A DNA stretch of 64,000 nt from Pseudonocardia sp. SCN 73-27 (GTDB taxonomy: Bacteria > Actinomycetota > Actinomycetes > Mycobacteriales > Pseudonocardiaceae), in assembly GCA_001725415.1 (NCBI GenBank), contig MEGH01000012.1:56841-120840 (forward strand), in the 5' to 3' direction. Below, piece by piece: positions 1 to 64,000 of the stretch. Each line of letters begins with the position of its first letter. Within the stretch, counting starts at the first letter, position 1. A program made the position numbers and the translations under genes. The notes under the pieces were generated by a model. It saw only the letters and a list, made by a program, of their open reading frames with translations. It did not search any database and had not been told where the DNA came from.

Positions 1-531
1 CGGCCCGCCGCCGCGCCGTGACCGCGGCGCCCACCACCCGGGCGGCGGCGTGGGTCGCGGGCTTACCTGCCGGGCCTGGGCGAGGCGGGATCGCACCGGC
101 TCGCGTTCGCGGCGGTCGCGCTACCCGCATTCGTCGGGGTGCCCGTGCAGCCGCTGATCGCCCGCGCCGCCGGCGACCGGCCGGCGTCCGCGCTGCTGCT
201 GCCGGCGACGGCCGCCGTCGCGCTGGGAGCTCGGTCTGGGCCGCGGCGGTGTCGACGATCGGCGCGGTCCTGGTCGCCGCGTGCTGCTGGGCGCGGCGTA
301 CGGCGTCACCCAGCTCGCGGGGCTCGCCGACATCCAGCAGTTCGCGCCGCCCGCCTGTCTCGGCGCGGCGACGTCGGCTACCAGGCCCTCTCGTACGTCG
401 GGTTCGCCGTGCCGTACCTGCTGTCGCTCGCACACACCGGTCCGGGCTGGTCGCCGACGGTCGGGCTCGCCGTCGTCACGGGTCTCGCGGTCGTCTCCAC
501 GGTGGTCCTGGCGGTCGGGAGGCGGCGATGA
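1..531 (+). pseudogene. Decayed MFS-type transporter, C-terminal part
   Basis: Stretches of hydrophobic membrane-protein sequence continue one another but sit in different frames. One frame reads LAFAAVALPAFVGVPVQPLI near 100-160. Another reads SVWAAAVSTIGAVLVAA near 237-290. A third reads LLGAAYGVTQLAGLADIQQF near 284-343. The first frame then returns with GYQALSYVGFAVPYLLSL and stops at 531 after a terminal helix and an RRR tail. The order and spacing look like the last four helices of a major facilitator transporter. At least three frameshifts separate the pieces, and the gene is also cut by the window edge. Real decay is likely, but poor base quality at a contig end could look the same. 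Confidence 0.55.
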
Positions 532-609
532 ACCTGCCCCCGTCGCGGTGCTGGTCGCCGAGATCGTCCCGGCGCCGGCCTGCGAATGCCGGCTCGCCGA
601 CAGGGTCCC

Positions 610-789
610 CGCGGCGGTCCTGCGTCGAACCCCAGGGCGGGTCCGACGCCGACGTCCTCGACGCCGCAGGCTTCACGTGTGTGAACATCGCTCCGGGATG
701 GAGGCGACGAACGCATCACCGTCGCGGACCTGCAGCGGCTGTCCGACCTCACGGTCGCGCTGGTCGAGATCGGAGGGAACCGCAGATGA
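610..789 (+). pseudogene. M20 metallopeptidase C-terminal remnant
   Basis: Two fragments in neighbouring frames read GGSDADVLDAAGFTCVNIAPG (split by one base near 702) and then GDERITVADLQRLSDLTVAL, ending in a TGA at 787-789. This is the usual C-terminus of M20 aminoacylase or tripeptidase-like enzymes: GGSDAN...NxG followed by ERvtvadL. The histidine-containing linker is missing between the fragments. The stop overlaps the ATG of the next gene (ATGA at 786-789), so the old gene was once translationally coupled to the amidohydrolase that follows. Nothing upstream of about 600 is readable as peptidase. Confidence 0.5.
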
Positions 790-1982
790 GCACCTTCGCC
801 GGGCTCTGGGACGACCTGCGCGACGTCGGGCGCGACGCACGCACCGGCGGCTACCACCGCTTCGCCTGGACCCCCGCCGACCACACGCTGCGCGAATGGT
901 TCCAGGGGGCGGCCGAGAGCCGGGGGATGACCGTCGTCGTCGATCGCGCGGGGAACCAGTGGGCCTGGACCGAGGACCCCGACGCCGCGCTCGCCCAGGG
1001 CCGGACCGGGGTCGTCCTCGGCTCGCACCTCGACTCCGTCCCCGACGGCGGCGCTTTCGACGGCCCCCTCGGCGTCGTCTCCGCCTTCGCCGCGCTCGAC
1101 GCGCTGCGCGCGGACGGGTTCGTCCCCGGCCGTCCGCTGGCCATCGCGAACTTCGCCGACGAGGAGGGCGCCCGCTTCGGGATCGCCTGCGCCGGTTCGC
1201 GAATCCTCACCGGCGCGCTCGACGCCGACCGCGCCCGCGCCCTCGTCGACGCCGACGGCGTCACCATGGCCGAGGCGATGGCCGCGGCCGGGCACGAGTC
1301 CGCGCACGTGGGCGCCGACCCGGAGATGCTCGCCCGGGTCGGGACCTACCTCGAGCTCCACGTCGAACAGGGGCGCGGCCTCGACGAGCTCGACCGGCCC
1401 GTCGCCGTCGGCTCCTCGATCTGGCCGCACGGGCGCTGGCGCCTGGAGCTGGCGGGGGAAGCCAACCACGCCGGCACGACCCGCATGGTCGACCGCGTCG
1501 ACCCGATGCCCCGGCTCGCCGCGACGATCCTCGCCGCCCGCGACGCCGCCACCGCCGCCGGCTGTGTCGCCACCGTCGGCAAGATCCGCGTGGAGCCCAA
1601 TGGGGTCAACGCGATCCCGTCGTCGGTGACGGCGTGGCTCGACGCCCGCGGCCCCGACGCCGACGACGTCCGGCGGGTCGTGGGGGAGGTCGCCGCCGCG
1701 TCCGGCGCCGACGCCGTCGCGGAGTCGTGGACCGACTCGACCGTGCTCGCCGAGGACCTCGCCGCCGACCTGTCCCGGCTGCTCGACGACGCCCCGATCC
1801 TGGCGACGGGCGCCGGGCACGACGCGGGCATCCTCGCCCGCGCGGGGGTGCGCACCGCGATGCTGTTCGGGCGCAACCCGACCGGCGTCTCCCACTCGCC
1901 GGCCGAGCACGCGGACCCCGACGACTGCCTGCGTGGGGTCGAGGCGCTGGCGACCGTCGTCCGCGACCAGCTGCAGGGCTGA
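786..1982 (+). CDS. Allantoate amidohydrolase / N-carbamoyl-L-amino-acid hydrolase family enzyme
   Basis: This is a 398-residue M20-family Zn hydrolase of the AllC/HyuC type, which removes carbamoyl (or ureido) groups from allantoate or N-carbamoyl amino acids in the cytoplasm. Metal-site motifs are visible: GSHLDS with H81, FDGPLGV with D92, the DEEG catalytic glutamate near 126, HVEQG, and a C-terminal SHSPAEH. The length is normal for the family (about 400). The ATG at 786 has GGAGG upstream and overlaps the stop of the decayed M20 gene. Substrate cannot be fixed from sequence, since the family also includes beta-ureidopropionase. No other purine or hydantoin gene is in the window. Confidence 0.85.
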   Translation: MSTFAGLWDDLRDVGRDARTGGYHRFAWTPADHTLREWFQGAAESRGMTVVVDRAGNQWAWTEDPDAALAQGRTGVVLGSHLDSVPDGGAFDGPLGVVSAFAALDALRADGFVPGRPLAIANFADEEGARFGIACAGSRILTGALDADRARALVDADGVTMAEAMAAAGHESAHVGADPEMLARVGTYLELHVEQGRGLDELDRPVAVGSSIWPHGRWRLELAGEANHAGTTRMVDRVDPMPRLAATILAARDAATAAGCVATVGKIRVEPNGVNAIPSSVTAWLDARGPDADDVRRVVGEVAAASGADAVAESWTDSTVLAEDLAADLSRLLDDAPILATGAGHDAGILARAGVRTAMLFGRNPTGVSHSPAEHADPDDCLRGVEALATVVRDQLQG

Positions 1983-2010
1983 TCGGCGCTCGCCCTGACC
2001 GCGGCGGCGG

Positions 2011-2784
2011 TCACCGGGACGTGACGGCCGCGAGGTGACGCTCCCACTCGGGGGTCGCGGTCCCCAGGGACACGGCGTGGGTCAGCCGCAACGTCGTGGC
2101 CAACCACAGCAGGATGTCGTGCAGCCGCAGCCGGGTGGGCCGGGCGTCACCGAGCAGTGTCGCGACCCGGCCCTCCAGGTCGGCGAAGGCCTCGGCGTTC
2201 GCCCGCAGCTCCCGATGGACGACGGCCTCGACGCCGAGGTCGCCCTCGTGGCTGTGGGGGAGCAGCGCGCGGCGGGTGGAGCGGGTCAGGTGCGGGACGA
2301 GCGCGGGCCGCTGGTGGTGCAGGATCGCGCGGACGTGGCCGGGGTGCGTGCCGCTCGTCCGGTCGATGTCGCGGAACGCGGCGCCGACGGTGCCGGGCTC
2401 GCCGAGCACGGAGAGCTGGTCGTCGGGCAGCTCCCAGAGCGGCCGCCCGTCGGCACGGTCCTCGGCGGCCGCGGCGAGGGGTGCCACGGCGACGAGCGAC
2501 TGCCGGACGTCGGCCCAGCCCGGTCGGTCGAGGCGGCCGTGGAGGCCTTCGCCGAGGAGGATGTCGTCGTCGCCGTCGGGATCGGTCGGGAGCGTGTCGA
2601 ACCGGGTCCAGCCGAAGGCGGGCAGCTGCACCCAGTGGCCCTGCGGCTTGTCGAACGAGCGGAACCACAGCGGCCGGCGTCCGCGGGCGTAGCCGAGCAC
2701 GGCGGCGACGGCGGTGTCCACGGGCATCGGGTCGGGCCCGGTCGTGGGCAGCACGAGCGCCGGTGTCGCCGGTGGGTCGGTCAC
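2011..2784 (-). CDS. Conserved hypothetical protein (DUF6308-like)
   Basis: The 257-residue soluble protein has no signal peptide or membrane segment. It has a Trp- and Pro-rich N-terminal half (RPLWFRSFDKPQGHW near 40) and a helical C-terminal half ending LRLHDILLWLATTLRL. It vaguely recalls actinobacterial proteins catalogued as DUF6308, but I cannot confirm that without a search. The GTG at 2784 is chosen because AGGA lies about 9 nt upstream. An in-frame ATG at 2841 would add 19 residues of atypical sequence. It stands alone, convergent with the amidohydrolase gene. Confidence 0.65.
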   Translation of the reverse strand: MTDPPATPALVLPTTGPDPMPVDTAVAAVLGYARGRRPLWFRSFDKPQGHWVQLPAFGWTRFDTLPTDPDGDDDILLGEGLHGRLDRPGWADVRQSLVAVAPLAAAAEDRADGRPLWELPDDQLSVLGEPGTVGAAFRDIDRTSGTHPGHVRAILHHQRPALVPHLTRSTRRALLPHSHEGDLGVEAVVHRELRANAEAFADLEGRVATLLGDARPTRLRLHDILLWLATTLRLTHAVSLGTATPEWERHLAAVTSR

Positions 2785-2938
2785 GGGGTCATCCTGCCCG
2801 TTCGGCGGCCGGAGGGCGCGGCGCGCAGCATTCACTTTCACGATTCAGGATCGTTACGTCGCAGTGCGCGTGGCGGACGAGTCCCCGGCGGCGGCGGGCC
2901 CTAGGTTCCTGGTCGTCGCGATGTTCCAGGAGGGACCG

Positions 2939-3226
2939 ATGCTCAGGCGTTCACCACTGTTCGGCGGGAAGAACCGCGTGACGTTCAGCCTGCCGGGCCA
3001 CGAACCGGCGGGCCGGGTGAGCGTGGTCGGCGACTTCAACGCGTGGGAGCCGGGCCGCCACGAGATGGTCCGCCGGCGCAACGGGACGCGGACGGTCTCG
3101 GTGGTCCTGCCGCCCGGCGAGCACCGCTTCCGCTACCTGGCGTCGGACGGCGTGTGGCTCGACGACGACACGGCGGACGCCGTCGACGGTGGCGGCAGCG
3201 TCGTGCGGGTGACGGCCCGGCGTTAG
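2939..3226 (+). CDS. Isoamylase early-set (CBM48/AMPK-like) domain protein
   Basis: This 95-residue protein is essentially one E-set glycogen-binding domain. Signature pieces are VTFSLPG, VSVVGDFNAWEPGRH (residues about 28-42) and LPPGEHRFRYL with a following DD. These domains bind alpha-glucans and usually sit on branching enzymes or AMPK beta subunits. A free-standing copy is common in actinobacteria but its partner is unknown. The ATG at 2939 follows AGGAGG at ideal spacing. The last four bases overlap the convergent regulator gene. Confidence 0.8.
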   Translation: MLRRSPLFGGKNRVTFSLPGHEPAGRVSVVGDFNAWEPGRHEMVRRRNGTRTVSVVLPPGEHRFRYLASDGVWLDDDTADAVDGGGSVVRVTARR

Positions 3227-3510
3227 GCCGACCTCTCGCCCGCCTCACGGACGGCCCCGCGCCGCGGCGTCCCGTTGATCTCTGTCCAGACCTCGTCGAG
3301 GGAGAGGGCGAGGACGTCGGCGATCGCCGCGATGGTCGGGAACGCCGGCGTGGCGACGCGGCCGGACTCGATCTTGCGCAACGTCTCCGGGGAGACGCCT
3401 GCGTCGAGTGCCGTCTCGAGCATGGAACGCGGACCGCGGGCCCGGCGCAACAGCGCGCCGAGGCGCTGTCCGCGCTCGACCTCGGCGGGGGTGAGCGGCA
3501 ACCTGACCAT
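3223..3510 (-). CDS. XRE-family helix-turn-helix regulator
   Basis: A 95-residue Cro/C1-type repressor. The HTH spans roughly residues 16-70, including LGALLRRARGPRSMLE, VSPETLRKIESGR and FPTIAAIADVLALSLDEVW. The protein is only the DNA-binding domain plus a short charged tail. It is transcribed divergently from the methionine aminopeptidase gene across a short AT-richer spacer with repeated ACCGGGATA motifs, so it probably controls that gene and itself. A TAGAAT hexamer lies only 7 nt before its ATG, which suggests a leaderless transcript. Confidence 0.85.
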   Translation of the reverse strand: MVRLPLTPAEVERGQRLGALLRRARGPRSMLETALDAGVSPETLRKIESGRVATPAFPTIAAIADVLALSLDEVWTEINGTPRRGAVREAGERSA

Positions 3511-3520
3511 GACGCCGATT

Positions 3521-3555
3521 CTAATACCGGGATAGTATGACCGGGATACTTATTG
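3521..3555. promoter_or_regulatory. Divergent promoter/operator between XRE regulator and map
   Basis: The spacer contains two direct copies of ACCGGGATA (3526-3534 and 3540-3548) about 14 nt apart, within the inverted motif ATAC-N7-GTAT (3524-3538). It is clearly more AT-rich than its surroundings. TAGTAT (plus) and TAGAAT (minus) could be the two -10 boxes. It is the natural binding site for the adjacent XRE protein. Binding is inferred, not shown. Confidence 0.55.
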
Positions 3556-3577
3556 GCAGACGGAGTTGGACGCCGCA

Positions 3578-4351
3578 TTGATCGAGATCCTGAAACCCAC
3601 CGACCTGCCGCGGGCCCGGGAGGCCGGCGCCCTCGTCGCCGACATCCTGCAGGCGATGCGCAGCCGCGCCGCGGTGGGCACCAACCTCCTCGAGATCGAC
3701 GCGTGGACCCGGTCCATGATCGTCGACGCCGGGGCCGTGTCCTGCTACGTCGACTACGAGCCGTCGTTCGGCCGCGGACCGTTCGGGCACTACATCTGCA
3801 CGTCGGTCAACGACGCCGTACTCCACGGCCGCCCCCGCGACTACTCGCTGGCCGACGGCGACCTCCTCACGCTCGACCTCGCCGTCTCCCTCGACGGTGT
3901 CGTCGCCGACTCGGCGATCAGCTTCGTCGTGGGGGAGGCCCGCGACCCCGACGACCTCGCGCTGATCGACGCCACCGAGCGCGCCCTCGAGGCAGGGATC
4001 GCCGTGGCCGGCCCCGGTGCCAAGATCGGCGACCTCTCGCACGCCATCGGCACCGTCCTCGACGATGCGGGCTACCAGGTCAGCACCGAGTTCGGCGGCC
4101 ACGGCGTCGGCTCGACCATGCACCAGGACCCGCACATCCCCAACAAGGGCCGGGCCGGCCGCGGCTACAAGCTGCGCCCCGGGCTGCTGCTCGCCCTGGA
4201 GCCGTGGGTCATGGCCGACACCGACCGGCTCCTCACCGACGACGACGGCTGGACGTTGCGCAGCGTCACCGGTTGCCGGACCGCGCACAGCGAGCACACC
4301 GTCGCCATCACCGACGACGGCGCGGAGATCCTCACCCTGCCGACGCGCTGA
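3578..4351 (+). CDS. map: Type I methionine aminopeptidase
   Basis: Removes the initiator methionine from nascent proteins in the cytoplasm. The 257-residue protein has all metal and catalytic residues of the M24A family: H83 (VLHGRP), D100 (LTLDLA), D111 (VADSAIS), H175 (GGHGVGSTMHQDPH), E208 (LALEPW) and E239 (HSEHT). I place the start at TTG 3578, giving the usual M-IEIL beginning. An earlier TTG at 3566 directly abuts the GGAG and is less likely. Actinobacteria usually have several map paralogues. This one is paired with a divergent XRE regulator, so it is probably the conditional copy. Confidence 0.9.
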   Translation: MIEILKPTDLPRAREAGALVADILQAMRSRAAVGTNLLEIDAWTRSMIVDAGAVSCYVDYEPSFGRGPFGHYICTSVNDAVLHGRPRDYSLADGDLLTLDLAVSLDGVVADSAISFVVGEARDPDDLALIDATERALEAGIAVAGPGAKIGDLSHAIGTVLDDAGYQVSTEFGGHGVGSTMHQDPHIPNKGRAGRGYKLRPGLLLALEPWVMADTDRLLTDDDGWTLRSVTGCRTAHSEHTVAITDDGAEILTLPTR

Positions 4352-4389
4352 CCGGACCTTCCTCGACGTCCGAGGAGTGCTGAACGGGC

Positions 4390-4737
4390 CGGGGCCCGGT
4401 TGCCCTGCCCGGATACATCGTCGCGGTGATCGTTGGCGGGGAGCGGGGCAACGCGGACGACCTGGGGATCGAGGCGTCGGCCATGCCGGCCCCGTCCGGG
4501 CACACGGCCCGCGACGGCGCCCAGCCCGTCAACCCCGGCGGCGGGCTGCTCTCCCGCAGGCATCCGTTGGGCGGCACCGGGACCGCGCAGATCGCCGAGA
4601 TCGCCTGGCAGCTCCGAGGCAGGGCGGGCGCGCGGCAGATCGCGCGGCACCGGGTCGGCATGGTCGAGACCATGGGCGGGGGTGCCGCGGGCACGGACGG
4701 CAACGCCTGCGTCGTCACGATCCTGTCCCGGCCGTGA
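4390..4737 (+). pseudogene. Thiolase-like (SCP-x type) C-terminal remnant
   Basis: The readable part (from about 4426) has VNPGGGLLSRRHPLGGTG followed by AQIAEIAWQLRGRAGARQ and ends GGGAAGTDGNACVVTIL. This is the C-terminus of acetyl-CoA acetyltransferase-like thiolases. The normal GHPLGATG motif has become RHPLGGTG, and the N-terminal three quarters are absent, so no enzyme can be made. It is a relic of lost lipid-metabolism DNA between map and the GNAT genes. Confidence 0.6.
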
Positions 4738-4801
4738 GCTCGTGATCGGCGCTACGATCCGCGCCTGCCGTCGACAGACGTGGACGCGGAGGGCCGTCGC
4801 G

Positions 4802-4951
4802 ATGAACGCCGGGACGAAGTCCGAGCCCTGGGAGCTGACCATGCGAGCCGGGCGGCGCCGAGCGCGGACGGCTGACCGTCAGCCGAGGTCCGTGTCGAGC
4901 CACACGCGATCGCGCAGGACGATCCCGTCGATGACGATGTCGTCGGGATAG
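4802..4951 (+). pseudogene. Possible truncated N-terminus of a small conserved protein
   Basis: An ATG at 4802 follows a strong GGAGGG at 8 nt and begins MNAGTKSEPWELT. That resembles the opening of small actinobacterial proteins of the PW-x-L-TTPPGTSEYTMYRD kind. After 13 residues the frame turns into arginine-rich nonsense antisense to the GNAT gene. I read it as a deletion remnant that kept its ribosome site. This rests on family memory alone. Confidence 0.3.
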
Positions 4952-5355
4952 CCGGTCGCGGGCACGAATGCGTCGCGGTCGACGGCGACCATGCGGAATC
5001 CGACACGTTGGTAGAAGCGCAGGTTGCCGATGTCCGCGGTGGCCGTGGCGACGAGCATCCGGTGTGCCCCGCGGCTGCGGGCGTGCTCGAACGCGGCGTG
5101 TACCAGCCGGCGGCCGATCCCGGTGCCCTGCAGCGACTCGTCGACGGCCATGTTCTTGAGCTCGACCTCGCCCGGCCTTCCCGTCCCGACGAGCTGGAGA
5201 TGGCCGACCCCGTCGTCATCGATGCGGGCGACGAGCACGTCCCCCTGGTCGAGGTAGGTGTCGAGCTGGGCCGCGGAGTCCTCGGCGAGCTCGAACAGCG
5301 GACGTAGCCCGGCCCGCGGGCCGGCGTACAGCTCGACGACGGGCGTGCCGGTCAT
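4879..5355 (-). CDS. GNAT-family N-acetyltransferase
   Basis: A 158-residue single-domain acyl-CoA acetyltransferase. The acetyl-CoA binding motif is VDESLQGTGIGRRLV (about 70-85), preceded by the VELKNMAV strand and followed by NLRFYQRVGFRM. This is close to standalone YesJ-like GNATs that act on small amines. Its ATG (5355) overlaps the TGA of the upstream GNAT gene by four bases, so both come from one transcript. The substrate is unknown. Confidence 0.85.
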   Translation of the reverse strand: MTGTPVVELYAGPRAGLRPLFELAEDSAAQLDTYLDQGDVLVARIDDDGVGHLQLVGTGRPGEVELKNMAVDESLQGTGIGRRLVHAAFEHARSRGAHRMLVATATADIGNLRFYQRVGFRMVAVDRDAFVPATGYPDDIVIDGIVLRDRVWLDTDLG

Positions 5356-6185
5356 GACTTCACCAGGGTGGCGCGGGTGTGGAGCAGGTCGAAGCCGCGC
5401 CGCTGCGAGTTCTGCTGCGACTTCGAGCCCGGCTGGGTGACGATCACGGCGATGTCGGCGCCGGCGTCGCGGGCGTCGGCGAGCCGGGCTGCGAGCAGGG
5501 CGGTCTGCACGCCGTGGCGACGGTGCGCCGGGGCCGTGGCGGCGCCCGCGAACTGGGCGATGCCGTCGGCGATGCGGAGCTCTGCGCCACCGGCGAGCAC
5601 CCCGTCGCGCAGCGCCGCGTAGCGGACGAGCCCGGCGGCGGCGGAGTCGCGTTCGGCGTCCTCGATCGCCTGGGCGGGGAAGTCGTCGTGCCACGGGACG
5701 CCCTGGGTGTCGGGGTGGATCGAGCCGTCCACGACGACGGCCAGCCAGTCCTCGAACTCGTCGTCGCCGCTGGTCCGGACCTCGATCCCGGCGGGTACGT
5801 CGAGATCGGCCGCGGTGTCGAGCGTGAGGCCGAGGACGTTCTCGAACGACTCGAGCCGGTAGCCACGATCGCTGAGCATCGCGCCGATGTCCGGGTCGGC
5901 GAGGTGCGCCAGCTCGATCTGGGTCGCCGCACCGTGGGCGGCGTAGGCCTTCTCGACGGCGTCGAGCTCCGCGGAGTCGGGCATTCCGGCGAACCCGAGG
6001 CCGACGACCTTCGTGTAGGGCGAATCCGTCCCGGCGAAGCTCGCGAGCCCGCCCGCGATCGGGGTGAGGAAGCCGTCCACACCCGAGCGGACCTGGGCGG
6101 CGCGGCTGACGGCCTCGATGAGCCCGGCCTCGGCGCGCTCGATGCGCGCGGCCAGTCCGGTGTCGCAGAAGAGTGGGGATCGCAT
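5352..6185 (-). CDS. GNAT-family N-acetyltransferase, two-domain
   Basis: This 277-residue protein has a diverged N-terminal half and a recognisable GNAT fold at the C-terminus. FAGAATAPAHRRHGVQTALL (about 218-237) provides the R/Q-x-x-G-x acetyl-CoA motif, followed by IAVIVTQPGSKSQQNSQRRG. Tandem-domain GNATs of this length are common in actinobacteria, and one domain is often inactive. It is the first gene of the two-gene acetyltransferase operon. The start at ATG 6185 gives a normal N-terminus. No neighbouring gene hints at the substrate. Confidence 0.8.
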   Translation of the reverse strand: MRSPLFCDTGLAARIERAEAGLIEAVSRAAQVRSGVDGFLTPIAGGLASFAGTDSPYTKVVGLGFAGMPDSAELDAVEKAYAAHGAATQIELAHLADPDIGAMLSDRGYRLESFENVLGLTLDTAADLDVPAGIEVRTSGDDEFEDWLAVVVDGSIHPDTQGVPWHDDFPAQAIEDAERDSAAAGLVRYAALRDGVLAGGAELRIADGIAQFAGAATAPAHRRHGVQTALLAARLADARDAGADIAVIVTQPGSKSQQNSQRRGFDLLHTRATLVKS

Positions 6186-6318
6186 GGTCGCCTCGGGTGT
6201 TCACGTCGGATCGGTCGGTACCGACGATAGGCACCGGACGTGCACGGTTCCGTCGAATTACGGGGGCGTCCCCACCTCGTAAGGGTTCGGCGCCGGAGTC
6301 GGCCGATAGCGTGACCGG

Positions 6319-7644
6319 GTGCGCGCCATTCGCGAGCGGACCGGCGTCCGTACGGACGCAGTGGTCGTCGGCGCCGTCGTGGCGCTCGTCGTGGTGGCGG
6401 CGGTCGTGGGGCGCCGACTGCTGGCCGAGGGCGTCGACATCTTCCTGGGATGGCCGCCGTTGCTCGCGGAGTGGCTGCCCCACGTCGGGCCGGGCACGCC
6501 GGCCGCGGTGGTCGTCGCCGTCGCGACGGTGGTGGGGGCTCCCGGCCTGGCCGCCCGGATGCGCTGGGCGCCGCTGCTGTGGGCGGGCTTCGGAGCGGCG
6601 TTCGCCTGGACGGTGTCGCTGGCGCTGGTCGACGGCTGGCAGCGCGGCGTCGTCGAACGTCTGACCAGCGGGGAGGAGTATCTGCACGACGTGCCGCGGG
6701 TCGCGGAGCTGGGCGGGATCGGCCCGATGCTGCGGGTGTTCTCCGACCACATCCTGACGACGGCCGTCGATCCGGCGCAGACGTGGTTCTGGACGACGCA
6801 CGTCGGCGGGCACCCGCCCGGCGCGTTCCTGGTGTTCACGGTGCTCGACCGGATCGGCCTCGGGTCCGGCGGCGCGGCGGGTCTCGTCGTGATGGCGGTG
6901 GGGTCGTCGGCGGCCGTCGCGGTGGCGGTGACGCTGCGGGCGCTCGGCCACGAGGACCTGGCGCGACGGGTACTGCCCTTCTCGGTGCTGTTCCCCGGTG
7001 CGGTGTGGGTCGGGGTGTCGGCCGACGGGATGTTCGCGGGGTGGCTGGCGTGGGGTGTCGCGCTGCTGGCGGTCGCGGCGGCCCGCAGGAACGCGGCTGT
7101 CGCCGTCGGGGCCGGGGTGGTGCTGGGCTACGCCCTGTACCTGTCCTACGGGCTCGTGCTGGGCGGGCTGTTCCCGCTGGCCGTGGTCGTGGCGACGCGC
7201 CGGTGGCGGCTGCTGGTGCCCGCGGTGGCGGGGGTCGTCGTGGTGGTCGCCGCGTTCACCGCGGCCGGGTTCTGGTGGCTCACCGGCTACGAGGACGTCA
7301 AGGTCATCTACGCCGCGAGCATCGCCTCGACGCGGCCGTACGCCTACTTCGTGTGGGCGAACCTCGCCGCGGTGGCGTTCGCGCTGGGCCCGGCCACGGT
7401 CGCCGCGCTGTCCCGGGTGCGCGCACTGCCCCGCGCGGCGGCGCTGCTGGTGGCGGCCGCGCTGGCGGCGATCCTGCTCGCCGACCTGTCCGGGATGTCG
7501 AAGGCCGAGGTGGAGCGCATCTGGCTGCCCTTCGCGGTGTGGGCGGTCGTGGCGTGCGGCACGCTGCCGCGGCCCCGCGCGTGGCTGGTGGCGCAGGCAG
7601 TGCTGGCGCTGGCCGTCAACCACCTGCTGCTGACCGTCTGGTGA
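6319..7644 (+). CDS. Polytopic membrane protein, GT-C/mannosyltransferase-like
   Basis: The 441-residue protein has about 10-12 hydrophobic helices, starting with AVVVGAVVALVVVAAVVG. A soluble loop (EEYLHDVPRV) and FWTTHVGGHPPGAFL near 155-170 follow the second or third helix. An acidic or polar loop early in the chain followed by many helices recalls GT-C glycosyltransferases that use lipid-linked sugars, but I see no firm catalytic motif. It starts at GTG 6319, ends LLLTVW, and overlaps the 3' end of the convergent gene by 29 bases. It is divergent from the GNAT operon. Confidence 0.65.
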   Translation: MRAIRERTGVRTDAVVVGAVVALVVVAAVVGRRLLAEGVDIFLGWPPLLAEWLPHVGPGTPAAVVVAVATVVGAPGLAARMRWAPLLWAGFGAAFAWTVSLALVDGWQRGVVERLTSGEEYLHDVPRVAELGGIGPMLRVFSDHILTTAVDPAQTWFWTTHVGGHPPGAFLVFTVLDRIGLGSGGAAGLVVMAVGSSAAVAVAVTLRALGHEDLARRVLPFSVLFPGAVWVGVSADGMFAGWLAWGVALLAVAAARRNAAVAVGAGVVLGYALYLSYGLVLGGLFPLAVVVATRRWRLLVPAVAGVVVVVAAFTAAGFWWLTGYEDVKVIYAASIASTRPYAYFVWANLAAVAFALGPATVAALSRVRALPRAAALLVAAALAAILLADLSGMSKAEVERIWLPFAVWAVVACGTLPRPRAWLVAQAVLALAVNHLLLTVW

Positions 7645-8050
7645 CGCGCACGACCCACACCAGTGCCGACACCGCGGTCATCGCGAGCACGAGCCACAGC
7701 CAACGGGCGAGGAACGGCTCCTGGCCGAGCCCCGAGGCGCCGAGTACGACGGGTTCGCCCTGCCGGATGATCCCGGGCAGGTAGAGGAGGAGCGTCAGTC
7801 CCGCGCCGAGCAGCGGGATCCGGACGTGGTTGACCAGCGGCACCCGCGTCGCGGGCAGCAGCGCGAGTACCCGGTCGGCTGCCGCGTAGAGCGGGAACAG
7901 GACCAGATCGTGCAGCAGCAGTGCGCCGGCGAACCAGACCAGCATCGGAACGATCGACGGGTGCAGCGTCGGGTCCCGGACGATGATCGTCGCGGCCCAG
8001 CCGGCGAGCGCGACGCAGGCGAGCACACCGAGCATCCGGACGGCGCTCAT
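7616..8050 (-). CDS. Small integral membrane protein coupled to the molybdopterin protein
   Basis: A 144-residue protein with about four predicted helices (for example VRMLGVLACVALAGWAATII, IPLLGAGLTLLLYLPGII and WLWLVLAMTAVSALVWVVRV) and a short basic tail. No family is recognised. Its ATG (8050) overlaps the TGA of the sulfite-oxidase-like gene by four bases, so the two are translated together. A membrane partner or redox anchor for that enzyme is plausible but inferred only from coupling. Confidence 0.65.
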   Translation of the reverse strand: MSAVRMLGVLACVALAGWAATIIVRDPTLHPSIVPMLVWFAGALLLHDLVLFPLYAAADRVLALLPATRVPLVNHVRIPLLGAGLTLLLYLPGIIRQGEPVVLGASGLGQEPFLARWLWLVLAMTAVSALVWVVRVTRRSAAGG

Positions 8051-9294
8051 CGGGAGAACCCGATCGCGGCGACCCACTTCGTGCAGTGCACGCCGGGCAG
8101 CGCCGGGACGATCACCCGCGCCGGATAGCCGTGGTCGGGGGTGAGGTCGGACCCGTTGACGCGCAACGCGAGCAGCGAGTCGGGGTCGAGGACCTGCCCG
8201 GCGGTGAGCGGGGCGCGGGCGAACGGACCCTCCTCGACCGACCGCACCGTCGCGCCCGCAGGCTCCGGGACGCCGGCGAGAGCCGCGAGGTCGCGCAGCC
8301 GCACCCCGGACCACGTCTGCTGCGTCGACCAGCCCTCGACGCAGGCGATCGGCAGGTCGGCGGTGTGCTGGGGGAGCGCGGCCAGCTCGTCCCGGGTCAG
8401 CCGCACCGCGCCGAGGTCGAGGGACCAGCCGGCGCCGACGGCGTCGGGGGAGATGCCGGAGGCGACGAACGTGCGGTTGACCGGGAAGTCGCCGGGGGCG
8501 GTACGGCCGCGGGGGAGCAGCAGCGCGGTCCCGCGCAGCGGTCCGTCGAGGGTCTGGCCGACCGTGAGACCCGCCAGGAGCGCGACGCCACCCCCCACCA
8601 GCGCGAGCGCACCGCGTCGGCTCATCGTCGGCGGATCCGGGTCGGGGGCGACGAGCCCGCCCTCGTCGGGCGGCTCCGGCACGGTCGCGGCGAGCGGGGT
8701 GCGCAGTTCGGTCCGCAGCGACCGCGACCGCAGGCTGCGCACCATCGTCGGCAGCTTGAGGGCGACGTGCAGCACGAAACCGGCGATGAACACCCACGCC
8801 CCGGCGTAGTGCGCCGCGTAGAAGCTGAACCCGAACACGTAGTCGTACTGGATGTTCAGCAGCCCGGTGACGATCTCGAACAGGATGCCGCCGACCAGCA
8901 GCACCAGCGTTCCGCGCTCGGCCAGCTTCAGCAGGTTGCGGTCGGGCTTGGTGAACAGCTTCGGGATGACCGACCAGAGTTTCGCCAGGACCACCGGGAC
9001 CAGCACGATCCCGAGCCCGACGTGCAGGCCCTGGGTCAGCCGGAACAGCCACGCGGGCCGGGTCGGCCAGTCGAACCGCGGCAGGTGCAGGGCGCCGACG
9101 TCGGCGGGGATGGCCCCGGAGCCGTAGGCGACCCAGTCGAGCAGCCCCGTCACGATGACCACCGGCAGGGCGCAGAGCAGCACGAGGCCGAACACCGAGG
9201 TCAACCACGGGCCCCGGATCGGGCTGCGCCAACGGATCCGCATGCCCGCCGACGCTAGGGCCGCGCGGGCCTGGGTGAGCTGTTCCGTCACCAC
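8047..9294 (-). CDS. Membrane-anchored molybdopterin-dependent oxidoreductase (sulfite-oxidase fold)
   Basis: The 415-residue protein has two parts. Residues about 20-200 form a cytochrome b561-like four-helix membrane domain with histidines in helices (LHVGLGIVL, AAHYAGAW, FVLHVALKL). Residues about 250-415 carry a sulfite-oxidase molybdopterin fold. Its Mo-ligand cysteine is in IACVEGWSTQQTWSGV, and DHGYPARVIVPALPGVHCTKWV is near the end. Such fusions pass electrons between an extracytoplasmic Mo centre and the quinone pool. The substrate is unknown. Similar genes in other actinobacteria lie beside the same TCS and glycosyltransferase set seen here. GTG 9294 is chosen; an internal ATG at residue 18 is possible. 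Confidence 0.8.
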   Translation of the reverse strand: MVTEQLTQARAALASAGMRIRWRSPIRGPWLTSVFGLVLLCALPVVIVTGLLDWVAYGSGAIPADVGALHLPRFDWPTRPAWLFRLTQGLHVGLGIVLVPVVLAKLWSVIPKLFTKPDRNLLKLAERGTLVLLVGGILFEIVTGLLNIQYDYVFGFSFYAAHYAGAWVFIAGFVLHVALKLPTMVRSLRSRSLRTELRTPLAATVPEPPDEGGLVAPDPDPPTMSRRGALALVGGGVALLAGLTVGQTLDGPLRGTALLLPRGRTAPGDFPVNRTFVASGISPDAVGAGWSLDLGAVRLTRDELAALPQHTADLPIACVEGWSTQQTWSGVRLRDLAALAGVPEPAGATVRSVEEGPFARAPLTAGQVLDPDSLLALRVNGSDLTPDHGYPARVIVPALPGVHCTKWVAAIGFSR

Positions 9295-9355
9295 CTCGTC
9301 AGCCCGCCTTACCGACCGGTGACGAACCCGGTCGACGGGCCCGCGGCGGTCTAGC

Positions 9356-10048
9356 GTGACGTGCGTGTGCGCACACGTCCTGGTGGTCGACGACGACGAG
9401 ACCGTCCGCGACGTCGTCGGCCGCTACCTGGGGGCCGCCGGCCACGACGTCGCGCTGGTGGCCGACGGGCTCGCGGCGCTGCAGGCGGCCCGGGCGACCC
9501 CGCCCGACGTCGTCGTGCTCGACCTGATGCTGCCCGGCCTCGGCGGGCTCGAGGTGTGCCGGGCGCTGCGCGCCGACGGTGAGCTGCCCCCGATCGTCAT
9601 GCTCACCGCGCTCGGCGAGGAGGACGACCGGCTGGTCGGCCTCGAACTCGGTGCCGACGACTACGTCACCAAGCCGTTCAGCCCCCGCGAGCTGGTGCTG
9701 CGGGTCGCGTCGATCCTGCGGCGCACGGCCTCCCTGCCCGCCTCGCCCGCCCTCACCGACGGCACCCTGCGCGTCGACCCGGCGGCCCGGGTCGCGACGC
9801 TCGACGACCGTCCGCTGGCCCTCACGACCAGGGAGTTCGATCTGCTCGCCTTCCTGCTGGCCAACCCCGGGCAGGCGTTCACCCGTGAGGAGCTGCTGGC
9901 GCGGGTGTGGGGCTGGGAGTTCGGCGACCGCTCGACCGTCACCGTCCACGTGCGGCGGCTGCGGGAGAAGGTCGAGGCGGACCCGACTGCACCGCTGCGG
10001 ATCGCCACCATCTGGGGCACCGGCTACCGCTACGACCTGCAGGGGTGA
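9356..10048 (+). CDS. OmpR/PhoB-family response regulator
   Basis: The receiver domain (about 6-120) has the acidic pocket VVDDDE, phospho-acceptor D56 (VVLDLMLPG), a switch T in MLTALGE and the lysine in DDYVTKPFSP. The C-terminal winged helix (about 135-228) has LTTREFDLLAFLLAN and VTVHVRRLREKVE. It is followed 3 bases later by the histidine kinase gene, forming a cognate pair. It is divergent from the molybdopterin protein across 61 bp, so that operon is a likely target. Start at GTG 9356 or GTG 9365 is uncertain because there is no clear ribosome site. Confidence 0.9.
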   Translation: MTCVCAHVLVVDDDETVRDVVGRYLGAAGHDVALVADGLAALQAARATPPDVVVLDLMLPGLGGLEVCRALRADGELPPIVMLTALGEEDDRLVGLELGADDYVTKPFSPRELVLRVASILRRTASLPASPALTDGTLRVDPAARVATLDDRPLALTTREFDLLAFLLANPGQAFTREELLARVWGWEFGDRSTVTVHVRRLREKVEADPTAPLRIATIWGTGYRYDLQG

Positions 10049-10051
10049 CGG

Positions 10052-11101
10052 ATGCTCGCCGACCTGGCACACGCCGTCCCGCTCGCGCTGCTGTTCGCGC
10101 TGCCGGTCGCCGCCGTGGGCGGGGTGCTGCTGCACGTCATGCGGCGCAGGTCGATCGCCGCCGCGATGATCACCCTCGGCCTCGTGCCGCTGGCGGCGGC
10201 GCTCGGCGGGGTCGTCGGCGTCAGCGGGCTGATGTACACGCCCCAGCTCCTCGGGACGATCGCGGTGTGCGCGGTCGTGGGCGTCGTGACGGTGCCCGTG
10301 GCGTGGTGGCTGGGCCGCCGGTTCGCCCGGGAGGCGTTGTGGCAGCGCGAGGCCGACGCCGCCGAGCTCGAGGCCGTCCGGCACGCCGAGGCGGCGCGCC
10401 GTGAGCTGGTCGCGTGGATGAGCCACGACCTGCGGTCCCCGCTCGCGGGGATCCGCGGCATGACCGACGCGCTCGCCGACGGCATCGTCACCGAACCGTC
10501 CGACGTCGCCGACTACCTGGCCCGCATCCGCCGCGAGTCCGACCGCTTGGCCGGCATGGTCGAGGACCTGTTCCAGCTGTCGCGGGCGACGTCCGCGGCG
10601 CTGCGGCTCTCGCTCGTCCCGCTGGCCCTGGGCGAGGTCGTGTCCGACGCCGTCGCCGCCGAGCGGACGGTCGCCGCCGCCGCCGGCGTCGAGATCGTCG
10701 CGGACGCCCCCGAGCGGTGGCCGGTCGTGCGCGGCAGCGACTCCGAGCTCACCCGGACCGTGCGCAACCTGCTCGCCAACGCCGTCCGCCACACCCCGGC
10801 GGGCGGTCGCGTCGAGCTCACCGCCGGGCAGCGCGACGACCACGCCTGGCTGCGGGTCCAGGACGGCTGCGGCGGCATCGCCGAGGAGGACCTGTCGCGG
10901 GTGTTCGCCGTCGGGTTCCGCGGTGGCGGCAGCGCCCGCACGCCCGGCGAGGGCCCGGGGGCCGGCCTCGGCCTGGCCATCGCGCGCGCCTTCGCCGAGG
11001 CCCACGGCGGCACGATCGGCGTCCGCAACCACGACCCGGGATGCGTGTTCGAGCTGGCGCTCCCGTGCGCGGCTGCCCCGCGCGCCGCCGTCCAGGCCTG
11101 A
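10052..11101 (+). CDS. Sensor histidine kinase
   Basis: The 349-residue membrane kinase has two or three N-terminal helices (residues about 5-95), no HAMP or PAS domain of note, a short linker, and a HisKA H-box [12 protein letters not shown] with the phosphorylated H near 129. The HATPase_c domain has N-box [13 protein letters not shown]1 QDGCGGI and G2 [13 protein letters not shown]. The tiny extracytoplasmic region suggests it senses something in or at the membrane. It is paired with the response regulator immediately upstream. Confidence 0.9.
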
Positions 11102-11106
11102 CGCCC

Positions 11107-11748
11107 TCACGCCGCGACCAGCTCGGCGAAGCACCTCCCGGCGGCCGACTCGTCCGCCGTCGAGGTCGAGCCGACCCGCAGGCCCGCGTCGGGCGCGACG
11201 GCGCGCAATGCGTCGGCGCCGACGCACGCCCACGGCATCGGGTCTCCGAGCGTGCCGTCGGCGCAGGTCCGGGCCGTCCCGCACCACCACTCGCCGGGCG
11301 ACGACCCCGTCTCGACGAGCACCGTCCCGCCCGGCGCGAGCAGTGCCGCCGCCCGGGCCAGCAGGCGCACGGGGTCGCCTCCGACGCCGATGTTCCCGTC
11401 GACGAGCAGCACGTGCGCCCACGCGCCCTCACCCGGCAGCGGATCGAAGACGTCGCGACGCACCATCGGTGCCCCACGGCGCCGGCACATCATGCGGGCC
11501 ACGGGGGAGTGGTCCACACCGAGCGCGGGCACGCCGCGGTCGGCGAGAGCGACGACCAGCCGGCCAGGACCGCACCCGAGGTCGATGGCCGGGCCCGCGC
11601 ACCGGTCGAGCAACCAGCCGTCGGAGACGTCCGCGGCCTCGCACCACCGGCCGGGGTCCATCGCGACGACCACGCCGTCGTCACGGTGCAGGTGGCCGCC
11701 GCGCCCGGCGAGCAGCGCGTCGAACGGTTCGTGGACCGCGGCGGTCAC
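11107..11748 (-). CDS. Class I SAM-dependent methyltransferase
   Basis: A 213-residue protein with motif I AIDLGCGPGRLVVAL (about 55-68), an acidic motif (GVDHSPVA) and HVLLVDGNIGVGGD as motif IV. It is the last gene of the minus-strand operon epimerase-GT2-DUF2064-methyltransferase. Its GTG overlaps the upstream TGA (GTGA). In other actinobacteria the same quartet occurs beside the sulfite-oxidase-like protein, suggesting a modified sugar or glycolipid product. The acceptor is unknown. Confidence 0.82.
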   Translation of the reverse strand: MTAAVHEPFDALLAGRGGHLHRDDGVVVAMDPGRWCEAADVSDGWLLDRCAGPAIDLGCGPGRLVVALADRGVPALGVDHSPVARMMCRRRGAPMVRRDVFDPLPGEGAWAHVLLVDGNIGVGGDPVRLLARAAALLAPGGTVLVETGSSPGEWWCGTARTCADGTLGDPMPWACVGADALRAVAPDAGLRVGSTSTADESAAGRCFAELVAA

Positions 11749-12428
11749 GACGCCACCCCGCGCGACGCGGCGATCGGCTCGACGGCCGCCGCGAACCGCG
11801 AACCCGGCACGAGCGCGGCGACGGCCCGGGCGTCGTCGACGGTGTCGACGTCGGTCAGCGCGGGGAGCAGTGCGACGCGCAACCCGTTGCGGCGCAACGC
11901 GGCGAGAGTTCTCGCGCCGGTGTCGGACCGCGAGGTCGGCACGTCGGCGATCACCGCGGCAGCGGCGGGATCGCGCAGGCCCAGGGCCCACCAGCCGCCG
12001 TCGGGCGCGGGTCCGAGCACCGCGTCGGTGCCGCGGGCCGCGAGCCGGTCGAGGCACCGCGCGAGCAGCGTGGGGTCGACCTGCGGGGTGTCCATCCCGA
12101 TCTGCAACGACATCGCGCCGGGGTGGCGGGCCGCGGCGTCGGCGTGGGCGGCGGCGATCCGGGAGCCCAGGTGCGGGCCGCGTTGCGTGACCACGCCGGT
12201 CCGGTCCAGCGCCGCCGCGACCTCCCGGGTGCGCGTGGCCTCCGTGAGGTCGCCGGTGAACGCCACGACCGTCGGGGTCGCCGGGACCGCCGCGGTGGCG
12301 TCGAGGGTGTCGAGCAGGGCGGCGGCGGCGACCTCCGCGGCCTGGACCGGCGTCGCCGGCGGGCACAGCCGCGTCTTGGCCCGCCCCGGCACCGGTGCCT
12401 TGGCCAGGACGATCAGCATCGCCGTCAC
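11745..12428 (-). CDS. TIGR04282/DUF2064-family glycosyltransferase
   Basis: A 227-residue GT-A-type protein. N-terminal LIVLAKAPVPGRAKTRL is the nucleotide-binding signature, and MDTPQVD (about 113) is the diagnostic DTPQ motif. GPAPDGGWWALGL and SDTGARTL complete the family pattern. The family is named for arsenosugar biosynthesis, though most members act elsewhere on unknown sugars. GTG 12428 overlaps the GT2 stop (GTGA), and ATG 12419 is an alternative. It works in series with GT2 and the methyltransferase. Confidence 0.85.
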   Translation of the reverse strand: MTAMLIVLAKAPVPGRAKTRLCPPATPVQAAEVAAAALLDTLDATAAVPATPTVVAFTGDLTEATRTREVAAALDRTGVVTQRGPHLGSRIAAAHADAAARHPGAMSLQIGMDTPQVDPTLLARCLDRLAARGTDAVLGPAPDGGWWALGLRDPAAAAVIADVPTSRSDTGARTLAALRRNGLRVALLPALTDVDTVDDARAVAALVPGSRFAAAVEPIAASRGVAS

Positions 12429-13072
12429 CGCAGCAGCCCCGCCATGTCGCGCACCGCCCGCGCCGTCCCCGTCAGCGATCCGGAGACCTTCGACCGGCCG
12501 CCGCCGCGTCGCGAGTACCGCACGGGACGTTCGTCGATCCGCCAGCCGGCCGACCCCGCCCGTAGCAGCAGCTCCAACGGGTAGCCGAACGCCCGGTCGG
12601 CGATCCCGAGGCCGAGCAGCGCGTCGCGGCGGGCGACCCGGATCGGGGCGATGTCGTGCACCGCCACCCCGCGCCGTCGTAGCTCGGCCGCGATCAGCGC
12701 GTTGCCCGCCCGGGCGTGCCACGGCCAGCTCCCGGCCTCGGGTACCCGGCGTCCGACGGCGAGGTCCGCGCGACCCGACCCGACGGCGTCGGCCATGTCC
12801 GGCAGCACGGCCGCGTCGAGCGACCCGTCGCCGTCGAGGAACGCGACGAGCTCGGTCGTGGTGTTCTCCAGGCCGGTGTGCACGGCGGCGCCGTACCCGC
12901 GGCGGGGCTCGGCGACCACCCGGGCGCCGTGCGCCCGCGCGACCGCGGCGGTGTCGTCGACGGAACCGTTGTCCACCACGAGCACCGGCCACCCCGGTGG
13001 CAGCGCGGCCAGCACACCCGGCAGCGCCTCGGCCTCGTCGAGGCAGGGCAGGACGATCTCAGGACGGTGCAC
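12425..13072 (-). CDS. Family 2 glycosyltransferase
   Basis: A 215-residue GT2 enzyme of the dolichyl-phosphate mannose synthase type without a membrane tail. It has VVDNGSVDDTAAVA and the metal-binding LDGDGSLDA (about 78-86), then GYPLELLLRAG and RYSRRGGGRSKVSG near the end. It would transfer a sugar from a nucleotide donor at the cytoplasmic face. It starts at GTG 13072, 74 bp after the epimerase gene, and overlaps the DUF2064 gene. Confidence 0.87.
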   Translation of the reverse strand: MHRPEIVLPCLDEAEALPGVLAALPPGWPVLVVDNGSVDDTAAVARAHGARVVAEPRRGYGAAVHTGLENTTTELVAFLDGDGSLDAAVLPDMADAVGSGRADLAVGRRVPEAGSWPWHARAGNALIAAELRRRGVAVHDIAPIRVARRDALLGLGIADRAFGYPLELLLRAGSAGWRIDERPVRYSRRGGGRSKVSGSLTGTARAVRDMAGLLR

Positions 13073-13145
13073 ACACCGATCTTCGATCCGGACGGGCGGA
13101 TCGGCTCGGTCAAATGTGATTACCGATCGGTGACGACGACGCCCG

Positions 13146-14195
13146 TCACCGGATCGGGGACCTCAGCGGGTCGGTCGCGAAAGCCGCCACACCCTCGGCG
13201 AACGACGTCCGCGCCCGGAACCCGAGCCGCTCCCGCGCGAACGCCGGATCGGCGACGACGTGCCGCACGTCCCCCGGTCGCGCCCCGCCCACGATCTCGG
13301 GCTCGGGGCCGTCCATCGCCCGCGCGAGCTCCCGCGCCAGGTCGCCGACGGTGTGCGGCTCCCCGGAGCACACGTTGGCCGCGGCGAACCCGTCGACGGG
13401 TGTGGTCAGAGCGGTGAGGTTGGCCGCCGCGACATCGCTGACGTGCACGAAGTCGCGCCGCTGCCGGCCGTCCTCCATGACCCGGGGCGCCTCTCCACGC
13501 TCCAGCGCCGACCGGAAGATCGACGCGACCCCGGCGTACGGGGTGCCGAACGGCATCCGGGCCCCGTAGACGTTGTGGTATCGCAGCGACCACACCGAGC
13601 CACCGGTCTGCCGCGCCCAGGCGCTCGCGAGATGCTCCTGCGCGAGCTTCGTCGCCGCGTAGGTGGAGCGCGGGTCGAGCGGCGCATCCTCGGGCACCAG
13701 ACCGGGGACCAGCTCCCGTCCGCAGCCGGGGCAGCGCGGCTCGAAGACCCCGGCGTCGATGTCGGCGCGTGCCCTCGGACCGGGCCGGACCACCCCGTGC
13801 TCGGCGCAGTCGTAGCGGCCCTCGCCGTAGACGACCATCGAGCCCGCGAGCACCAGCCGCCCGACGCCGGCGCGGTGCATCTCGGCCAGCAGGACCGCGG
13901 TGCCGACGTCGTTGTGCGCGGCGTAGTCCGGCGCGTCGAACGGATCGACCCCGTGCCCGACCATCGCGGCCTGGTGGCAGACGACGTCGACGCCACCGAG
14001 CAGACCCCGGACCACGTCGGCGTCCCGGACGTCTCCCCGCACGAACTCGTGGTCGCCCGTCCAGGCCGGTGTCTGCGGGCCGTGGGCCTGCGGGAGCAAC
14101 GCGTCGAGCACGACGACGTCGTGGCCGTCGGAGGCGGCCAGGTCGGCGATGTGGGAGCCGATGAAACCGGCGCCGCCGGTGACCAGGACTCGCAT
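13146..14195 (-). CDS. NAD-dependent sugar epimerase/dehydratase
   Basis: The 349-residue extended SDR has Rossmann motif TGGAGFIGSH at residues 6-15 and catalytic Ser and STYAATK (Y-x3-K) near 183. Beyond the core, a CPGCGRE segment near 155 inserts two close cysteines, as in a subgroup of actinobacterial epimerases, and may bind zinc. It acts on a nucleotide sugar, probably supplying the donor for the two glycosyltransferases downstream on the same strand. It is the likely first gene of that operon. Confidence 0.87.
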   Translation of the reverse strand: MRVLVTGGAGFIGSHIADLAASDGHDVVVLDALLPQAHGPQTPAWTGDHEFVRGDVRDADVVRGLLGGVDVVCHQAAMVGHGVDPFDAPDYAAHNDVGTAVLLAEMHRAGVGRLVLAGSMVVYGEGRYDCAEHGVVRPGPRARADIDAGVFEPRCPGCGRELVPGLVPEDAPLDPRSTYAATKLAQEHLASAWARQTGGSVWSLRYHNVYGARMPFGTPYAGVASIFRSALERGEAPRVMEDGRQRRDFVHVSDVAAANLTALTTPVDGFAAANVCSGEPHTVGDLARELARAMDGPEPEIVGGARPGDVRHVVADPAFARERLGFRARTSFAEGVAAFATDPLRSPIR

Positions 14196-14253
14196 CGCGC
14201 GACCGTAGCAACGCGCTGGGCTCGAGTGTTCGCGGGCAACGGGGCGACGGGGA

Positions 14254-14739
14254 TCAGGACCCGTCCCACCGCGGGGTGATGCCCAGGTGCCGGAGCAGGT
14301 TGGCGGTGAACCGGTCGCCGGTGCGCTGCAAGGTCGCGTTCATGGCGGTGACCACGGCAGGAGCGGTGATCCGGGCGAGCGGCAGCTCGACGCGCAGGGT
14401 CAGGCTGATGCCCAGCCGGGTGCCGCTCGGGTCGTCGTCGAGGGAATACCAGCCGTCGGCGCCGGTGCGCTCGACGACACCCGTGGGCGGGCTGTGGGTG
14501 TAGCCGATCCGACGTTGCGGGTCGAAGGCCATCTTCTCGGTGAACGCGGGGCTGATCCCGACGCCCAGCACCGACACCCCGGCCATGTGCCAGCGCCAGA
14601 CGTCGCCGTCGGCGTCGATGCGCTGCAGCAGCGGGGTGAGGCGGGCGAGCAGGTCGGGGTCGGTCAGCGCGTCCCAGAGGGCGCCGCGGTCGGCGCCGAC
14701 GACGATCTCGGACTCGCGGGTCGTCGAGAAGGTGTGCAT
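14254..14739 (-). CDS. SRPBCC-family (polyketide cyclase/START-like) protein
   Basis: A 161-residue protein with the Bet v1-like layout. An opening strand (FSTTRESEIVVGADRGALWDALTDPDLLARLTPLLQRI) is followed by beta strands (WYSLDDDPSGTRLGISLTLRV) and a long C-terminal helix (NATLQRTGDRFTANLLRHLG). Such proteins bind hydrophobic ligands, and the specific role is not readable. It lies between folD and the epimerase on the same strand with 58-85 bp gaps, so it is likely separate. Confidence 0.75.
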   Translation of the reverse strand: MHTFSTTRESEIVVGADRGALWDALTDPDLLARLTPLLQRIDADGDVWRWHMAGVSVLGVGISPAFTEKMAFDPQRRIGYTHSPPTGVVERTGADGWYSLDDDPSGTRLGISLTLRVELPLARITAPAVVTAMNATLQRTGDRFTANLLRHLGITPRWDGS

Positions 14740-14824
14740 GCCCCTGCGTTCCCACGCCGGCGTCGCCTCATCCCTCGTCCCACCCGGCCCGGGGTCATGG
14801 GTCGGCGTGTATCGGCACCGCAGC

Positions 14825-15682
14825 TCAGACGGTTGCGGCGCCCTCCGCGGAGCGCAGCCGCGCCGCCTCGACCGTGTTCCACAACAGCATCGCGATGGTC
14901 ATGGGGCCGACCCCACCGGGGACGGGCGTGACGGCCCCGGCCACCCGCGCGACGGCCTCGGTGTCGACGTCCCCGCACAGCCCGGTGTCGGTCCGGTGGA
15001 TGCCGACGTCGATCACCGTGGCGCCCGGTGCGACCGCGTCGGCGCCGACGAGGTGCGGCACGCCGGCCGCGACGACGAGCACGTCGGCGGTCCGGGTGAT
15101 GGCGGCCAGGTCGGTGGTGTGTCGATGGCAGATCGACACGGTCGCGTCGCGTTCCAGCAGCAGTTGGGCCTGCGGCTTGCCCACGAGGTTCGACCGGCCC
15201 ACCACGACCGCGTGCTTCCCCCGGAGCTCGACGCCGGCGCTGTCGAGCATCCGGATCACGCCCGACGGCGTGCAGGGGCGCAGCCCGGGCTTGCCGAGCG
15301 CGAGGCGTCCCGCGCTGGCCTCGGTGAGGCCGTCGACGTCCTTGTCCGGGTCGATCAGGGCGAGCAGGTCGTCCGCCCGCAGGTGTCCCGGCAGTGGCAG
15401 CTGCAGGAGGATCCCGGTGACCGCCGGGTCCGCGTTCAGCTCCGTGATGATCGCGGCGAGCTCGGCCTGGCCGACGTCGGCCCGCAGGTGCCGGTGCAGG
15501 TCGCGCATGCCGACCTGCGTGCACAGCCGCCGCTTGTTGCGGACGTAGATCTCCGATGCCGGGTCGTCGCCGACCAGCAGCGTCGCGAGTCCGGGCGGCT
15601 CCTCCATCGATGCGACCTGCGCCGCGACCTCCTCGCGGAGCCGGGCTGCGAGCACCTTGCCGTCGATGACCGTCGCCGGCAT
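14825..15682 (-). CDS. folD: Bifunctional methylene-THF dehydrogenase/methenyl-THF cyclohydrolase
   Basis: Converts 5,10-methylene-THF to 10-formyl-THF with NADP+. The 285-residue protein has YVRNK (Y46, K50, the cyclohydrolase lysine), QLPLPGHL, PSGVIRML and the NADP loop VVVGRSNLVGKP. The length is typical. It ends the gene string that starts with the amidotransferase and lies 36 bp after purU. In this setting it would oxidise the C1 unit released by the N-methyl dehydrogenase. It may be a second, pathway-specific copy beside a housekeeping folD elsewhere. Confidence 0.93.
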   Translation of the reverse strand: MPATVIDGKVLAARLREEVAAQVASMEEPPGLATLLVGDDPASEIYVRNKRRLCTQVGMRDLHRHLRADVGQAELAAIITELNADPAVTGILLQLPLPGHLRADDLLALIDPDKDVDGLTEASAGRLALGKPGLRPCTPSGVIRMLDSAGVELRGKHAVVVGRSNLVGKPQAQLLLERDATVSICHRHTTDLAAITRTADVLVVAAGVPHLVGADAVAPGATVIDVGIHRTDTGLCGDVDTEAVARVAGAVTPVPGGVGPMTIAMLLWNTVEAARLRSAEGAATV

Positions 15683-15718
15683 CAGTACCTCCTGGAAAGA
15701 CGATTCGGTGAAGACGGA

Positions 15719-16651
15719 TCAGAAGACGATCGTGGTCCGGCCGTTGACCATGACGCGGTCCTCGCAGTGCCACTTCACCGCGCGGGCGAGCACGGTGCGC
15801 TCGATGTCGGCGCCGAGACGGACCAGGTCGGCGGCGCTGCTGCGATGGGTGACGCGGATGACGTCCTGCTCGATGATCGGACCCTCGTCGAGGTCCTCGG
15901 TGGCGTAGTGGGCGGTGGCGCCGATGAGCTTCACGCCGCGCTGCTTCGCCCGCTCGTACGGTCCCGCACCGGCGAACGCGGGCAGGAAGGAGTGGTGGAT
16001 GTTGATGACCGGCGCACCGATCCGGTCCAGCAGGTCACCGGAGAGGATCTGCATGTACCGGGCCATGACGACCAGGTCGACGCGACCCTTCAGCAGGTCG
16101 ATCTGGGCCTGCTCGGCCTGCGGCTTCGTGGCCTTGGTGACGGGGATGTGCTCGTAGGGCACGCCGAACCCGGCCACGGCATCGGCCAGGTCCGGATGGT
16201 TGGAGACCACCTGGACGATGTCGATCGGCAGGTCGCCGCGGCGCCAGCGCCACAACAGATCCAGCAGGCAGTGGTCGTAGCGGGAGACGAACAGCGCCAC
16301 GCGGGGCGCCACGTCGACGTCGCGCATCCGCCACGTCATGTCGAACCGGTCGCCGACCTCGGTGGCGAACTCGGCGGAGAACCGCGGCAGCCGCTCGGCG
16401 AGGTCGGGCAGGTGGAACACCAGGCGCTGGAAGAAGCGGCCACCGACCGGGTCGGTGGTCTCCTGGTCGTACTGCACGATGTTCGCTCCACGGGAGTGGA
16501 GGAACGCCGTGATGGCCGACACGATCCCGGGCCGGTCGACGCACGACGCGAGCAGTCGTCCGATGTTGGACGATGCCGGTGTTGCGGCGGCCGGACGGGG
16601 GACGGCGTCGGGCCGGGCTGTTCGCGCAGGGGTGACTGTCGTCTGTGTCAT
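15719..16651 (-). CDS. purU: Formyltetrahydrofolate deformylase
   Basis: Hydrolyses 10-formyl-THF to formate and THF. The 310-residue protein has a roughly 28-residue disordered, Ala/Pro-rich N-terminal extension, an ACT domain (about 30-110, GRLLASCVDRPGIVSAITAF) and the formyltransferase fold. Catalytic residues sit in INIHHSFLPAF and HYATEDLDEGPIIEQD. PurU is a regular companion of folate-dependent sarcosine-oxidase-type enzymes. It regenerates free THF and exports the carbon as formate, which fits methylotrophic or demethylating metabolism here. Confidence 0.93.
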   Translation of the reverse strand: MTQTTVTPARTARPDAVPRPAAATPASSNIGRLLASCVDRPGIVSAITAFLHSRGANIVQYDQETTDPVGGRFFQRLVFHLPDLAERLPRFSAEFATEVGDRFDMTWRMRDVDVAPRVALFVSRYDHCLLDLLWRWRRGDLPIDIVQVVSNHPDLADAVAGFGVPYEHIPVTKATKPQAEQAQIDLLKGRVDLVVMARYMQILSGDLLDRIGAPVINIHHSFLPAFAGAGPYERAKQRGVKLIGATAHYATEDLDEGPIIEQDVIRVTHRSSAADLVRLGADIERTVLARAVKWHCEDRVMVNGRTTIVF

Positions 16652-16715
16652 CGCGAGTGACCTGTGGCTTCCTCGTGCTCGGTCGCCGCGTTGCGACCGT
16701 GGCGTGGGCGATGGA

Positions 16716-16745
16716 GACCGGCCCCGACCGGGGTCGGGGCCGGTC
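16716..16745 (-). terminator. Strong GC hairpin after the gamma-subunit gene
   Basis: A perfect 14-bp inverted repeat (GACCGGCCCCGACC, two bases, GGTCGGGGCCGGTC) lies 5 nt beyond the gamma-subunit stop and about 65 nt before purU. There is no T-tract. It may terminate, or partly terminate and protect the 3' end, separating high expression of the oxidase subunits from lower expression of purU and folD. Confidence 0.55.
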
Positions 16746-16750
16746 GATCG

Positions 16751-17410
16751 TCAGATCGGGTCGGCGGCTGCCGCCCCGACCTCGATCCCGTACTCGATCC
16801 CTGCGTCGACCAGCGAGTCGGCCAGGTACTGGCCCGACGAGCGCTCGCAGTGCAGGAGGTAGGAGCGGGTTCGGGCAGCACCGTCGGCACGGTCGTCACG
16901 CACGACGTCGGTGACGACGCGCGCCACCGACGACCGGAACGCCGACCCGTTCGGTACGACGCGGTCGGTCAGGTCGATCGCGCAGACCTTCGACAGCAGC
17001 AGCGGTGCCGCCTCGCCCGTCAGCCGGACCAGGGCGCGGCCGTGGGTGACGTCGACGACGGAGGCGAACTCGCCGCTGTCGGCGACGATGGCGCCGACCC
17101 CCGCGAGCAGCTCGCCACCGGTGCCGGGGGCACCGAGGACCAGCCACTCACCGGGACCGGAGCCGACGACGAGCGCGCCGGCCAGCGGCCCGCCCCGGGG
17201 TCGGGCGGTGCGTCCGAACGACGTCCCGAGCGCGGTGCGCACGGACCCGTCGGCGGGGCCGCGGACGGTGAGCTTGACCAGCGGGCCGAGGTCGGTCAGC
17301 CGGAGCCCGCCCGTCGCGTGGCGGGCAGTGGTCTCCCAGCCGTCGACGGTGCGCAGCGGTCCCGGGAACGACAGGGCCGTGCGGGCGATCGGAGCGGCGA
17401 TGTCAGACAC
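16751..17410 (-). CDS. Sarcosine-oxidase-type gamma subunit (NMG dehydrogenase subunit MgdD-like)
   Basis: A 219-residue SoxG homologue with a GcvT-like fold. It has LSFPGPLRTVDGWETTA at the start, LVVGSGPGEWLVLGAPG near 95 and FASVVDVTHGRALVRLTG near 125. It is a structural subunit of the heterotetrameric flavoenzyme that oxidises N-methyl groups and transfers the C1 unit to THF. It overlaps the alpha gene by 8 bp. Order beta-delta-alpha-gamma is the same in sarcosine oxidase and in N-methylglutamate dehydrogenase operons. The upstream mgs/gmaS-like genes favour the latter. Confidence 0.85.
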   Translation of the reverse strand: MSDIAAPIARTALSFPGPLRTVDGWETTARHATGGLRLTDLGPLVKLTVRGPADGSVRTALGTSFGRTARPRGGPLAGALVVGSGPGEWLVLGAPGTGGELLAGVGAIVADSGEFASVVDVTHGRALVRLTGEAAPLLLSKVCAIDLTDRVVPNGSAFRSSVARVVTDVVRDDRADGAARTRSYLLHCERSSGQYLADSLVDAGIEYGIEVGAAAADPI

Positions 17411-20273
17411 GCTGACGTTCTCCCTCGGGATCGAAGTGGGCGTGCTCGGCGGTGACCTCGACCGTCGTGTCGCTGCCGTTGCGCAGCCGGACGGTGAGGC
17501 GGGTGCCGGGGTCGGCCAGGTGGGCGTCGACCTGCCCCAGGCAGATCGGGTGCCCCAGCGTCGGCGACAGCCGGCTGGAGGTGATCCGGCCGACGATGTA
17601 GCCGCCGTCGCTGATGATCTGGCTGGCCTCCTCGGGGATCACCGACGTGTCGAGCGGGCGGAGCCCGACGAGCATCGGGTACTCCCCACGCGCGGCCTGC
17701 CAGGCCAGCTCGGGCTTGCCGGCGAAGTCGGACTTGTCGAGCTTGACGACCCGGTCGAGCCCCGCGGAGTAGGCCTTGGTGAGGCCGTCGGTGTCCTGAC
17801 CGACGATGAAGTGGCCCTTCTCCAGCCGCAGGATGCGCTGCGCCTCGACCCCGAACGGGGCGATGCCCAGGTCGGCGCCCGTGGCCATCAGCGCCTCCCA
17901 CACGTGCAGCCCGTAGCTCGCCGGGACGTGCAGCTCGTAGGACAGCTCGCCGGTGAACCCGATGCGCCACAACACGCAGTTGTCGACGCCGGCGATCGTG
18001 CCGGTGCGGACGTTCATGTAGCCGAAGGCCGTGTTGTCGAGGTCGACGTCGGTCAGCCGGGCGAGCAGCTCGCGCGACTTCGGGCCCGCGACGTTGATGC
18101 TCGCGAACGCCGTCGTCACCGGCGTGATGTGGATCTGCCACTCGGGATGCTCGGTCTGCAGCCAGTTCTCGGCCCACTCCCATACCGTCCCGGCGCCCGA
18201 GGACGTCGTCGACATCAGGTAGTGGTTCTCGGCGAGCCGACCGGTGACGCCGTCGTCGAGCACGACGCCGTCCTCGGCGCACATGACGCCGTAGCGGACG
18301 CGCCCGATCCCGAGCTTCGACCACTTGTTGACGTAGAGCAGGTTGAGCAGCTTCGGGACGTCGGGGCCCTGCAGGTCGAGCTTGCCGATCGGCGTCACGT
18401 CGATGATGCCGACGCCTGCCCGGACGTTGCGGACCTCGGCCGCGGGGTCGCCGTAGTGTTCGGGGCGGATCCATTGGCCCGCGATCAGCGGGGTGGCCTT
18501 GTGCGCCTCGTGCCAGGGCTGCACGGGGGAGTGGCGGACCGGCTCGAACTTGCGGCCCGCCAGGGCTCCGAGCGTGATCGGCGTGTACATCGGGCGCCAC
18601 GTCGTCGCGCCGGTCTCGGCGATCGTCTTCCCCGTCGCATGGGCGACGAGCGCGACGGTGTTGACGGTCTCCAGCTTGCCCTGAGCGGGGCCCATGGTCG
18701 CCGTCGTGTAGCGCTTGACCAGCTCGGACGAGTCGTAGCCCTCCTTCACCGCGGTGAGGATGTCCTTGGCCGACACGTCCTCGGACATGTCGACGAACCC
18801 GCCCGTCGGCGTCGCGTAGAACAGCTCCGGGTGGTGGCGCAGCCCCAGCGCCGGGACCGGCTCGGCCGGGCGTGGGGTGGCGGCGGGCCCGTCGGGTCGG
18901 CCCGCGGCGTGGACCGCCGCGAGGGCCGACGCTCGTGCCGCCGCCTCGCGTCCCGCCGCCTCGGCATGGGCGACGAGCTCCTCGCGGGTCCCGTCGCCCG
19001 CGATGCCGCCGACCGCGATGACGCCGTCGGGCGTGGCCCCCGGGTCGGGGACGAACCGCGCCGCATCGGGCCGGTACACGGGGTTGGCACCGGACATGTT
19101 GAGCAGTGACGTCGGGGCCGTCCAGCCGATGGCGGTGACGAGCAGGTCGGCTTCGATGCGGCTGCCGTCGGACAGCTCGACGGCCTCGACGCCACCACGG
19201 CCGGTGGCGCGCACGACGGTCCGGCCGTGCCGGGCGTCGACCTCGACGACGTCGACCCCGGCCGCGCGGAGGTCGGCGGCCGCGGCGTCACCCTCGGGGT
19301 TGGCCGTGAACACGACGGCGCGCCGGCCCGGGCGCACCGCGTACAGGTTGAGCAGCCGGCGCACTGCCGTCGACAGCATGACGCCGGGCAGGTCGTTGCC
19401 CGCGAACACGTACGGGCGCTCGATGAGACCCGCCGCGACGACGAGCGTGCCCGCGCGCGCCTTGATCAGCCGCTCCGCGACGTGGGGGAGTCCACGTTGG
19501 ACGAGGGCCAGCCAGTTGTCGTCGTAGCGCGCGGCCACCACCGAGTCGGTGAGGACCTCGATGCCCGCCTCGGCCTCGACCGCGGCGACGAGCTCGTCGC
19601 GCAGCCGCAGGTCGTCGGCGTCGCCCCAGCGCAGGTGCCCGCCCAGCTGGTGTTCCTGCTCGACGAGCATGACGCGCGCGCCGGCGCGCGCCGCCGACAG
19701 CGCGGCGGCGAGCCCGGCCGGTCCACCGCCCGCGACGAGGACGTCGGGGTGGGCGTAGCGCTTGTCGAAGTAGGGCTGCTCGCTGTCCGGGGGTACCTCG
19801 CCCGCGTGGACGAACTGACGCAGCACCTTCTCGTACGTCGGCCACAGCCGTTCCGGCTTGATGAACGTCTTGTAGTAGAAGCCGGTCGCGAGGAAGCGGC
19901 CCGCGAGCTGGTTGACGGCCTTCACGTCGTAACGCAGCGACGGCCACGTGTTCTGCGACCGCACGTCCATGCCGGGCTCGACGAGCCGGTGCGCCGCACG
20001 GACGTTGGGCTCGTCGCCGACCTGCAGGATGGCGCCCGGGTCGAAGATGTCGGCGGTGAGCAGGCCGCGCGGGCGGTGGTACTTGTAGCTGCGCGCGAAC
20101 ATCCGGACACCGGCGGCGGCCAGCGCCGACGCGATGGTGTCGCCGGGGTGCGCGGTGTGGGTGACGCCGTTCCACCGGAACTCGATGGTCCGGCTGCGGT
20201 CGATGACCTCGCCGGGGCGGGCGCCGAGCCGGTGGTCGGCGGCGGCACGGCGGCGGGCTCCGGGGCGCGTCAC
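17403..20273 (-). CDS. Sarcosine-oxidase-type alpha subunit (NMG dehydrogenase subunit MgdC-like)
   Basis: A 956-residue protein. The N-terminus is a 2Fe-2S-fold domain without iron (HTAHPGDTIASALAAAGVR, about 30-50). A pyridine-nucleotide/FAD module follows with VLVAGGGPAGLAAALSAARA (about 165-184). The C-terminal half is a GcvT-type THF-binding domain (for example FGYMNVRTGTIAGVDN, GQVDAHLADPGTRLTVRLRN). It binds NAD and THF and channels the imine to methylene-THF. I start it at GTG 20273, which overlaps the delta stop (GTGA). A longer open frame continues upstream but is antisense-like. Confidence 0.9.
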   Translation of the reverse strand: MTRPGARRRAAADHRLGARPGEVIDRSRTIEFRWNGVTHTAHPGDTIASALAAAGVRMFARSYKYHRPRGLLTADIFDPGAILQVGDEPNVRAAHRLVEPGMDVRSQNTWPSLRYDVKAVNQLAGRFLATGFYYKTFIKPERLWPTYEKVLRQFVHAGEVPPDSEQPYFDKRYAHPDVLVAGGGPAGLAAALSAARAGARVMLVEQEHQLGGHLRWGDADDLRLRDELVAAVEAEAGIEVLTDSVVAARYDDNWLALVQRGLPHVAERLIKARAGTLVVAAGLIERPYVFAGNDLPGVMLSTAVRRLLNLYAVRPGRRAVVFTANPEGDAAAADLRAAGVDVVEVDARHGRTVVRATGRGGVEAVELSDGSRIEADLLVTAIGWTAPTSLLNMSGANPVYRPDAARFVPDPGATPDGVIAVGGIAGDGTREELVAHAEAAGREAAARASALAAVHAAGRPDGPAATPRPAEPVPALGLRHHPELFYATPTGGFVDMSEDVSAKDILTAVKEGYDSSELVKRYTTATMGPAQGKLETVNTVALVAHATGKTIAETGATTWRPMYTPITLGALAGRKFEPVRHSPVQPWHEAHKATPLIAGQWIRPEHYGDPAAEVRNVRAGVGIIDVTPIGKLDLQGPDVPKLLNLLYVNKWSKLGIGRVRYGVMCAEDGVVLDDGVTGRLAENHYLMSTTSSGAGTVWEWAENWLQTEHPEWQIHITPVTTAFASINVAGPKSRELLARLTDVDLDNTAFGYMNVRTGTIAGVDNCVLWRIGFTGELSYELHVPASYGLHVWEALMATGADLGIAPFGVEAQRILRLEKGHFIVGQDTDGLTKAYSAGLDRVVKLDKSDFAGKPELAWQAARGEYPMLVGLRPLDTSVIPEEASQIISDGGYIVGRITSSRLSPTLGHPICLGQVDAHLADPGTRLTVRLRNGSDTTVEVTAEHAHFDPEGERQRV

Positions 20274-20533
20274 GACGTCGCTCCTGCGGTGCCGGCGGCC
20301 GAGCGCTGGGCGTTGTCGACGGTGTTGCGCTCGATCCCGAAGTACCGGCGGCAGCCCGAGCCGTGGTACCAGGTCTCGGAGATCCAGCCGGCCGGGTTGC
20401 GGTGGAAGTACAGGTACCGGCGCCACTGTTCGGGGGTGGCCGTCTCCGGGTCGGGCCTGGACTTCGCCTCTCCGACGTAGCGGAACTCGCTCACGTTGCG
20501 AGCCCCGCAGTTCGGGCACGTCAGCAACATCAT
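20270..20533 (-). CDS. Sarcosine-oxidase-type delta subunit (NMG dehydrogenase subunit MgdB-like)
   Basis: An 87-residue zinc protein with LTCPNCGARNVSEFRYVGEA at the start and WYHGSGCRRYFGIERNTV further on, the standard SoxD pattern with three or four zinc ligands. The ATG at 20533 has GGAG 7 nt upstream. It is the small assembly subunit of the heterotetramer and is translationally coupled to the alpha gene. Confidence 0.92.
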   Translation of the reverse strand: MMLLTCPNCGARNVSEFRYVGEAKSRPDPETATPEQWRRYLYFHRNPAGWISETWYHGSGCRRYFGIERNTVDNAQRSAAGTAGATS

Positions 20534-20592
20534 GAAAGGTCTCCGGTGCGAGAGCGGTGCGGATGCGGAACGGGGAGGTCGGGTGCGGGCAG

Positions 20593-21891
20593 CTAGTGGC
20601 CGACGGCTGCCGCCCCCTTCTCTCCGACGAGGCGCCCCTCGTCGAACCGCTCGAGGCCGAACGCGGCGATGATCTCCGGCGGCTTGCCGTGCGCGATGCA
20701 CGCGGCCATCGCCTCGCCCGACACCGGCCCCGCCTTGAAGCCGTAGGTGCCCCAGCCGACGTCGACGAAGAAGCCCTCGACCGGCGTCAGGCCCATGATC
20801 GGCGAGTAGTCGGGCGTCATGTCGCACAGGCCGGCCCACTGGCGTAGCAGCCGCATCTTCGACAGCCCCGGCATCAGCTCGAGGACGTGCCCCGCGAGGC
20901 CCTCGACGAAGTCGAGCGACCCGCGCGTGGAGTAGGAGGCGAACGGGTCGACGCTCGCGCCGAACACCAGCTCACCGCGGTCGGTCTGGCTGACGTAGGT
21001 GTGCAGCGTGCCCGACACGACGACGGTGTCGAGGAACGGCTTCACCGGTTCGGTGACCGCCGCCTGCAGCGGGAACGTCTGCACCGGCATGTCGACGCCG
21101 ACCATGTCCGAGATCAGGGTCGACCACCCGGCGGTGCAGTTGACCACCACCGGTGCGCTGATCCGTCTGCCGTCGGCGGTGCGCACCCCGGTCACCCGGT
21201 TCGACGCGACGTCGATACCGACGACCTCGGTCTTCTGGTGGATGTGCACCCCGTGCGCGTCGGCCGACCGCGCATACCCCCACACCACCGCGTCGTGGCG
21301 GATGATGCCGCCCGGCGGGTGGTAGAGCGCGCCGAGGATCGGGTAGCGCGTCGACGACGACACGTCCATGTACGGGACGAGCTTCTTGATCTCGGCCGGG
21401 TCGATCACCGACGAGTCGACGCCCTGCAGCTTGTTGACCTCGGCCCGCCAGTGCATCGTGCGCAGCGAACTGTCGTTGTGCGCCAACGTCATGTGCCCGC
21501 GCTGGGAGAACATGACGTTGAAGTTCAGGTCGGCCGCGAGGTGCTCGTAGAGCTTCACCGAGCGGTCGTAGAACCGGACGCCCTCGGGTGTGAGGTAGTT
21601 CGACCGCAGGATCGCGGTGTTGCGTCCCGAACCGCCCGACCCGATGTAGGACTTCTCCAGAACCGCGATGTCGGTGATCCCGTGGTTCTCGGCGAGGTAG
21701 TGCGCGGTGGCCAGCCCGTGCACGCCGCCACCGATGATGATGACGTCGTAGGTCTCCTTCGGGGTGTGATGGCGGAACGCGCGCTCCCACCCCGACCCCG
21801 CCCCGAGCCCGTTCTTCACCAGGCTCCAGGCGGAGTATCGCGACGTGCGCCGGGCCCGTCCCGGGCCGTCGTGCTGTCCGTTGCGGCTCAT
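20593..21891 (-). CDS. Sarcosine-oxidase-type beta subunit (NMG dehydrogenase subunit MgdA-like)
   Basis: This 432-residue FAD subunit carries the amine-oxidising site. The Rossmann motif is DVIIIGGGVHGLATAHYLAE (about 49-68). GALYHPPGGIIRHDAVVWGYA (about 210) is typical of the family, and the C-terminus has GLCDMTPDYSPIMGLTPVEG and DVGWGTYGFKAGPVSGE. The first 30 or so residues are a basic extension not seen in shorter homologues. The sequence alone cannot separate sarcosine from N-methylglutamate as substrate. The gene neighbourhood points to N-methylglutamate. Confidence 0.9.
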   Translation of the reverse strand: MSRNGQHDGPGRARRTSRYSAWSLVKNGLGAGSGWERAFRHHTPKETYDVIIIGGGVHGLATAHYLAENHGITDIAVLEKSYIGSGGSGRNTAILRSNYLTPEGVRFYDRSVKLYEHLAADLNFNVMFSQRGHMTLAHNDSSLRTMHWRAEVNKLQGVDSSVIDPAEIKKLVPYMDVSSSTRYPILGALYHPPGGIIRHDAVVWGYARSADAHGVHIHQKTEVVGIDVASNRVTGVRTADGRRISAPVVVNCTAGWSTLISDMVGVDMPVQTFPLQAAVTEPVKPFLDTVVVSGTLHTYVSQTDRGELVFGASVDPFASYSTRGSLDFVEGLAGHVLELMPGLSKMRLLRQWAGLCDMTPDYSPIMGLTPVEGFFVDVGWGTYGFKAGPVSGEAMAACIAHGKPPEIIAAFGLERFDEGRLVGEKGAAAVGH

Positions 21892-21920
21892 TCCGGCTTT
21901 CTCTCCGAACTGGGTCAGGG

Positions 21921-23276
21921 TCAGAACTGGGTCAGGTAGCGGTCGATCTCCCACTGGGAGACCGTCGAGTGGTAGGCGTCGAACTCCGCGCGCTTGACGC
22001 CGGCGAAGTAGTCGATGAAGTCGCTGCCGTCGGGCAGCACCCCCAGCCCGCGGCGCAGCACCGAGTCCTCGACGAGCTCGTCGACGGCACGGTCGAGCGA
22101 GCGCGGCAGGTGCTGGATCCCGCGCGCGGCGACCTCGGCCGGGTCGAGCGAGAACAGGTTGTCGGTGGTCTGGTCGCCCGGGTCGAGTGCGCGGTCCACG
22201 CCGTCGAGACCGGCCGCCAGCAGCACCGCCGACGACAGGTACGGGTTGGCCGACCCGTCGACACCGCGGTGCTCGACGCGCCCACCCTCGGGCACGCGCA
22301 GCATCAGGCTGCGGTTGTTGCCGCCGTAGGCGACGTACGCCGGGGCCCAGGTGGCGCCCGAGTCCGGGGCGCCGACGCCGATGCGCTTGTAGGAGTTGAC
22401 GGTCGGGCAGATGACACCGGCGCTGGCCCGACCGTGGTCGAGCAGGCCCGCGATGAACTGGTAGGCCACCTTGGACAGGCCGAGCGTGTCGCCGTCGCCC
22501 TCGAACAGCGGCTCGTCGTCGGTGGTCCACAGGCTGAGGTGGGTGTGCAGGCCGTTGCCGGTGACGTTGCTGAACGGCTTGGGCATGAACGTCGCCGTCA
22601 TGCCGGCGTCGTGGGCGAGCATGTGGACCATGTACCGGAAGAAGATCGCCCGGTCGGCCGTGGTGACGGCGTCGGAGTAGTTGAAGTTGCTCTCGAACTG
22701 GCCGTTGCCGTCCTCGTGGTCGTTGGCGTAGTTGCCCCACCCGAGCTCGTTCATGTGCCTGGACAGCGTCGAGAGGAAGTCCCACATCCGGGTCAGGCCC
22801 TTGACCTCGTAACAGGGCTTGGCCGCGCGGTCGAGCGCGTCGGCGATCTCCAGGCCGCCGTCGGGGGTGCGGCGCAGCAGCGAGTACTCGGCCTCGATCC
22901 CGGTCTTGAGGACCCAGCCGCGCTCCTCGCGCATCTGCTCGAGCAGCCGCTTCAGGATGACGCGCGGGGCGTAGGGCCAGGGCTCGCCGTCGACCTGCGG
23001 ATCGCAGTGCAGCACAGCGACGCCCGGCTTCCACGGCACCCGGGTGTAGGACGCGGCGTCGGGGAGCACCGTGAGGTCGGGGTCGGCCGGGCCCTGGCCG
23101 ATGTCACCGGCGGCGAAGCCCGCGAAGCCCGCGCCGCCGTCCATCAGCATGTTCAGGCTCGACCGCGGTACCGCCTTCGCGCACGGCTTGCCGTGCATGT
23201 CGACGAACATCGCCAGGAAGAACTCGATGCCGTCCTCGTCCGCCCGTGCGGCCAGGTCGTCCCGTCCGTCACCCAT
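21921..23276 (-). CDS. Type III glutamine-synthetase homologue, probable gamma-glutamylmethylamide synthetase
   Basis: The 451-residue GlnT/GmaS-type ligase has GS signatures: LKTGIEAEYSLL with the metal glutamates, ANDHEDGNGQFESNFNYSDA (about 188-207), FMPKPFSNVTGNGLHTHLSL (about 233-252), and RVEHRGVDGSANPYL as the Arg/ATP site. In NMG operons this position is held by GmaS, which ligates methylamine to glutamate with ATP. Elsewhere the same family is annotated type III glutamate-ammonia ligase. It lies between the FMN synthase-like gene and the beta subunit, exactly as gmaS does between mgsC and mgdA. Confidence 0.85.
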   Translation of the reverse strand: MGDGRDDLAARADEDGIEFFLAMFVDMHGKPCAKAVPRSSLNMLMDGGAGFAGFAAGDIGQGPADPDLTVLPDAASYTRVPWKPGVAVLHCDPQVDGEPWPYAPRVILKRLLEQMREERGWVLKTGIEAEYSLLRRTPDGGLEIADALDRAAKPCYEVKGLTRMWDFLSTLSRHMNELGWGNYANDHEDGNGQFESNFNYSDAVTTADRAIFFRYMVHMLAHDAGMTATFMPKPFSNVTGNGLHTHLSLWTTDDEPLFEGDGDTLGLSKVAYQFIAGLLDHGRASAGVICPTVNSYKRIGVGAPDSGATWAPAYVAYGGNNRSLMLRVPEGGRVEHRGVDGSANPYLSSAVLLAAGLDGVDRALDPGDQTTDNLFSLDPAEVAARGIQHLPRSLDRAVDELVEDSVLRRGLGVLPDGSDFIDYFAGVKRAEFDAYHSTVSQWEIDRYLTQF

Positions 23277-23325
23277 GCCAACTCCTTCGTCGTAAGCGGC
23301 CAGTGCTGCAGAACGTGCTGTCGCG

Positions 23326-24648
23326 CTAGAAGTTCTGTCCGGGGATCCAGGACGTGCCGGCGAGGGGGACCCGGGCCATGGCCGCCGCCTCGATGGTCAG
23401 CGCCACCAGGTCCTCGGGCTCCAGGTTGCGCAGGTGCGCCTTGCCGCAGGCCCGGGCCAGCGTCTGCGCCTCGAGCGTGAGCACCCGCAGGTAGTTGGCG
23501 ACGCGGCGGCCGCCCTCGACCGGGTCGAGCCGCTTCGCCAGGTCGGGGTCCTGCGTGGTGATGCCGGCCGGGTCGCGCCCGTCCTGGTAGTCGTCGTAGA
23601 AGCCGGGCGCCGAGCCGATCTTCGCGTACTCGTCGGCGTAGCGGGGGTGGTTGTCGCCCAACGCGATCAGGGCAGCGGTGCCGATCGCGACCGCGTCGGC
23701 GCCCAGCGCCATCGCCTTCGCGACATCCGCGCCGGTGCGGATGCCCCCGGAGACGATCAGCTGCACCTTGCGGTGCAGGCCCAGCTCGGCCAGCGCCTGC
23801 ACGGCCTGGGGGATCGCGGCCAGCGTCGGGATGCCGACGTGCTCGATGAACACCTCCTGGGTGGCGGCGGTGCCGCCCTGCATCCCGTCGACGACCACGA
23901 CGTCGGCGCCCGCGGCGACCGCGAGCTTCACGTCGTAGTAGGTGCGGGTGGCGCCGACCTTGACGTAGATCGGCTTCTGCCAGTCGGTGATCTCGCGCAG
24001 CTCGAGGATCTTGATCGTCAGGTCGTCCGGGCCCGTCCAGTCGGGGTGCCGGCACGCGCTGCGCTGGTCGATCCCCGCGGGCAGGGTGCGCATCCCCGCG
24101 ACACGGTCGCTGATCTTCTGCCCCAGCAGCATGCCGCCGCCGCCGGGCTTGGCGCCCTGGCCCAGCACGATCTCGATCGCGTCGGCCGAGCGCAGGTCGT
24201 CGGGGTTCATCCCGTAGCGCGACGGCAGGTACTGGTAGACGAGGTTCTTGGACTGGCCGCGCTCCTCGGGCGTCATGCCGCCGTCGCCGGTGGTGGTCGA
24301 GGTGCCGACCTCGGTCGCGCCCCGGCCGAGCGCCTCCTTGGCCTGCGCGGACAGGGCGCCGAAGCTCATCCCGGCGATGGTGATCGGGATGTCGAGGTGC
24401 AGCGGGTTGCTCGCGTGCCGGTCACCGAGGACGACGTCGGTGTCGCAGCGCTCCCGGTAGCCCTCCAGCGGGTAGCGCGACATGCTCGCGCCGAGGAGCA
24501 GCAGGTCGTCGAAGTGCGGGACGGCGCGCTTGGCGCCCCAGCCGCGGATGTCGTAAACGCCGGTCTCGGCCGCGCGCTGGATGGACGCGATGGTGGCGCG
24601 GTCGAACGTGGCGGACTCGCGCAGCCCGGCCTGGGTGGGATCGATCAT
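23326..24648 (-). CDS. FMN-binding glutamate-synthase-like protein (MgsC/GlxD-like)
   Basis: The 440-residue protein matches the FMN/4Fe-4S central domain of glutamate synthase. Key pieces are DIPITIAGMSFGALSAQAKE (about 95), GQGAKPGGGGMLLGQKIS (about 170), VDGMQGGTAATQEVFIEHVG and VSGGIRTGADVAKAMALGAD. It would pass electrons to 2-oxoglutarate to make the N-methylglutamate backbone together with the two small proteins encoded upstream. Bacteria that split GltB into three genes in this way use them as MgsABC or GlxBCD rather than for ammonia assimilation. Confidence 0.88.
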   Translation of the reverse strand: MIDPTQAGLRESATFDRATIASIQRAAETGVYDIRGWGAKRAVPHFDDLLLLGASMSRYPLEGYRERCDTDVVLGDRHASNPLHLDIPITIAGMSFGALSAQAKEALGRGATEVGTSTTTGDGGMTPEERGQSKNLVYQYLPSRYGMNPDDLRSADAIEIVLGQGAKPGGGGMLLGQKISDRVAGMRTLPAGIDQRSACRHPDWTGPDDLTIKILELREITDWQKPIYVKVGATRTYYDVKLAVAAGADVVVVDGMQGGTAATQEVFIEHVGIPTLAAIPQAVQALAELGLHRKVQLIVSGGIRTGADVAKAMALGADAVAIGTAALIALGDNHPRYADEYAKIGSAPGFYDDYQDGRDPAGITTQDPDLAKRLDPVEGGRRVANYLRVLTLEAQTLARACGKAHLRNLEPEDLVALTIEAAAMARVPLAGTSWIPGQNF

Positions 24649-24678
24649 CGATGGCTCCCGGAAGTCGGTAGGCGCCGG

Positions 24679-25395
24679 TCAGTAGGCAGCGGAGTTGTGG
24701 GCGGCGAAGTGGTAGAGCTGCCGGGCGGAGCCGAAGCGGCGGAACTCCGACGCGTCGTGGGACATGCCCGCGCGGGCGAGCAGCTCGGTCAGCTCGGCGA
24801 CGTGCTCGTCGCGCATCTCCTTCTCCACGCAGTCCGCACCCAGCGACGCGACGCTGCCGCGGACGTAGAGCCGGGCCTCGTAGATCGAGTCGCCCAGCCC
24901 GTCGCCGGCGTCGCCGCACACGACGAGCCGGCCGGCCTGGGCCATGAACGCGCTCATCGGGCCGACGTCGCCGCCCACCACGATGTCGACGCCCTTCATC
25001 GAGATGCCGCAGCGCATGGACGCGCTGCCCTCGATGACCAGCAGGCCGCCGTGCGCGGTGGCCCCGGCGGACTGCGACGCGTCGCCCTTGACCCGCACCG
25101 AGCCCGACATCATGTTCTCGGCGACGCCGGTGCCGACGTTGCCGTGCACCACGATGTCGGCGTGCATGTTCATTCCGGCGCAGTAGTAGCCGGCGGGGCC
25201 GTGGATCTCGACGTCGACCGCGTCGTGCAGGCCGACGGCGATCGCCTCGGCGCCGCGCGGGTTGTGCACCTCGTAGCGCCGTGCCGTCGGGGCGTGCAGC
25301 TCGGCGTTGAGCTCGCGTACCGAGGTCGTGGTGAGATCGACCTTCACCAGTTCCTCCACCGCCTTCTCGGCGCCGACCTCGTTCAGCGCGACCAT
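24679..25395 (-). CDS. GXGXG-motif glutamate-synthase C-terminal-like protein (MgsB/GlxC-like)
   Basis: A 238-residue right-handed beta-helix corresponding to the C-terminal domain of glutamate synthase alpha. Repeats are visible as VDVEIHGPAGYYCAGMNMHA, DIVVHGNVGTGVAENMMSGS and DIVVGGDVGPMSAFMAQAGR. It has a structural role in the split synthase. Its ATG overlaps the amidotransferase 3' end by 13 bp, and the FMN protein gene follows after 30 bp. Confidence 0.88.
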   Translation of the reverse strand: MVALNEVGAEKAVEELVKVDLTTTSVRELNAELHAPTARRYEVHNPRGAEAIAVGLHDAVDVEIHGPAGYYCAGMNMHADIVVHGNVGTGVAENMMSGSVRVKGDASQSAGATAHGGLLVIEGSASMRCGISMKGVDIVVGGDVGPMSAFMAQAGRLVVCGDAGDGLGDSIYEARLYVRGSVASLGADCVEKEMRDEHVAELTELLARAGMSHDASEFRRFGSARQLYHFAAHNSAAY

Positions 25396-26063
25396 GCGTA
25401 GACCCTCTCCGGCTCGGGCTCGACGATCCGGGCGTCCGCGATCCCCGGCAGCTCCGCCAGGGCGTGGTACTCCGATGCCATCGCGACGTAGTCGGCCGTC
25501 TCGGCGATCACGGCAGGCTTGCAGGCGAACGAGTCGCGCAACACCGCGAACTGGGTCGCCGTCGTGACGAGCAGGGTGAAGAACCCGTCGAACTCCTTGA
25601 GGACCATCCGCATCGCGTCCTCGAGGTCGGCTCCGCCGGCGATCTCGCGGCCGATGAACCGGGCCGCGACCTCGGAGTCGTTGTCGGTGGTGCAGGTGAT
25701 CCCGTCGAAGGCCAGGTTCCGGCGCACCGACGCGTGGTTGGAGAACGACCCGTTGTGCACCAGCGCGAGATCGGGCACCGGGGTGAACGGGTGGGCGTGC
25801 TCGGGGGTGATCGCCGACTCGGTGGCCATCCGGGTGTGCCCGACGGCCTGGTAGCCGCTGCGCGAGGCGATGCCGTGCGCGGCGCAGATGTCACGGGGGA
25901 GCCCGACGTCCTTGACGACGTGCATGCCCTCGTCGTCGTAGAGCGCGAGACCGGCGCTGTCAGGGCCGCGCGAGGTCATCGCCTCGATCATCGGCACCAG
26001 GAGCCGTCCGAGCTCCGGCTGCAGCGCGGGGTTCTTCAGGTGCAGTCCGACAATGCCGCACAT
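25383..26063 (-). CDS. Class II glutamine amidotransferase (MgsA/GlxB-like)
   Basis: A 226-residue Ntn amidotransferase. The N-terminal catalytic Cys2 follows the initiator (MCGIVGLHL), and TSRGPDSAGLALY, VGHTRMAT and LVHNGSFSNHASVRRNL complete the glutamine site. In MgsA-type enzymes this domain is thought to act on gamma-glutamylmethylamide. It is first in the minus-strand pathway cluster. The ATG is preceded by a strong AAGGAGG and, further up, by the GntR operator. It is shorter than the roughly 300-residue proteobacterial versions as I remember them. Confidence 0.87.
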   Translation of the reverse strand: MCGIVGLHLKNPALQPELGRLLVPMIEAMTSRGPDSAGLALYDDEGMHVVKDVGLPRDICAAHGIASRSGYQAVGHTRMATESAITPEHAHPFTPVPDLALVHNGSFSNHASVRRNLAFDGITCTTDNDSEVAARFIGREIAGGADLEDAMRMVLKEFDGFFTLLVTTATQFAVLRDSFACKPAVIAETADYVAMASEYHALAELPGIADARIVEPEPERVYAWSR

Positions 26064-26141
26064 GAGCCACCGCCTCCTTCCGACGTGGGTGCCGGACCTC
26101 CGCCGACGACGTCGTCGTCGACGGCTGACCGGGAAAGGTTT

Positions 26142-26180
26142 TGGTGCAAGGTACAGACCTTGTACCTTTGTAGGGCACCA
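26142..26180. promoter_or_regulatory. GntR-type operator between the pathway operon and its regulator
   Basis: Core dyad AAGGTAC-N7-GTACCTT (26148-26168) is perfect, and the 7-nt centre AGACCTT itself echoes a half-site. An outer pair TGGTGC...GCACCA (26142-26147 and 26175-26180) encloses it. It lies about 80 bp before each divergent gene in an otherwise ordinary spacer. Dyads of this kind are typical FadR-subfamily sites, so the adjacent GntR protein is the obvious ligand. Confidence 0.65.
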
Positions 26181-26249
26181 CCCTCGGCCACCGATGTCAA
26201 GGGCGTCCGGCGAAGGCGCCGGCGGGGGTGCCGGGAAGGGGCGGTTACC

Positions 26250-26993
26250 GTGGAATCCATGTCGAACGGGGTCACCACGCAGACGTTGACGGAGGTCGTC
26301 GCCGACCACCTCCGGCGTCTGATCCATCTGGGCGAGGTGGGCCCCGGCGACCGGCTCCCGGCCGAGCGTGAGCTGGCCGAACAGCTGGGGATCGCGCGCC
26401 TGAGCCTGCGTGAGGCGCTCAAGACGCTGCAGAACGACGGGTACGTCGAGGTGCGCCGCGGCGCCCGGGGCGGCACCTATGTCACCGAGCTCGAGGCGCC
26501 CGTCGCCCGCTGGCGTGCGCGGATGCGCACCGTCTCCGGCGAGTTCGACGACATCATCGACTTCCGCATCGGCCTGGAGACCGAGACCGCGCGCCTCGCC
26601 GCCGCCCGGCGCACCCCCGAGGACCTCGCAGCCATGCGAACCACGATCGACGACCTCACCGTCGCCCACGACCGCACCGCCTTCCGGCTCGCCGACTCCC
26701 GGTTCCACGCCTCGCTGGCCCGTGCGGCCCGCAGCTCGCGGCTGTGCGCGGCCGTCGAGTCGACCCGCGCCGAGCTGTTCAACACCCACGACCTGCTCCC
26801 GTTCATCGACCCCGTGCAGGAGTCGGTCGACGACCACGAGGTCGTGTTCCGGGCCGTCGAGAAGGGGGACGTCGACGCCGCGGCGGCCGCGATGCGCGAC
26901 CACATCGAGCACACGCGCACGCAACTGCGGGCCATCGTGTTCGCGACGGACCCGCCCTCGCCGGATGCCCCCGGGGCCACCACCGTCAGCTGA
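26250..26993 (+). CDS. GntR/FadR-family transcriptional regulator
   Basis: The 247-residue protein has an N-terminal winged HTH (GDRLPAERELAEQLGIARLS and LREALKTLQNDGYVEVRRG, about 35-80). A helical FCD ligand domain follows (about 95-230) with the metal-site residues typical of FadR/VanR proteins (RIGLETETARLAA, ADSRFHASLARAA and HEVVFRAVEKGDVDAAAAAM). It is divergent from the mgs/gmaS/mgd-like operon over a clear dyad, so it is the probable pathway repressor. I chose GTG 26250 because AAGGG precedes it; ATG 26259 is the alternative. Confidence 0.88.
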   Translation: MESMSNGVTTQTLTEVVADHLRRLIHLGEVGPGDRLPAERELAEQLGIARLSLREALKTLQNDGYVEVRRGARGGTYVTELEAPVARWRARMRTVSGEFDDIIDFRIGLETETARLAAARRTPEDLAAMRTTIDDLTVAHDRTAFRLADSRFHASLARAARSSRLCAAVESTRAELFNTHDLLPFIDPVQESVDDHEVVFRAVEKGDVDAAAAAMRDHIEHTRTQLRAIVFATDPPSPDAPGATTVS

Positions 26994-27729
26994 TCAGGTC
27001 CGACAACAGCTTCGCCGCCTCCATCGTCGCCCCGATCTGCTCGGTCATCACCGACGCCCGTGCCGCCGGCCCGGCCAGGCACAACGCGCCCACGACGTCG
27101 CCGCCACGGCTGCGGATCGGCGTGGCGCAGCAGGCGATCCCGTCGATCAGCTCGCCCCGCTGATGCGCGGTGTCGGTGCGGCGCACCTCCGCGAGCTCCG
27201 CGTCGAGGACGTCCGGGTCGATGATCGTGTGCTCGGTGAGCTGCCGCAGGTGCGGCAGCGCCTGACGCCAGTCGGGCAGGTGCGCGAGCAGCAGCTTCCC
27301 GGCTGCCGAGGCGTGCGGATGACGCAGCAGGTCGTGCTCGGAGTGCAGCGGCCGGTCGGGGTCCTGGTCGCCCACCCGCACGGTGTCGCCGAGGTAGATG
27401 ATCAGGTGCACCCCGAACCGGATGCGACCCCGCAGCTCCTCCAGCACGTCGCGGGCCGCCGACGGCACGAACGGCGCCACCGCCGCCGTCACGATCTCGT
27501 CCATCTTGCGGCCGATGGCGAAGCCGCGCAGGTCGTCGACGCGGACCAGGAACTCGCTGGCGGTCAACGTGTTCAGCAGCCGGTAGCAGGTCGCGGGCGG
27601 CATGCCGACGAACGCCGCGAGCTCCTTCGCCGTCACGCCCGTGCCCAGGCGCGCGACGGCCTCGATGAGCCGCATCGCCCCGTCGATCGGCGCGGGCGGC
27701 CTGCCGCGCCCCAGCGGTCCCGACGTCAC
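26986..27729 (-). CDS. IclR-family transcriptional regulator
   Basis: A 247-residue regulator with winged HTH VTAKELAAFVGMPPATCYRL (about 32-51) and an effector domain with HLIIYLGDTVRVG, ASAAGKLLLAHLPD and a C-terminal VGALCLAGPAAR. IclR proteins sense small carboxylates or aromatics. Its GTG overlaps the permease stop (GTGA), so it is co-expressed with that transporter and probably controls it. Its 3' end overlaps the convergent GntR gene by 8 bp. Confidence 0.88.
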   Translation of the reverse strand: MTSGPLGRGRPPAPIDGAMRLIEAVARLGTGVTAKELAAFVGMPPATCYRLLNTLTASEFLVRVDDLRGFAIGRKMDEIVTAAVAPFVPSAARDVLEELRGRIRFGVHLIIYLGDTVRVGDQDPDRPLHSEHDLLRHPHASAAGKLLLAHLPDWRQALPHLRQLTEHTIIDPDVLDAELAEVRRTDTAHQRGELIDGIACCATPIRSRGGDVVGALCLAGPAARASVMTEQIGATMEAAKLLSDLIS

Positions 27730-29186
27730 CGGAAGATCCCCCGTTGCGCGCCCCGGGAGACGTCGGAGGCGATCGTCTCGTCGTAGACGCCGACGGCCTC
27801 CAGTCGTGCGGGCGCGCGTCTTCGGAAGACCAGGGCGAGACAGCTGCTGCCGAACAGCACGGCCAGGAACACCGACACGAGCACCGGCTGCTCGCTGAAC
27901 GTCTGCACGATCGCGAGCGCGATGATCACCGTCAGCAGCAGGGCCGCGGTGACCGAGACGATCCAGGTGGCCCGGGTGGCCTCGCCGATGCGGCGCAGGA
28001 ACAGCGGCGTCGCCACGCAGACCACGACGTAGGTGCCCAGGTAGCCGAGCGCGGACAGGGTGAGCAGGTCGGCCAGTGCGTGCTGCTGGGCTCCGGCCAG
28101 GATCAGGATGCAGGGCGTCGCGACGACCGGCGGGAGCACGACAGCCAGGGCTCGCGACGGGGTCCGGTAGCGGGGGTGGGTGTGGCCCAGCCCGCGCGGC
28201 ACCACACCCTCGCGCCCCATGCAGAACAGCACCCTGACCAGCGCATTCAGCGACGCGAGCGCGCAGCTGAACCACGACGCCGCGATGGCCAGGTCGAGCA
28301 CGATCGACATGACCATCGGCTCGTGCAGCGAGACGAGGTCGGTCACCGGGGTGACCTCGTGGCTGATGCTCGGCGACGGCATCGCGACCGACTGCACGAG
28401 GCTGGAGAACACGTACAGCACACCGGCGGCAGGGACCGTCCAACGGACGGCGCGCGGCACCGACTCCAGCGGCTTGGCCGCCTCGACGCTCAGGGTCGTC
28501 GCGCTCTCGAAGCCGATGAACGCGCTGATCGCGATGACGATGCCGACCGCGAGCGGGCGGATGTCGGGCTTCCACGCCAGCACCGCGGACAGGTCGGCGG
28601 TGGGCAGCACGAGGACGAACAGGACGATCAGCACGACGAGCACCAGCAGGATCGACACCGACTCGACGAGCAGGGTGACCCGCGCCGACAGCCGGATGCC
28701 CGCGACGAGGATGACTCCCACCGCGACCCCGGCGACGAGCACGACCCCGGCGGCCAGTGGGGGACCGATCGACGGTGGTGCGCCCAGCCGCTGGGCCAGG
28801 TCGGCGAGGTAGAGGCCGACGGCGAGCAGTCCCGCCATGGCGACGACGGAGTAGCCGAGCAGTGCCGACCAGCCGGTCACCAGTGCGCCGCCGGGGTGCA
28901 GTGCCCGTGCGCTGTAGCTGTAGAGCCCGCCCGGTGCGCGCATCCGGCACGCGAACTGCTGGATGCACCAGCTGACGAGCATGCAGACGACCGTCGTGCA
29001 CACGAATGCGAGCAGCGCGCCCGGTCCCGTCGCCCCCAGCACGATCGCCGGGATGATCGCCGCCGCCCCGCTGGGGGCGACCGCCGCGACCGACTGCGCG
29101 AGCACGGGCAGCGGCCCGAGACGGCGTCGGTCGAGCCCCGTCACCGACGACCGTGCGGGCAGCTCGGGGCGAGCGACACCGTGCAT
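27726..29186 (-). CDS. APC-family amino acid/amine permease
   Basis: A 486-residue transporter with about 12 helices. The consensus APC start SVAAVAPSGAAAIIPAIVLG is in helix 1, CRMRAPGGLYSYSARALHPG lies between helices 2 and 3, and FIGFESATTLSVEAAKPLES is in helix 6, where substrates are gripped. It is cotranscribed with the IclR gene. Next to a putative methylamine/N-methyl amino acid pathway it may import such an amine, but specificity cannot be read. ATG 29186 is preferred over longer upstream starts, which lack membrane-protein character. Confidence 0.85.
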   Translation of the reverse strand: MHGVARPELPARSSVTGLDRRRLGPLPVLAQSVAAVAPSGAAAIIPAIVLGATGPGALLAFVCTTVVCMLVSWCIQQFACRMRAPGGLYSYSARALHPGGALVTGWSALLGYSVVAMAGLLAVGLYLADLAQRLGAPPSIGPPLAAGVVLVAGVAVGVILVAGIRLSARVTLLVESVSILLVLVVLIVLFVLVLPTADLSAVLAWKPDIRPLAVGIVIAISAFIGFESATTLSVEAAKPLESVPRAVRWTVPAAGVLYVFSSLVQSVAMPSPSISHEVTPVTDLVSLHEPMVMSIVLDLAIAASWFSCALASLNALVRVLFCMGREGVVPRGLGHTHPRYRTPSRALAVVLPPVVATPCILILAGAQQHALADLLTLSALGYLGTYVVVCVATPLFLRRIGEATRATWIVSVTAALLLTVIIALAIVQTFSEQPVLVSVFLAVLFGSSCLALVFRRRAPARLEAVGVYDETIASDVSRGAQRGIFR

Positions 29187-29667
29187 CCGCACCTGCCTTC
29201 CTGCCGACCTGTCCCGGCACGAGCGGAGCGAGCGTACTTCCCGGAACGGCCCGCGGCACATTACAGACATGTTTCGTGGGGTGGGAAAAGATGCGCAGAC
29301 AATTCTCGGAGGGGATTTGCGTCACAGGGTTGGCAGCGGGGAGCCCGGTCTCTACTGTCGAGGCACGCCGAGCGCCGTCGTTCCCAATTCACGGCTGCCG
29401 GCCATGTCGACCCGGATCTGTACGGGAAACGGCCGGGTCACGCCATTCCTTCATCGTCGAGGGGAGACGTCCATGAGTCGTGAAACGTGTTTCCTCCATT
29501 CAATGGACTCGTCGTAGCGGGTGCGGACGCGTCCGTCACCAGCACAGAACCGCCGTTCCTGCAGCGTGGACCAGGCCGCGAAGCCTCCACGCGCGCCGCG
29601 CGGCGGACTCGACGAGCAGTGTTCGAATTCGACGCACGAACACCGCGCCCATCCCCACGGAGTCGCC
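29187..29667. promoter_or_regulatory. Divergent intergenic region with two adjacent dyads
   Basis: These 481 bp between two permease operons hold no gene I can support. The notable part is GAAAC-GT-GTTTC (29482-29493) followed directly by TCCATT-C-AATGGA (29495-29507), both perfect. A looser TTTC-N9-GAAA lies near 29271-29287. The AT content is locally raised. IclR sites often have this GGAAA/TTTCC character, so the neighbouring IclR protein may bind here and control the plus-strand permease operon. Confidence 0.5.
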
Positions 29668-29967
29668 GTGCCCGCATCCCTCGATTCACGTATGGCCGCG
29701 TTGGCGCGCCGGGACCGAATTCTCGCGATCACCTTCACATTGCTGATGTGGGTGGTCCTGGTCTTCGTGTTCTTCGCCGCCACCTCGGTTGCACCTACGC
29801 CCGCGATCACGGTCGTACTCGCCGTGGCCACGCTGTTGCTCGGCCTGTTCAACACCGCCTCGCTGCTCGCGCTGCTCAAGCGCTACGCCGCCAACCGCGA
29901 CCTGATCTACCGGCCCGACGTCATGCACCTCGACCAGCTCCGCGCCGCGCGCGGGAAGCAGGACTGA
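29668..29967 (+). CDS. Small two-helix membrane protein, first gene of permease operon
   Basis: A 99-residue protein: short amphipathic N-terminus (MAALARRDR), two transmembrane helices (ILAITFTLLMWVVLVFVFFA and TVVLAVATLLLGLFNTASLL), then a basic cytoplasmic tail (RYAANRDLIYRPDVMHLDQL). GTG 29668 has GGAG at 6 nt. No family recognised. It starts a tightly packed operon in which all following genes are close or overlap, so it is probably an accessory subunit of the permease encoded three genes later. Confidence 0.7.
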   Translation: MPASLDSRMAALARRDRILAITFTLLMWVVLVFVFFAATSVAPTPAITVVLAVATLLLGLFNTASLLALLKRYAANRDLIYRPDVMHLDQLRAARGKQD

Positions 29968-29971
29968 TCCC

Positions 29972-30391
29972 ATGGCCGAGTACCAGCCACCCGAACAGAG
30001 CCGGCGCGGACAGCTCGTCGACGCCGCGACCATCCTCGTCCTGCTGTTCGCAACCCTGTTCGTCACGACCTTCCTCGTGCAGGACACCGCGTCCGGCGGG
30101 GACGGCGCGGCGGCCGAACGGCCCGTCGCCGAGATGCCGGTGAACCCGACCGAACGCCAGCAGTACCAGGCGCTCATCGACTCCGGCACCACCGACCTGG
30201 CAACCGTGAACGCCGCCGTCGACTCGCACGCGGACAGCCAGGACAAGTACGCGATCAACATCTGGGCGCTGCTGGGCACCGCCGCGCTGCTGGCGATCTA
30301 CCTGGCCTTCGTCTACCGCACCTCGTTCCGCGAGTATCGCGAGGTCATCGAGGAACGGTTCGGGCCGAGCGAACGGGAGCCGACGTCATGA
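29972..30391 (+). CDS. Two-helix membrane protein with external loop
   Basis: A 139-residue protein: helix 1 at about 15-35 (LVDAATILVLLFATLFVTTF), a roughly 60-residue polar and acidic extracytoplasmic segment (with TERQQYQALIDSGTTDLATV), helix 2 at about 95-115 (NIWALLGTAALLAIYLAFVY), and a charged cytoplasmic tail. No family recognised. The loop could contact substrate or cap the transporter. It starts 4 nt after the previous stop and overlaps the next ATG (ATGA). Confidence 0.7.
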   Translation: MAEYQPPEQSRRGQLVDAATILVLLFATLFVTTFLVQDTASGGDGAAAERPVAEMPVNPTERQQYQALIDSGTTDLATVNAAVDSHADSQDKYAINIWALLGTAALLAIYLAFVYRTSFREYREVIEERFGPSEREPTS

Positions 30392-30600
30392 CCACCGCGA
30401 GCATCCTCAACCTCCTCGCCTGGGTCCTCAGCGCGCTGATCGCCGCCTGGCTGATCCACGACGTCGTCCGCGTCGCACGGACCCACGACGAGAAGGACCT
30501 CATCAACGCCGCGGAGATGTTCGACGACCTCGACCCGCAGGCCGCCGCCCCGGTCGCTCCCGCCGCGTCCTCGTCGTCGTCGAAGGAGGACGGCCGATGA
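30388..30600 (+). CDS. Small single-helix membrane protein
   Basis: A 70-residue protein with one N-terminal helix (ILNLLAWVLSALIAAWLIHD), an acidic amphipathic stretch (EKDLINAAEMFDDLDP) and an Ala/Ser-rich end. It overlaps both neighbours by four bases, forcing coupled translation with the APC permease. Size, topology and coupling are what one expects of a transporter auxiliary subunit. No homologue comes to mind. Confidence 0.7.
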   Translation: MTTASILNLLAWVLSALIAAWLIHDVVRVARTHDEKDLINAAEMFDDLDPQAAAPVAPAASSSSSKEDGR

Positions 30601-32051
30601 CCGCCGCAGGCGAGTCCAGCGCCTCCACCGTCTCGGCGCCGGCACCCGGGCACCACGCCCCGGCGCTGCGCAAGGTGTTGTCGCCCATGCACATCTGGGC
30701 TCTCGGCGTCGGTATCGTCCTCGTCGGCGAGTTCATGGGCTGGAACTTCTCGGTCGAGAAGGGCGGCATGTACGGCGCGCTCGTCGCCGCCTGGTTCGTC
30801 GGCCTGCTCTACACGTGCATCGTGATGATCAACTCCGAGATCACCTCGGCGATCCCGGCCGCCGGGGGCCAGTACGCGCAGGCCAAGCACACCGTCGGCC
30901 CGCTCATGGCGTTCAACGTCGGGCTCTACCTGACACTTGCCTACACGATGCTCGAGGCCGCCAACGCCAACGTCCTCAGCTACCTGCTCAGTCAGCTGTC
31001 GTCCCTCACCGGGAGCTCGGAGGAGCTGTCGCCCTACGCCTTCGCGACACTCGCGATCATGGCGCTGGCCTGGCTGAACTACCGTGGCGTGTTCGCGGCG
31101 CTCTCGCTCAACTTCGTCATCACCGGGTTCGCGTTCATCACGATCATCGTGCTGTTCTTCGGCGTCTCCGGCTGGAACGCCGGCATCTCGCTGCACCTCG
31201 ACGGCCTCATCGGCAGTCTCGACAACGGCCTGCCCTACGGCTGGATCGGCGTCATCGCGGCGTTCCAGTTCGGGATGTGGTTCTACCTCGGCATCGAGGG
31301 CACCGCGCAGGCCGCGGAGGAGTGCCGGTCGGCGTCGCGGTCGGTCCCGATCGGCAGCATGGCCGGGATCATGACGCTGATCATCGCGGCCGGCCTCACC
31401 TGGTACGTCTGCGCGGGCCTGCTCCCGTGGCACTACCTCGGCGTGTCGATCACCCCGCTGTTCGACGCCGCGCGCGTCAGCGGCAGCGGTGTACTGGTGG
31501 TCCTGCTGCTGCTCGGCACCCTGTTCGCGACGATCGCGTCGGCCAACGGCTGCATCAACGACGCCTCGCGCGCCTGGTTCTCGATGAGCCGCGACCGCTA
31601 CCTGCCGGCCTGGTTCAGCGCGGTCCATCCGCGGTACCACACGCCGTTCCGGTCGGTGGTCTTCCTGGTGCCGATCGCGATCGCGTTCGCGCTGCTGCCG
31701 GTGCTGCTCGACCAGCCGACGCTGCTCGCCACGGTGATCACGTTCTCGATCCTGTCCGGGCTGCTGACCTACAGCTTCATGGGGCCGAACTTCATCCGGT
31801 TCCGCAAGCTGTGGCCGATGGGAACGATCACCCGCGGCTACGTGCTGCCCCTGCACCCCGCACCGGCGATCGCGCTGCTCCTGCTGTCGGGCATCGTCTT
31901 CTTCGCCACGTTCCTCGGCTACGGCACCGCACTGCTCTCGCTGCTGGCCTTCTACCTGCTCGCGTCGATCTGGTTCGTGCAACGCAGGTACAAGTACGTC
32001 AAGCGCGGCGCCCAGTTCACCGCCGACCTGCCCCGGCCCCGTGGCTACTGA
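30597..32051 (+). CDS. APC-superfamily permease, ethanolamine-permease-like
   Basis: A 484-residue permease with 12 helices. GVGIVLVGEFMGWNFSVEKG in helix 1 resembles ethanolamine permeases of the EutP/TIGR00908 type, and AIPAAGGQYAQAKHTVGPLM is the conserved loop. FGMWFYLGIEGTAQAAEECR in helix 6 carries the substrate-site GIE. The substrate is likely a small amine or amino acid; methylamine or ethanolamine are reasonable guesses given the neighbours. It is fourth in an operon with three small membrane proteins before it and two after it. Confidence 0.85.
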   Translation: MTAAGESSASTVSAPAPGHHAPALRKVLSPMHIWALGVGIVLVGEFMGWNFSVEKGGMYGALVAAWFVGLLYTCIVMINSEITSAIPAAGGQYAQAKHTVGPLMAFNVGLYLTLAYTMLEAANANVLSYLLSQLSSLTGSSEELSPYAFATLAIMALAWLNYRGVFAALSLNFVITGFAFITIIVLFFGVSGWNAGISLHLDGLIGSLDNGLPYGWIGVIAAFQFGMWFYLGIEGTAQAAEECRSASRSVPIGSMAGIMTLIIAAGLTWYVCAGLLPWHYLGVSITPLFDAARVSGSGVLVVLLLLGTLFATIASANGCINDASRAWFSMSRDRYLPAWFSAVHPRYHTPFRSVVFLVPIAIAFALLPVLLDQPTLLATVITFSILSGLLTYSFMGPNFIRFRKLWPMGTITRGYVLPLHPAPAIALLLLSGIVFFATFLGYGTALLSLLAFYLLASIWFVQRRYKYVKRGAQFTADLPRPRGY

Positions 32052-32724
32052 GCAGGCCGTCACCCTGGCGCCGGCCGCGCTGGTGGTGCTCGCAGTGGCG
32101 TACAACGAGATCCGCCGCGCCCGGACCCAACGGGCCGCGCGCGACGGAGTCTTCGACGCGGTCGTGTGGATGCTCTCCGACGCCCATGTGGCGACCGGAG
32201 GCGGCCGCTACCCCGTCCTCACCGGGACCCACGACGGGCACCCGGTGCGGGCGGAGGTCGTCGTCGACAGCCTCACGCTGCGCAAGCTGCCGCTGCTGTG
32301 GCTGGTCGTGACGGTCTCGCGGCCGGTCGCCGTCGACGGGACCGTCGACGTCCTGACCCGACCCAACGGCACCGAGGTCTTCTCCCGCAACGCCTCCCTG
32401 GCCCATCGGTTGTCCACACCGGACGACTTCCCGGTGCCCGCCCGCATCGCGACGTCACGTGCCGTCCCGGTGTCGGAACGCGCGCTCGCCGCGCTCGGGG
32501 AGCTCGTGCGCGACGACCGGGTCAAGGAGATCGAGGCCGGGCCGGCCGGGGTGCGCGTCGTGCACCGGCTCGCCGAGGCCGACCAGACCCGCTACCGCGC
32601 AGGCCGCCGCGTCGACTTCGGGATGCCCACCGTCACCCCGCTGACGTTCGCGGCCCTGCTCATCGGCCTCGACGACATCGCCTCGGCGTGCGCCGCGACC
32701 CCGACCCGGGAGTACACCCGATGA
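32041..32724 (+). CDS. Membrane-anchored protein of unknown function in permease operon
   Basis: A 227-residue protein with one N-terminal anchor (APAALVVLAVAYNEIRRART) and a soluble alpha/beta domain with strands such as VRAEVVVDSLTLRKLPLLWL and a helix SERALAALGELVRDDRVKEI. No catalytic motif is seen. GTG 32041 overlaps the permease end by 11 bases, an unusually long overlap, so it is surely cotranslated. It may regulate or stabilise the transporter. Confidence 0.65.
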   Translation: MATEQAVTLAPAALVVLAVAYNEIRRARTQRAARDGVFDAVVWMLSDAHVATGGGRYPVLTGTHDGHPVRAEVVVDSLTLRKLPLLWLVVTVSRPVAVDGTVDVLTRPNGTEVFSRNASLAHRLSTPDDFPVPARIATSRAVPVSERALAALGELVRDDRVKEIEAGPAGVRVVHRLAEADQTRYRAGRRVDFGMPTVTPLTFAALLIGLDDIASACAATPTREYTR

Positions 32725-32987
32725 CACCCCGACAGCCCATGCTCGTCCTCGCGGCCGCGATCGTGCTGCCCGGGGCGGGCCACGTCCTCAACCGGACCCC
32801 CGTCCGCGGCCTGATGTTCGTCTTCTACATCCTGCTGCTCGGCGTGGTCACCTACCACCTGACGACGCCCGACCATTCCATGATCGGGCGCCTCGCCGGA
32901 GGGCTCTTCGTCTACGCGATCAGCATCATGGACGCCTACCGGACCGCGGCCCTGCGCGCGGCGCCGCGCCGGGTGAACCAGGCCTGA
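32721..32987 (+). CDS. Small membrane protein (TM2/DUF5683-like layout)
   Basis: An 88-residue protein with an initial LAAAIVLPGAGHVLNRTPVR segment resembling the PGxGqxxxG start of TM2- or DUF5683-type proteins, then helix GLMFVFYILLLGVVTYHL and a final helix GGLFVYAISIMDAYR. The function of such proteins is poorly known. Its ATG overlaps the preceding stop. It ends the six-gene permease operon, and a strong terminator follows 50 bp later. Confidence 0.65.
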   Translation: MTPRQPMLVLAAAIVLPGAGHVLNRTPVRGLMFVFYILLLGVVTYHLTTPDHSMIGRLAGGLFVYAISIMDAYRTAALRAAPRRVNQA

Positions 32988-33038
32988 CCGACCGGCCCGG
33001 CCCCGCACGCCTCCCGGATCGAGGCGCAGGGGACCATC

Positions 33039-33067
33039 GGCCCTCCCCCGACCCGGCGGGGAGGGCC
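33039..33067 (+). terminator. Terminator of permease operon
   Basis: Perfect 10-bp stem GGCCCTCCCC / GGGGAGGGCC with a 9-nt loop, about 50 bp after the last operon gene. There is no T-tract, as is common in high-GC actinobacteria. Confidence 0.7.
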
Positions 33068-33122
33068 ACGCTGTGACCCGCTGTTCGATCGGCTGCGAGC
33101 CCGACGAGAACGGAGGTCAGCG

Positions 33123-33431
33123 ATGAGTGTGATCGTGGTCGTGGAGTTCCCCGGTGCCCGTGTCGACGCGTTCACCGCGGCCTACCAGCGACACGCGGAG
33201 ACCATGACGGCCATCACCATGGACGGGAAGGGCAAGGGCGCGCTCCACCACATGATCGTCGAGAACGAGAACGGCGACGTCATGGTCGTCGACGAGTGGG
33301 AGACGCGCGAGCAGTTCGACGCGTTCTTCGCCGCGCAGGACGACATCAGGAAGGTCATCGCCGAGGTCGGCCTCTCCGGCCCGCCCCGCACGACGAGCTA
33401 CCGGGTCATCGACACCGCCGACAGGTTCTGA
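33123..33431 (+). CDS. Dimeric alpha-beta barrel (ABM-like) small protein
   Basis: A 102-residue protein with a ferredoxin-like fold: MSVIVVVEFPG strand, helix DAFTAAYQRHAETM, ALHHMIVENENGDVMVVDEW strands, and helix REQFDAFFAAQDDIRKVIAE. This is the antibiotic-biosynthesis-monooxygenase or EthD/quorum-type barrel. Members are cofactor-free oxygenases or ligand binders. It has a strong GGAGG before ATG 33123 and stands alone, convergent with the P450. Confidence 0.75.
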   Translation: MSVIVVVEFPGARVDAFTAAYQRHAETMTAITMDGKGKGALHHMIVENENGDVMVVDEWETREQFDAFFAAQDDIRKVIAEVGLSGPPRTTSYRVIDTADRF

Positions 33432-33450
33432 GCCCGGCCGCACCGGCGGT

Positions 33451-33479
33451 CGCCCGCCCGGGGAGGGCCGCGGCGGGCG
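33451..33479. terminator. Bidirectional hairpin between convergent genes
   Basis: CGCCCGCC (33451-33458) pairs with GGCGGGCG (33472-33479) across a 13-nt loop. It abuts the P450 stop and follows the small barrel protein by 20 bp, so it can serve both strands. Confidence 0.5.
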
Positions 33480-34673
33480 TCAGCCGGTGTGCACGCGCAC
33501 CGCGAGGTGCTCCAGGCCGCGCAGCCCGTTGTTGAGCAGCGGCCGCGACGCGGTGACCTCGAACCGGGCGACACGGTCGGCCAGGTGGTTCAGCAGCGCG
33601 CCCATCTCCATGCGCGCCAGATGCATCCCGATGCAGACGTGCTCGCCACGTCCGAACGCCAGCTGGTCGGACGGGCGCCTCGTGATGTCGAAACGGTCCG
33701 GGTCCGCGTACTTGCGCTCGTCACGGTTGGCCGACCCGTAGAGCAGCGCCACCCGCGTACCCGCCGGCAGCGCGACCCCGTCGACCTCGTGGTCATGGGT
33801 GAGCACCCGCGTGAACTGGGCGACCGGCGACTCGACCCGCAACGACTCGTTGATCGCGTGCGGCACCAGCGAACGGTCCGCGCGCAGCAGATCCCACTGG
33901 TCGGGGTGCGCGGCGAACAGCGCGACCGTGTTCGTGATCGCCAGGATCGTGGTGTCGAGGCTCGGCGTCACGTAGTCCAGCATCATGACCGGGCACTTCT
34001 CCCGCGGCAGCTCACCGCGGTCCGACGCCTGGTAGAGCTGGTCGGCCCAGCCGTCCGGGGTGATGTTCCCCGGGACCGCCTCCGTGGCCGCGAACGCGAG
34101 GAACTCCTCGACCAGCGGCATCGCGGCGGTGAACCGGTCGTTCACCGGACCTTGGACGTCCCAGATCGCGGCCGCCCATTGCAGCATCCGGCCCCGGTGA
34201 CCCTCGCCGAGCCCGACCAGCTCCGACACCAGCGTCATCGGCAGGTGCTCGGCCAGCTCGGTCGCGGCGTCGAACGAACCGCGGCCGACCAGCTCCGTCA
34301 CGACCTGCGCCGCCGCCGAGCCCATCCGGTCGGCGATCTCCCGCATCCGGTCCTGCCGCAAGGGCCGGCCCAGCACGCCGCGCAGCATCGAGTGCTCGGG
34401 CGGGTCGCTGCACAGCGTGATGCCCTCCAGCTGCGCGTTGATCTCCGGGTCGACGAATACGCCGCGGGCCGAGGAGAACGTCTCCCAGTCCATCAGCGCC
34501 GCCCGGACGTCGTCGTAGCGCGACAACGCGAACGTGCCCTGCCGGCTCAGGTGCACGACCGGCCCCGCGTCGCGGAGCCGCCGGTAGATCGGGTAAGGGT
34601 CGATCCGGGCCTCGTCGGAGAACAGGTCGACGTCGTCGACCGGGATGTCGGTCGTCGCGGGCGTGACGGACAC
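33480..34673 (-). CDS. Cytochrome P450
   Basis: The 397-residue soluble bacterial P450 has heme-binding FGRGEHVCIG with the ligand C347, K-helix ESLR, and a PERF-like DPDRF. In the I helix the usual AGxDT is DYVTPSLDTTILAI, so the acid/alcohol pair D-T is kept while Ala-Gly is replaced by Pro-Ser. That variant recalls aryl ether demethylating P450s, but substrate assignment is a guess. GTG 34673 is chosen because AAGGAG lies 7 nt upstream. No ferredoxin or reductase gene is adjacent. Confidence 0.9.
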   Translation of the reverse strand: MSVTPATTDIPVDDVDLFSDEARIDPYPIYRRLRDAGPVVHLSRQGTFALSRYDDVRAALMDWETFSSARGVFVDPEINAQLEGITLCSDPPEHSMLRGVLGRPLRQDRMREIADRMGSAAAQVVTELVGRGSFDAATELAEHLPMTLVSELVGLGEGHRGRMLQWAAAIWDVQGPVNDRFTAAMPLVEEFLAFAATEAVPGNITPDGWADQLYQASDRGELPREKCPVMMLDYVTPSLDTTILAITNTVALFAAHPDQWDLLRADRSLVPHAINESLRVESPVAQFTRVLTHDHEVDGVALPAGTRVALLYGSANRDERKYADPDRFDITRRPSDQLAFGRGEHVCIGMHLARMEMGALLNHLADRVARFEVTASRPLLNNGLRGLEHLAVRVHTG

Positions 34674-34741
34674 GGACCGGCTCCTTCGCCGTCGGGGGAG
34701 CGCTCGGACCCACGACTCTGTCGGTGCCGACGGCGCGCTGT

Positions 34742-34783
34742 CCAGACCCACGACACCGCGGCCCAGACCCACGACACCGCGGC
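34742..34783. repeat. Perfect 21-bp tandem duplication
   Basis: Two head-to-tail identical 21-bp units, each CCAGACCCACGACACCGCGG plus C, occupy 34742-34762 and 34763-34783. A degenerate partial copy (GGACCCACGACTCTGTCGG) starts near 34708. They lie between the P450 start and the whiB 3' end. They may be a doubled operator or a simple slippage duplication. Confidence 0.6.
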
Positions 34784-34820
34784 GCTGCCCTAGGCGGTCG
34801 CCGTGGACGGCGACCGGGGG

Positions 34821-35100
34821 TCAGAGACGTCGGTCGCGGGGCGTCCGGGACTGACGCATCCGGTGGCGCTCGGCTGTGGTCGTCCCACCCCAGACGCCCT
34901 CGGGGCCGTGGGCGAGTGCCCAGTGCAGGCACGACCTCGCGGACCGGGCACCCGGCGCACACGTCGAGGGCGCGGTGCTCCTGCCGGCGGGCCGGGCCGG
35001 CGTCACCGATCGGGAAGAAGAGCTCGGGGTCGCTGTCGCGGCACGCCGCCGAGGTGCGCCACTCCATCTGGGTGAGGGTGGCCGAGTCGATCGTCGGCAT
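34821..35100 (-). pseudogene. WhiB-family regulator gene with a one-base frameshift
   Basis: ATG 35100 with AGGAG gives MPTIDSATLTQMEWRTSAAC (first cluster Cys at 20), then ELFFPIGD and DVCAGCPVRE (second and third Cys). The frame then breaks at about 34933-34938, where one extra base lies within GAGGTCGTGC. In the next frame the protein resumes SCLHWALAHGPEGVWGGTTT with the fourth Cys and the WhiB GVWGG turn, ending RDRRL at 34821. All four iron-sulfur cysteines and the basic tail survive, so the break is recent, a sequencing error, or (least likely) recoded. Confidence 0.75.
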
Positions 35101-35255
35101 CAGGGCTCCTGGTCTCGGTCGGATGGACGATCGGCGCGGCGTTCCCGGGGCCGTGACCCCGAAACCCGGGCCCGAGCCGGGTAGCCCGATCGTGTGGTGA
35201 CCCGCCCCTACCCGAGCGGGCGGCGTCCAATCCTGGTCGCCCGTCGACGGCACCG

Positions 35256-35282
35256 GGTGTCCGCACGGCGCCGCCGGGGTAC
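35256..35282 (+). promoter_or_regulatory. Candidate SigB/SigF-type promoter of the antiporter gene
   Basis: GGTGT (35256-35260), 16 nt, then GGGTAC (35277-35282). This fits GNNT/GGWWT-N16-GGGTAY with one change. Transcription would start almost at the GTG at 35292, implying a leaderless message. A sodium/proton antiporter is a sensible osmotic-stress target. Confidence 0.45.
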
Positions 35283-35291
35283 GGCGCGGGG

Positions 35292-36893
35292 GTGCCCGCA
35301 CAGGTCCTGCTCGTCGTCGCCGTGCTCGCGGCCGGGGTGGTCGTCGGCCGGCTCGTGAGCAGGCGGACCGGCCTGCCCGAGGCCGCGGTCTTCGTCGTGC
35401 TCGGCGTCGGTGCGGCGTTCGTGCCCGGTGTGGAGGCGTTGCGCCTGTCACCGGACTTCGTGCTGCTCGTCTTCCTGCCCCCGCTGATCTACTACGCCGC
35501 GTTCTTCAGCGACCTCCGCGAGACCGTCCGCCACCTGGTCCCGGTGGTCGGGCAGGCCGTCGGGCTCGTCGTCGCCACGGCATTCGCCGTGGCCGCGACC
35601 CTGCTCGCGGTGTTCCCAGAGGTCGGGTGGGCGGCGGCGATCGCGTTCGGGGCGGCCGTGGCCCCGCCGGACCCCGTGGCGGCGGGCTCGGTGTTGCGCC
35701 GCTTCGGTGTCCCGCGCCGGATGGTCACCGTGCTCGAGGCGGAAGGGCTGGTCAACGACGGCGTCGCCCTGACGCTGTTCGCGGTGGCCGTCGGCGCGGT
35801 CGGTGCGGCGACGACGACGGGTGAGGTGGGGCTCGCGCTGCTGATCGAGGTGGGCGGCGGGATCGGGTTCGGGCTCGTCGTCGGGATCGTCGCGGCGGCG
35901 GTGCGGCGCCGGATCCGCGACATCGCGGTGCAGGTGCTGCTGTCGCTGCTGGTGCCGTACCTGGCGTTCGTGCCGGCGCAGCAGGTGCACGCGTCCGGGG
36001 TGCTCGCGACCGTCACCGCCGCCGTCTGGCTGGGGGTGCGCGGCCGAGGTCTCGTGGAGCCGACCGTCCGGCTGCACGCCGAGACGTTCTGGCGGGTGCT
36101 CAACACCCTGCTCGTCGCGCTGCTGTTCGTGCTGCTCGGCGTCCAGGTACCGACGGTGTTCCGCGCCGTCGAGGGCCAGGCCGTCTGGCCCGTCGTCGGC
36201 GCGGCGGTGGCGGTCACGGTGGTCGTGGTCGTCGTCCGGCTCGCGTGGGTCATGGGGGCGGCGCCGCTGGTGTCGTTGCTGCGGGTGCGCGAGGAGTTCG
36301 TCGGCGGGATGCCGTGGCGGGAGCGGCTCGCGCTCGGCTGGTGCGGCCCGCGCGGCGCCGTCTCGCTCGCGGTCATCCTGTCGCTGCCGTTGACGACCCC
36401 CGACGGCGCGCCCTTCCCGCAGCGTGACCTGCTGGTGTTCCTGACCGTCGTCGTCGTGCTGGTGACGCTCGTCGGGCAGACGCTGCCCCTCGGTCTGCTG
36501 CTGCGCGCCCTGCGGTTGCGGCCGAGCTCGCGGGAACGCACCGAGTCGGCGCGGGCCCGGCAGGCGGCCGTCGACGCGGCGTTGCGCGAGCTCGACGGCG
36601 TCGCCGAGCGGGAGGAGCCGGTGCCGCCCGGGGTGGACGAGCTGCGGCAGGTGCTGGAGCTGCGTCGTGACCATCTGCGTGACCGCCTGGACGAGTCGGC
36701 CGACGACCGGGGTGACGGATCGGGTGGGGACCGGTCGTTCGACGTGCGGGACCTGCGGCTGCGGCTGATCGAGGTCGAGCGGGCGGCGCTGCGCCGGATG
36801 CACGACGAGGGCGAGATCGGGCGGGCGACGATGGTCGAGATCAGTCAGGAGCTCGACCTCGACGAGACGCAGTTACGGAACCGCAGGCACTGA
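35292..36893 (+). CDS. CPA1-family Na+/H+ antiporter
   Basis: A 533-residue protein with about 12 helices up to residue 410 and a charged cytoplasmic tail. Ion-site features are LLVFLPPLIYYAAFFSDLRE, AFGAAVAPPDPVAAGSVLRR (the DP pair in helix 5) and EAEGLVNDGVALTLF (the ND motif), followed by LGWCGPRGAVSLAVILSLP. The tail (410-533) has the helical DELRQVLELRRDHLRDRLDE and probably regulates exchange. It extrudes Na+ (or K+) in exchange for protons. The GTG start lacks a ribosome site, consistent with a leaderless transcript from the adjacent promoter. Confidence 0.9.
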   Translation: MPAQVLLVVAVLAAGVVVGRLVSRRTGLPEAAVFVVLGVGAAFVPGVEALRLSPDFVLLVFLPPLIYYAAFFSDLRETVRHLVPVVGQAVGLVVATAFAVAATLLAVFPEVGWAAAIAFGAAVAPPDPVAAGSVLRRFGVPRRMVTVLEAEGLVNDGVALTLFAVAVGAVGAATTTGEVGLALLIEVGGGIGFGLVVGIVAAAVRRRIRDIAVQVLLSLLVPYLAFVPAQQVHASGVLATVTAAVWLGVRGRGLVEPTVRLHAETFWRVLNTLLVALLFVLLGVQVPTVFRAVEGQAVWPVVGAAVAVTVVVVVVRLAWVMGAAPLVSLLRVREEFVGGMPWRERLALGWCGPRGAVSLAVILSLPLTTPDGAPFPQRDLLVFLTVVVVLVTLVGQTLPLGLLLRALRLRPSSRERTESARARQAAVDAALRELDGVAEREEPVPPGVDELRQVLELRRDHLRDRLDESADDRGDGSGGDRSFDVRDLRLRLIEVERAALRRMHDEGEIGRATMVEISQELDLDETQLRNRRH

Positions 36894-37015
36894 CGTCCGC
36901 GCCCGCGGTCGAACCGGGGGAGAGCGCAGGGTGAGGCCCGGCGATGGCGGCACGAAGATCGTGAAGACGCCGGTGAGTCCGATGCTTTCGGCCAGCCCTC
37001 GCGGGATGCGTCACG

Positions 37016-37048
37016 ATGAGTGGCGCGGGACTCATTGCACTGAGTGCA
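37016..37048. promoter_or_regulatory. TetR operator cluster upstream of the TetR-MMPL operon
   Basis: ATGAGT-N8-ACTCAT (37016-37035) is followed immediately by TGCACT-G-AGTGCA (37036-37048), so TGAGT/ACTCA half-sites occur three times in 33 bp. This lies just before GTG 37072 and is the expected autoregulatory site of the TetR protein. Confidence 0.55.
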
Positions 37049-37071
37049 GCGAGATTCCTACCCTCGACCGG

Positions 37072-37701
37072 GTGACGGCCCTGACGGTGCGCGATGCGCA
37101 GAAGGCGCGCACCCACCGCGCGCTCATCGACGCGGCCCTCGCCCTGACCGACGAACGTGGTCGCCAGGGGCTGACGGTGGAGGCCGTCGCCGAACGCGCC
37201 GGGGTCTCACGGCGGACCGTCTTCAACCACTTCGCGACGCTCGACGAGATCGTGCTGGCCGCCTGCACCGAGATGCTCGACGTCCTCGTCGACGGGTTCG
37301 TCGAGGCCACGGCCGCCGCGCCGCCGGGGGAGCCGGGCCTGGCCGCGGTCGTCGACGACGTCGTCCGTGCCCTGCACGCCACCGACCTCGTGGGCCCCAT
37401 GGCCTACCTGACCCACGTCCTCGGCGCCCCCGACGAGCAGGACCCGCGCGTCGAGGTGATCGTCGAGGCCGCGTTCGGGCGGTGCCGACGGCACATGCTC
37501 GGCGCCGTCGCCGACCGCTACCCGGGCGTCGACCCGCTCGACGTGGAGCTCGTCGTCGGCTCCCTGCTCTCCGGGGTCCACGTGCTGCACGGGCACTGGT
37601 GGGAGCGCACCGGGGCGGTGGACGACGCCGCGTCGCGACGGGAGTGGGACCGCCTGCTCGACCGCCTGACCAGCGCACTTCGTACGGGCTTCGGCCACTG
37701 A
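37072..37701 (+). CDS. TetR-family transcriptional regulator
   Basis: The 209-residue protein has the N-terminal HTH (AQKARTHRALIDAALALTDE, LTVEAVAERAGVSRRTVFNH and FATLDEIVLAA, residues about 10-62), with an all-helical ligand domain after it. It is followed 32 bp later by an MMPL transporter gene, the classical pairing of a TetR repressor with its efflux target. GTG 37072 is used because the HTH then begins at the normal distance. Confidence 0.87.
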   Translation: MTALTVRDAQKARTHRALIDAALALTDERGRQGLTVEAVAERAGVSRRTVFNHFATLDEIVLAACTEMLDVLVDGFVEATAAAPPGEPGLAAVVDDVVRALHATDLVGPMAYLTHVLGAPDEQDPRVEVIVEAAFGRCRRHMLGAVADRYPGVDPLDVELVVGSLLSGVHVLHGHWWERTGAVDDAASRREWDRLLDRLTSALRTGFGH

Positions 37702-37733
37702 CCGCCACACCTCCCCGGGAGCGACTCCTCGTC

Positions 37734-40151
37734 ATGGCAGAACTGCTGTACCGCCTCGGCCACTTCGCGGCCCGTCGTCCGTGGCGGGTCGTCACGGCGT
37801 GGGCGACCCTGCTGGTCGCGGCCGTCGTCGCCGTCCTGGTCACCGGGGTCAACCTGACCGGCGCGACCTCGATCCCCGGCACCCCGACCGAGCAGGTCTC
37901 CGAGCGGCTGCAGGCCGAGCTCCCCGGCGCCGGCGGCGGCACGGGCCTGGTCGTCCTGCACACCGCCGACGGACGGCCCTTCACCGCCGGACAGCAGGCC
38001 GCGGTGTCGGCGGCGCTGCAGCGCGTCGGCGGCATCTCCGGCGTCACGCAGGTCGTCGACCCGTTCGCGGTCGCCGCGACCCGCGCCGCCCAGGAGCAGC
38101 AGCTCGCGGGTGGGAAGGCGCAGCTCGACGCGGCGCGCGCCCGGCTCGCCCAGGGGCAGGCACAGCTCGACGCCGCCCGCGCCGCGGGTGTACCCGCCGG
38201 AGCCCTTGCCGCGCAACAGCAGCAGCTCGACCAGGCCCGTGCGCAGCTGGACGCGGGGACCGCGCAGCTCACGGCGGGGGAGTCGCTCGCGGCGCTGGCC
38301 GCGGGCATCCGCACGGTGTCGCAGGACGGCTCCGCGGCCGTCGCGACGGTCGCGTTCGGCGCCTCGCAGACCGCGATCCCGACCGAGACCAAGGACGCCG
38401 TCACCGCCACCATCCGCGACGCGGCGGTCCCGGGGGTCGAGGTCGACTTCTCCTCCGAGATCACCCAGAATCTCGACGGCATCGCCGGGCCCTCCGAGGT
38501 CGTCGGCGTCGTGATCGCCGCCGTCGTGCTGCTGGTCATGCTGGGCACCCTCGTCGCCGCCGGGCTGCCGATCCTCACCGCGCTCGTCGGCGTCGGTGTG
38601 GGGGTCGCGGGCGCGACGGCGTTCTCCGGCCTCGTCGAGATGACGTCGGTGACCCCGATCCTCGGCCTCATGCTGGGTCTGGCCGTGGGGATCGACTACG
38701 CACTGTTCGTCGTCAACCGTCACCGCAGGCAGCTGCGCGCGGGCGTCCCACTGCGCGAGTCGATCGCGCTGGCCACCGGCACGTCCGGCAACGCCGTCGT
38801 GTTCGCGGGCTTCACCGTCGTGATCGCACTGGTGGCGCTCACGATCACGGGCATCCCCTTCCTCGGGCTGATGGGGATCGTCGGCGCGGCGTGCGTCGCC
38901 GTCGCCGTGCTCGTCGCCGTCACGCTGACCCCGGCACTGCTGTCGCTGATCGGGCTGCGGCTGTTGTCGCGCAAGGCCCGCTCGAAGCCCCCGGCCGCGC
39001 AGACCCCGCAGCGCGCCCCGATGTCGACGGGCAAGGCCGTGTTGCGTGCCGTCGGCGGGATCGCGCTGCTCGTCGTCATCGCGGTCCCGGCGCTGTCGAT
39101 GAGGCTCGGGCTGCCCGACGGCTCGTCCGAGCCGCAGGACTCCACCCAGTACCAGGCCTACGCGACGGTCGCGGAGAAGTTCGGGGCCGGGGCGAACGGG
39201 CCGCTGGTCGTCGTCGCGGACCTGCCCCCGGGCCTCGACGAGCAGGGGCGCACCGCCGCGCAGGCCGCGGTCGCGCAGGAGATCGGTGCCACCGAGCACG
39301 TCGCGGCCGTCGCACCGGTCGCCGTCGCGCCGAACGGGTCGTTCGCGCTGTTCCAGGTGGTGCCCACGGACGGGCCGACGAGCAAGACCACCGAGCAGCT
39401 CGTCGACGACCTGCGCGCGATGACCACGCCGTTCGCACCGAACACGCCCCTGGGCGTCGCGGGATCGGCGTCGGGCAACATCGACATCTCGGCCAAGCTC
39501 GCCGCGGCGCTGCCGATCTACCTGGCCGTCGTCGTCGGGCTGTCGCTGCTGATCATGATCGTGGTGTTCCGGTCGATCCTGGTGCCGGTCACCGCGACCG
39601 TCGGCTTCGTCCTGTCCTACTTCGCGGCCATGGGTGCCGTCGTCGCCATCTACCAGTGGGGCTGGCTGGGCCCGGTGTTCGGCGTGCACGACCCGGGTCC
39701 GGTGCTGAACTTCCTGCCGACACTGCTCGTCGGCATCCTGTTCGGCCTGGCCATGGACTACCAGCTGTTCCTGGTCTCGGGCATGCGCGAGGCGTTCGTG
39801 CACGGCTCACCGGCACGCCGCGCGGTCGCCGAGGGCCTGCACGCGGGCCGCCCCGTCGTCACCGCGGCCGCGATCATCATGTTCTCCGTCTTCGGCGGGT
39901 TCGTGTTCTCCCATCTCGCGATGATCCGGCCGATGGGCTTCGGGCTGGCCTTCGGCGTGCTGTTCGACGCCTTCGTCGTGCGCATGCTGGTCATCCCCGC
40001 GCTCATGCACCTGGCCGGGAACGCCGCGTGGTGGCTCCCGAAGTGGCTCGACCGCATCCTGCCGAACGTCGACGTCGAGGGCGCCTCGCTGGAGCGCGAC
40101 CACCCGACGCCGGCGGCGCAGCGCCCCGACGCGCTGACCCCGGCCGGGTAG
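37734..40151 (+). CDS. MMPL-family (RND) transporter
   Basis: An 805-residue membrane protein with two six-helix halves. The first external domain (about 40-250) contains a heptad-like stretch rich in Gln and Ala (GKAQLDAARARLAQGQAQLD and QQQQLDQARAQLDAGTAQL, about 120-185), typical of coiled coils. Proton-relay acidic residues sit in GLAVGIDYALFVVNRHR (about 325) and LFGLAMDYQLFLVSGMRE (about 670). It exports lipids, siderophores or drugs. It is regulated by the adjacent TetR gene and nearly touches the convergent narI gene. Confidence 0.9.
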   Translation: MAELLYRLGHFAARRPWRVVTAWATLLVAAVVAVLVTGVNLTGATSIPGTPTEQVSERLQAELPGAGGGTGLVVLHTADGRPFTAGQQAAVSAALQRVGGISGVTQVVDPFAVAATRAAQEQQLAGGKAQLDAARARLAQGQAQLDAARAAGVPAGALAAQQQQLDQARAQLDAGTAQLTAGESLAALAAGIRTVSQDGSAAVATVAFGASQTAIPTETKDAVTATIRDAAVPGVEVDFSSEITQNLDGIAGPSEVVGVVIAAVVLLVMLGTLVAAGLPILTALVGVGVGVAGATAFSGLVEMTSVTPILGLMLGLAVGIDYALFVVNRHRRQLRAGVPLRESIALATGTSGNAVVFAGFTVVIALVALTITGIPFLGLMGIVGAACVAVAVLVAVTLTPALLSLIGLRLLSRKARSKPPAAQTPQRAPMSTGKAVLRAVGGIALLVVIAVPALSMRLGLPDGSSEPQDSTQYQAYATVAEKFGAGANGPLVVVADLPPGLDEQGRTAAQAAVAQEIGATEHVAAVAPVAVAPNGSFALFQVVPTDGPTSKTTEQLVDDLRAMTTPFAPNTPLGVAGSASGNIDISAKLAAALPIYLAVVVGLSLLIMIVVFRSILVPVTATVGFVLSYFAAMGAVVAIYQWGWLGPVFGVHDPGPVLNFLPTLLVGILFGLAMDYQLFLVSGMREAFVHGSPARRAVAEGLHAGRPVVTAAAIIMFSVFGGFVFSHLAMIRPMGFGLAFGVLFDAFVVRMLVIPALMHLAGNAAWWLPKWLDRILPNVDVEGASLERDHPTPAAQRPDALTPAG

Positions 40152-40156
40152 AGCGC

Positions 40157-40891
40157 CTAGCGGGGCTCGTTCGACCCGACCCGCTCCCAGCCCCGCCGCG
40201 CCGGTCGCGCGGCGGGGCCCGCGGTGCGGGAGCGGTACACGATGTAGGGACGGAACAGGTAGCCCACCGGCGCCGAGAAGGCGTGCACGAGCCGCGTGAA
40301 CGGCCAGATCGTGAACAGCGCCATGCCGATCAGCGTGTGGATCCGGAAGGCGGGGCTCGACCCGGCCATCGCGTCGATGTCGGGCTGGAAGACGAACAGG
40401 GACCGGAACCACGGCGAGACCCAGACGCGGTAGTCGTGCTCCTCGCCCCCGGCGACGCCGAGCAGCGTCGTGGACAGCCCCGCGACGATCGCCAGCACGA
40501 GGACGACGTACATGAGCTTGTCGTTGCGGGTCGTCGCCGAGAAGACGGGGCCGGTGGTGCGGCGCCGGTAGATCAGGATGGCGATCCCGGCCGACGTGGA
40601 GAGGCCTGCGATCCCGCCGAGCACGAGGGCCTGCACGTGGTACGCCGTCTCGGACAGCCCGGCGGCCGTGGTCCAGCTCTTGGGGACGACCAGGCCGACG
40701 ACGTGCCCGATGACGACGACGAGCAGCCCGAAATGGAACATCGGGCTGCCGATGCGCAGCAGCCGCGATTCGTGCAGCTCCGAGGACCGCGTCGTCCAGC
40801 CGAACTTGTCGTAGCGGTAGCGCCAGATCGTGCCGGTGACCAGGACGGCGACCATGACGTAGGGCAGCACCCCCCACAGCAGCACGTTCAT
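40157..40891 (-). CDS. narI: Respiratory nitrate reductase gamma subunit
   Basis: A 244-residue diheme cytochrome b subunit with five helices, including FHFGLLVVVIGHVVGLVVP (heme His pair), AYHVQALVLGGIAGL and RIHTLIGMALFTIWPFTRLV with further heme histidines. It takes electrons from menaquinol and passes them to NarH. Its ATG overlaps the narJ stop (ATGA). It is last of the nar operon and 5 bp from the convergent MMPL gene. Confidence 0.93.
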   Translation of the reverse strand: MNVLLWGVLPYVMVAVLVTGTIWRYRYDKFGWTTRSSELHESRLLRIGSPMFHFGLLVVVIGHVVGLVVPKSWTTAAGLSETAYHVQALVLGGIAGLSTSAGIAILIYRRRTTGPVFSATTRNDKLMYVVLVLAIVAGLSTTLLGVAGGEEHDYRVWVSPWFRSLFVFQPDIDAMAGSSPAFRIHTLIGMALFTIWPFTRLVHAFSAPVGYLFRPYIVYRSRTAGPAARPARRGWERVGSNEPR

Positions 40892-41493
40892 CGCGGGCCT
40901 CCGAAGGGGGCGAGCTCGAGCCCGACCTGTTCGCGCGGCGGCCCGCTGCGGGCGAGGGCCTTGGCGGCGGCGACGTCGGCGGGCGAGGGGCCGGGCAGCA
41001 GTGCGCAGACGGCTTCCAGGACGTGCGCGTAGGGCGTCGCGGCCTCGTGCAGCGCGAGCCGCAGCAACTCGATGCCGGCCCGGTGCTCCTGCAGCAGGGC
41101 CAGGCCGTCGGCGAGGTCGACGGTGGCGGCGTATTCCAGGACGGCGGGCAGGAAGTCCGGGAGCTCGGTGCCCCCGAACTCGGCGCCCGACCGTCGGTAC
41201 CGCTCCTTCAGCGCGGCCAGCGCGCCGCCGCGGCGCCGGGTCTCCCCATCGGTCCACCAGGTCAGGTAGAGACAGCAGCGGCGGCGGGTGTCGAAGACGG
41301 CGACGTAGTGCTCGGCGAGGTCGGGGCGGTGTGCGGTGGCGTCGAGGAACGCGTCGAGTCCGGCGCGGGCGGGGCCTGCGGGCAGCTCGGCCACGGCGGC
41401 GCGCACGAGCGGCCCGCGGCCGGGGTCGTCGGGGTGGAGCAGGCACAGCGACGCCGCCTGCAGGACCACCCGGGTGCCCGCCGCGGCGCTCAC
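40888..41493 (-). CDS. narJ: Nitrate reductase assembly chaperone
   Basis: A 201-residue TorD/NarJ-type chaperone needed for Mo-cofactor insertion into NarG. It has HYVAVFDTRRRCCLYLTWWT (about 62-81) and LPDFLPAVLEYAATVD, both typical. GTG 41493 overlaps the narH stop and its own stop overlaps narI, so the four subunits are made in series. Confidence 0.92.
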   Translation of the reverse strand: MSAAAGTRVVLQAASLCLLHPDDPGRGPLVRAAVAELPAGPARAGLDAFLDATAHRPDLAEHYVAVFDTRRRCCLYLTWWTDGETRRRGGALAALKERYRRSGAEFGGTELPDFLPAVLEYAATVDLADGLALLQEHRAGIELLRLALHEAATPYAHVLEAVCALLPGPSPADVAAAKALARSGPPREQVGLELAPFGGPR

Positions 41494-43139
41494 CGCGAAT
41501 CCCGTGGCGGGAAGAGACCCGCGGGTCTGCCCTTGCCGTCCCAGTTCAGGAGGTTGACGCGGTCGGCCGAGGTGTCGGCCACGGTGTCGCTGGTCTGGCG
41601 GTCGCGCAGCGCGTGGAACGTCTCGACCGACACCGGCGCGGGTCGCCCCGACGCCTCGCCGAACGGGCCGCCCATCCCGGGGCCGCCGTCGACGTCGAGG
41701 CTGCAGCCGATCTCCTCCAGCTGGTGGGCCTCGACGACGTGGGCCGTCGGGATGACGTAGCGCTCGTCGTACTTGGCGATCGCGAGCAGCCGGTACATCT
41801 CCATGATCTCCTCGGCGCCCATCCCGACGGAGGCGGGGATCGACTCGTCGATCTCCCGGCCGAGGGTGACGTCGCGCATGAACGCGCGCATCGCGGCGAG
41901 TGTGCGCAGGACCCGCGTGACGGGTTCCGGGTCGCCCGCGGTGAACAGCTCGGCCAGGTAGTCGACGGGGATGCGCAGCGCGTCGATCGCGCCGAACAGG
42001 TTACCGGCGGACTCGCCGTCGTGCCCGGTCTCGGTGAGCCGGTCGACGACGGGCGAGAGCGGCGGGACGTACCAGACCATCGGCATGGTCCGGAACTCCG
42101 GATGCAGCGGCAGCGCGACCCGGTACTGCACCACCAGCTTGTGGACGGGCGAGCGCTGCGCCGCCTCGACCCACTCGGGGTCGATGCCGTCGCGGTGCGC
42201 GGCCGCCACCACCGCGGGGTCGTGCGGGTCGAGCAGCACACCGAGCTGTGCCTCGTAGAGGTCGTGCTCGTCCTCGACCGACGCGGCCTCGGTGACCCGG
42301 TCGGCGTCGTAGAGGAACAGGCCGATGTAGCGCAGCCGGCCGACACAGGTCTCGCTGCACACCGTGGGCAGCCCGACCTCGACGCGCGGGTAGCAGAACG
42401 TGCACTTCTCGGCCTTGCCGGTGCGATGGTTGAAGTAGATCTTCTTGTACGGGCAGCCGGTGACGCACATCCGCCAGCCGCGGCAGCGGTCCTGGTCCAC
42501 GAGCACGATGCCGTCCTCGACGCGCTTGTACATCGCCCCCGACGGGCAGGAGGCGACGCAGGCGGGGTTGAGGCAGTGCTCGCAGATGCGCGGCAGGTAG
42601 AACATGAACGCCTGTTCGTACTCGAAGCGCACCTTGTCCTCGGACGCGCGCCGGATCCGTTCGACGATCGGGTCGAGCTCGCCCTGTTCGGGGATGCCGC
42701 CGAGGTCGTCGTCCCAGTTGGCGCTCCACTCGACCGACATCGGCCTGCCCGACAGCAGCGACCGCGGTTCGGCCACCGGGAAGTCGTCGCCGAGCGGGGC
42801 GTCGACGAGGGTCTCGTAGTCGTAGGTCCAGGGCTCGTAGTAGTCGCGGATGTTCGGCAGGACCGGGTTGGCGAAGATCGACAGCAGCTTGTGGACGCGC
42901 CCGCCCGCGCGCAGCGTCAACCGGCCACGCCGGTTGCGCACCCAGCCGCCGCGCCATCGGTCCTGGTCCTGGTAGCGGCGCGGATAGCCCTGACCGGGCC
43001 GGGTCTCGACGTTGTTGAACCACACGTACTCGACGCCCGCACGGTTGGTCCAGGCCTGCTTGCAGGTGACCGAGCACGTGTGGCATCCGATGCACTTGTC
43101 GAGGTTCATCACCATGCCCAGCTGGGCCATGACCTTCAT
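41490..43139 (-). CDS. narH: Respiratory nitrate reductase beta subunit
   Basis: A 549-residue iron-sulfur subunit. Cluster motifs are CIGCHTCSVTC near 16, CEHCLNPACVASCPSG near 185, CRGWRMCVTGCPYKK near 215 (Trp in place of one Cys, giving the 3Fe-4S cluster) and CTFC with a later CSETCVGR. It wires NarI to NarG. The C-terminal 40 or so residues extend beyond the core. The ATG overlaps the narG stop. Confidence 0.95.
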   Translation of the reverse strand: MKVMAQLGMVMNLDKCIGCHTCSVTCKQAWTNRAGVEYVWFNNVETRPGQGYPRRYQDQDRWRGGWVRNRRGRLTLRAGGRVHKLLSIFANPVLPNIRDYYEPWTYDYETLVDAPLGDDFPVAEPRSLLSGRPMSVEWSANWDDDLGGIPEQGELDPIVERIRRASEDKVRFEYEQAFMFYLPRICEHCLNPACVASCPSGAMYKRVEDGIVLVDQDRCRGWRMCVTGCPYKKIYFNHRTGKAEKCTFCYPRVEVGLPTVCSETCVGRLRYIGLFLYDADRVTEAASVEDEHDLYEAQLGVLLDPHDPAVVAAAHRDGIDPEWVEAAQRSPVHKLVVQYRVALPLHPEFRTMPMVWYVPPLSPVVDRLTETGHDGESAGNLFGAIDALRIPVDYLAELFTAGDPEPVTRVLRTLAAMRAFMRDVTLGREIDESIPASVGMGAEEIMEMYRLLAIAKYDERYVIPTAHVVEAHQLEEIGCSLDVDGGPGMGGPFGEASGRPAPVSVETFHALRDRQTSDTVADTSADRVNLLNWDGKGRPAGLFPPRDSR

Positions 43140-46100
43140 CGGTAACGCACCTCCTGCGCGCGGCGGCGGATGACGGTGACCTCGTCGCGCTGGTTGCCGG
43201 TGGGGCCCAGGTAGTTGAAGGCGTAGGACAGCTGGCCGTAGCCGCCGATCAGGTGCGTCGGTTTGACGAGGATGCGGGTGGCCGAGTTGTGGATGCCGCC
43301 GCGCCGGCCGGTCGTCTCCGAGACCGGGACGTTGACGACGCGTTCCTGCGCGTGGTGGACGTACACCGTGCCCTCGGGCATCCGGTGGGACACGATGGCG
43401 CGCAGCACGACGACGCCGTTGCGGTTGACGGCCTCCACCCAGTCGTTGTCGCGCACGCCTGCGGCGGCCGCGTCCTGCGGGCTCATCCAGACGACAGGCC
43501 CGCCGCGCGAGAGCGACAGCATGAACAGGTTGTCCTGGTACTCGGAGTGGATCGACCATTTCGAGTGCGGTGTCAGGTAGCGGACCGCCACCGACGTGCC
43601 CGGTTCGGAGGTGCCCACCGGGGGCTCGCCGAAGAGCCGGTGCATGTCCAGCGGTGCCCGGAAGATCGGCAGGGTCTCGCCGAGCTCGTGCATCCAGTCG
43701 TGGTCGAGCAGGAAGTGCATACGTCCGGTCAGGGTGTGCCAGGGCTTGCCGCGCTCGACGTTGACGGTGAACGGCGCGTAGCGACGTCCGCCCGTCTCGC
43801 TGCCGGACCACTCCGGGCTGGTGATCACCGGGACGGGACGGGCCTGGGTGTCGGCGAACCGGATCCGTCGCTCCTCGCTGCCCTCGGCGAGGTCGGCCAG
43901 GCGCACCCCGGTCCGGCGCTCCAGCTCGCGGAAGCCCTGGACGGCGAGGCGGCCGTTGGTGGTGGCGGACAGGGCGAGGATGGCCTCGGCCATCCTGGCG
44001 TCCGTGTCGATCGCGGGTCGCCCGTCGCCGGCCCCGCCGAGCATGACGCCGTTGGTGTGCGCGAGCTCGGCGATCTCCTCGTGCGGCCGGTAGGTGATGC
44101 CCTTCGTCGACAGCCCGAGCCGGTCGACGAGTGGGCCGATGCTCGCCATCTTGTCGGCGATCGCGGTGTAGTCGCGTTCGACGACGGTGAACCCGGGCAT
44201 GGTCCGGCCGGGCACGGGTTCGCAGTCGCCGGTGCGCCAGTCGAGGACGCGTCCGCCCGGCTGCGCGGTCTCGCCGGGGGTGTCGTGCTGCAGCGGGACG
44301 GCGACGACGTCGCGGCGCACCCCGAGGTGTCCGGCGGCCAGCTCGTCGAACCGGCGGGCGACGGCGTGGAAGGCGTCGAAGTCGGTGCGCGTCTCGAACG
44401 GCGGGTCGATCGCCGGGTTGAAGGCGTGCACGAAGGGGTGCATGTCCGTCGTGTTGAGGTCGTGCTTCTCGTACCAGGTGGCGGCGGGGAACACGACGTC
44501 GGCGAGCAGGGTGGAGCTGGTCATCCGGAAGTCGAGCGCGAGCAGCAGGTCGAGCTTGCCCTCGGGCGGGTCGCCGTCGCGCCACGCGACGTCGCGGGGC
44601 CTGCGGTCGGGTGCGGTCTGCGCGGCGCGCAGGTTGTCGTGGGTGCCGAGCAGGTGGCGCAGGAAGTACTCGTCGCCCTTGGCCGAGGAGCCCAGCAGGT
44701 TGGCCCGCCACAGCGTCAGGCAGCGCGGCCAGTTCTCCGGGGCGTCGGGGTCGTCGATCGCGAAGCGGAGCCTGCCGTCGCGCAGCCGTTCGACCACCGC
44801 GGGCCCGACGTCGGCGTCGCCGATCTCGTCGGCCAGGTCGAGGGGGTTGCGGTCGAACTGCGGGTACGACGGCATCCAGCCCAGCCGCGCGGACAGCGCG
44901 ATGGTGTCGATCGTGGACATCCCGGCGAGCAGGCCGCCGGCCAGCGGGGAGGCGAGCGCGTCGGCGCGGTAGCCGTCGTAGCGCCACTGGTCGGTGTGGG
45001 TGTACCAGAACGCGGTGCCGATCATGGTGCGCGGCGGCCGCTGCCAGTCGGTCGCCGACGCCATCGCGGCCCAGCCGGTGAGCGGGCGGCACTTCTCCTG
45101 CCCGACGTAGTGCGCCCAGCCGCCGCCGTTGCGCCCCATGGCTCCCGTCAGCATGAGCAGGGCGAGGACCGCGCGGTAGGTGGCGTCGCCGTGGAACCAC
45201 TGGCAGATGCCCGCGCCCATGATGATCATGCTGCGCCCGCCGGACTCCTCGGAGTTCGTGGCCAGCTCGCGGGCGACGCGGACCGCCTGCGCGGCCGGGA
45301 CCGACGTGAGCGCCTCCTGCCAGGCGGGGGTGTACGGCTCGTCGGCGTCGTCGTAGCCGGAGGGCCAGCGGCCGGGCAGTCCGGGCCGGTGCACGCCGTA
45401 CTGGGCGAGCATCAGGTCGTGGACGGTGGTGACGAGCTTCCCGCCCACCCGGCGCACCGGGACTCCGCGGCGCAGGACGCCCGCGTCCGCGGAGTCGAAC
45501 CGGGGCAGCAGCACCTCCGCCGCCTCGCGGCCCAGCGCGCTCAGCCGCGGGACGACCTCGCCGAGGTCGAGGTTCCACCGGCCGACGCCCGAGTCGGTGT
45601 GCCGGAAGCCCAGCGACCCGTTGGGCACCACCGGTTCGCCGGTGCGTTCGTCGAGGACGACGGTCTTCCACGCCGCGCCCTCGCCGGTGTCGCCGAGGTC
45701 GGCCGCGGTGAGGAACCTCCCCGGCACGTAGGCGCCGTCGCGCTGCTCCAGCGTCACCAGGAACGGCAGGTCGGTGGTGCGGCGCACGAAGTCGGTGAAG
45801 AACCGGACCTTCCGGTCGACGAAGAACTCCCGAAGGATCACGTGACCCATCGCCATCGCGAGCGCGCCGTCGGTCCCCGGCTGGGCGGGCAGCCACTGGT
45901 CGGCGAACTTGGTCGCGTCGGAGTAGTCGGGCGAGACCACGACGACCTTCTGCCCCTTGTAGCGGGCCTCGGCCATCCAGTGGGCGTCCGGGGTGCGGGT
46001 GACGGGCACGTTCGAGCCCCACACCAGCAGGTAGGTGGCGTTCCACCAGTCGCCGGACTCCGGCACGTCGGTCTGGTCGCCGAACACCTGAGGGCTCGCG

Positions 46101-46816
46101 ACGGGCAGGTCGGCGTACCAGTCGTAGAACGAGGTCATGACTCCGCCGAGCAGCTGCACGAACCGGGAGCCGGCGGCGTGGCTGACCATCGACATGGCCG
46201 GGATCGGCGAGAACCCGACGACGCGGTCCGGGCCATGGGTCCTGACGGTGTGGACGTGCGCCGCCGCCACGATCTCGACGGCCTCGGCCCAGCTCACCCG
46301 CACGTGCCCGCCCTTGCCGCGGGCCCGCTGGTAGCGGCGCCGGCGGTCCGGGTCGCCGGTGACCTCGGCCCACGCGAGCACGGGATCGCCCAGGCGGGCC
46401 TTCGCCTCCCGGTACATCTCGACGAGCACGCCGCGCGCGTACGGGTAGCGGATCCGGGTGGGGGAGTAGGTGTACCAGGAGAACGCCGCCCCCCGCGGGC
46501 AGCCGCGTGGCTCGTACTCCGGCGAGTCCGGCCCCACCGACGGGTAGTCGGTCTCCTGGGTCTCCCAGGTGATGATCCCGTCCTTGACGTAGACCTTCCA
46601 GGAGCAGGACCCGGTGCAGTTGACGCCGTGCGTCGACCGGACGATCTTGTCGTGACTCCACCGGTCCCGGTAGAAGACATCACCCTCGCGGCCGCCGTCG
46701 AGGTACTGCGCCCGCAGGTCCGGCGACGTCGGGCGGCGGGTGAAGAACCTGCCGGTCCGCAGCAGCAGGTCCGACGCCGGACCGTCGGTCCCCGTCCCGT
46801 CGGCACGGGTCGTCAT
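43136..46816 (-). CDS. narG: Respiratory nitrate reductase alpha subunit
   Basis: A 1226-residue molybdo-bis-MGD catalytic subunit. The FS0 cluster ligands are H63, C67, C71 and C106 (THGVNCTGSCSWK, EPRGCPRGAAF). YLLVWGSNVPVTRTPDAHW and the histidine-rich GKPWHTLTGRMHFLLDHDWM near the C-terminus are typical. The N-terminus has no twin-arginine signal, as in cytoplasm-facing NarG. It reduces nitrate to nitrite with quinol electrons. It is coupled to the upstream permease by ATGA overlap. Confidence 0.95.
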   Translation of the reverse strand: MTTRADGTGTDGPASDLLLRTGRFFTRRPTSPDLRAQYLDGGREGDVFYRDRWSHDKIVRSTHGVNCTGSCSWKVYVKDGIITWETQETDYPSVGPDSPEYEPRGCPRGAAFSWYTYSPTRIRYPYARGVLVEMYREAKARLGDPVLAWAEVTGDPDRRRRYQRARGKGGHVRVSWAEAVEIVAAAHVHTVRTHGPDRVVGFSPIPAMSMVSHAAGSRFVQLLGGVMTSFYDWYADLPVASPQVFGDQTDVPESGDWWNATYLLVWGSNVPVTRTPDAHWMAEARYKGQKVVVVSPDYSDATKFADQWLPAQPGTDGALAMAMGHVILREFFVDRKVRFFTDFVRRTTDLPFLVTLEQRDGAYVPGRFLTAADLGDTGEGAAWKTVVLDERTGEPVVPNGSLGFRHTDSGVGRWNLDLGEVVPRLSALGREAAEVLLPRFDSADAGVLRRGVPVRRVGGKLVTTVHDLMLAQYGVHRPGLPGRWPSGYDDADEPYTPAWQEALTSVPAAQAVRVARELATNSEESGGRSMIIMGAGICQWFHGDATYRAVLALLMLTGAMGRNGGGWAHYVGQEKCRPLTGWAAMASATDWQRPPRTMIGTAFWYTHTDQWRYDGYRADALASPLAGGLLAGMSTIDTIALSARLGWMPSYPQFDRNPLDLADEIGDADVGPAVVERLRDGRLRFAIDDPDAPENWPRCLTLWRANLLGSSAKGDEYFLRHLLGTHDNLRAAQTAPDRRPRDVAWRDGDPPEGKLDLLLALDFRMTSSTLLADVVFPAATWYEKHDLNTTDMHPFVHAFNPAIDPPFETRTDFDAFHAVARRFDELAAGHLGVRRDVVAVPLQHDTPGETAQPGGRVLDWRTGDCEPVPGRTMPGFTVVERDYTAIADKMASIGPLVDRLGLSTKGITYRPHEEIAELAHTNGVMLGGAGDGRPAIDTDARMAEAILALSATTNGRLAVQGFRELERRTGVRLADLAEGSEERRIRFADTQARPVPVITSPEWSGSETGGRRYAPFTVNVERGKPWHTLTGRMHFLLDHDWMHELGETLPIFRAPLDMHRLFGEPPVGTSEPGTSVAVRYLTPHSKWSIHSEYQDNLFMLSLSRGGPVVWMSPQDAAAAGVRDNDWVEAVNRNGVVVLRAIVSHRMPEGTVYVHHAQERVVNVPVSETTGRRGGIHNSATRILVKPTHLIGGYGQLSYAFNYLGPTGNQRDEVTVIRRRAQEVRYR

Positions 46817-47880
46817 CGCACCGCCTCCTCACCTCGTCGGACCAGAGCGTGGGTGAGCGAGTGGACGAGGCCGGCGAAGGTGGCGAGCCACGCCAGCAGT
46901 GCCCACCCCAGCGCGACCGGCGGCACCCAGCCCAGGAACCCGAGGTCGAGCGCGGTCCGCATCCGTGCGGTGGCCAGGCTGTACATCCCGACCGGGAACA
47001 CCAGCGACCAGTACGACGGGTGGTAGCGCAGGGGCATCCGGTGCACGACGTGGCGCCACACCCCGATCGCGACCATGAGCGGCAACCAGAACGTCGCCGT
47101 CGCCCAGGCCACCAGCGTGAGCAGCTCGACGGCGGGTGCGACACGCTGCAGCAGCGGGTCGGCCGGCGCCCCGAGCAGCAGGTTCGACCCTGCCAGCGTG
47201 GTGATCGCGACCGCCCCCGCCGCGATCCAGATCGGCGGGTCCTCCTCGTCGGGGCTCAACCGGTGGAACGTCCAGCGGGTGAACACCATCGTCATCACGA
47301 CGACGTAGAGCACCATGCCGAGCCCGAAGAACGTCGCCGCGACGAACGCGACGAGGGGGCTCTGCAGCCGCGGCGCCAGCAGGGCGCCCAGCACCGCGAC
47401 CGACTGCGTCGACACGGTCAGCAGGAACCACGTGCCGTTGATGCCGACGCCGATCTCCGGCTTGTCCACGCGCAGCACCACGGCGATCAGCGGCGGGTAG
47501 AGCAGCACCACCCACAGCGTGACACCCACCAGCCACAGAACCGCGGCGGCCGTCCACCAGCCGAACACCAGCCCGCTCGCGGTCCCCATCACCTCGGTCG
47601 CCGCGACCGCCGTCGTGAAGGCGAAGCCCTTGGCGTGGCTGAGCAGGTCCGCCCGGAAGCGGTCCGGGTAGCGCAGCAAGCGCGCCACGGTCAGCACCGC
47701 GATCACGACGTAGCCGGCCCCGGCGACGACGTAGAGCACCTCGCCCGCGCCCGCCACACCGAGCGCGCGGCACCCGAGCGCGACGACGCCCGTCGCCATC
47801 ACGAACGCGAAGTAGCCCGGGAAGAACCGGGCGAGGGGCCTGTCGGGGATCGGGGTGGTCCGCTGCGGCAGCTCGCTCAT
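46813..47880 (-). CDS. TDT-family (TehA/SLAC1-like) permease leading the nar operon
   Basis: A 355-residue membrane protein with ten helices. It opens PLARFFPGYFAFVMATGVVA, the hallmark of tellurite-resistance/dicarboxylate transporters and the SLAC1 anion channel fold, and ends SLTHALVRRGEE. Its stop overlaps the narG start, so it is part of the nitrate operon where NarK would normally be. SLAC1-type channels pass nitrate and other anions, so nitrate uptake or nitrite exit is plausible. ATG 47880 has no Shine-Dalgarno, and an in-frame GTG lies 9 nt upstream. Confidence 0.82.
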   Translation of the reverse strand: MSELPQRTTPIPDRPLARFFPGYFAFVMATGVVALGCRALGVAGAGEVLYVVAGAGYVVIAVLTVARLLRYPDRFRADLLSHAKGFAFTTAVAATEVMGTASGLVFGWWTAAAVLWLVGVTLWVVLLYPPLIAVVLRVDKPEIGVGINGTWFLLTVSTQSVAVLGALLAPRLQSPLVAFVAATFFGLGMVLYVVVMTMVFTRWTFHRLSPDEEDPPIWIAAGAVAITTLAGSNLLLGAPADPLLQRVAPAVELLTLVAWATATFWLPLMVAIGVWRHVVHRMPLRYHPSYWSLVFPVGMYSLATARMRTALDLGFLGWVPPVALGWALLAWLATFAGLVHSLTHALVRRGEEAVR

Positions 47881-47891
47881 GGCGCGCACGT

Positions 47892-47926
47892 CGGGGTGAG
47901 CCGGTCGAGTCGCATGCGTCACCCCG
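47892..47926. promoter_or_regulatory. Inverted repeat upstream of the nar operon
   Basis: CGGGGTGA (47892-47899) and TCACCCCG (47919-47926) form a perfect 8-bp dyad with a 19-nt spacer just upstream of the first nar-operon codon. It may be an operator or an RNA hairpin in a short leader. No regulator gene is adjacent. Confidence 0.4.
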
Positions 47927-48003
47927 CCTGACGTGAGTGCGGTCCGTGCTCCCGGGCGCTCGCCGTCCGTCGTCGGACGGTGCCGAAAGGCTTCCACTGT
48001 CCG

Positions 48004-48545
48004 GATCGGTTGTCCACGATCCCCGCCGCCACGATGAACCGCTGGGGCGCGCCGCCGGAGAACCAGGTCTTCGCCGACACCGACGGCACGATCGCGTGGA
48101 AGACCGGCGGGCCGACCCCGATCCGGGCGAACCGGGACGGGACGCTGCCGGTGCCCGGCGACGGCCGCTACGAGTGGGCGCTGGCCGCCGACTCGGCCGC
48201 CGCCACGGTCTTCGAGGTCTGGTACCGCCGCCACCTGCGCCCCGCGCTGCTCGGCCCCGACCGCGCGATGCGGAGCTGGGCCGCACGTCGCACTGGCCCG
48301 CCGCCCGTTCTCCGCACTGCCGACGAACGTGCCCGCCGACCACCTCGCTGCCGGCCCGGAGCCGCGCGGGGGCAGCGGCGACACCGTCGGCAACTCCACG
48401 TACGGGCGCAACTTCGTGCAGAGCGCGGGCTCGACGTTCCGCCTCGTCGTCGACGTGGGGGAGTGGGACTCGTCGCCGGCCCCGACCGGCCGACCCGTCC
48501 CGCCCGGTCCGGGTGGTCAGTCGTCGTGGGGGCGGACGCCGCCGT
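48004..48545 (+). pseudogene. Penicillin acylase family remnant
   Basis: Two pieces of an N-terminal-nucleophile acylase remain. The first (from about 48034) reads NRWGAPPENQVFADTDGTIA then TPIRANRDGTLPVPGDGRYE and VFEVWYRRHLRPAL. The second, in another frame from about 48329, reads GGSGDTVGNSTYGRNFVQSA then FRLVVDVGEWDSS. These match the middle and the end of beta-chain sequences. Several hundred residues between them are deleted and a frameshift joins them. The 3' end overlaps the convergent SDR gene by about 25 bp. Confidence 0.6.
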
Positions 48546-49305
48546 AGGTCTGCCAGTTGGGGGAGATCAGCCAGCCCGCGTCGACGGGGATCGTGACGCC
48601 GGTGATCGCCGACGACTCGGGCCCGGCGAGGAACGCGACGGCGTTGGCGATCTCCTCGGGCTCGATCATGCGGCCCATCGCCGTGGAGTTCGTGATCGAC
48701 GACGCGTCGCGCTCGCCGGCCTCGATGAGGCGCCGGACCAGCGGGGTCAGCGTGTAGCCGGGGGCGACGCCGTTGACCCGGACCCCGGCGCGGCCCCATT
48801 CGCCGGCGAGGTTCTCGGTCATGCGGATGACCGCGGCCTTGCCGATGCCGTAGGAGTGCAGGGGCGTCGAGCGCAGGCCGGTGATCGACGAGATCGTGAC
48901 GACGGTGCCCCGGCGGCGCTGCACCATCGCCTTGCCGAACCCGACGGCGGACGACCAGGTGCCGCGGACGTCGACGCGCATGACCTCGTCCCACGTCTCG
49001 GTGGCGAGCTCCTCGGCGGGGACCGGCAGGTGGGTGATGCCGGCGGCGGTGACGACGATCGTGACCGGCCCGACCTCGGCCTCGACGCGGTCGGCGCAGG
49101 CGCGGACGGCGTCGTCGTCGGTGACGTCGAGGGTGAACGTCTCGTGGTCGGCGCCCTTGAGGGTGCCGACGGCGTCCTGCAGGGCCGACTCGTTGATGTC
49201 GGTGAGCACGACGCGGGCGCCGCGTTCGGCGAGCAGCTGGGCGCACGCGAGCCCGATGCCGCTGGCTCCTCCGGTCACGACCGCGATCTCGCCGTCGAGT
49301 GTCAC
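48517..49305 (-). CDS. SDR-family NAD(P)-dependent oxidoreductase
   Basis: The 262-residue classical short-chain dehydrogenase has cofactor site VVTGGASGIGLACAQLL (residues 9-25), catalytic Ser in TISSITG and Tyr/Lys in SYGIGKAAV (Y-x3-K), and substrate loop GYTLTPLVRRL. D in VLTDIN suggests NAD preference. GTG 49305 is preceded by AGGAGG. A perfect 14-bp palindrome lies 44 bp upstream, and the second SDR is divergent. The substrate is unknown. Confidence 0.85.
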   Translation of the reverse strand: MTLDGEIAVVTGGASGIGLACAQLLAERGARVVLTDINESALQDAVGTLKGADHETFTLDVTDDDAVRACADRVEAEVGPVTIVVTAAGITHLPVPAEELATETWDEVMRVDVRGTWSSAVGFGKAMVQRRRGTVVTISSITGLRSTPLHSYGIGKAAVIRMTENLAGEWGRAGVRVNGVAPGYTLTPLVRRLIEAGERDASSITNSTAMGRMIEPEEIANAVAFLAGPESSAITGVTIPVDAGWLISPNWQTYGGVRPHDD

Positions 49306-49348
49306 GTCGTCCTCCTGGGTCGTCTCGGGTGTCCCGGCCGAATTCTCG

Positions 49349-49362
49349 ACCGACCGGTCGGT
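49349..49362. promoter_or_regulatory. Perfect 14-bp palindrome (TetR-type operator)
   Basis: ACCGACCGGTCGGT is self-complementary and is typical of operators bound by actinobacterial TetR repressors of lipid and acyl-CoA genes. It lies 44 bp upstream of the SDR start at 49305. No TetR gene is adjacent, so the regulator is elsewhere. Confidence 0.55.
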
Positions 49363-49593
49363 AGAACGATGCTCGCAGGGACGCGGGGCGGGGTCAATCG
49401 GTGCGCACGTAGCTGAACGTCTGGTCGGTTACGCAGCGGAGTCGCCGCCGTGGTCCGCAGGTTGTCGGCACGAACGTTGACACCTTCGGCGATCACGGTC
49501 ACCCTGGCGGTGGCGATAAACGACCTCACGTTTGGCAACGACATCGGGGTCCGTCGCCGCCGGTCGGCACATCGTCGTGGGACAGGAGTGGAC

Positions 49594-50355
49594 GTGAACA
49601 GGTTCGAGGGCAAGGTCGCGGTCGTCACCGGCGGGGTCCAGGGAATCGGGCGTGGCGTCGCGATGCGGCTCGCCTCGGAGGGCGCCGCCGTCGTCATCGG
49701 CGACCTCCAGGACAACGACTCCACCGCCGAGCAGATCGTCGCCGAGGGCGGCCGCGCCACCCACGTCGTCATGGACGTCCGCAAGCCCGGCGACTGGAAG
49801 CGGCTCGTCGACGAGGCCGTCGGCGGCTTCGGCGCGGTCGACGTGCTCGGCAACATCGCGGGCGTCGTCAACTCCGTCGGCCCCGACAACGTCGTCGACC
49901 TCGACGAGACCGGCTGGAACCTCGTGATCGACACCGACCTCAAGGGCGTCTGGCTCGGCATGCAGGCCGTGATCCCGCGGATGCTCGACAACGGTGGCGG
50001 TGCCATCGTCAACATCGGGTCGATGGCCGCGCTCAAGGGCCTGGAGAACCTGGCCGCCTACTCCGCCGCGAAGGGCGGCGTCGTCAGCCTGACCCAGCAG
50101 GTCGCGATGGAGTACAGCCCGCGCGGCATCCGCGTCAACTGCATCTGCCCCGGCACGATCGACACCCCGATCCTCGCGGGCATCACCGACAGCATGCGGG
50201 AGAACTTCGTCTCCGCCCACCTGATCCCACGCCTGGGCACCGCGCAGGACATCGCCGCGGCCGCCGCCTTCCTGCTGTCGGACGACGCGAGCTTCTGCAC
50301 CGGTGAGATCCTCCCTGTCGACGGCGGCTGGAACACCAAGGGCAGCGCCGGCTGA
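49594..50355 (+). CDS. SDR-family NAD(P)-dependent oxidoreductase
   Basis: A 253-residue short-chain dehydrogenase: VVTGGVQGIGRGVAMRL near the start, VIGDLQDND (acidic, NAD-type), GNIAGVV, catalytic Ser in VNIGSMAALKG and AYSAAKGGVV (Y-x3-K), CPGTIDTPI and the end LPVDGGWNTKG. It is close to 3-oxoacyl-ACP reductase/cyclohexanol dehydrogenase-like SDRs. GTG 49594 has AGGAG 5 nt before it. It is divergent from another SDR across 288 bp containing the palindrome. Confidence 0.85.
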   Translation: MNRFEGKVAVVTGGVQGIGRGVAMRLASEGAAVVIGDLQDNDSTAEQIVAEGGRATHVVMDVRKPGDWKRLVDEAVGGFGAVDVLGNIAGVVNSVGPDNVVDLDETGWNLVIDTDLKGVWLGMQAVIPRMLDNGGGAIVNIGSMAALKGLENLAAYSAAKGGVVSLTQQVAMEYSPRGIRVNCICPGTIDTPILAGITDSMRENFVSAHLIPRLGTAQDIAAAAAFLLSDDASFCTGEILPVDGGWNTKGSAG

Positions 50356-50417
50356 ACACGGGGCCGGACCACGCGGGCCGGCTGGACGGGGGCCGGGTGC
50401 CGACGGGCCCGCCCGGC

Positions 50418-51113
50418 TCAGGTCGGGACCTCGCCCGTCCCGACCACGTCGGCGGCGACGTCGCGGAGCTTGCGGTTGGCGTGCTGGCTCGCCTCGCGCA
50501 GCGCGGTGAACGCGGCGTCCTGCGTCCATCCGTGCCGGGCCATCAGTACCCCGATGGCCGTGCCGATCGTGCGGCTGGACGCCAGCGCCTCGGTCAGCTG
50601 GTCGGCGCGGGCCCGGGTCGCGACGGCGGCCAGTGCGAGGCAGGCCGCCGCGGCGGCGGCGGCCACGGCGTCGCGGTCCGGGACGGGTACGCCCAGGTAG
50701 ACGTTCAGGCTCGCCGGGGTCCCGTCGCGCAGCGGCTGGCTCAGCACCCCGCCGACCGCGGGTTCCCCGGCGATCCGGCTACGGAACCGGGGCCACCGCG
50801 CGTCGGCCGCGCCGTCGGCGAGATCGAGGACGACGAGCTCGTCGCCGGTCATGGCGTGCAGGCAGGGTCCCTCACCGGTGTCGTACTGCATGCGGTCGGC
50901 GCGGTCGGCCAGGGCGTCGGTGCTGACGGCGGTGACGGGGCTACGGCCGGAGCAGCGCGTGAGGCTCACCGACACCACCCCGGGCACGTGGTCGCGCAGG
51001 AGGCCGACGACGGCGGCCTCCGAACGCACACGGTCGAACGGGCCGGGCGCGGTGAGCAGCGTGGTGAGGTCGTGGAGTCGCGCGGCGAGGCCGGCCGCCG
51101 GGAGTGTGGTCAT
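50418..51113 (-). CDS. GAF-ANTAR domain regulator
   Basis: A 231-residue protein. The GAF domain spans about 15-165 (YDTGEGPCLHAMTGDELVVL) and a C-terminal ANTAR domain about 172-227 (IGTAIGVLMARHGWTQDAAF, ALREASQHANRKLRDVAADV). ANTAR domains bind paired hairpins in nascent RNA to prevent termination, so this acts as a transcription antiterminator responding to a GAF ligand or redox signal. It is divergent from a second GAF-ANTAR gene. Confidence 0.87.
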   Translation of the reverse strand: MTTLPAAGLAARLHDLTTLLTAPGPFDRVRSEAAVVGLLRDHVPGVVSVSLTRCSGRSPVTAVSTDALADRADRMQYDTGEGPCLHAMTGDELVVLDLADGAADARWPRFRSRIAGEPAVGGVLSQPLRDGTPASLNVYLGVPVPDRDAVAAAAAAACLALAAVATRARADQLTEALASSRTIGTAIGVLMARHGWTQDAAFTALREASQHANRKLRDVAADVVGTGEVPT

Positions 51114-51375
51114 TTCTGGTCGCCGTTCGGGTATGCGGGGGCCGGACGACCGGAGGAGACGGTCGGTACCGGTTGCCGCGGACACAGGGCGACGAGGGCG
51201 AGGGCCGCTGGGGCCCGTCGGGGAGAAGTTTAGGCGACCCCGTCGGGGGGTGCGCACCGGCCACGGGGGAGGGTGGCCCGGCGCCGTCCGTGCATGTCGG
51301 GCGGCCGGTCCGGGCATACAGGGCCCGTAGGGGCCGCCCGCCCACCGCAGCGACACCTCCAGGAGATCTGCACCG

Positions 51376-52077
51376 ATGGCGAACATCGACGTCGACCAGC
51401 TCACGGCGAGCCTGCGAGGGCTCGAACCGGCAGACGACGCCGACCTCGCCGGCGCCCTCGACGCCGTCGTCGAGGCCTGCGTGGACCTGTTCGGGGTGAC
51501 GGGCGCGGGACTGATGGTGGCCGACGAGCAGGACTCGCTGCGCTACGCGGCGGCGACCGACGGCCCGGGCCGCGTCCTCGAGGAGGTGCAGACGGAGACG
51601 GGGCAGGGGCCCTGCGTCGACACGTTCGTCCACGGGCGGCCCGTCGAGACGACCGACCTCGCGACGGAGCAGCGTTGGCCCGCGAGCAGGCAGGTCCTCG
51701 TCGAGCACGACGTGTACTCGGTGCTGGGGGTTCCGGTCCGGCTGGGCGGGGTCACCGTCGGCTCGCTCGACGTCTACCGCGACCGGCCGCACGAGTGGGA
51801 CGACTCGGAACGCTCGGCGCTCGTCGGCTACTCCGGGGCGCTGGAGACGACCCTGCGGTCGCTGCTGGCAGCCCGCCGGTCCGACGAGCTCGCCCGGCAG
51901 CTGCAGTACGCGCTCGACTATCGCGTCGTGATCGAGCGGGCCGTCGGCTACCTGATGGCGGCCCGGCGCACCGACGCGGTCACGGCCTTCGACCTGTTGC
52001 GCCGCACCGCCCGCAACCGCAGGCGCAAGGTCGCCGACGTGGCCCGGGACCTGCTCGACAGCGGGTCACTGCCCTGA
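51376..52077 (+). CDS. GAF-ANTAR domain regulator
   Basis: A 233-residue protein. The GAF domain (about 20-165) has ETGQGPCVDTFVHGRPVETT and VLGVPVRLGGVTVGSLDVYR, and the ANTAR domain (about 175-230) has VVIERAVGYLMAARRTDAVT and RRKVADVARDLLD. It has the same architecture as its divergent neighbour but is only moderately similar. ATG 51376 follows AGGAG. It is probably an RNA-binding antiterminator. Confidence 0.87.
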   Translation: MANIDVDQLTASLRGLEPADDADLAGALDAVVEACVDLFGVTGAGLMVADEQDSLRYAAATDGPGRVLEEVQTETGQGPCVDTFVHGRPVETTDLATEQRWPASRQVLVEHDVYSVLGVPVRLGGVTVGSLDVYRDRPHEWDDSERSALVGYSGALETTLRSLLAARRSDELARQLQYALDYRVVIERAVGYLMAARRTDAVTAFDLLRRTARNRRRKVADVARDLLDSGSLP

Positions 52078-52114
52078 GCGGGGGTAACGCCGCGGCGCCC
52101 GGGTAGCCGCGGCC

Positions 52115-53122
52115 ATGACCTCCTTCGGCTACACCCTGATGACCGAGCAGCGCGGCCCGCGCGAGCTCGTCGCCGACGCCGTCGCCGCCGAGCGGGCCGG
52201 CTTCGACTTCGAGGTGATGAGCGACCACTACTTCCCGTGGCTCGACGAGATGGGTCACGCCCCGTACGCGTGGAGCGTCCTCGGCGCCGTCGCCACCGCG
52301 ACCGAGCAGGTCCCGCTCATGACGTACGTGACCTGCCCGATCATGCGCTACCACCCGGCCGTCGTCGCGCAGAAGGCTGCGACGGTCTCACTGCTCTCCG
52401 GTGGTCGGTTCACCCTCGGGCTGGGGTCGGGGGAGAACCTCAACGAGCACGTCGTCGGCCGGGGCTGGCCCGCCGCCGACGTGCGCCAGGAGATGCTCGA
52501 CGAGGCAGTCGCGATCATCCGCGACCTGTTCGACGGCGGCTACGTGACCCGCGAGGGCAGGCACTTCCGGGTCGACTCGGCGAAGCTGTGGGACCACCCC
52601 GCCGAGGGGGTGCCGATCGCCGTCGCGGTGTCGGGGGAGCAGTCGGTGCAGCGCTGGGCGCCGGTGGCCGACGCGATGATCGCCGTGCAGCCGGAGGCCG
52701 AACTGGTGCGCGGCTGGGACGACGCCGCCGGTGCGGACCTGCCCAAGATCGGTCAGCAGCCCGTCAGCTGGGGCCCGGACGTCGACGCGGCGACCGACCG
52801 CGCACACGCCCTGTTCCGCTGGTTCGGCGGTGGCTGGAAGGTCAACGCCGAGCTGCCGGGGACGGCGGGGTTCGCGGCGGCGTCGCAGTTCGTGCGGCGT
52901 GAGGACGTCGCCGGTGCGATCCCGTGCGGACCCGACGTCGACGGGGTCGTGGAGGCGGTGCGCCCGTTCGTCGAGGCCGGGTTCACCCACGTCGCGCTCG
53001 TCGAGGTGGGCGGGGAGATGCAGCCCGACTTCTGCGAGTTCGCCCGCACCCGGCTGCTCCCCGCGCTGCGTGAGGAGTTCGGGAAGGCCGAGCAACCGGG
53101 CATCGCCGTGCGGCGACGTTGA
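52115..53122 (+). CDS. F420-dependent LLM-class oxidoreductase (TIGR03557-like)
   Basis: The 335-residue TIM-barrel enzyme of the luciferase-like family has an N-terminal FGYTLMTEQRGP, FEVMSDHYFPWLDEMGHAPY (about 30-49), LMTYVTCPIMRYHPAVVAQK and GLGSGENLNEHVVGRGWPAA (about 108-127). This is the pattern of the TIGR03557 group, related to F420-dependent glucose-6-phosphate dehydrogenase. The cofactor is probably F420 and the substrate unknown. It is 37 bp after the GAF-ANTAR gene and is followed by a strong terminator. Confidence 0.85.
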   Translation: MTSFGYTLMTEQRGPRELVADAVAAERAGFDFEVMSDHYFPWLDEMGHAPYAWSVLGAVATATEQVPLMTYVTCPIMRYHPAVVAQKAATVSLLSGGRFTLGLGSGENLNEHVVGRGWPAADVRQEMLDEAVAIIRDLFDGGYVTREGRHFRVDSAKLWDHPAEGVPIAVAVSGEQSVQRWAPVADAMIAVQPEAELVRGWDDAAGADLPKIGQQPVSWGPDVDAATDRAHALFRWFGGGWKVNAELPGTAGFAAASQFVRREDVAGAIPCGPDVDGVVEAVRPFVEAGFTHVALVEVGGEMQPDFCEFARTRLLPALREEFGKAEQPGIAVRRR

Positions 53123-53133
53123 CCCGGGGTGGT

Positions 53134-53163
53134 GCGCGGGGGCCGTGGGCCCGGCCCCCGCGC
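53134..53163. terminator. Strong terminator between convergent genes
   Basis: A perfect 11-bp stem GCGCGGGGGCC / GGCCCCCGCGC with an 8-nt loop lies 11 bp after the LLM oxidoreductase stop. Confidence 0.7.
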
Positions 53164-53243
53164 GGGGAAGGTGCCGGCTCGAAGGGGAGGTCGTTGCCGA
53201 CACCGGGATCGGATCGGCCGCCTCCTACCCGTCCGCGCGCGGT

Positions 53244-54083
53244 TCACACCTGTGTGACGGCAACCTTCTCCCAGTCGTCGGTGACGGGGTCGTGGCGGAC
53301 GAGGCCCGCCGCCGCGAACGCCCCCAGCCAGCCCGTCATCGGCCATCGGCCCCACCGCCTGCGGAAGAGCGCGCCGTTGCGCAGGATGTCGTCGAGGTGC
53401 TCGACGGGCGGGTCGCTCACGGGATGGTGCTGGTGGAAGGCCGTGGCGCCGCCGACCCAGCGCAGCCCGACCCCGGCCGCGGCGGCCGCGTACCCGAAGT
53501 CGGTGTCCTCGCCGCCGTAGCCGCGGTAGCCCTCGTGGAACCCGCCGAGGCGGATCCACGCCGGCGTCGTCACCGCGAACGACAGCGACCAGAACAGGTC
53601 GTGGTCGTCGGTGTCGACACAGGTGCCGTCGGCGGGGGCGGGCCGGGCCGGGTGCGGCGCGGCGCTCGTGGCCAGCGCGTCGGCCCGGTAGCCGCCCTCG
53701 GGCGGCGGCGGCAGGTACGCGACGGGCCCGCACAGCAGCCGCTCGCCGCCGCCGGCGGCGGCCTCGCGGTAGCGACGGAACAGTGCCGGGCCGGGGATGC
53801 AATCGACGTCGAGGAACACCAGCAGCTCGGCGCCCCGGGCGATCGCGGCGGCGGCGCCGACGTTGCGCGCGTGCGCGACCGGCAGCCCGGTGCCGTCGGA
53901 GCGCACGGCCACGGTACGGCTGTCGGGCAGCGGGCAGCCGGCCACGATCGTCGCGATCACGGGGTCGTCGACGGCGACGACGACCCGGGTCGCGGGTGGC
54001 TCCTCGACGTCGGCGAGCCCGGCCTGCTGGCGGCGCAGGTGCCCGTGCCGGCCGTGCGCCACGGTGATCAGGCCGACGTGCAC
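53244..54083 (-). CDS. Family 2-type glycosyltransferase (galactosyltransferase C-terminal type)
   Basis: A 279-residue GT-A enzyme. It has VAHARNVGAAAAIARGAELL and LVFLDVDCIPGPALFRRYRE with a DxD metal site (about 95-110), and GGFHEGYRGYGGEDTDFGYA (about 190), the acceptor ED motif of Glyco_transf_7C proteins. GTG 54083 with AGGA is used. It overlaps the preceding GT gene by 16 bp. It is last of a four-gene glycosyltransferase operon. Confidence 0.83.
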   Translation of the reverse strand: MHVGLITVAHGRHGHLRRQQAGLADVEEPPATRVVVAVDDPVIATIVAGCPLPDSRTVAVRSDGTGLPVAHARNVGAAAAIARGAELLVFLDVDCIPGPALFRRYREAAAGGGERLLCGPVAYLPPPPEGGYRADALATSAAPHPARPAPADGTCVDTDDHDLFWSLSFAVTTPAWIRLGGFHEGYRGYGGEDTDFGYAAAAAGVGLRWVGGATAFHQHHPVSDPPVEHLDDILRNGALFRRRWGRWPMTGWLGAFAAAGLVRHDPVTDDWEKVAVTQV

Positions 54084-55108
54084 GTCGACCCGTCCTGGGC
54101 GAGCTCCCGGATCAGGCCGGCGGCCGCGATGGCCGCCCCGCCCGGGCACCACAACCGCCACCGGTCGCCGTCGTCGGCGGTCGCGTCGTCGAGCAGCGTC
54201 GGCCACACCGCCGCGTCGGGCCACCGTGGGCAGACCGTGGCCAGCCCGGCCGCCGCGATCGCCGACGACGCCGCGAACTGCTCGTCGTGCGGACGTCGCT
54301 GGGGGACGACGATCGCGGGCCTGCGCGCGGCCGCGACCTCCGCCAGCGCGTTCTGGCCCGCGTGGGTGACGATGACGTCGGCGCCGCGCAGCAGCGGCCA
54401 CGGATCGGGGAACCAGCCGTTGCCGCCGCCGAGGACGGTCCAGTTCCAGCCCGGTGTGGCACGGACGGCCGCCGCGAGGTCCTCGTCGGAGACGTCGCGT
54501 CCGCCGGCCCCGAGGAGCACGACGACACTGCGCCGCCGGGTCCGCGCGGCGGCCACCTCGGCCGGCTCGACCGCGGTGGGGACGCCGATCCGGTCGTCGT
54601 AGCGCGACAACGCGCCCACGAACCGGGTCTTCGCCGTCCACGCCGTCGGCCACGGCGGGTCGAGGACCTCTCGCGGCCAGCACGCGAGCAGCGCGTCGGC
54701 GGCGTCGTAGGCGGCGCGATGGGGCCGGTCGGTCCGGTCACCGGCCATCGCGACGACGAGGACGGGTACCCCGAGCAGCCGGCACAGCAGCGTCACCTCG
54801 ACCGACACGTCGACGACGACGAGCCGCGGTGCCGTCCGTCCGATCCACTCCGCGATCGTGGCCATCCGGCCCCGCAGCCCTGGGTCGTGGCGCGGTGCCC
54901 AGTGCAGGACGCCGCCCGCGGTCGGGTCCTGCGGCCGCAGCGCCTCGTCGTCGCGGGGCAGCTCGACCCAGCCGAGCGCGGCGGCCGAGCCGTCGTCGGG
55001 CCGGGGGACGGTGCTCAGTACCGTGGCGGGCCCGCCGTAGGCGGCGAGGATCCCCAGCGCCCTCGTGAGATGCCCACGGCCCTGGTGGTGGACGTAGTAG
55101 CCGATCAT
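54068..55108 (-). CDS. GT-B glycosyltransferase (MurG/GT28-like)
   Basis: A 346-residue protein. It opens MIGYYVHHQGRGHLTRALGI, the HxGrGHxxR start of GT28-like proteins, and near residue 270 has VTHAGQNALAEVAAARRPAI with the nucleotide-diphosphate-binding HAGxN loop, then VVPQRRPHDEQ. It would glycosylate a lipid or secondary metabolite. The ATG overlaps the upstream stop (ATGA). Confidence 0.83.
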   Translation of the reverse strand: MIGYYVHHQGRGHLTRALGILAAYGGPATVLSTVPRPDDGSAAALGWVELPRDDEALRPQDPTAGGVLHWAPRHDPGLRGRMATIAEWIGRTAPRLVVVDVSVEVTLLCRLLGVPVLVVAMAGDRTDRPHRAAYDAADALLACWPREVLDPPWPTAWTAKTRFVGALSRYDDRIGVPTAVEPAEVAAARTRRRSVVVLLGAGGRDVSDEDLAAAVRATPGWNWTVLGGGNGWFPDPWPLLRGADVIVTHAGQNALAEVAAARRPAIVVPQRRPHDEQFAASSAIAAAGLATVCPRWPDAAVWPTLLDDATADDGDRWRLWCPGGAAIAAAGLIRELAQDGSTCTSA

Positions 55109-56166
55109 GCCGCGATCCGGCGGTACAGCGCCTCGTACTGGTCGACCATGCGGCGGTGGCTCCACCGCAGCTCCGCCCGGCGGCGTGCGGCGCTGCGCGA
55201 CAGCTGTTCCACCGCCGGGATGACGGCGGCGAGCGCGTCGGTGTCGCCCGCGGGCACCAGCCGTCCGCAGCTGTCGTCGACGATCTCGGGCAGCGCACCC
55301 ACCGCGAACCCGGCGACGGGCGTGCCGCACGCCAGCGCTTCGGCGACGACGAGCCCGTACGGCTCCTCCCAGCTCGGCGTCACCAGCATCGCCGCGGCCC
55401 GGGCCACCAGCCGGGTGAGCGCGGGATGGGGCAGGTGGCCGACGTGGCGGACGGTGCCGCCCAGCAGCGGCGCCACCGCCTCGGCGAAGTACCCGGGATC
55501 GCTCACCGGACCCGCGAGCAGCAACGGCCGGTCGGCCGCCCGCGCGGCACGGATCGCCAGGTGGGCGCCCTTCTCGGGGACGATGCGTCCCGCCCACACC
55601 AGCGGGCCACCGCCCGGCCCGTGCGGACGTGCCTCCACGTCGACACCGTTGTGGATCACGGTGATGCCGTCCGCGACGTGCCGCCACGCTCCTGCGGTGT
55701 GGCTGCTCACCGCGGTGAGTACGCCGTGCCGGCCGCCCGCGGTGACGACCGCGGACTCCAGCCACGGCGTCGGCGGCGTGTGCAGGGTCGTGACCAGCGG
55801 GACGGGCAACGTGCGCGCCATCGCGACCGGGAGATGGTGGAGGCTGTTGTTGTGGACGACGTCGAACTCGTCGCCGCGGGCCAGCCTCAGCATGAGGTCG
55901 AGGTAGGCGTGGTGCTCGGCCATGAACCGCGCCGGGGGCATGGACACGTCACCGCGGGCGACGTCGCTGATCGCCAGGACCGGCATCTCCTCGACCCGCG
56001 CGCCGGGCACGACGTCGGACCCCGGCGCGGCGAACACCGTGACGTCGTGGCCCCGGGCGGTCAGCTCGCGGGCGAGCAGGGCGGTGTGCGCCTCGAGGCC
56101 GCCGGCGAACGGTTCGGCGATCGGAAAGTTCGACGAGGCGATCAGCGCGATCCGCAGCGGCGTCAT
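55105..56166 (-). CDS. Family 4 glycosyltransferase
   Basis: A 353-residue GT-B enzyme: IASSNFPIAEPFAGGLEAHT at the start (loop binding phosphates), HNGVDVEARPHGPGGGP, VWAGRIVPEKGAHLAIRAAR (about 195) and VTPSWEEPYGLVVAEALACG (about 278-297) with the E-x7-E pair. It has a retaining mechanism. It overlaps both neighbours by four bases, so all four GT genes are translationally linked. Confidence 0.87.
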   Translation of the reverse strand: MTPLRIALIASSNFPIAEPFAGGLEAHTALLARELTARGHDVTVFAAPGSDVVPGARVEEMPVLAISDVARGDVSMPPARFMAEHHAYLDLMLRLARGDEFDVVHNNSLHHLPVAMARTLPVPLVTTLHTPPTPWLESAVVTAGGRHGVLTAVSSHTAGAWRHVADGITVIHNGVDVEARPHGPGGGPLVWAGRIVPEKGAHLAIRAARAADRPLLLAGPVSDPGYFAEAVAPLLGGTVRHVGHLPHPALTRLVARAAAMLVTPSWEEPYGLVVAEALACGTPVAGFAVGALPEIVDDSCGRLVPAGDTDALAAVIPAVEQLSRSAARRRAELRWSHRRMVDQYEALYRRIAA

Positions 56167-57278
56167 CCGCGCACCCGGTCGAGCGCCCGGCGGTAGATGC
56201 GCTCGTGCTCGCGGGCGAGCGCGAGCCGCTCGGCCGTGCGCCGGTTCCGGCCCGGCCGTGCGGGCGGCGCCGCCCGGCAGGCCGTCACGACGGCGTCGGC
56301 CAGCGACGCTGCGTCGACGCCGTCGACCTCGTTGTTGCCGTAGGTCGGGCACGGGTGCTGGTCGCGGTAGTAGCCGCAGTCCGGGGCGACGACGGCTGTC
56401 CCGAGGTCGTGGCAGGCCTCCGCCCAGCCCGAGTGCGTACCGAACCGGTAGGGCAGCACCGACACGTCGATCTCGTCGCGCAGGTAGGTGAACAGCTCCT
56501 CGTCGGAGAAGAGGTCGTGGACCTCCAGCCGCAGCAGCCCGTCGCGCTCCGCCTGCCGCAGCCGGCTCGCGACCTCGGCGTCGTGGTTCTCCCCGCCCGG
56601 GTCCATGACGTCACGGTGCACGTCGACGCGCAGCACGACGTCGTCGCACCCGGCGACCGCGGCGGCCACCGTGTCGACCACGGGCAGCGGATCGACGTTG
56701 GCGCGCAAGCTCTTCAGGTGGATGCCGACGACCGTACCGGCACGCGCGGCCCGCGGCGCGTCGATCGACGGAAGGTCGACGACGTGCGGGTGCGGCAGCA
56801 CGGTGGCCTCCCGGCCCCAGCGCCGTGCGATCTCGTCCGCGGCGCCGCGGGTCAGCGTCACGAGCTCGTCGGCGGCCGGGATCAGCACGTCGAGATGGCG
56901 GTCGTGCTCGTTGCGGCGGGGATGGTGCGGGTTGCGGAGATCGTGGACTGTCTGCACCAGCGGGATGCCGTTGCGGCGCAACGTGTCGACCAGCGCACGG
57001 AGGTCCTCGACCGGTTGGGCGTCGAAGCCGAAGTGGAGGTGGAACACGTCGAAGGACCGGTGGTTGTCCGCAACCCAGGCCGGGTCGATCATCCGCGGCG
57101 GCCACCAGACCGACGGGTCGCTCGGGGCCGGGACGGGACGCGGGTCGGGGAGACGGTCGACCCGGTCGCGCTCGACGGGATCGGAGAGGTGGCGCACGTA
57201 GGCGTGACCCTCGGGCACCGATGCGACGGTGACGACGCCGTCGCGCGGAGGTTTCCGGGCCAGCACGGGGCCGGTCAT
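56163..57278 (-). CDS. GT-B glycosyltransferase, first gene of the GT operon
   Basis: A 371-residue protein: FDVFHLHFGFDAQPVEDLRA (about 80) and VQTVHDLRNPHHPRRNEHDR, then EIDVSVLPYRFGTHSGWAEA and GTAVVAPDCGYYRDQ in the donor half. It fits GT4-like folding but lacks a textbook EPFG motif. ATG 57278 has no ribosome site. A SigB/SigF-type promoter sits 58 nt upstream. The product of the operon may be a glycolipid or osmolyte made under stress. Confidence 0.75.
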   Translation of the reverse strand: MTGPVLARKPPRDGVVTVASVPEGHAYVRHLSDPVERDRVDRLPDPRPVPAPSDPSVWWPPRMIDPAWVADNHRSFDVFHLHFGFDAQPVEDLRALVDTLRRNGIPLVQTVHDLRNPHHPRRNEHDRHLDVLIPAADELVTLTRGAADEIARRWGREATVLPHPHVVDLPSIDAPRAARAGTVVGIHLKSLRANVDPLPVVDTVAAAVAGCDDVVLRVDVHRDVMDPGGENHDAEVASRLRQAERDGLLRLEVHDLFSDEELFTYLRDEIDVSVLPYRFGTHSGWAEACHDLGTAVVAPDCGYYRDQHPCPTYGNNEVDGVDAASLADAVVTACRAAPPARPGRNRRTAERLALAREHERIYRRALDRVRG

Positions 57279-57335
57279 GGTGTACGGGTCGCGCGGACGC
57301 GGCCGGTGATCGAGGTGGGGGTCACGGCGCGGGCG

Positions 57336-57362
57336 ATACCCAGGGCCCGGCCCGGGGAAACC
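57336..57362 (-). promoter_or_regulatory. SigB/SigF-type promoter of the glycosyltransferase operon
   Basis: On the minus strand GGTTT (57362-57358), 16 nt, GGGTAT (57341-57336). This matches the mycobacterial SigF consensus GGWWT-N16-17-GGGTAY without a mismatch. It lies 58 nt before ATG 57278. Confidence 0.65.
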
Positions 57363-57490
57363 GTACCGGGCCGATCGACTGGGCCCGCGTGGCCCGTTTC
57401 TCGTGCGGGGGTTGAACGGCACCGCAACGGGCTAAGCAGGGTCCTGGGGCGGCCGGGGCGCCCTGCGTCGGGGGACGGGGAGGCGATCGG

Positions 57491-57910
57491 ATGGACGCGC
57501 AGCTGTGCCTGGGGGTGGACGCGCAGCCGGCGGAGCTCGGTCTGGTACGTCGTGCGGTGCGGACGTGGCTCGCCGCCCAGGCGTGGCCGTCGTCGGCGGC
57601 CGACGCGCTCGTCTTCGCGGTGGTGGAGGCGTTCGGCAACAGCGTGGAGCATGCCTACCGGGGCCTCGACACGGGCCGGGTGCACATCGACCTGGCCGTG
57701 GAGCCGGCGGGTTCGGGACGGCGTCGGGCGACCGCCGTCGTCACCGACACAGGGCGGTGGCGGGACGGAGCCCACTGCACGGAGGGCCGCGGCAACGGGC
57801 TCGCGCTGATCCGGTCGATCGCCCGCGGGCTGACCGTGACGACGGACGCGGCGGGGACCCGTGTCACCGTGTGGACCGACGACGAGGACGTGCTGTCCGT
57901 GGAGGGCTGA
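57491..57910 (+). CDS. RsbW-like anti-sigma factor / serine kinase
   Basis: A 139-residue HATPase (GHKL) protein: N-box VVEAFGNSVEHAYRG (about 43-57), VTDTGRWRDG and GRGNGLALIRSIARGLTVTT as the ATP lid. This type binds SigB/SigF-family sigma factors and phosphorylates antagonists. It precedes the sigma gene on the same strand by 194 bp, so it is its probable antagonist. GGGGAGG stands 5 nt before the ATG. Confidence 0.83.
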   Translation: MDAQLCLGVDAQPAELGLVRRAVRTWLAAQAWPSSAADALVFAVVEAFGNSVEHAYRGLDTGRVHIDLAVEPAGSGRRRATAVVTDTGRWRDGAHCTEGRGNGLALIRSIARGLTVTTDAAGTRVTVWTDDEDVLSVEG

Positions 57911-57954
57911 TCCGGCCTGTCCTTGCAGGTCGGAGGCCCATTTTGTCGCATCGT

Positions 57955-57979
57955 GGTTGACGACGGCCGAGCCGGGTAC
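57955..57979 (+). promoter_or_regulatory. SigB/SigF-type promoter upstream of the sigma gene
   Basis: GGTT (57955-57958), 15 nt, GGGTAC (57974-57979) matches GNNT-N14-16-GGGTAY. It is about 125 nt before GTG 58105, indicating that the sigma factor reads its own gene. Confidence 0.6.
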
Positions 57980-58056
57980 CCAAACCTGTTACGAGCCGCT
58001 GTCGTCGCGGCCGTCACGACGACCGGGTCGCGGCGCGTCAGCCCGATTCCAGACCC

Positions 58057-58077
58057 CGGGGTACAGCCAGTTGCCTC
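58057..58077 (+). promoter_or_regulatory. Shared leader element before the sigma gene (twin at 61499)
   Basis: GGGGTACAGCCAG(T/C)TGCC occurs here and at 61499-61519 with a single difference over 21 bp (flanked by C and followed by TC). Both copies lie 22-28 nt before an AGGAGG-type ribosome site and start codon. The GGGTAC core looks like a SigF -10 box, but no convincing -35 stands at the right distance. It could be a promoter of another kind or an RNA or protein site. Confidence 0.5.
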
Positions 58078-58104
58078 CCGACCGCTCTCAGCGAGGAGGA
58101 ACAC

Positions 58105-59001
58105 GTGTACCCAGCCACCACGTCGGTCCCGGAACAGCGTCGTCCGCGGGCCGCACCCGTCGAGGACGGGCGGGACGCCACCGGCGCAACGGTCGGGACG
58201 CATCCCGGTCCGAGCGAGTACGCCGACCAGATGCCGTTGCTGCACCGGTACGCGGAGCTCGACGAGAACGATCCGGAACGGGCCGAGCTGCGGTCCCGCC
58301 TGGTCCTCGCCTTCCTGCCGGTGGTCGAGCACCTCGCGCGACGCCATGGTCACGGGTACCGCGTGGCCAGCCACGACGATCTCGTGCAGACCGGAACCGT
58401 CGGTCTGATCACCGCGATCGACCGATGGGATCCTGCGCGGGCGAAGGGTGAGTTCCTCGGATACCTGATCCCGTGCGTGCGCGGTGAGATCCTGCGCTAC
58501 TTCCGTGACCGGACGTGGTCGATGCGGGTCCCGCGCAGGTTGAAGGAGCTCGGCGTCTCGATCGGGAAGGCGTCCGGCCCCTTGGCGCAGCAGCTCGGCC
58601 GCGCACCCCGGCCCAGCGAGCTGGCGGCCTACCTCCAGGTCGACCGCGAAGAGGTCATCGAGGCACTCGCGGCTGCCGCCGACCGGCACGCCGCACCGCT
58701 GTACCCCGTCGACGACGAGGATTCGGGGGAGGAGCGCGTCGGCACCGTCGAGAAGGCCTACGAGCAGGTCGAGTACGAGCTCGCGCTCCGGCCGCTGATC
58801 GACGAGCTGCCCGAGCGCGAGCGGCGCATCCTGCGGCTGCGGTTCTTCGAGGACCAGTCGCAGTCGCGGATCGCGGCGCAGGTGGGAGTGTCCCAGATGC
58901 ACGTGTCGCGGCTGCTCACACGCACCCTGCGCCGGCTGCGGGAGGGGCTCACCGCAGACGACCCGTCGGCAGCGCGAGCCGCGAAGAGTGCGCGCGGCTG
59001 A
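58105..59001 (+). CDS. SigB/SigF/SigG-family RNA polymerase sigma factor
   Basis: A 298-residue group 3 sigma factor. Region 2 (about 70-140) has LVLAFLPVVEHLARRHGHGY, HDDLVQTGTVGLITAIDRWD and PCVRGEILRYFRDRTWSMRV. Region 3 is near 150-215. Region 4 has LPERERRILRLRFFEDQSQS and IAAQVGVSQMHVSRLLTRTL. The first 40 residues are a variable tail. GTG 58105 has GAGGAGG. With the RsbW-like gene upstream and consensus promoters nearby it is a general stress or development sigma factor. Confidence 0.92.
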   Translation: MYPATTSVPEQRRPRAAPVEDGRDATGATVGTHPGPSEYADQMPLLHRYAELDENDPERAELRSRLVLAFLPVVEHLARRHGHGYRVASHDDLVQTGTVGLITAIDRWDPARAKGEFLGYLIPCVRGEILRYFRDRTWSMRVPRRLKELGVSIGKASGPLAQQLGRAPRPSELAAYLQVDREEVIEALAAAADRHAAPLYPVDDEDSGEERVGTVEKAYEQVEYELALRPLIDELPERERRILRLRFFEDQSQSRIAAQVGVSQMHVSRLLTRTLRRLREGLTADDPSAARAAKSARG

Positions 59002-59071
59002 ACGGGAGCGGGGACGGTCGCGCGACCCCCGCATCCGGTCCGGCTACGGCGCGGCCGGCCCCCTGCCGCGG

Positions 59072-59242
59072 CTACTTCTCGGCCGCGACGGCGTCGGAGC
59101 CGTCCGCCCGGGTGTCGACGTCGGCGGCCGCGGCCACGTCCGCCTGCTCCTGTTCGGGGCGTGACGACCGGGCGAACGAGCCGGGCCGTGCGGCGGGCGA
59201 CGCAGGGCGCCACAGCCTCAGGTCACAGTTGTCGATGCTCAC
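59072..59242 (-). CDS. Small hypothetical protein behind a SigF-type promoter
   Basis: A 56-residue protein starting SIDNCDLRLWRPASPAARPG after the GTG and ending with an acidic, Ala-rich tail (RADGSDAVAAEK). No family known. Support is a good GAGGAG 8 nt before GTG 59242 and a near-perfect SigF-type promoter 50 nt further up. It has no membrane segment. A longer open frame continues upstream but runs through the promoter. Confidence 0.5.
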   Translation of the reverse strand: MSIDNCDLRLWRPASPAARPGSFARSSRPEQEQADVAAAADVDTRADGSDAVAAEK

Positions 59243-59292
59243 GTGTCGGTCTCCTCGCCCTGGCCGGCTGGCCTCCCGGTCACGTCGATCGG

Positions 59293-59318
59293 ATACCCAC
59301 AGTGACCACCACGCAACC
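59293..59318 (-). promoter_or_regulatory. SigB/SigF-type promoter of the small gene
   Basis: On the minus strand GGTT (59318-59315), 16 nt, GGGTAT (59298-59293). It sits about 50 nt before GTG 59242. Confidence 0.6.
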
Positions 59319-59503
59319 GCGCCGCACGTCCGGATCCGGCGTACGGGCGTCGTCGTGCGGTCAGAGGCCCGAGCGGCGCGACCGGAGGCGCACGCCTGCG
59401 GACGACCGTTCGGCGCACCGGAGACGTCCCACTTCCGGCCCGGAGGGCATGTCCCACCCCTGAGCACCGTCGGTGACGACGGACGCGCCTGCGGGGACCC
59501 GGG

Positions 59504-61006
59504 TCAGAGCGAGCGTGCGCGCTTCGCGAGCCGCTTCCACGCCCGGGGGAGCCGTGCCCGCAGCTCCTGGGCCACCGCGGCCTCCCGCGCGTACAGGATG
59601 CCGAAGGTGAAGCCGTTGTGGCCCTCGGAGTGGGCCTGGGCGCCCAGCTCACGCAGCACCGGGCGGGCGACGACCGTGTCCTGGTGGTCACCGAGCACCG
59701 TCTGGACGTCCTTGATCCGCGTGCGCAGCCGTGACGCTCGTTTCCCGAGCACGCTCTCGGCGACCTCGGTGACGTAGCGGGCCCGCTTCGCCGCCTTGCG
59801 GACCTCGTGCAGAGCGGCGTCGCGCTCGGCCGCGTCGCCCGCCGACGCCAGGGCGTCGTGGCGTGCCGCGGTGCGGCGCCACGCAGCGCGGACCGCGCGG
59901 CGCAGCTCGGGCCGGGGCTTGCCCGCGGCGTGGCGGGTCAGCGGCGGGCGGTCGAGCAGGTCGTCGAGGCGGGCCTGCAGGTCGAGGTAGCGGTGGCTGT
60001 CGAGGGCGGCCAGCGCGCGCGACCGCCCCTCCCGCTGCTGCCGGCCGAACCGCCGGGTGATCTGGGCCTGCACCGGCCCCAGGACGTCGACGTCCGGGAC
60101 GGCGTCGACGGCCGCGGCGAACCGCGCGGCCATGACCTCGGTGTCGCGGGCCGCGCCGAGTTCGGCGCCCAGCCAGCGCATGTCGTCGACGACGGCCGCC
60201 GTCGCGGCCCGGTCGATCAGACGGCGGTGGCCTTGAAGGATGCTGCGCAGCCGGCGGGCCGTGACCCGCATCGTGTGGACGGCGTCGCCGGCGTCGAGCC
60301 GGACGAGCGGGTCCTGGGCCCGCAGGGTCGTGACCTGCGTGCGGAGGTGGTCGAGGAGCACGTCGCCCGCCGTGCGGTGTGTGCGTCCGGGCGCAGGCGC
60401 GGGCAGCCGGTCACCGAGCACCCTGCTGAGCTTGGACGGCGCGTCCGACCGGTGCACGCCCAGCCCGCTCAGCTCCGACTCGACCGCGTCGAGCAGTCGT
60501 CCCGGCGCATCGCCGACCAGCTCGACCTCGAGCTCCCGCCAGTTCTCCTCGCCGGACGCGGGGCTCAGCCGCACGCCGTGCACCCCGTCCTCGGCGACCT
60601 CGGCGACGCGCGTGCCGCCGTCGTCGACGAGCTGCCAGCGGCGGCGCCGGGTGAGGATTTTCGCGACCGGTTCGAGGGCCGCGTCCCGGGTGTGGACGCG
60701 GACCAGCTCGACCAGCTCCTCGGGCACCGCGGTGGTCGCGGGGTCCAGCGGGCGCCGGATCTCGTCGCGGGTGTCGGCGTCGACGGGCAGCTTGAGGTGC
60801 CAGCCCGAGTCGTCACCGCCGACCCTGCGCCGCAGCGTGAGCCCGGCGCGGGCCAGGCCGAGGTCGGCGGTGTCGTAGTACGTGGCGTCGAGCTCCACCT
60901 CGTCGTGGCCGCTCACCCTGAGGCCGAACAGCTCACCCGGATCGGGCAGCCGCGCGTCCTCCGGTGCCTCGAACTTCCGTTCACGCTCACGCACCCCGGT
61001 CGTCAC
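59504..61006 (-). CDS. CYTH and CHAD domain protein
   Basis: The 500-residue protein has an N-terminal CYTH triphosphate-tunnel domain (about 1-195) starting RERERKFE (the ExExK motif) and containing YYDTADLGLARAGLTLRRR, WHLKLPV and ENWRELEVEL. A C-terminal CHAD helical domain (about 210-500) has VHTMRVTARRLRSILQGHRR and HEVRKAAKRARYVTEVAESV with conserved His/Arg. CHAD binds polyphosphate, and CYTH handles triphosphates. GTG 61006 is chosen since GGGAGG precedes it; ATG 61018 would overlap that site. Confidence 0.88.
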   Translation of the reverse strand: MTTGVRERERKFEAPEDARLPDPGELFGLRVSGHDEVELDATYYDTADLGLARAGLTLRRRVGGDDSGWHLKLPVDADTRDEIRRPLDPATTAVPEELVELVRVHTRDAALEPVAKILTRRRRWQLVDDGGTRVAEVAEDGVHGVRLSPASGEENWRELEVELVGDAPGRLLDAVESELSGLGVHRSDAPSKLSRVLGDRLPAPAPGRTHRTAGDVLLDHLRTQVTTLRAQDPLVRLDAGDAVHTMRVTARRLRSILQGHRRLIDRAATAAVVDDMRWLGAELGAARDTEVMAARFAAAVDAVPDVDVLGPVQAQITRRFGRQQREGRSRALAALDSHRYLDLQARLDDLLDRPPLTRHAAGKPRPELRRAVRAAWRRTAARHDALASAGDAAERDAALHEVRKAAKRARYVTEVAESVLGKRASRLRTRIKDVQTVLGDHQDTVVARPVLRELGAQAHSEGHNGFTFGILYAREAAVAQELRARLPRAWKRLAKRARSL

Positions 61007-61125
61007 GCCGCCTCCCATGCGCTCGCCCAGTCGGGTCCCCACCCGGGAAACGACGGTTGACGACGCCGGCCCCGTGGAACCCCCAACACGTCAGTATCCC
61101 CTCCGCCCGTGGACAGGAGTACCCC

Positions 61126-61425
61126 ATGACCTCGACGCAGCGACGCCACGACGACCGCGACCGGGGCGCGAGCCGTGACGAGGAGCAGCGGACGCCGGAG
61201 CCGCGTGAGGTGTTCGTCCGGCTGCTGCTCGACACTGTCCGTGACGACCCCTACCCGAGCGGAACCCAGCTCGACATGATCGAGGAGTCGATCCCCGCGG
61301 AGATGGTCCCGGAGTACGTGCAGCTGCTGGCGGACAAGTCACGGGAGGGGTGCTTCCCGAGCACGGACGTACTGCGCCGGATGCAACGGATGTCGGCAGG
61401 AGGGGGCGCCGGCTCGCGCTGCTGA
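61126..61425 (+). CDS. Small conserved hypothetical protein
   Basis: A 99-residue soluble protein with a charged, disordered first third and a helical remainder: PREVFVRLLLDTVRDDPYPS, GTQLDMIEESIPAEMVPEYV, QLLADKSREGCFPSTDVLRR. Short actinobacterial proteins with the DPYPSGTxLDMIE pattern are familiar but unnamed. ATG 61126 with AGGAG. It is divergent from the CYTH-CHAD gene. Confidence 0.7.
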   Translation: MTSTQRRHDDRDRGASRDEEQRTPEPREVFVRLLLDTVRDDPYPSGTQLDMIEESIPAEMVPEYVQLLADKSREGCFPSTDVLRRMQRMSAGGGAGSRC

Positions 61426-61498
61426 CGGATGCGCTCCGGCCGGCTCTGCCACCGGCCGGGGTCTGGCGCCGCTGCCGGCGACCTGCCTACGATCGCGA

Positions 61499-61519
61499 CG
61501 GGGTACAGCCAGCTGCCTC
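61499..61519 (+). promoter_or_regulatory. Shared leader element, second copy
   Basis: This is the twin of 58057-58077, 20 of 21 bases identical, 21 nt before the ATG of the 143-residue hypothetical gene. Confidence 0.5.
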
Positions 61520-61540
61520 GCCGTCGGCGGAGGAGCGCAC

Positions 61541-61972
61541 ATGGCTGTGGGATGTTCCCGGGTGGTTCGCGACGACGGTCGGCCCATGACCGCCGGCCCC
61601 GTCGACGTGATGGCTGCGCTGCACGTGAGGGCTCCCGCCGAGCTCGATCCGCATGTGATCGCGGCCGAGCTGACGCGCGCGGTCAACGGCCACCGCAAGC
61701 ACCCGATGACCGCAGAGGTCGCGTTCGCCCGCGATGTGTTGACCCCGCGGCGACGCGGCCGGCACCGGCGACACGGCTACGTCGCGATCCTGACCTTCGG
61801 CGCGGCGGGCCCACCGAGAAAGCTGGACCGTCGGCTGCGCAAGATCGTCCGTGCGTCGCTCGAGCAGGCGTTCGGATCGGACATGGCGGCGCAGGTCCGG
61901 ACGGAACTCACGCCCGCCGAGGTGTCGGCGTACTGGTGCAGCCTGCGCGGCGCGCCGCACCGCTCCGCCTGA
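61541..61972 (+). CDS. Hypothetical protein
   Basis: A 143-residue basic protein. After a variable start it has VMAALHVRAPAELDPHVIAA, a basic patch RRRGRHRRHGYVAILTFGAA and a helical end (RRLRKIVRASLEQAFGSDMA, ELTPAEVSAYWCSLRG). No family recognised. Support is GGAGGAG 5 nt before ATG 61541 and the leader element shared with the sigma gene. A second ATG at 61586 is possible. Confidence 0.6.
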   Translation: MAVGCSRVVRDDGRPMTAGPVDVMAALHVRAPAELDPHVIAAELTRAVNGHRKHPMTAEVAFARDVLTPRRRGRHRRHGYVAILTFGAAGPPRKLDRRLRKIVRASLEQAFGSDMAAQVRTELTPAEVSAYWCSLRGAPHRSA

Positions 61973-62279
61973 CCGATCCACCCCCGCGCCCGGCCGGTTC
62001 ACCACCGTCGAGGACCGGCCGCGGCCTGCGGGCCTCCCGGCGAACCCGCGGCCACGGCCGGTGCTCTTGGCATTCCCCACGATGCCGGATTCAATCCCGC
62101 CGGTTCCGTCGCGTTCGCCCGGCCGCGTAGGACGGCCCCGCGCGGAGTATCGCCTGAAGTGTCTGAAAAGAGTGCGGCCGCGACGAGACGGTCGACGTGC
62201 TCGCAGCCCGGGTGGAGCTGAGCACCCACCGCTGACCGAGCGGCGCGCCGCCGCCTACGAGTCGGAGGGCGGCGCGCCG

Positions 62280-62720
62280 CGGATCGCGCCGAGGAGAGCT
62301 GGTCGATCACCGCGTCGGCGACGACGTGCACCTCGTGTTCGTCTGCTGCGACAGGCTGACGAGCAGGGCGAACGCGTCGTCGGGGGTGCACCGCCGGTCG
62401 GCCATGAGCACACCCTTGGCCTGCTCGATGCTCACCCGGCGGTGGAACCGGACACCACGTCGAGTACCACGTCGACCGCCCCGGCCGCAGTGCTGTCGAC
62501 GGCGCCGTCGAGCTCGGCGGGGGTGACGAGGCCGTCGGGGCCGTCGGTCGTGCCGGCGCGGTCGCCGTCGCCGTGGAGGTTGTCGAGGTTGTCACTGTCG
62601 CCCACCAGGTCGGTGACGTCCTCGACGTGGTGCAGGATCCCGACGACCTCATTGTCGGCGCCGCGGATGGGGGAGTTGACGGGGAGCCAGACCCGGGCGA
62701 CGAACCCGTCGGCAGAACCC
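62280..62720 (-). pseudogene. Decayed PAS-ANTAR regulator
   Basis: Reading the minus strand, VWLPVNSPIRGADNEVVGIL then HHVEDVTDLVGD (about 62700-62590) is the end of a PAS/PAC domain. After frame changes, RVSIEQAKGVLMADRRCTPD then DAFALLVSLSQQTN (about 62440-62340) is an ANTAR domain, and the last helix (VHVVADAVIDQLSS) follows in yet another frame. At least two frameshifts break it, and no N-terminal PAS half is readable beyond 62720. It is a remnant of the family seen intact at 50.4 and 51.4 kb, although those have GAF instead of PAS. Confidence 0.55.
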
Positions 62721-63102
62721 GCGGCGGGCGCAGGACGTCGCCGACCGCATGAGCCGCGTCGACCCGCCCGAGGGGCGAACCGACACGTGTCCCCCTCCGG
62801 CGGCCGCGAGCGTCCTGATCAGCGTCGGTCCCGCCGGCTTCGCGACTCCCCGGGGCACCGCTCCACGAAGCGGCCGCCGATTTGGATCATGAATTGCCGT
62901 GGCGTCGCGGTCCCCGGCCCCTCGGACTTGTCGATCCCCCGGACGGCGGCGTGTCGCAGCGGCCGATCGAGTCGGAGATTGCGACGGGAGGCTGAAATTC
63001 TCGAATTCTCGTCCGAAACGCGTAACGCGCAGCCCTGCCCGGGTAATTCGCTCGGTGTCGCCTCCTCGCCCGGGGTGGGGCGGCTCAAGGGAGGGTCAAC
63101 GT
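62721..63102. other. Stretch without a supported gene
   Basis: No open frame here has a ribosome site or plausible composition. GCGT-N17-GGGTAA (63020-63046) is a weak SigF-like promoter candidate for the gene at 63103. AT content rises after 62990, as in a promoter region. Confidence 0.4.
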
Positions 63103-63546
63103 ATGCGGCCGACGACGGCTCTGGAGATCGACGGGGAACGGCATGTCTCGACGAACGGCAGCCGGCCGTCCGATTCCGAGCGCAGGGCCGCGGCGATCGC
63201 CGATCTGAAGGACAGCCTCAAGGAGCTCCTGCGATCGGCGCTGCGCGCGACGACAGGGATCGCCCTCGACCAGGTCGAGGACCTGGCCGGGACGTTCGAC
63301 CGCACCGCCGCCGCCGGAGGGCTCGCTGTCGGCGGGCTGCTGGGCGGTGTACGTGCGGGAATGCAGGGCCGCAACGCGGTCTGGGGCGCCTTCAAGGGGG
63401 TCATCGGCGCGCTGAGCCCGAGGATGCGCGTCGCGCTGGTCGGCATTCTCCTGCTCGCGATCCTGCTGTTGCCGATCACCGTGGTGCTGCTCCTCGTCGC
63501 GCTCATCGTGCTGGTCGTGGTCGCCGCCGCGAACGCGTCGTCCTGA
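63103..63546 (+). CDS. Small membrane-tail protein (holin-superfamily-like layout)
   Basis: A 147-residue protein: polar start, an amphipathic helix (AAAIADLKDSLKELLRSALR), a Gly-rich segment (RTAAAGGLAVGGLLGGVRAG) and a C-terminal double hydrophobic stretch (VALVGILLLAILLLPITVVL, ALIVLVVVAA). GGGAGGG lies 7 nt before ATG 63103. Similar proteins occur beside small gas-vesicle-locus proteins in actinobacteria, and the next gene fits that. The function is unknown. Confidence 0.7.
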   Translation: MRPTTALEIDGERHVSTNGSRPSDSERRAAAIADLKDSLKELLRSALRATTGIALDQVEDLAGTFDRTAAAGGLAVGGLLGGVRAGMQGRNAVWGAFKGVIGALSPRMRVALVGILLLAILLLPITVVLLLVALIVLVVVAAANASS

Positions 63547-63914
63547 CGCGATCCGCAGTCTCGCCGGAAGACCTTCTCGGTCACCGCGAAGACGCCCCGG
63601 ATCCCGTATTTGATCCGTGGTTGCGGATCAAGATCCCTCGGTCGGTGTCGTCGCGGTCCGAATTGCGGCGGGGTGCGCCGCATTCCGGCGTTCGGGGCAG
63701 CCTCACCCGGATGATCGAGGATCGCGTCCGTGAAATGTCGCGTTGCGGTCCGCCGAACGGCGCAAATATCGACGGGAACCGCCGTAAAGGTGTGCGCATC
63801 GAGAGGCCGGGTATTTGAAAGTGACCCTGGTCCGCCCACCCCCCACGTTCATTGAATTCGATCACGAATTCTTGATCGCGGACTCCCGGCGCGGGCCACA
63901 GAAGAGGAGGAACG
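63547..63914. other. Intergenic region with promoter
   Basis: These 368 bp hold no coding frame I trust. The last 130 bp are AT-richer and contain the SigF-type promoter at 63790-63814, followed by a leader of about 95 nt up to GAGGAGG at 63904-63910. Confidence 0.5.
63790..63814 (+). promoter_or_regulatory. SigB/SigF-type promoter upstream of the edge gene
   Basis: GTGT (63790-63793), 15 nt, GGGTAT (63809-63814) matches GNNT-N14-16-GGGTAY. It lies about 100 nt before ATG 63915. Confidence 0.5.
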
Positions 63915-64000
63915 ATGAAATGCGGCGCACGCGTCGCGCTCGGGGTGGCCGGTGGCTACTTCCTGGGCCGAACGAAGAAGATGAAGCTCGCCCTGATGCT
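63915..64000 (+). CDS. Start of a gas-vesicle-locus-like small protein (cut by window edge)
   Basis: Only 28 codons are in the window: MKCGARVALGVAGGYFLGRT followed by KKMKLAL. The GxxGYxLGRTKKMKLAL opening recalls a protein family found in actinobacterial gas-vesicle clusters, often mislabelled DNA primase. GAGGAGG stands 4 nt before the ATG. A SigF-type promoter is 100 nt upstream. If right, a gvp cluster may follow beyond 64 kb. Confidence 0.6.
   Translation, partial: MKCGARVALGVAGGYFLGRTKKMKLALM

Follow-up and report, generated by a model that had tools for sequence, protein, structure and literature searches.

We asked whether a run of genes in Pseudonocardia sp. SCN 73-27 encodes the N-methylglutamate (NMG) pathway for methylamine, and whether its parts share one history. 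The window, meaning the whole 64,000-nucleotide stretch of contig MEGH01000012.1 that was analyzed, carries 10 consecutive minus-strand genes, mgsABC, gmaS, soxBDAG, purU and folD, which together with a divergent GntR/FCD regulator occupy positions 14825-26993 (Table 1). All three NMG synthase subunits, MgsABC, are encoded, in order, and a four-subunit folate-linked dehydrogenase is encoded together with them and with gmaS. A sequence-only reading of this DNA had described this gene set, order and strand, all of which we confirmed, and its family assignments agreed with NCBIfam and Pfam. The start of mgsA is likely the ATG TGC at 26063, within a longer listed open reading frame. The same order of ten genes plus gntR was found in P. 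sulfidoxydans (L038), the nearest genome for the methylamine cluster, and in P. dioxanivorans CB1190 (L039), which argues against chance or misassembly, and the divergent position of gntR was conserved in relatives that include these two and L041.

Table 1. Features of the putative methylamine operon and its upstream flank, with the evidence for each assignment.
Feature	Position	Strand	Evidence
mgsA, compact class II glutamine amidotransferase-like subunit	25383-26063	-	226 aa; family, alignment, tree
mgsB, GXGXG subunit, soxBDAG-less cluster type	24679-25395	-	family; tree and AU test
mgsC, FMN glutamate-synthase-like subunit, soxBDAG-less cluster type	23326-24648	-	family; tree and AU test
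gmaS, gamma-glutamylmethylamide synthetase-type GS homologue	21921-23276	-	family, solved relatives, residues, tree
soxB/mgdA-like beta subunit, flavoprotein	20593-21891	-	family; trees
soxD/mgdB-like delta subunit, CPNC and HGSGC motifs	20270-20533	-	family; motifs
soxA/mgdC-like alpha subunit, GTG start	17403-20273	-	family, domains; trees
soxG/mgdD-like gamma subunit, GTG start	16751-17410	-	NCBIfam
purU, formyl-THF deformylase	15719-16651	-	378.3 and 361.9 bits, both cut-offs exceeded
folD, methylene-THF dehydrogenase/methenyl-THF cyclohydrolase	14825-15682	-	family
gntR, probable local regulator (GntR/FCD), divergent from mgsA	26259-26993	+	family; place kept in relatives
Palindrome, 21 bp, AAGGTAC-N7-GTACCTT, between gntR and mgsA, probable operator	26148-26168	.	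recurrence
IclR-family regulator, upstream	26986-27729	-	kept beside cluster in P. sulfidoxydans (L038)
APC-family permease, upstream, candidate amine or amino-acid transporter	27726-29270	-	kept in P. sulfidoxydans (L038)

Judged from its sequence, the locus is probably an NMG-route operon for the use of methylamine. Gene content, GmaS residues and co-occurrence within the genus spoke for the NMG-type reading proposed earlier; the trees proposed as a check gave it a mixed answer, as the alpha and beta subunits fell outside both the alphaproteobacterial NMG-linked group and the sarcosine-type one. In the pathway that we infer, with its reactions, directions, substrates and inducer, GmaS would use ATP to form gamma-glutamylmethylamide from methylamine and glutamate, and MgsABC would reductively transfer the methylamino group to 2-oxoglutarate, yielding NMG and glutamate. 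The SoxBDAG-type complex would then convert NMG to glutamate and pass the methyl carbon to tetrahydrofolate (THF) as methylene-THF, which FolD would convert to formyl-THF and PurU would split into formate and free THF. Supply of methylamine by a genomic HODM-type or TMAO demethylase was considered and rejected, as neither was found: the genome held no HODM-type demethylase at E <= 0.001 and no TMAO demethylase over the cut-off (best match 235.5 bits of 1100).

The GntR/FCD protein may control the operon at the palindrome that lies between gntR and mgsA. Of the 18 stretches compared, 13 carried an AGGT-N11-ACCT element upstream of gntR, against a mean of 0.05 and a maximum of 1 after shuffling, and the palindrome in the window is likely the GntR operator. 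A genome scan found the exact palindrome once and one place with 2 mismatches; at 3 mismatches or fewer there were 31 places versus 66 for the reversed control. On these counts, a GntR regulon across the genome was rejected.

The dehydrogenase did not fall where we had expected. All four subunits matched NCBIfam models but scored below the curated cut-offs (alpha 853.5 of 1164 bits, beta 525.6 of 529.45, delta 93 of 116.5, gamma 56.2 of 143.95) and are therefore divergent members; the gamma subunit had no Pfam match. The alpha subunit has a Fer2_4-like N-terminus, a Rossmann domain and a C-terminal GcvT folate domain, and the two motifs of the delta subunit we take to be a zinc site. At first we expected SoxBDAG to fall with MgdABCD, which the trees contradicted. 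In the alpha and beta trees, which were built without the genetically tested Methyloversatilis and Methylocella sequences, the window subunits formed a third lineage, neither with the alphaproteobacterial NMG-linked subunits nor with the sarcosine-type ones, so that the tree check suggested by the sequence-only reading bore out the separation from sarcosine oxidases but not a grouping with Mgd. The R. etli, Aminobacter and Thioclava rows lay outside this lineage, as did those of Paraburkholderia and Acinetobacter, and a branch with 100/100 support separated it from heterotetrameric sarcosine oxidase, TSOX (represented by a PDB anchor for beta and otherwise by plasmid rows of sarcosine context). 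These trees put the dehydrogenase in an actinobacterial SoxBDAG lineage, not in the alphaproteobacterial Mgd lineage, and it is not orthologous to the alphaproteobacterial NMG dehydrogenase.

Could the SoxBDAG-purU-folD half instead be a sarcosine oxidase of the betaine pathway, encoded in one operon with the GmaS-Mgs half but acting on a different substrate, or could SoxBDAG serve both? Here type A means the cluster type to which the MgsA and GmaS of the window belong, and type B the actinobacterial gmaS-mgsABC clusters without soxBDAG. Within the genus, SoxA tracked type A gmaS: it was found in 10/10 genomes with type A gmaS versus 1/26 without (36 genomes; Fisher 4e-8), and in none of the 5 that have only a 55-57%-identical GS, although in 2 of the 10 (G012 and G020) the sole SoxA lay in a paralogous cluster outside the methylamine operon. 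We also expected the SoxBDAG lineage to sit with gmaS more widely, and a phylum sample of 396 genomes contradicted this. None of the 15 fetched stretches with a close SoxBDAG had type A gmaS next to it; one contained a distant paralogous set. Of the 21 SoxA-bearing genomes, 6 had a GS at E <= 1e-90, and among the 17 whose SoxA was close the number was 4. Since this lineage occurs mostly without gmaS in the sample, NMG oxidation is a putative step. Two scanned stand-alone loci had neighbours weakly suggestive of betaine metabolism, one with a homocysteine/betaine-methyltransferase-like gene below the cut-off and Fhs over it, the other with a glycine-betaine-monooxygenase-like gene below the cut-off. 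The sarcosine explanation also gains from the SoxA tree, in which the NMG-linked rows were not one clade (AU p 0.0065, quick tree with long-branch warnings), and from SAR11, where, in the available excerpts of PMC3160333, it is unclear which sox operon is the sarcosine oxidase and which the NMG dehydrogenase. The C1 outlet does not discriminate between the two readings, because purU follows soxBDAG in sarcosine-context clusters as well, and this slightly lowered our confidence in the NMG route. Against it stand the genus linkage, the separation of the window subunits from TSOX and sarcosine-context rows, and the surroundings: the genes that we scanned between 13146 and 34772 include no glyA, serine lyase, dimethylglycine dehydrogenase or betaine genes. 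On balance we consider it unlikely.

The GS homologue bears on two further alternatives. It scored 588.9 bits against TIGR03105 (cut-off 469.6), and its best solved relatives were RhGmaS 7cql (E 2.6e-119) and 9qur, a glutamate-methylamine ligase (1.5e-117), followed by the ammonia GS 7tdp (6.1e-67). By the RhGmaS numbering given in the accessible text of PMC7948447, which makes Q175 part of the methylamine pocket, 15 of the 17 sites checked were kept. These include K30, A48, Y147, D177, E179, E186, N188, W300 and R312, all invariant in 38/38 non-outgroup rows of the alignment, whereas in 7tdp position 48 is D and W300 has no counterpart. In a tree with one ammonia GS as outgroup, the homologue grouped with GmaS, apart from the ammonia GS, as had been predicted. 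An ammonia-ligating type III GS (GlnT) in a cluster for nitrogen assimilation would fit the NCBIfam name, type III glutamate--ammonia ligase, though solved GmaS 7cql shares that name. We rejected it, as a most improbable reading, because the GmaS-type methylamine-site residues are present and the ammonia-GS signature, including its residue at 48, is absent; the genome also holds three other GS homologues at E <= 1e-10. In favour of the NMG route, the genome has one GS of GmaS type, one SoxB at E <= 1e-10 and an Fhs. The two departures from RhGmaS, which weigh against that route, are Q175 to Ala and W189 to Phe. Among 31 actinobacterial-type rows, which cover both cluster types, the Q175 position holds Ala in 30 and Thr in one. 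The smaller residue could help admit another primary amine, such as ethylamine or a larger alkylamine. Methylene-THF formation requires a methyl group, and the operon encodes a GcvT folate domain as well as FolD and PurU, which indicate a methyl carbon and leave this alternative quite improbable.

The sequence-only reading, which held that an intact actinobacterial version with dedicated folate genes deserves attention, overstated its novelty. The NMG pathway and its purU/folD companions are already known, proteobacterial clusters too come with purU and/or folD, and the same set occurs on proteobacterial plasmids. Aminobacter aminovorans pAA01 (L121) has the same eight genes in the same order, mgsABC-gmaS-soxBDAG/mgdABCD, but its dehydrogenase is in a different clade (SoxB 44%, SoxA 36% identical) and its stretch has no purU or folD annotated, with glyA and PEP carboxylase instead. 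R. etli pRetIE4803a (L120; glxBCD-glnT-purU with divergent sox genes) and Thioclava p3 (L122) have all NMG genes plus purU, with a GlxA-family regulator and no folD annotated in the fetched stretches. Acinetobacter p8E072658 (L137) has by annotation all ten functions, including purU and folD, and Paraburkholderia phymatum pBPHY01 (L129), the top-ranked plasmid-collection record for the window SoxB (55.8%), has them by tblastn of an unannotated record, save soxG, which was undetected; both differ from the window in gene order and in dehydrogenase clade. TSOX (1vrq, 2gag) shares the subunit architecture with strong similarity, but falls in a separate clade (PDB anchor for beta only), and the scanned neighbours in the window include no glycine or serine genes. 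The pathway was proposed in 2015 for methylotrophic Mycobacterium isolates which, like the window, have a gma and mgsABC cluster and mgdA-D homologues; the accessible text of that source mentions the mgd clusters separately and describes no purU/folD operon (PMC5023230). Our literature searches returned nothing on Pseudonocardia with methylamine and glutamate or methylglutamate beyond a reference-list mention, and nothing useful on Ca. Mycobacterium methanotrophicum with methylamine, trigonelline with NMG, or gamma-glutamyldimethylamide, which is not proof of absence.

The synthase genes differed in their affinities. Type B clusters, such as those of Rhodococcus (L096), Streptomyces (L090) and a Ca. 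Mycobacterium methanotrophicum plasmid (L118), have a GmaS 52-56% identical to that of the window and, in 20 of 38 stretches, a distant SoxB-like flavoprotein (24-32%) in place of SoxBDAG. Between the window and type B, identity reached 93% for MgsC and 77% for MgsB. A group of the window clade with the other type A rows was rejected for mgsC (AU p 5e-5) and mgsB (AU p 5e-9), while for mgsA a grouping with type B was rejected (AU p 2e-4) and the protein sat with type A; the groups were picked after the identities were seen, so these p values are not blind. MgsA is shorter by a segment of some 70 residues, present in 12 of the 21 informative rows of its alignment, and has the MCG, GHTR, HNG and DND motifs, which are presumably catalytic. 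The identities and tree tests suggest that the operon is a mosaic, in which mgsB-mgsC seem to come from another cluster lineage than mgsA and gmaS. More tentatively, though we take it as a serious possibility, the actinobacterial and the alphaproteobacterial NMG pathways may each have been assembled on their own. The former would have taken its dehydrogenase, on more than one occasion, from actinobacterial SoxBDAG enzymes whose ancestral substrate was a different one, and one Pseudonocardia lineage would have exchanged two of its three synthase subunits for those of another cluster type, which would make the NMG synthase there a natural chimera.

Since three dehydrogenase lineages occur in NMG clusters among the rows compared, a soxBDAG beside gmaS cannot be named an NMG dehydrogenase by orthology. 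Beyond what was known, the locus adds an apparently mosaic operon, a non-orthologous dehydrogenase and a likely GntR operator, and it would extend the methylamine route to Pseudonocardia with clear markers. The chimeric synthase, if it is one, would be a natural experiment on which surfaces of MgsA, MgsB and MgsC must match.

The ten-gene set and its divergent regulator lie on contig C12 of a 6.95-Mb, 99-contig genome, exactly where the sequence-only reading had placed them. Among the best 80 of 564 GmaS relatives in a genome-collection scan with GmaS as query, the nearest named were those of Pseudonocardia sulfidoxydans NBRC 16205 (94% identical) and P. dioxanivorans CB1190 (91%). Both have the operon in full, purU, folD and gntR included, and in P. 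sulfidoxydans the IclR and APC genes beside the operon are retained as well. Another APC transporter of the window, ethanolamine-permease-like and in a plus-strand group, stands among small ORFs, three of which were scanned, all without a family match. The same reading had singled out the pathway as actinobacterial; the set is indeed complete, but it has a precedent in Mycobacterium isolates, for which an N-methylglutamate (NMG) pathway was proposed in 2015 (excerpt of PMC5023230). Excerpts of two further papers cover NMG phylogeny in proteobacteria (PMC5023228) and a glutamate route in three Binatota genomes (PMC8262859), and our literature search for the NMG pathway in Pseudonocardia found no pertinent report.

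Coordinates of the operon and neighboring features in the window
Feature	Position	Strand	Remark
mgsABC, gmaS, soxBDAG, purU, folD, with gntR	14825-26993	minus (gntR divergent)	
Palindrome AAGGTAC-N7-GTACCTT	26148-26168		between gntR and mgsA
APC transporter, ethanolamine-permease-like	in group 29521-32724	plus	199.7 bits of 381.75

The exact palindrome occurs once in the genome and in none of 100 shuffles of the window. Upstream of gntR, AGGT-N11-ACCT was found in 13 of 18 sequences (window plus 17 loci); 2000 mononucleotide shuffles, which take no account of kinship, gave 0.05 on average and never more than 1. The next two arm bases also pair in five of the 13, as AC/GT in the window and L039 and as CC/GG in L042, L048 and L053.

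The GS homologue scores above the cut-off of the NCBIfam model for type III GS, a label also borne by the solved GmaS 7cql (RhGmaS). We checked 17 RhGmaS sites named in the part of PMC7948447 consulted, and 15 are kept; the exceptions are Q175, replaced by Ala, and W189, replaced by Phe. Among 31 actinobacterial-type rows, which include one Chloroflexi bin, position 175 holds Ala in 30 and Thr in the remaining one. K30, A48, Y147, D177, E179, E186, N188, W300 and R312 are invariant across the 38 non-outgroup rows, while the ammonia GS 7tdp, a single outgroup on a long branch, deviates at K30, A48, Y147, D177, N188 and W300.

We divided the 80 loci into type A (L038-L079, n=42; GmaS 60-94% identical, one 55%) and type B (L080-L117, n=38; 52-56%). 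The fetched stretch contained soxB, soxD and soxA in 22 of the 42 type A loci, 20 of these also having mgsA, mgsB and mgsC, and in none of the 38 type B loci, some of whose stretches end at contig edges; as the loci were gathered via GmaS, the frequency of soxBDAG without gmaS cannot be read from them. A flavoprotein 24-32% identical to SoxB was seen in 20 of the 38 type B stretches and on the L118 plasmid, where it directly follows mgsC (L118:13302-14492). It is a candidate one-subunit N-methylglutamate oxidase.

The NMG synthase genes are mosaic. For window MgsC, identity is 84-93% with type B rows (70% with Frankia L101) versus 66-71% with type A rows that are not of its clade (77% with L071, 89% with Actinomycetospora L051), and MgsB is split likewise (62-77%, L101 52%, versus 40-51%, Actinomycetospora 69-70%). 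GmaS shows the opposite pattern, 52-56% to type B versus 60-84% to type A, and MgsA leans the same way with overlapping ranges (type B, 45-61%; most Pseudonocardiaceae type A rows, 71-75%, one 55%). In 42-row trees, where 12 of the 14 other type A rows have soxBDAG in the stretch, forcing the window clade together with those rows was rejected for both MgsC (AU p 5e-5) and MgsB (AU p 5e-9). The MgsA tree joined the clade to type A at an unstarred support of 86, grouping with type B being rejected (AU p 2e-4), and the GmaS tree placed it inside type A (support 83) with type B separate (support 99, starred). Because the identities suggested the AU groups, their p-values cannot count as blind; the contrast from one gene to the next is the stronger argument for a mosaic. 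Intermediates, in which type A gmaS-soxBDAG accompanies a separate type-B-like mgsABC, occur in Actinomycetospora (L051) and two Pseudonocardia genomes (L228, L229). Window MgsA lacks a segment of ~70 residues that is absent from nine of 25 aligned rows, all of the Pseudonocardia group and including two identical pairs, and present in 12, among them P. nigra and six plasmid rows; the remaining four start too late to score.

Whether SoxBDAG is an NMG dehydrogenase or a sarcosine oxidase is a question with a parallel in SAR11, where the excerpted PMC3160333 describes two sox operons and leaves unclear which is which. SoxB and SoxA trees gave three lineages: one with the heterotetrameric sarcosine oxidase TSOX (beta only), sarcosine-context rows, one Thalassospira row and NMG-linked R. 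etli, Aminobacter and Thioclava; one with Paraburkholderia, Acinetobacter, Pseudomonas and Pseudosulfitobacter rows, two of them NMG-linked; and an actinobacterial one, with one Chloroflexi bin, that contains the window subunits. The tree comparison proposed earlier for the alpha and beta subunits thus did not join them to the NMG-linked R. etli, Aminobacter and Thioclava rows. Forcing all NMG-linked rows into one group was rejected (p 5e-7 for SoxB, 6e-52 for SoxA), and by these trees the window dehydrogenase is judged non-orthologous to its proteobacterial counterpart. SoxA was found at E <= 1e-150 in 22 of 396 phylum genomes, the window's own included, and we fetched 20 of the 24 other SoxA places. 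Type A gmaS was absent from all 15 stretches with close SoxBDAG (L164-L178; 7.8-20 kb, 14 genomes of other families), one of which holds a distant paralogous GS-mgs set. Genome-wide, a GS reached E <= 1e-90 in 6 of the 21 other SoxA-bearing genomes; for those with close SoxA the count was 4 of 17 (69, 65, 59 and 54% identical). Two close-SoxBDAG loci scanned with NCBIfam gave Fhs above the cut-off and methyltransferase-like and glycine-betaine-monooxygenase-like genes below theirs. Since close SoxBDAG is mostly without gmaS and a quick SoxA tree, with long-branch warnings, did not unite the NMG-linked rows in a single clade (p 0.0065), membership of this lineage does not by itself point to N-methylglutamate.

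FolD and PurU would carry methylene-THF to formate, and the operon's pair fit that step. The claim of an own C1 outlet holds insofar as both genes lie within the operon, but with two purU-like regions, one folD-like region and an Fhs elsewhere in the genome, the outlet is dedicated, not unique. Nor are dedicated folate genes a special feature, as had been supposed: proteobacterial NMG clusters have the same additions, and because purU also occurs in sarcosine-context clusters, the two genes do not settle the substrate. What favors NMG here is that SoxA tracks type A gmaS within the genus and that SoxB occurs just once in the window's genome. SoxA was present in all 10 genomes with type A gmaS versus 1 of 26 without (36 Pseudonocardia genomes), the exception, G006, being 72% complete and holding part of a paralogous cluster; it was found in none of the five genomes having only type B GS. 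SoxA lies no more than a few kilobases from gmaS in 8 of the 10, and in the other two, G012 and G020, the only SoxA is in the paralogous cluster. The NMG reading is therefore still preferred for this operon, as a putative assignment.

On an Acinetobacter plasmid (L131), purU-folD-soxBDAG adjoins genes annotated as trigonelline monooxygenase, and on an Aquabacterium plasmid (L123) gmaS-mgsABC adjoins flavin reductase and LLM-class oxidoreductase genes; these contexts suggest that trigonelline-derived methylamine feeds the NMG route. The paralogous third cluster was seen in five other Pseudonocardia genomes (L223-L227, in G014, G010, G012, G018 and G020) and partially in G006 (L230). It comprises a GS homologue 30-31% identical, distant mgsABC and divergent soxBDAG. 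In two GS rows checked, the GmaS catalytic residues, including Q175, are kept, with V at position 48. An additional SoxB-like oxidoreductase accompanies purU in L223 and L227, together with folD in L223; a permease scored above the NCBIfam TMAO permease cut-off in both loci checked (L223, L225). The window's genome has no second mgsC of this kind at E <= 1e-60. Speculatively, the third cluster may act on a different methylated amine, dimethylamine for example.

In kind the window's operon is an ordinary, well-preserved pathway; what is unusual is its history. Its interest lies in the mosaic and the non-orthologous dehydrogenase that the trees point to, rather than in rarity.
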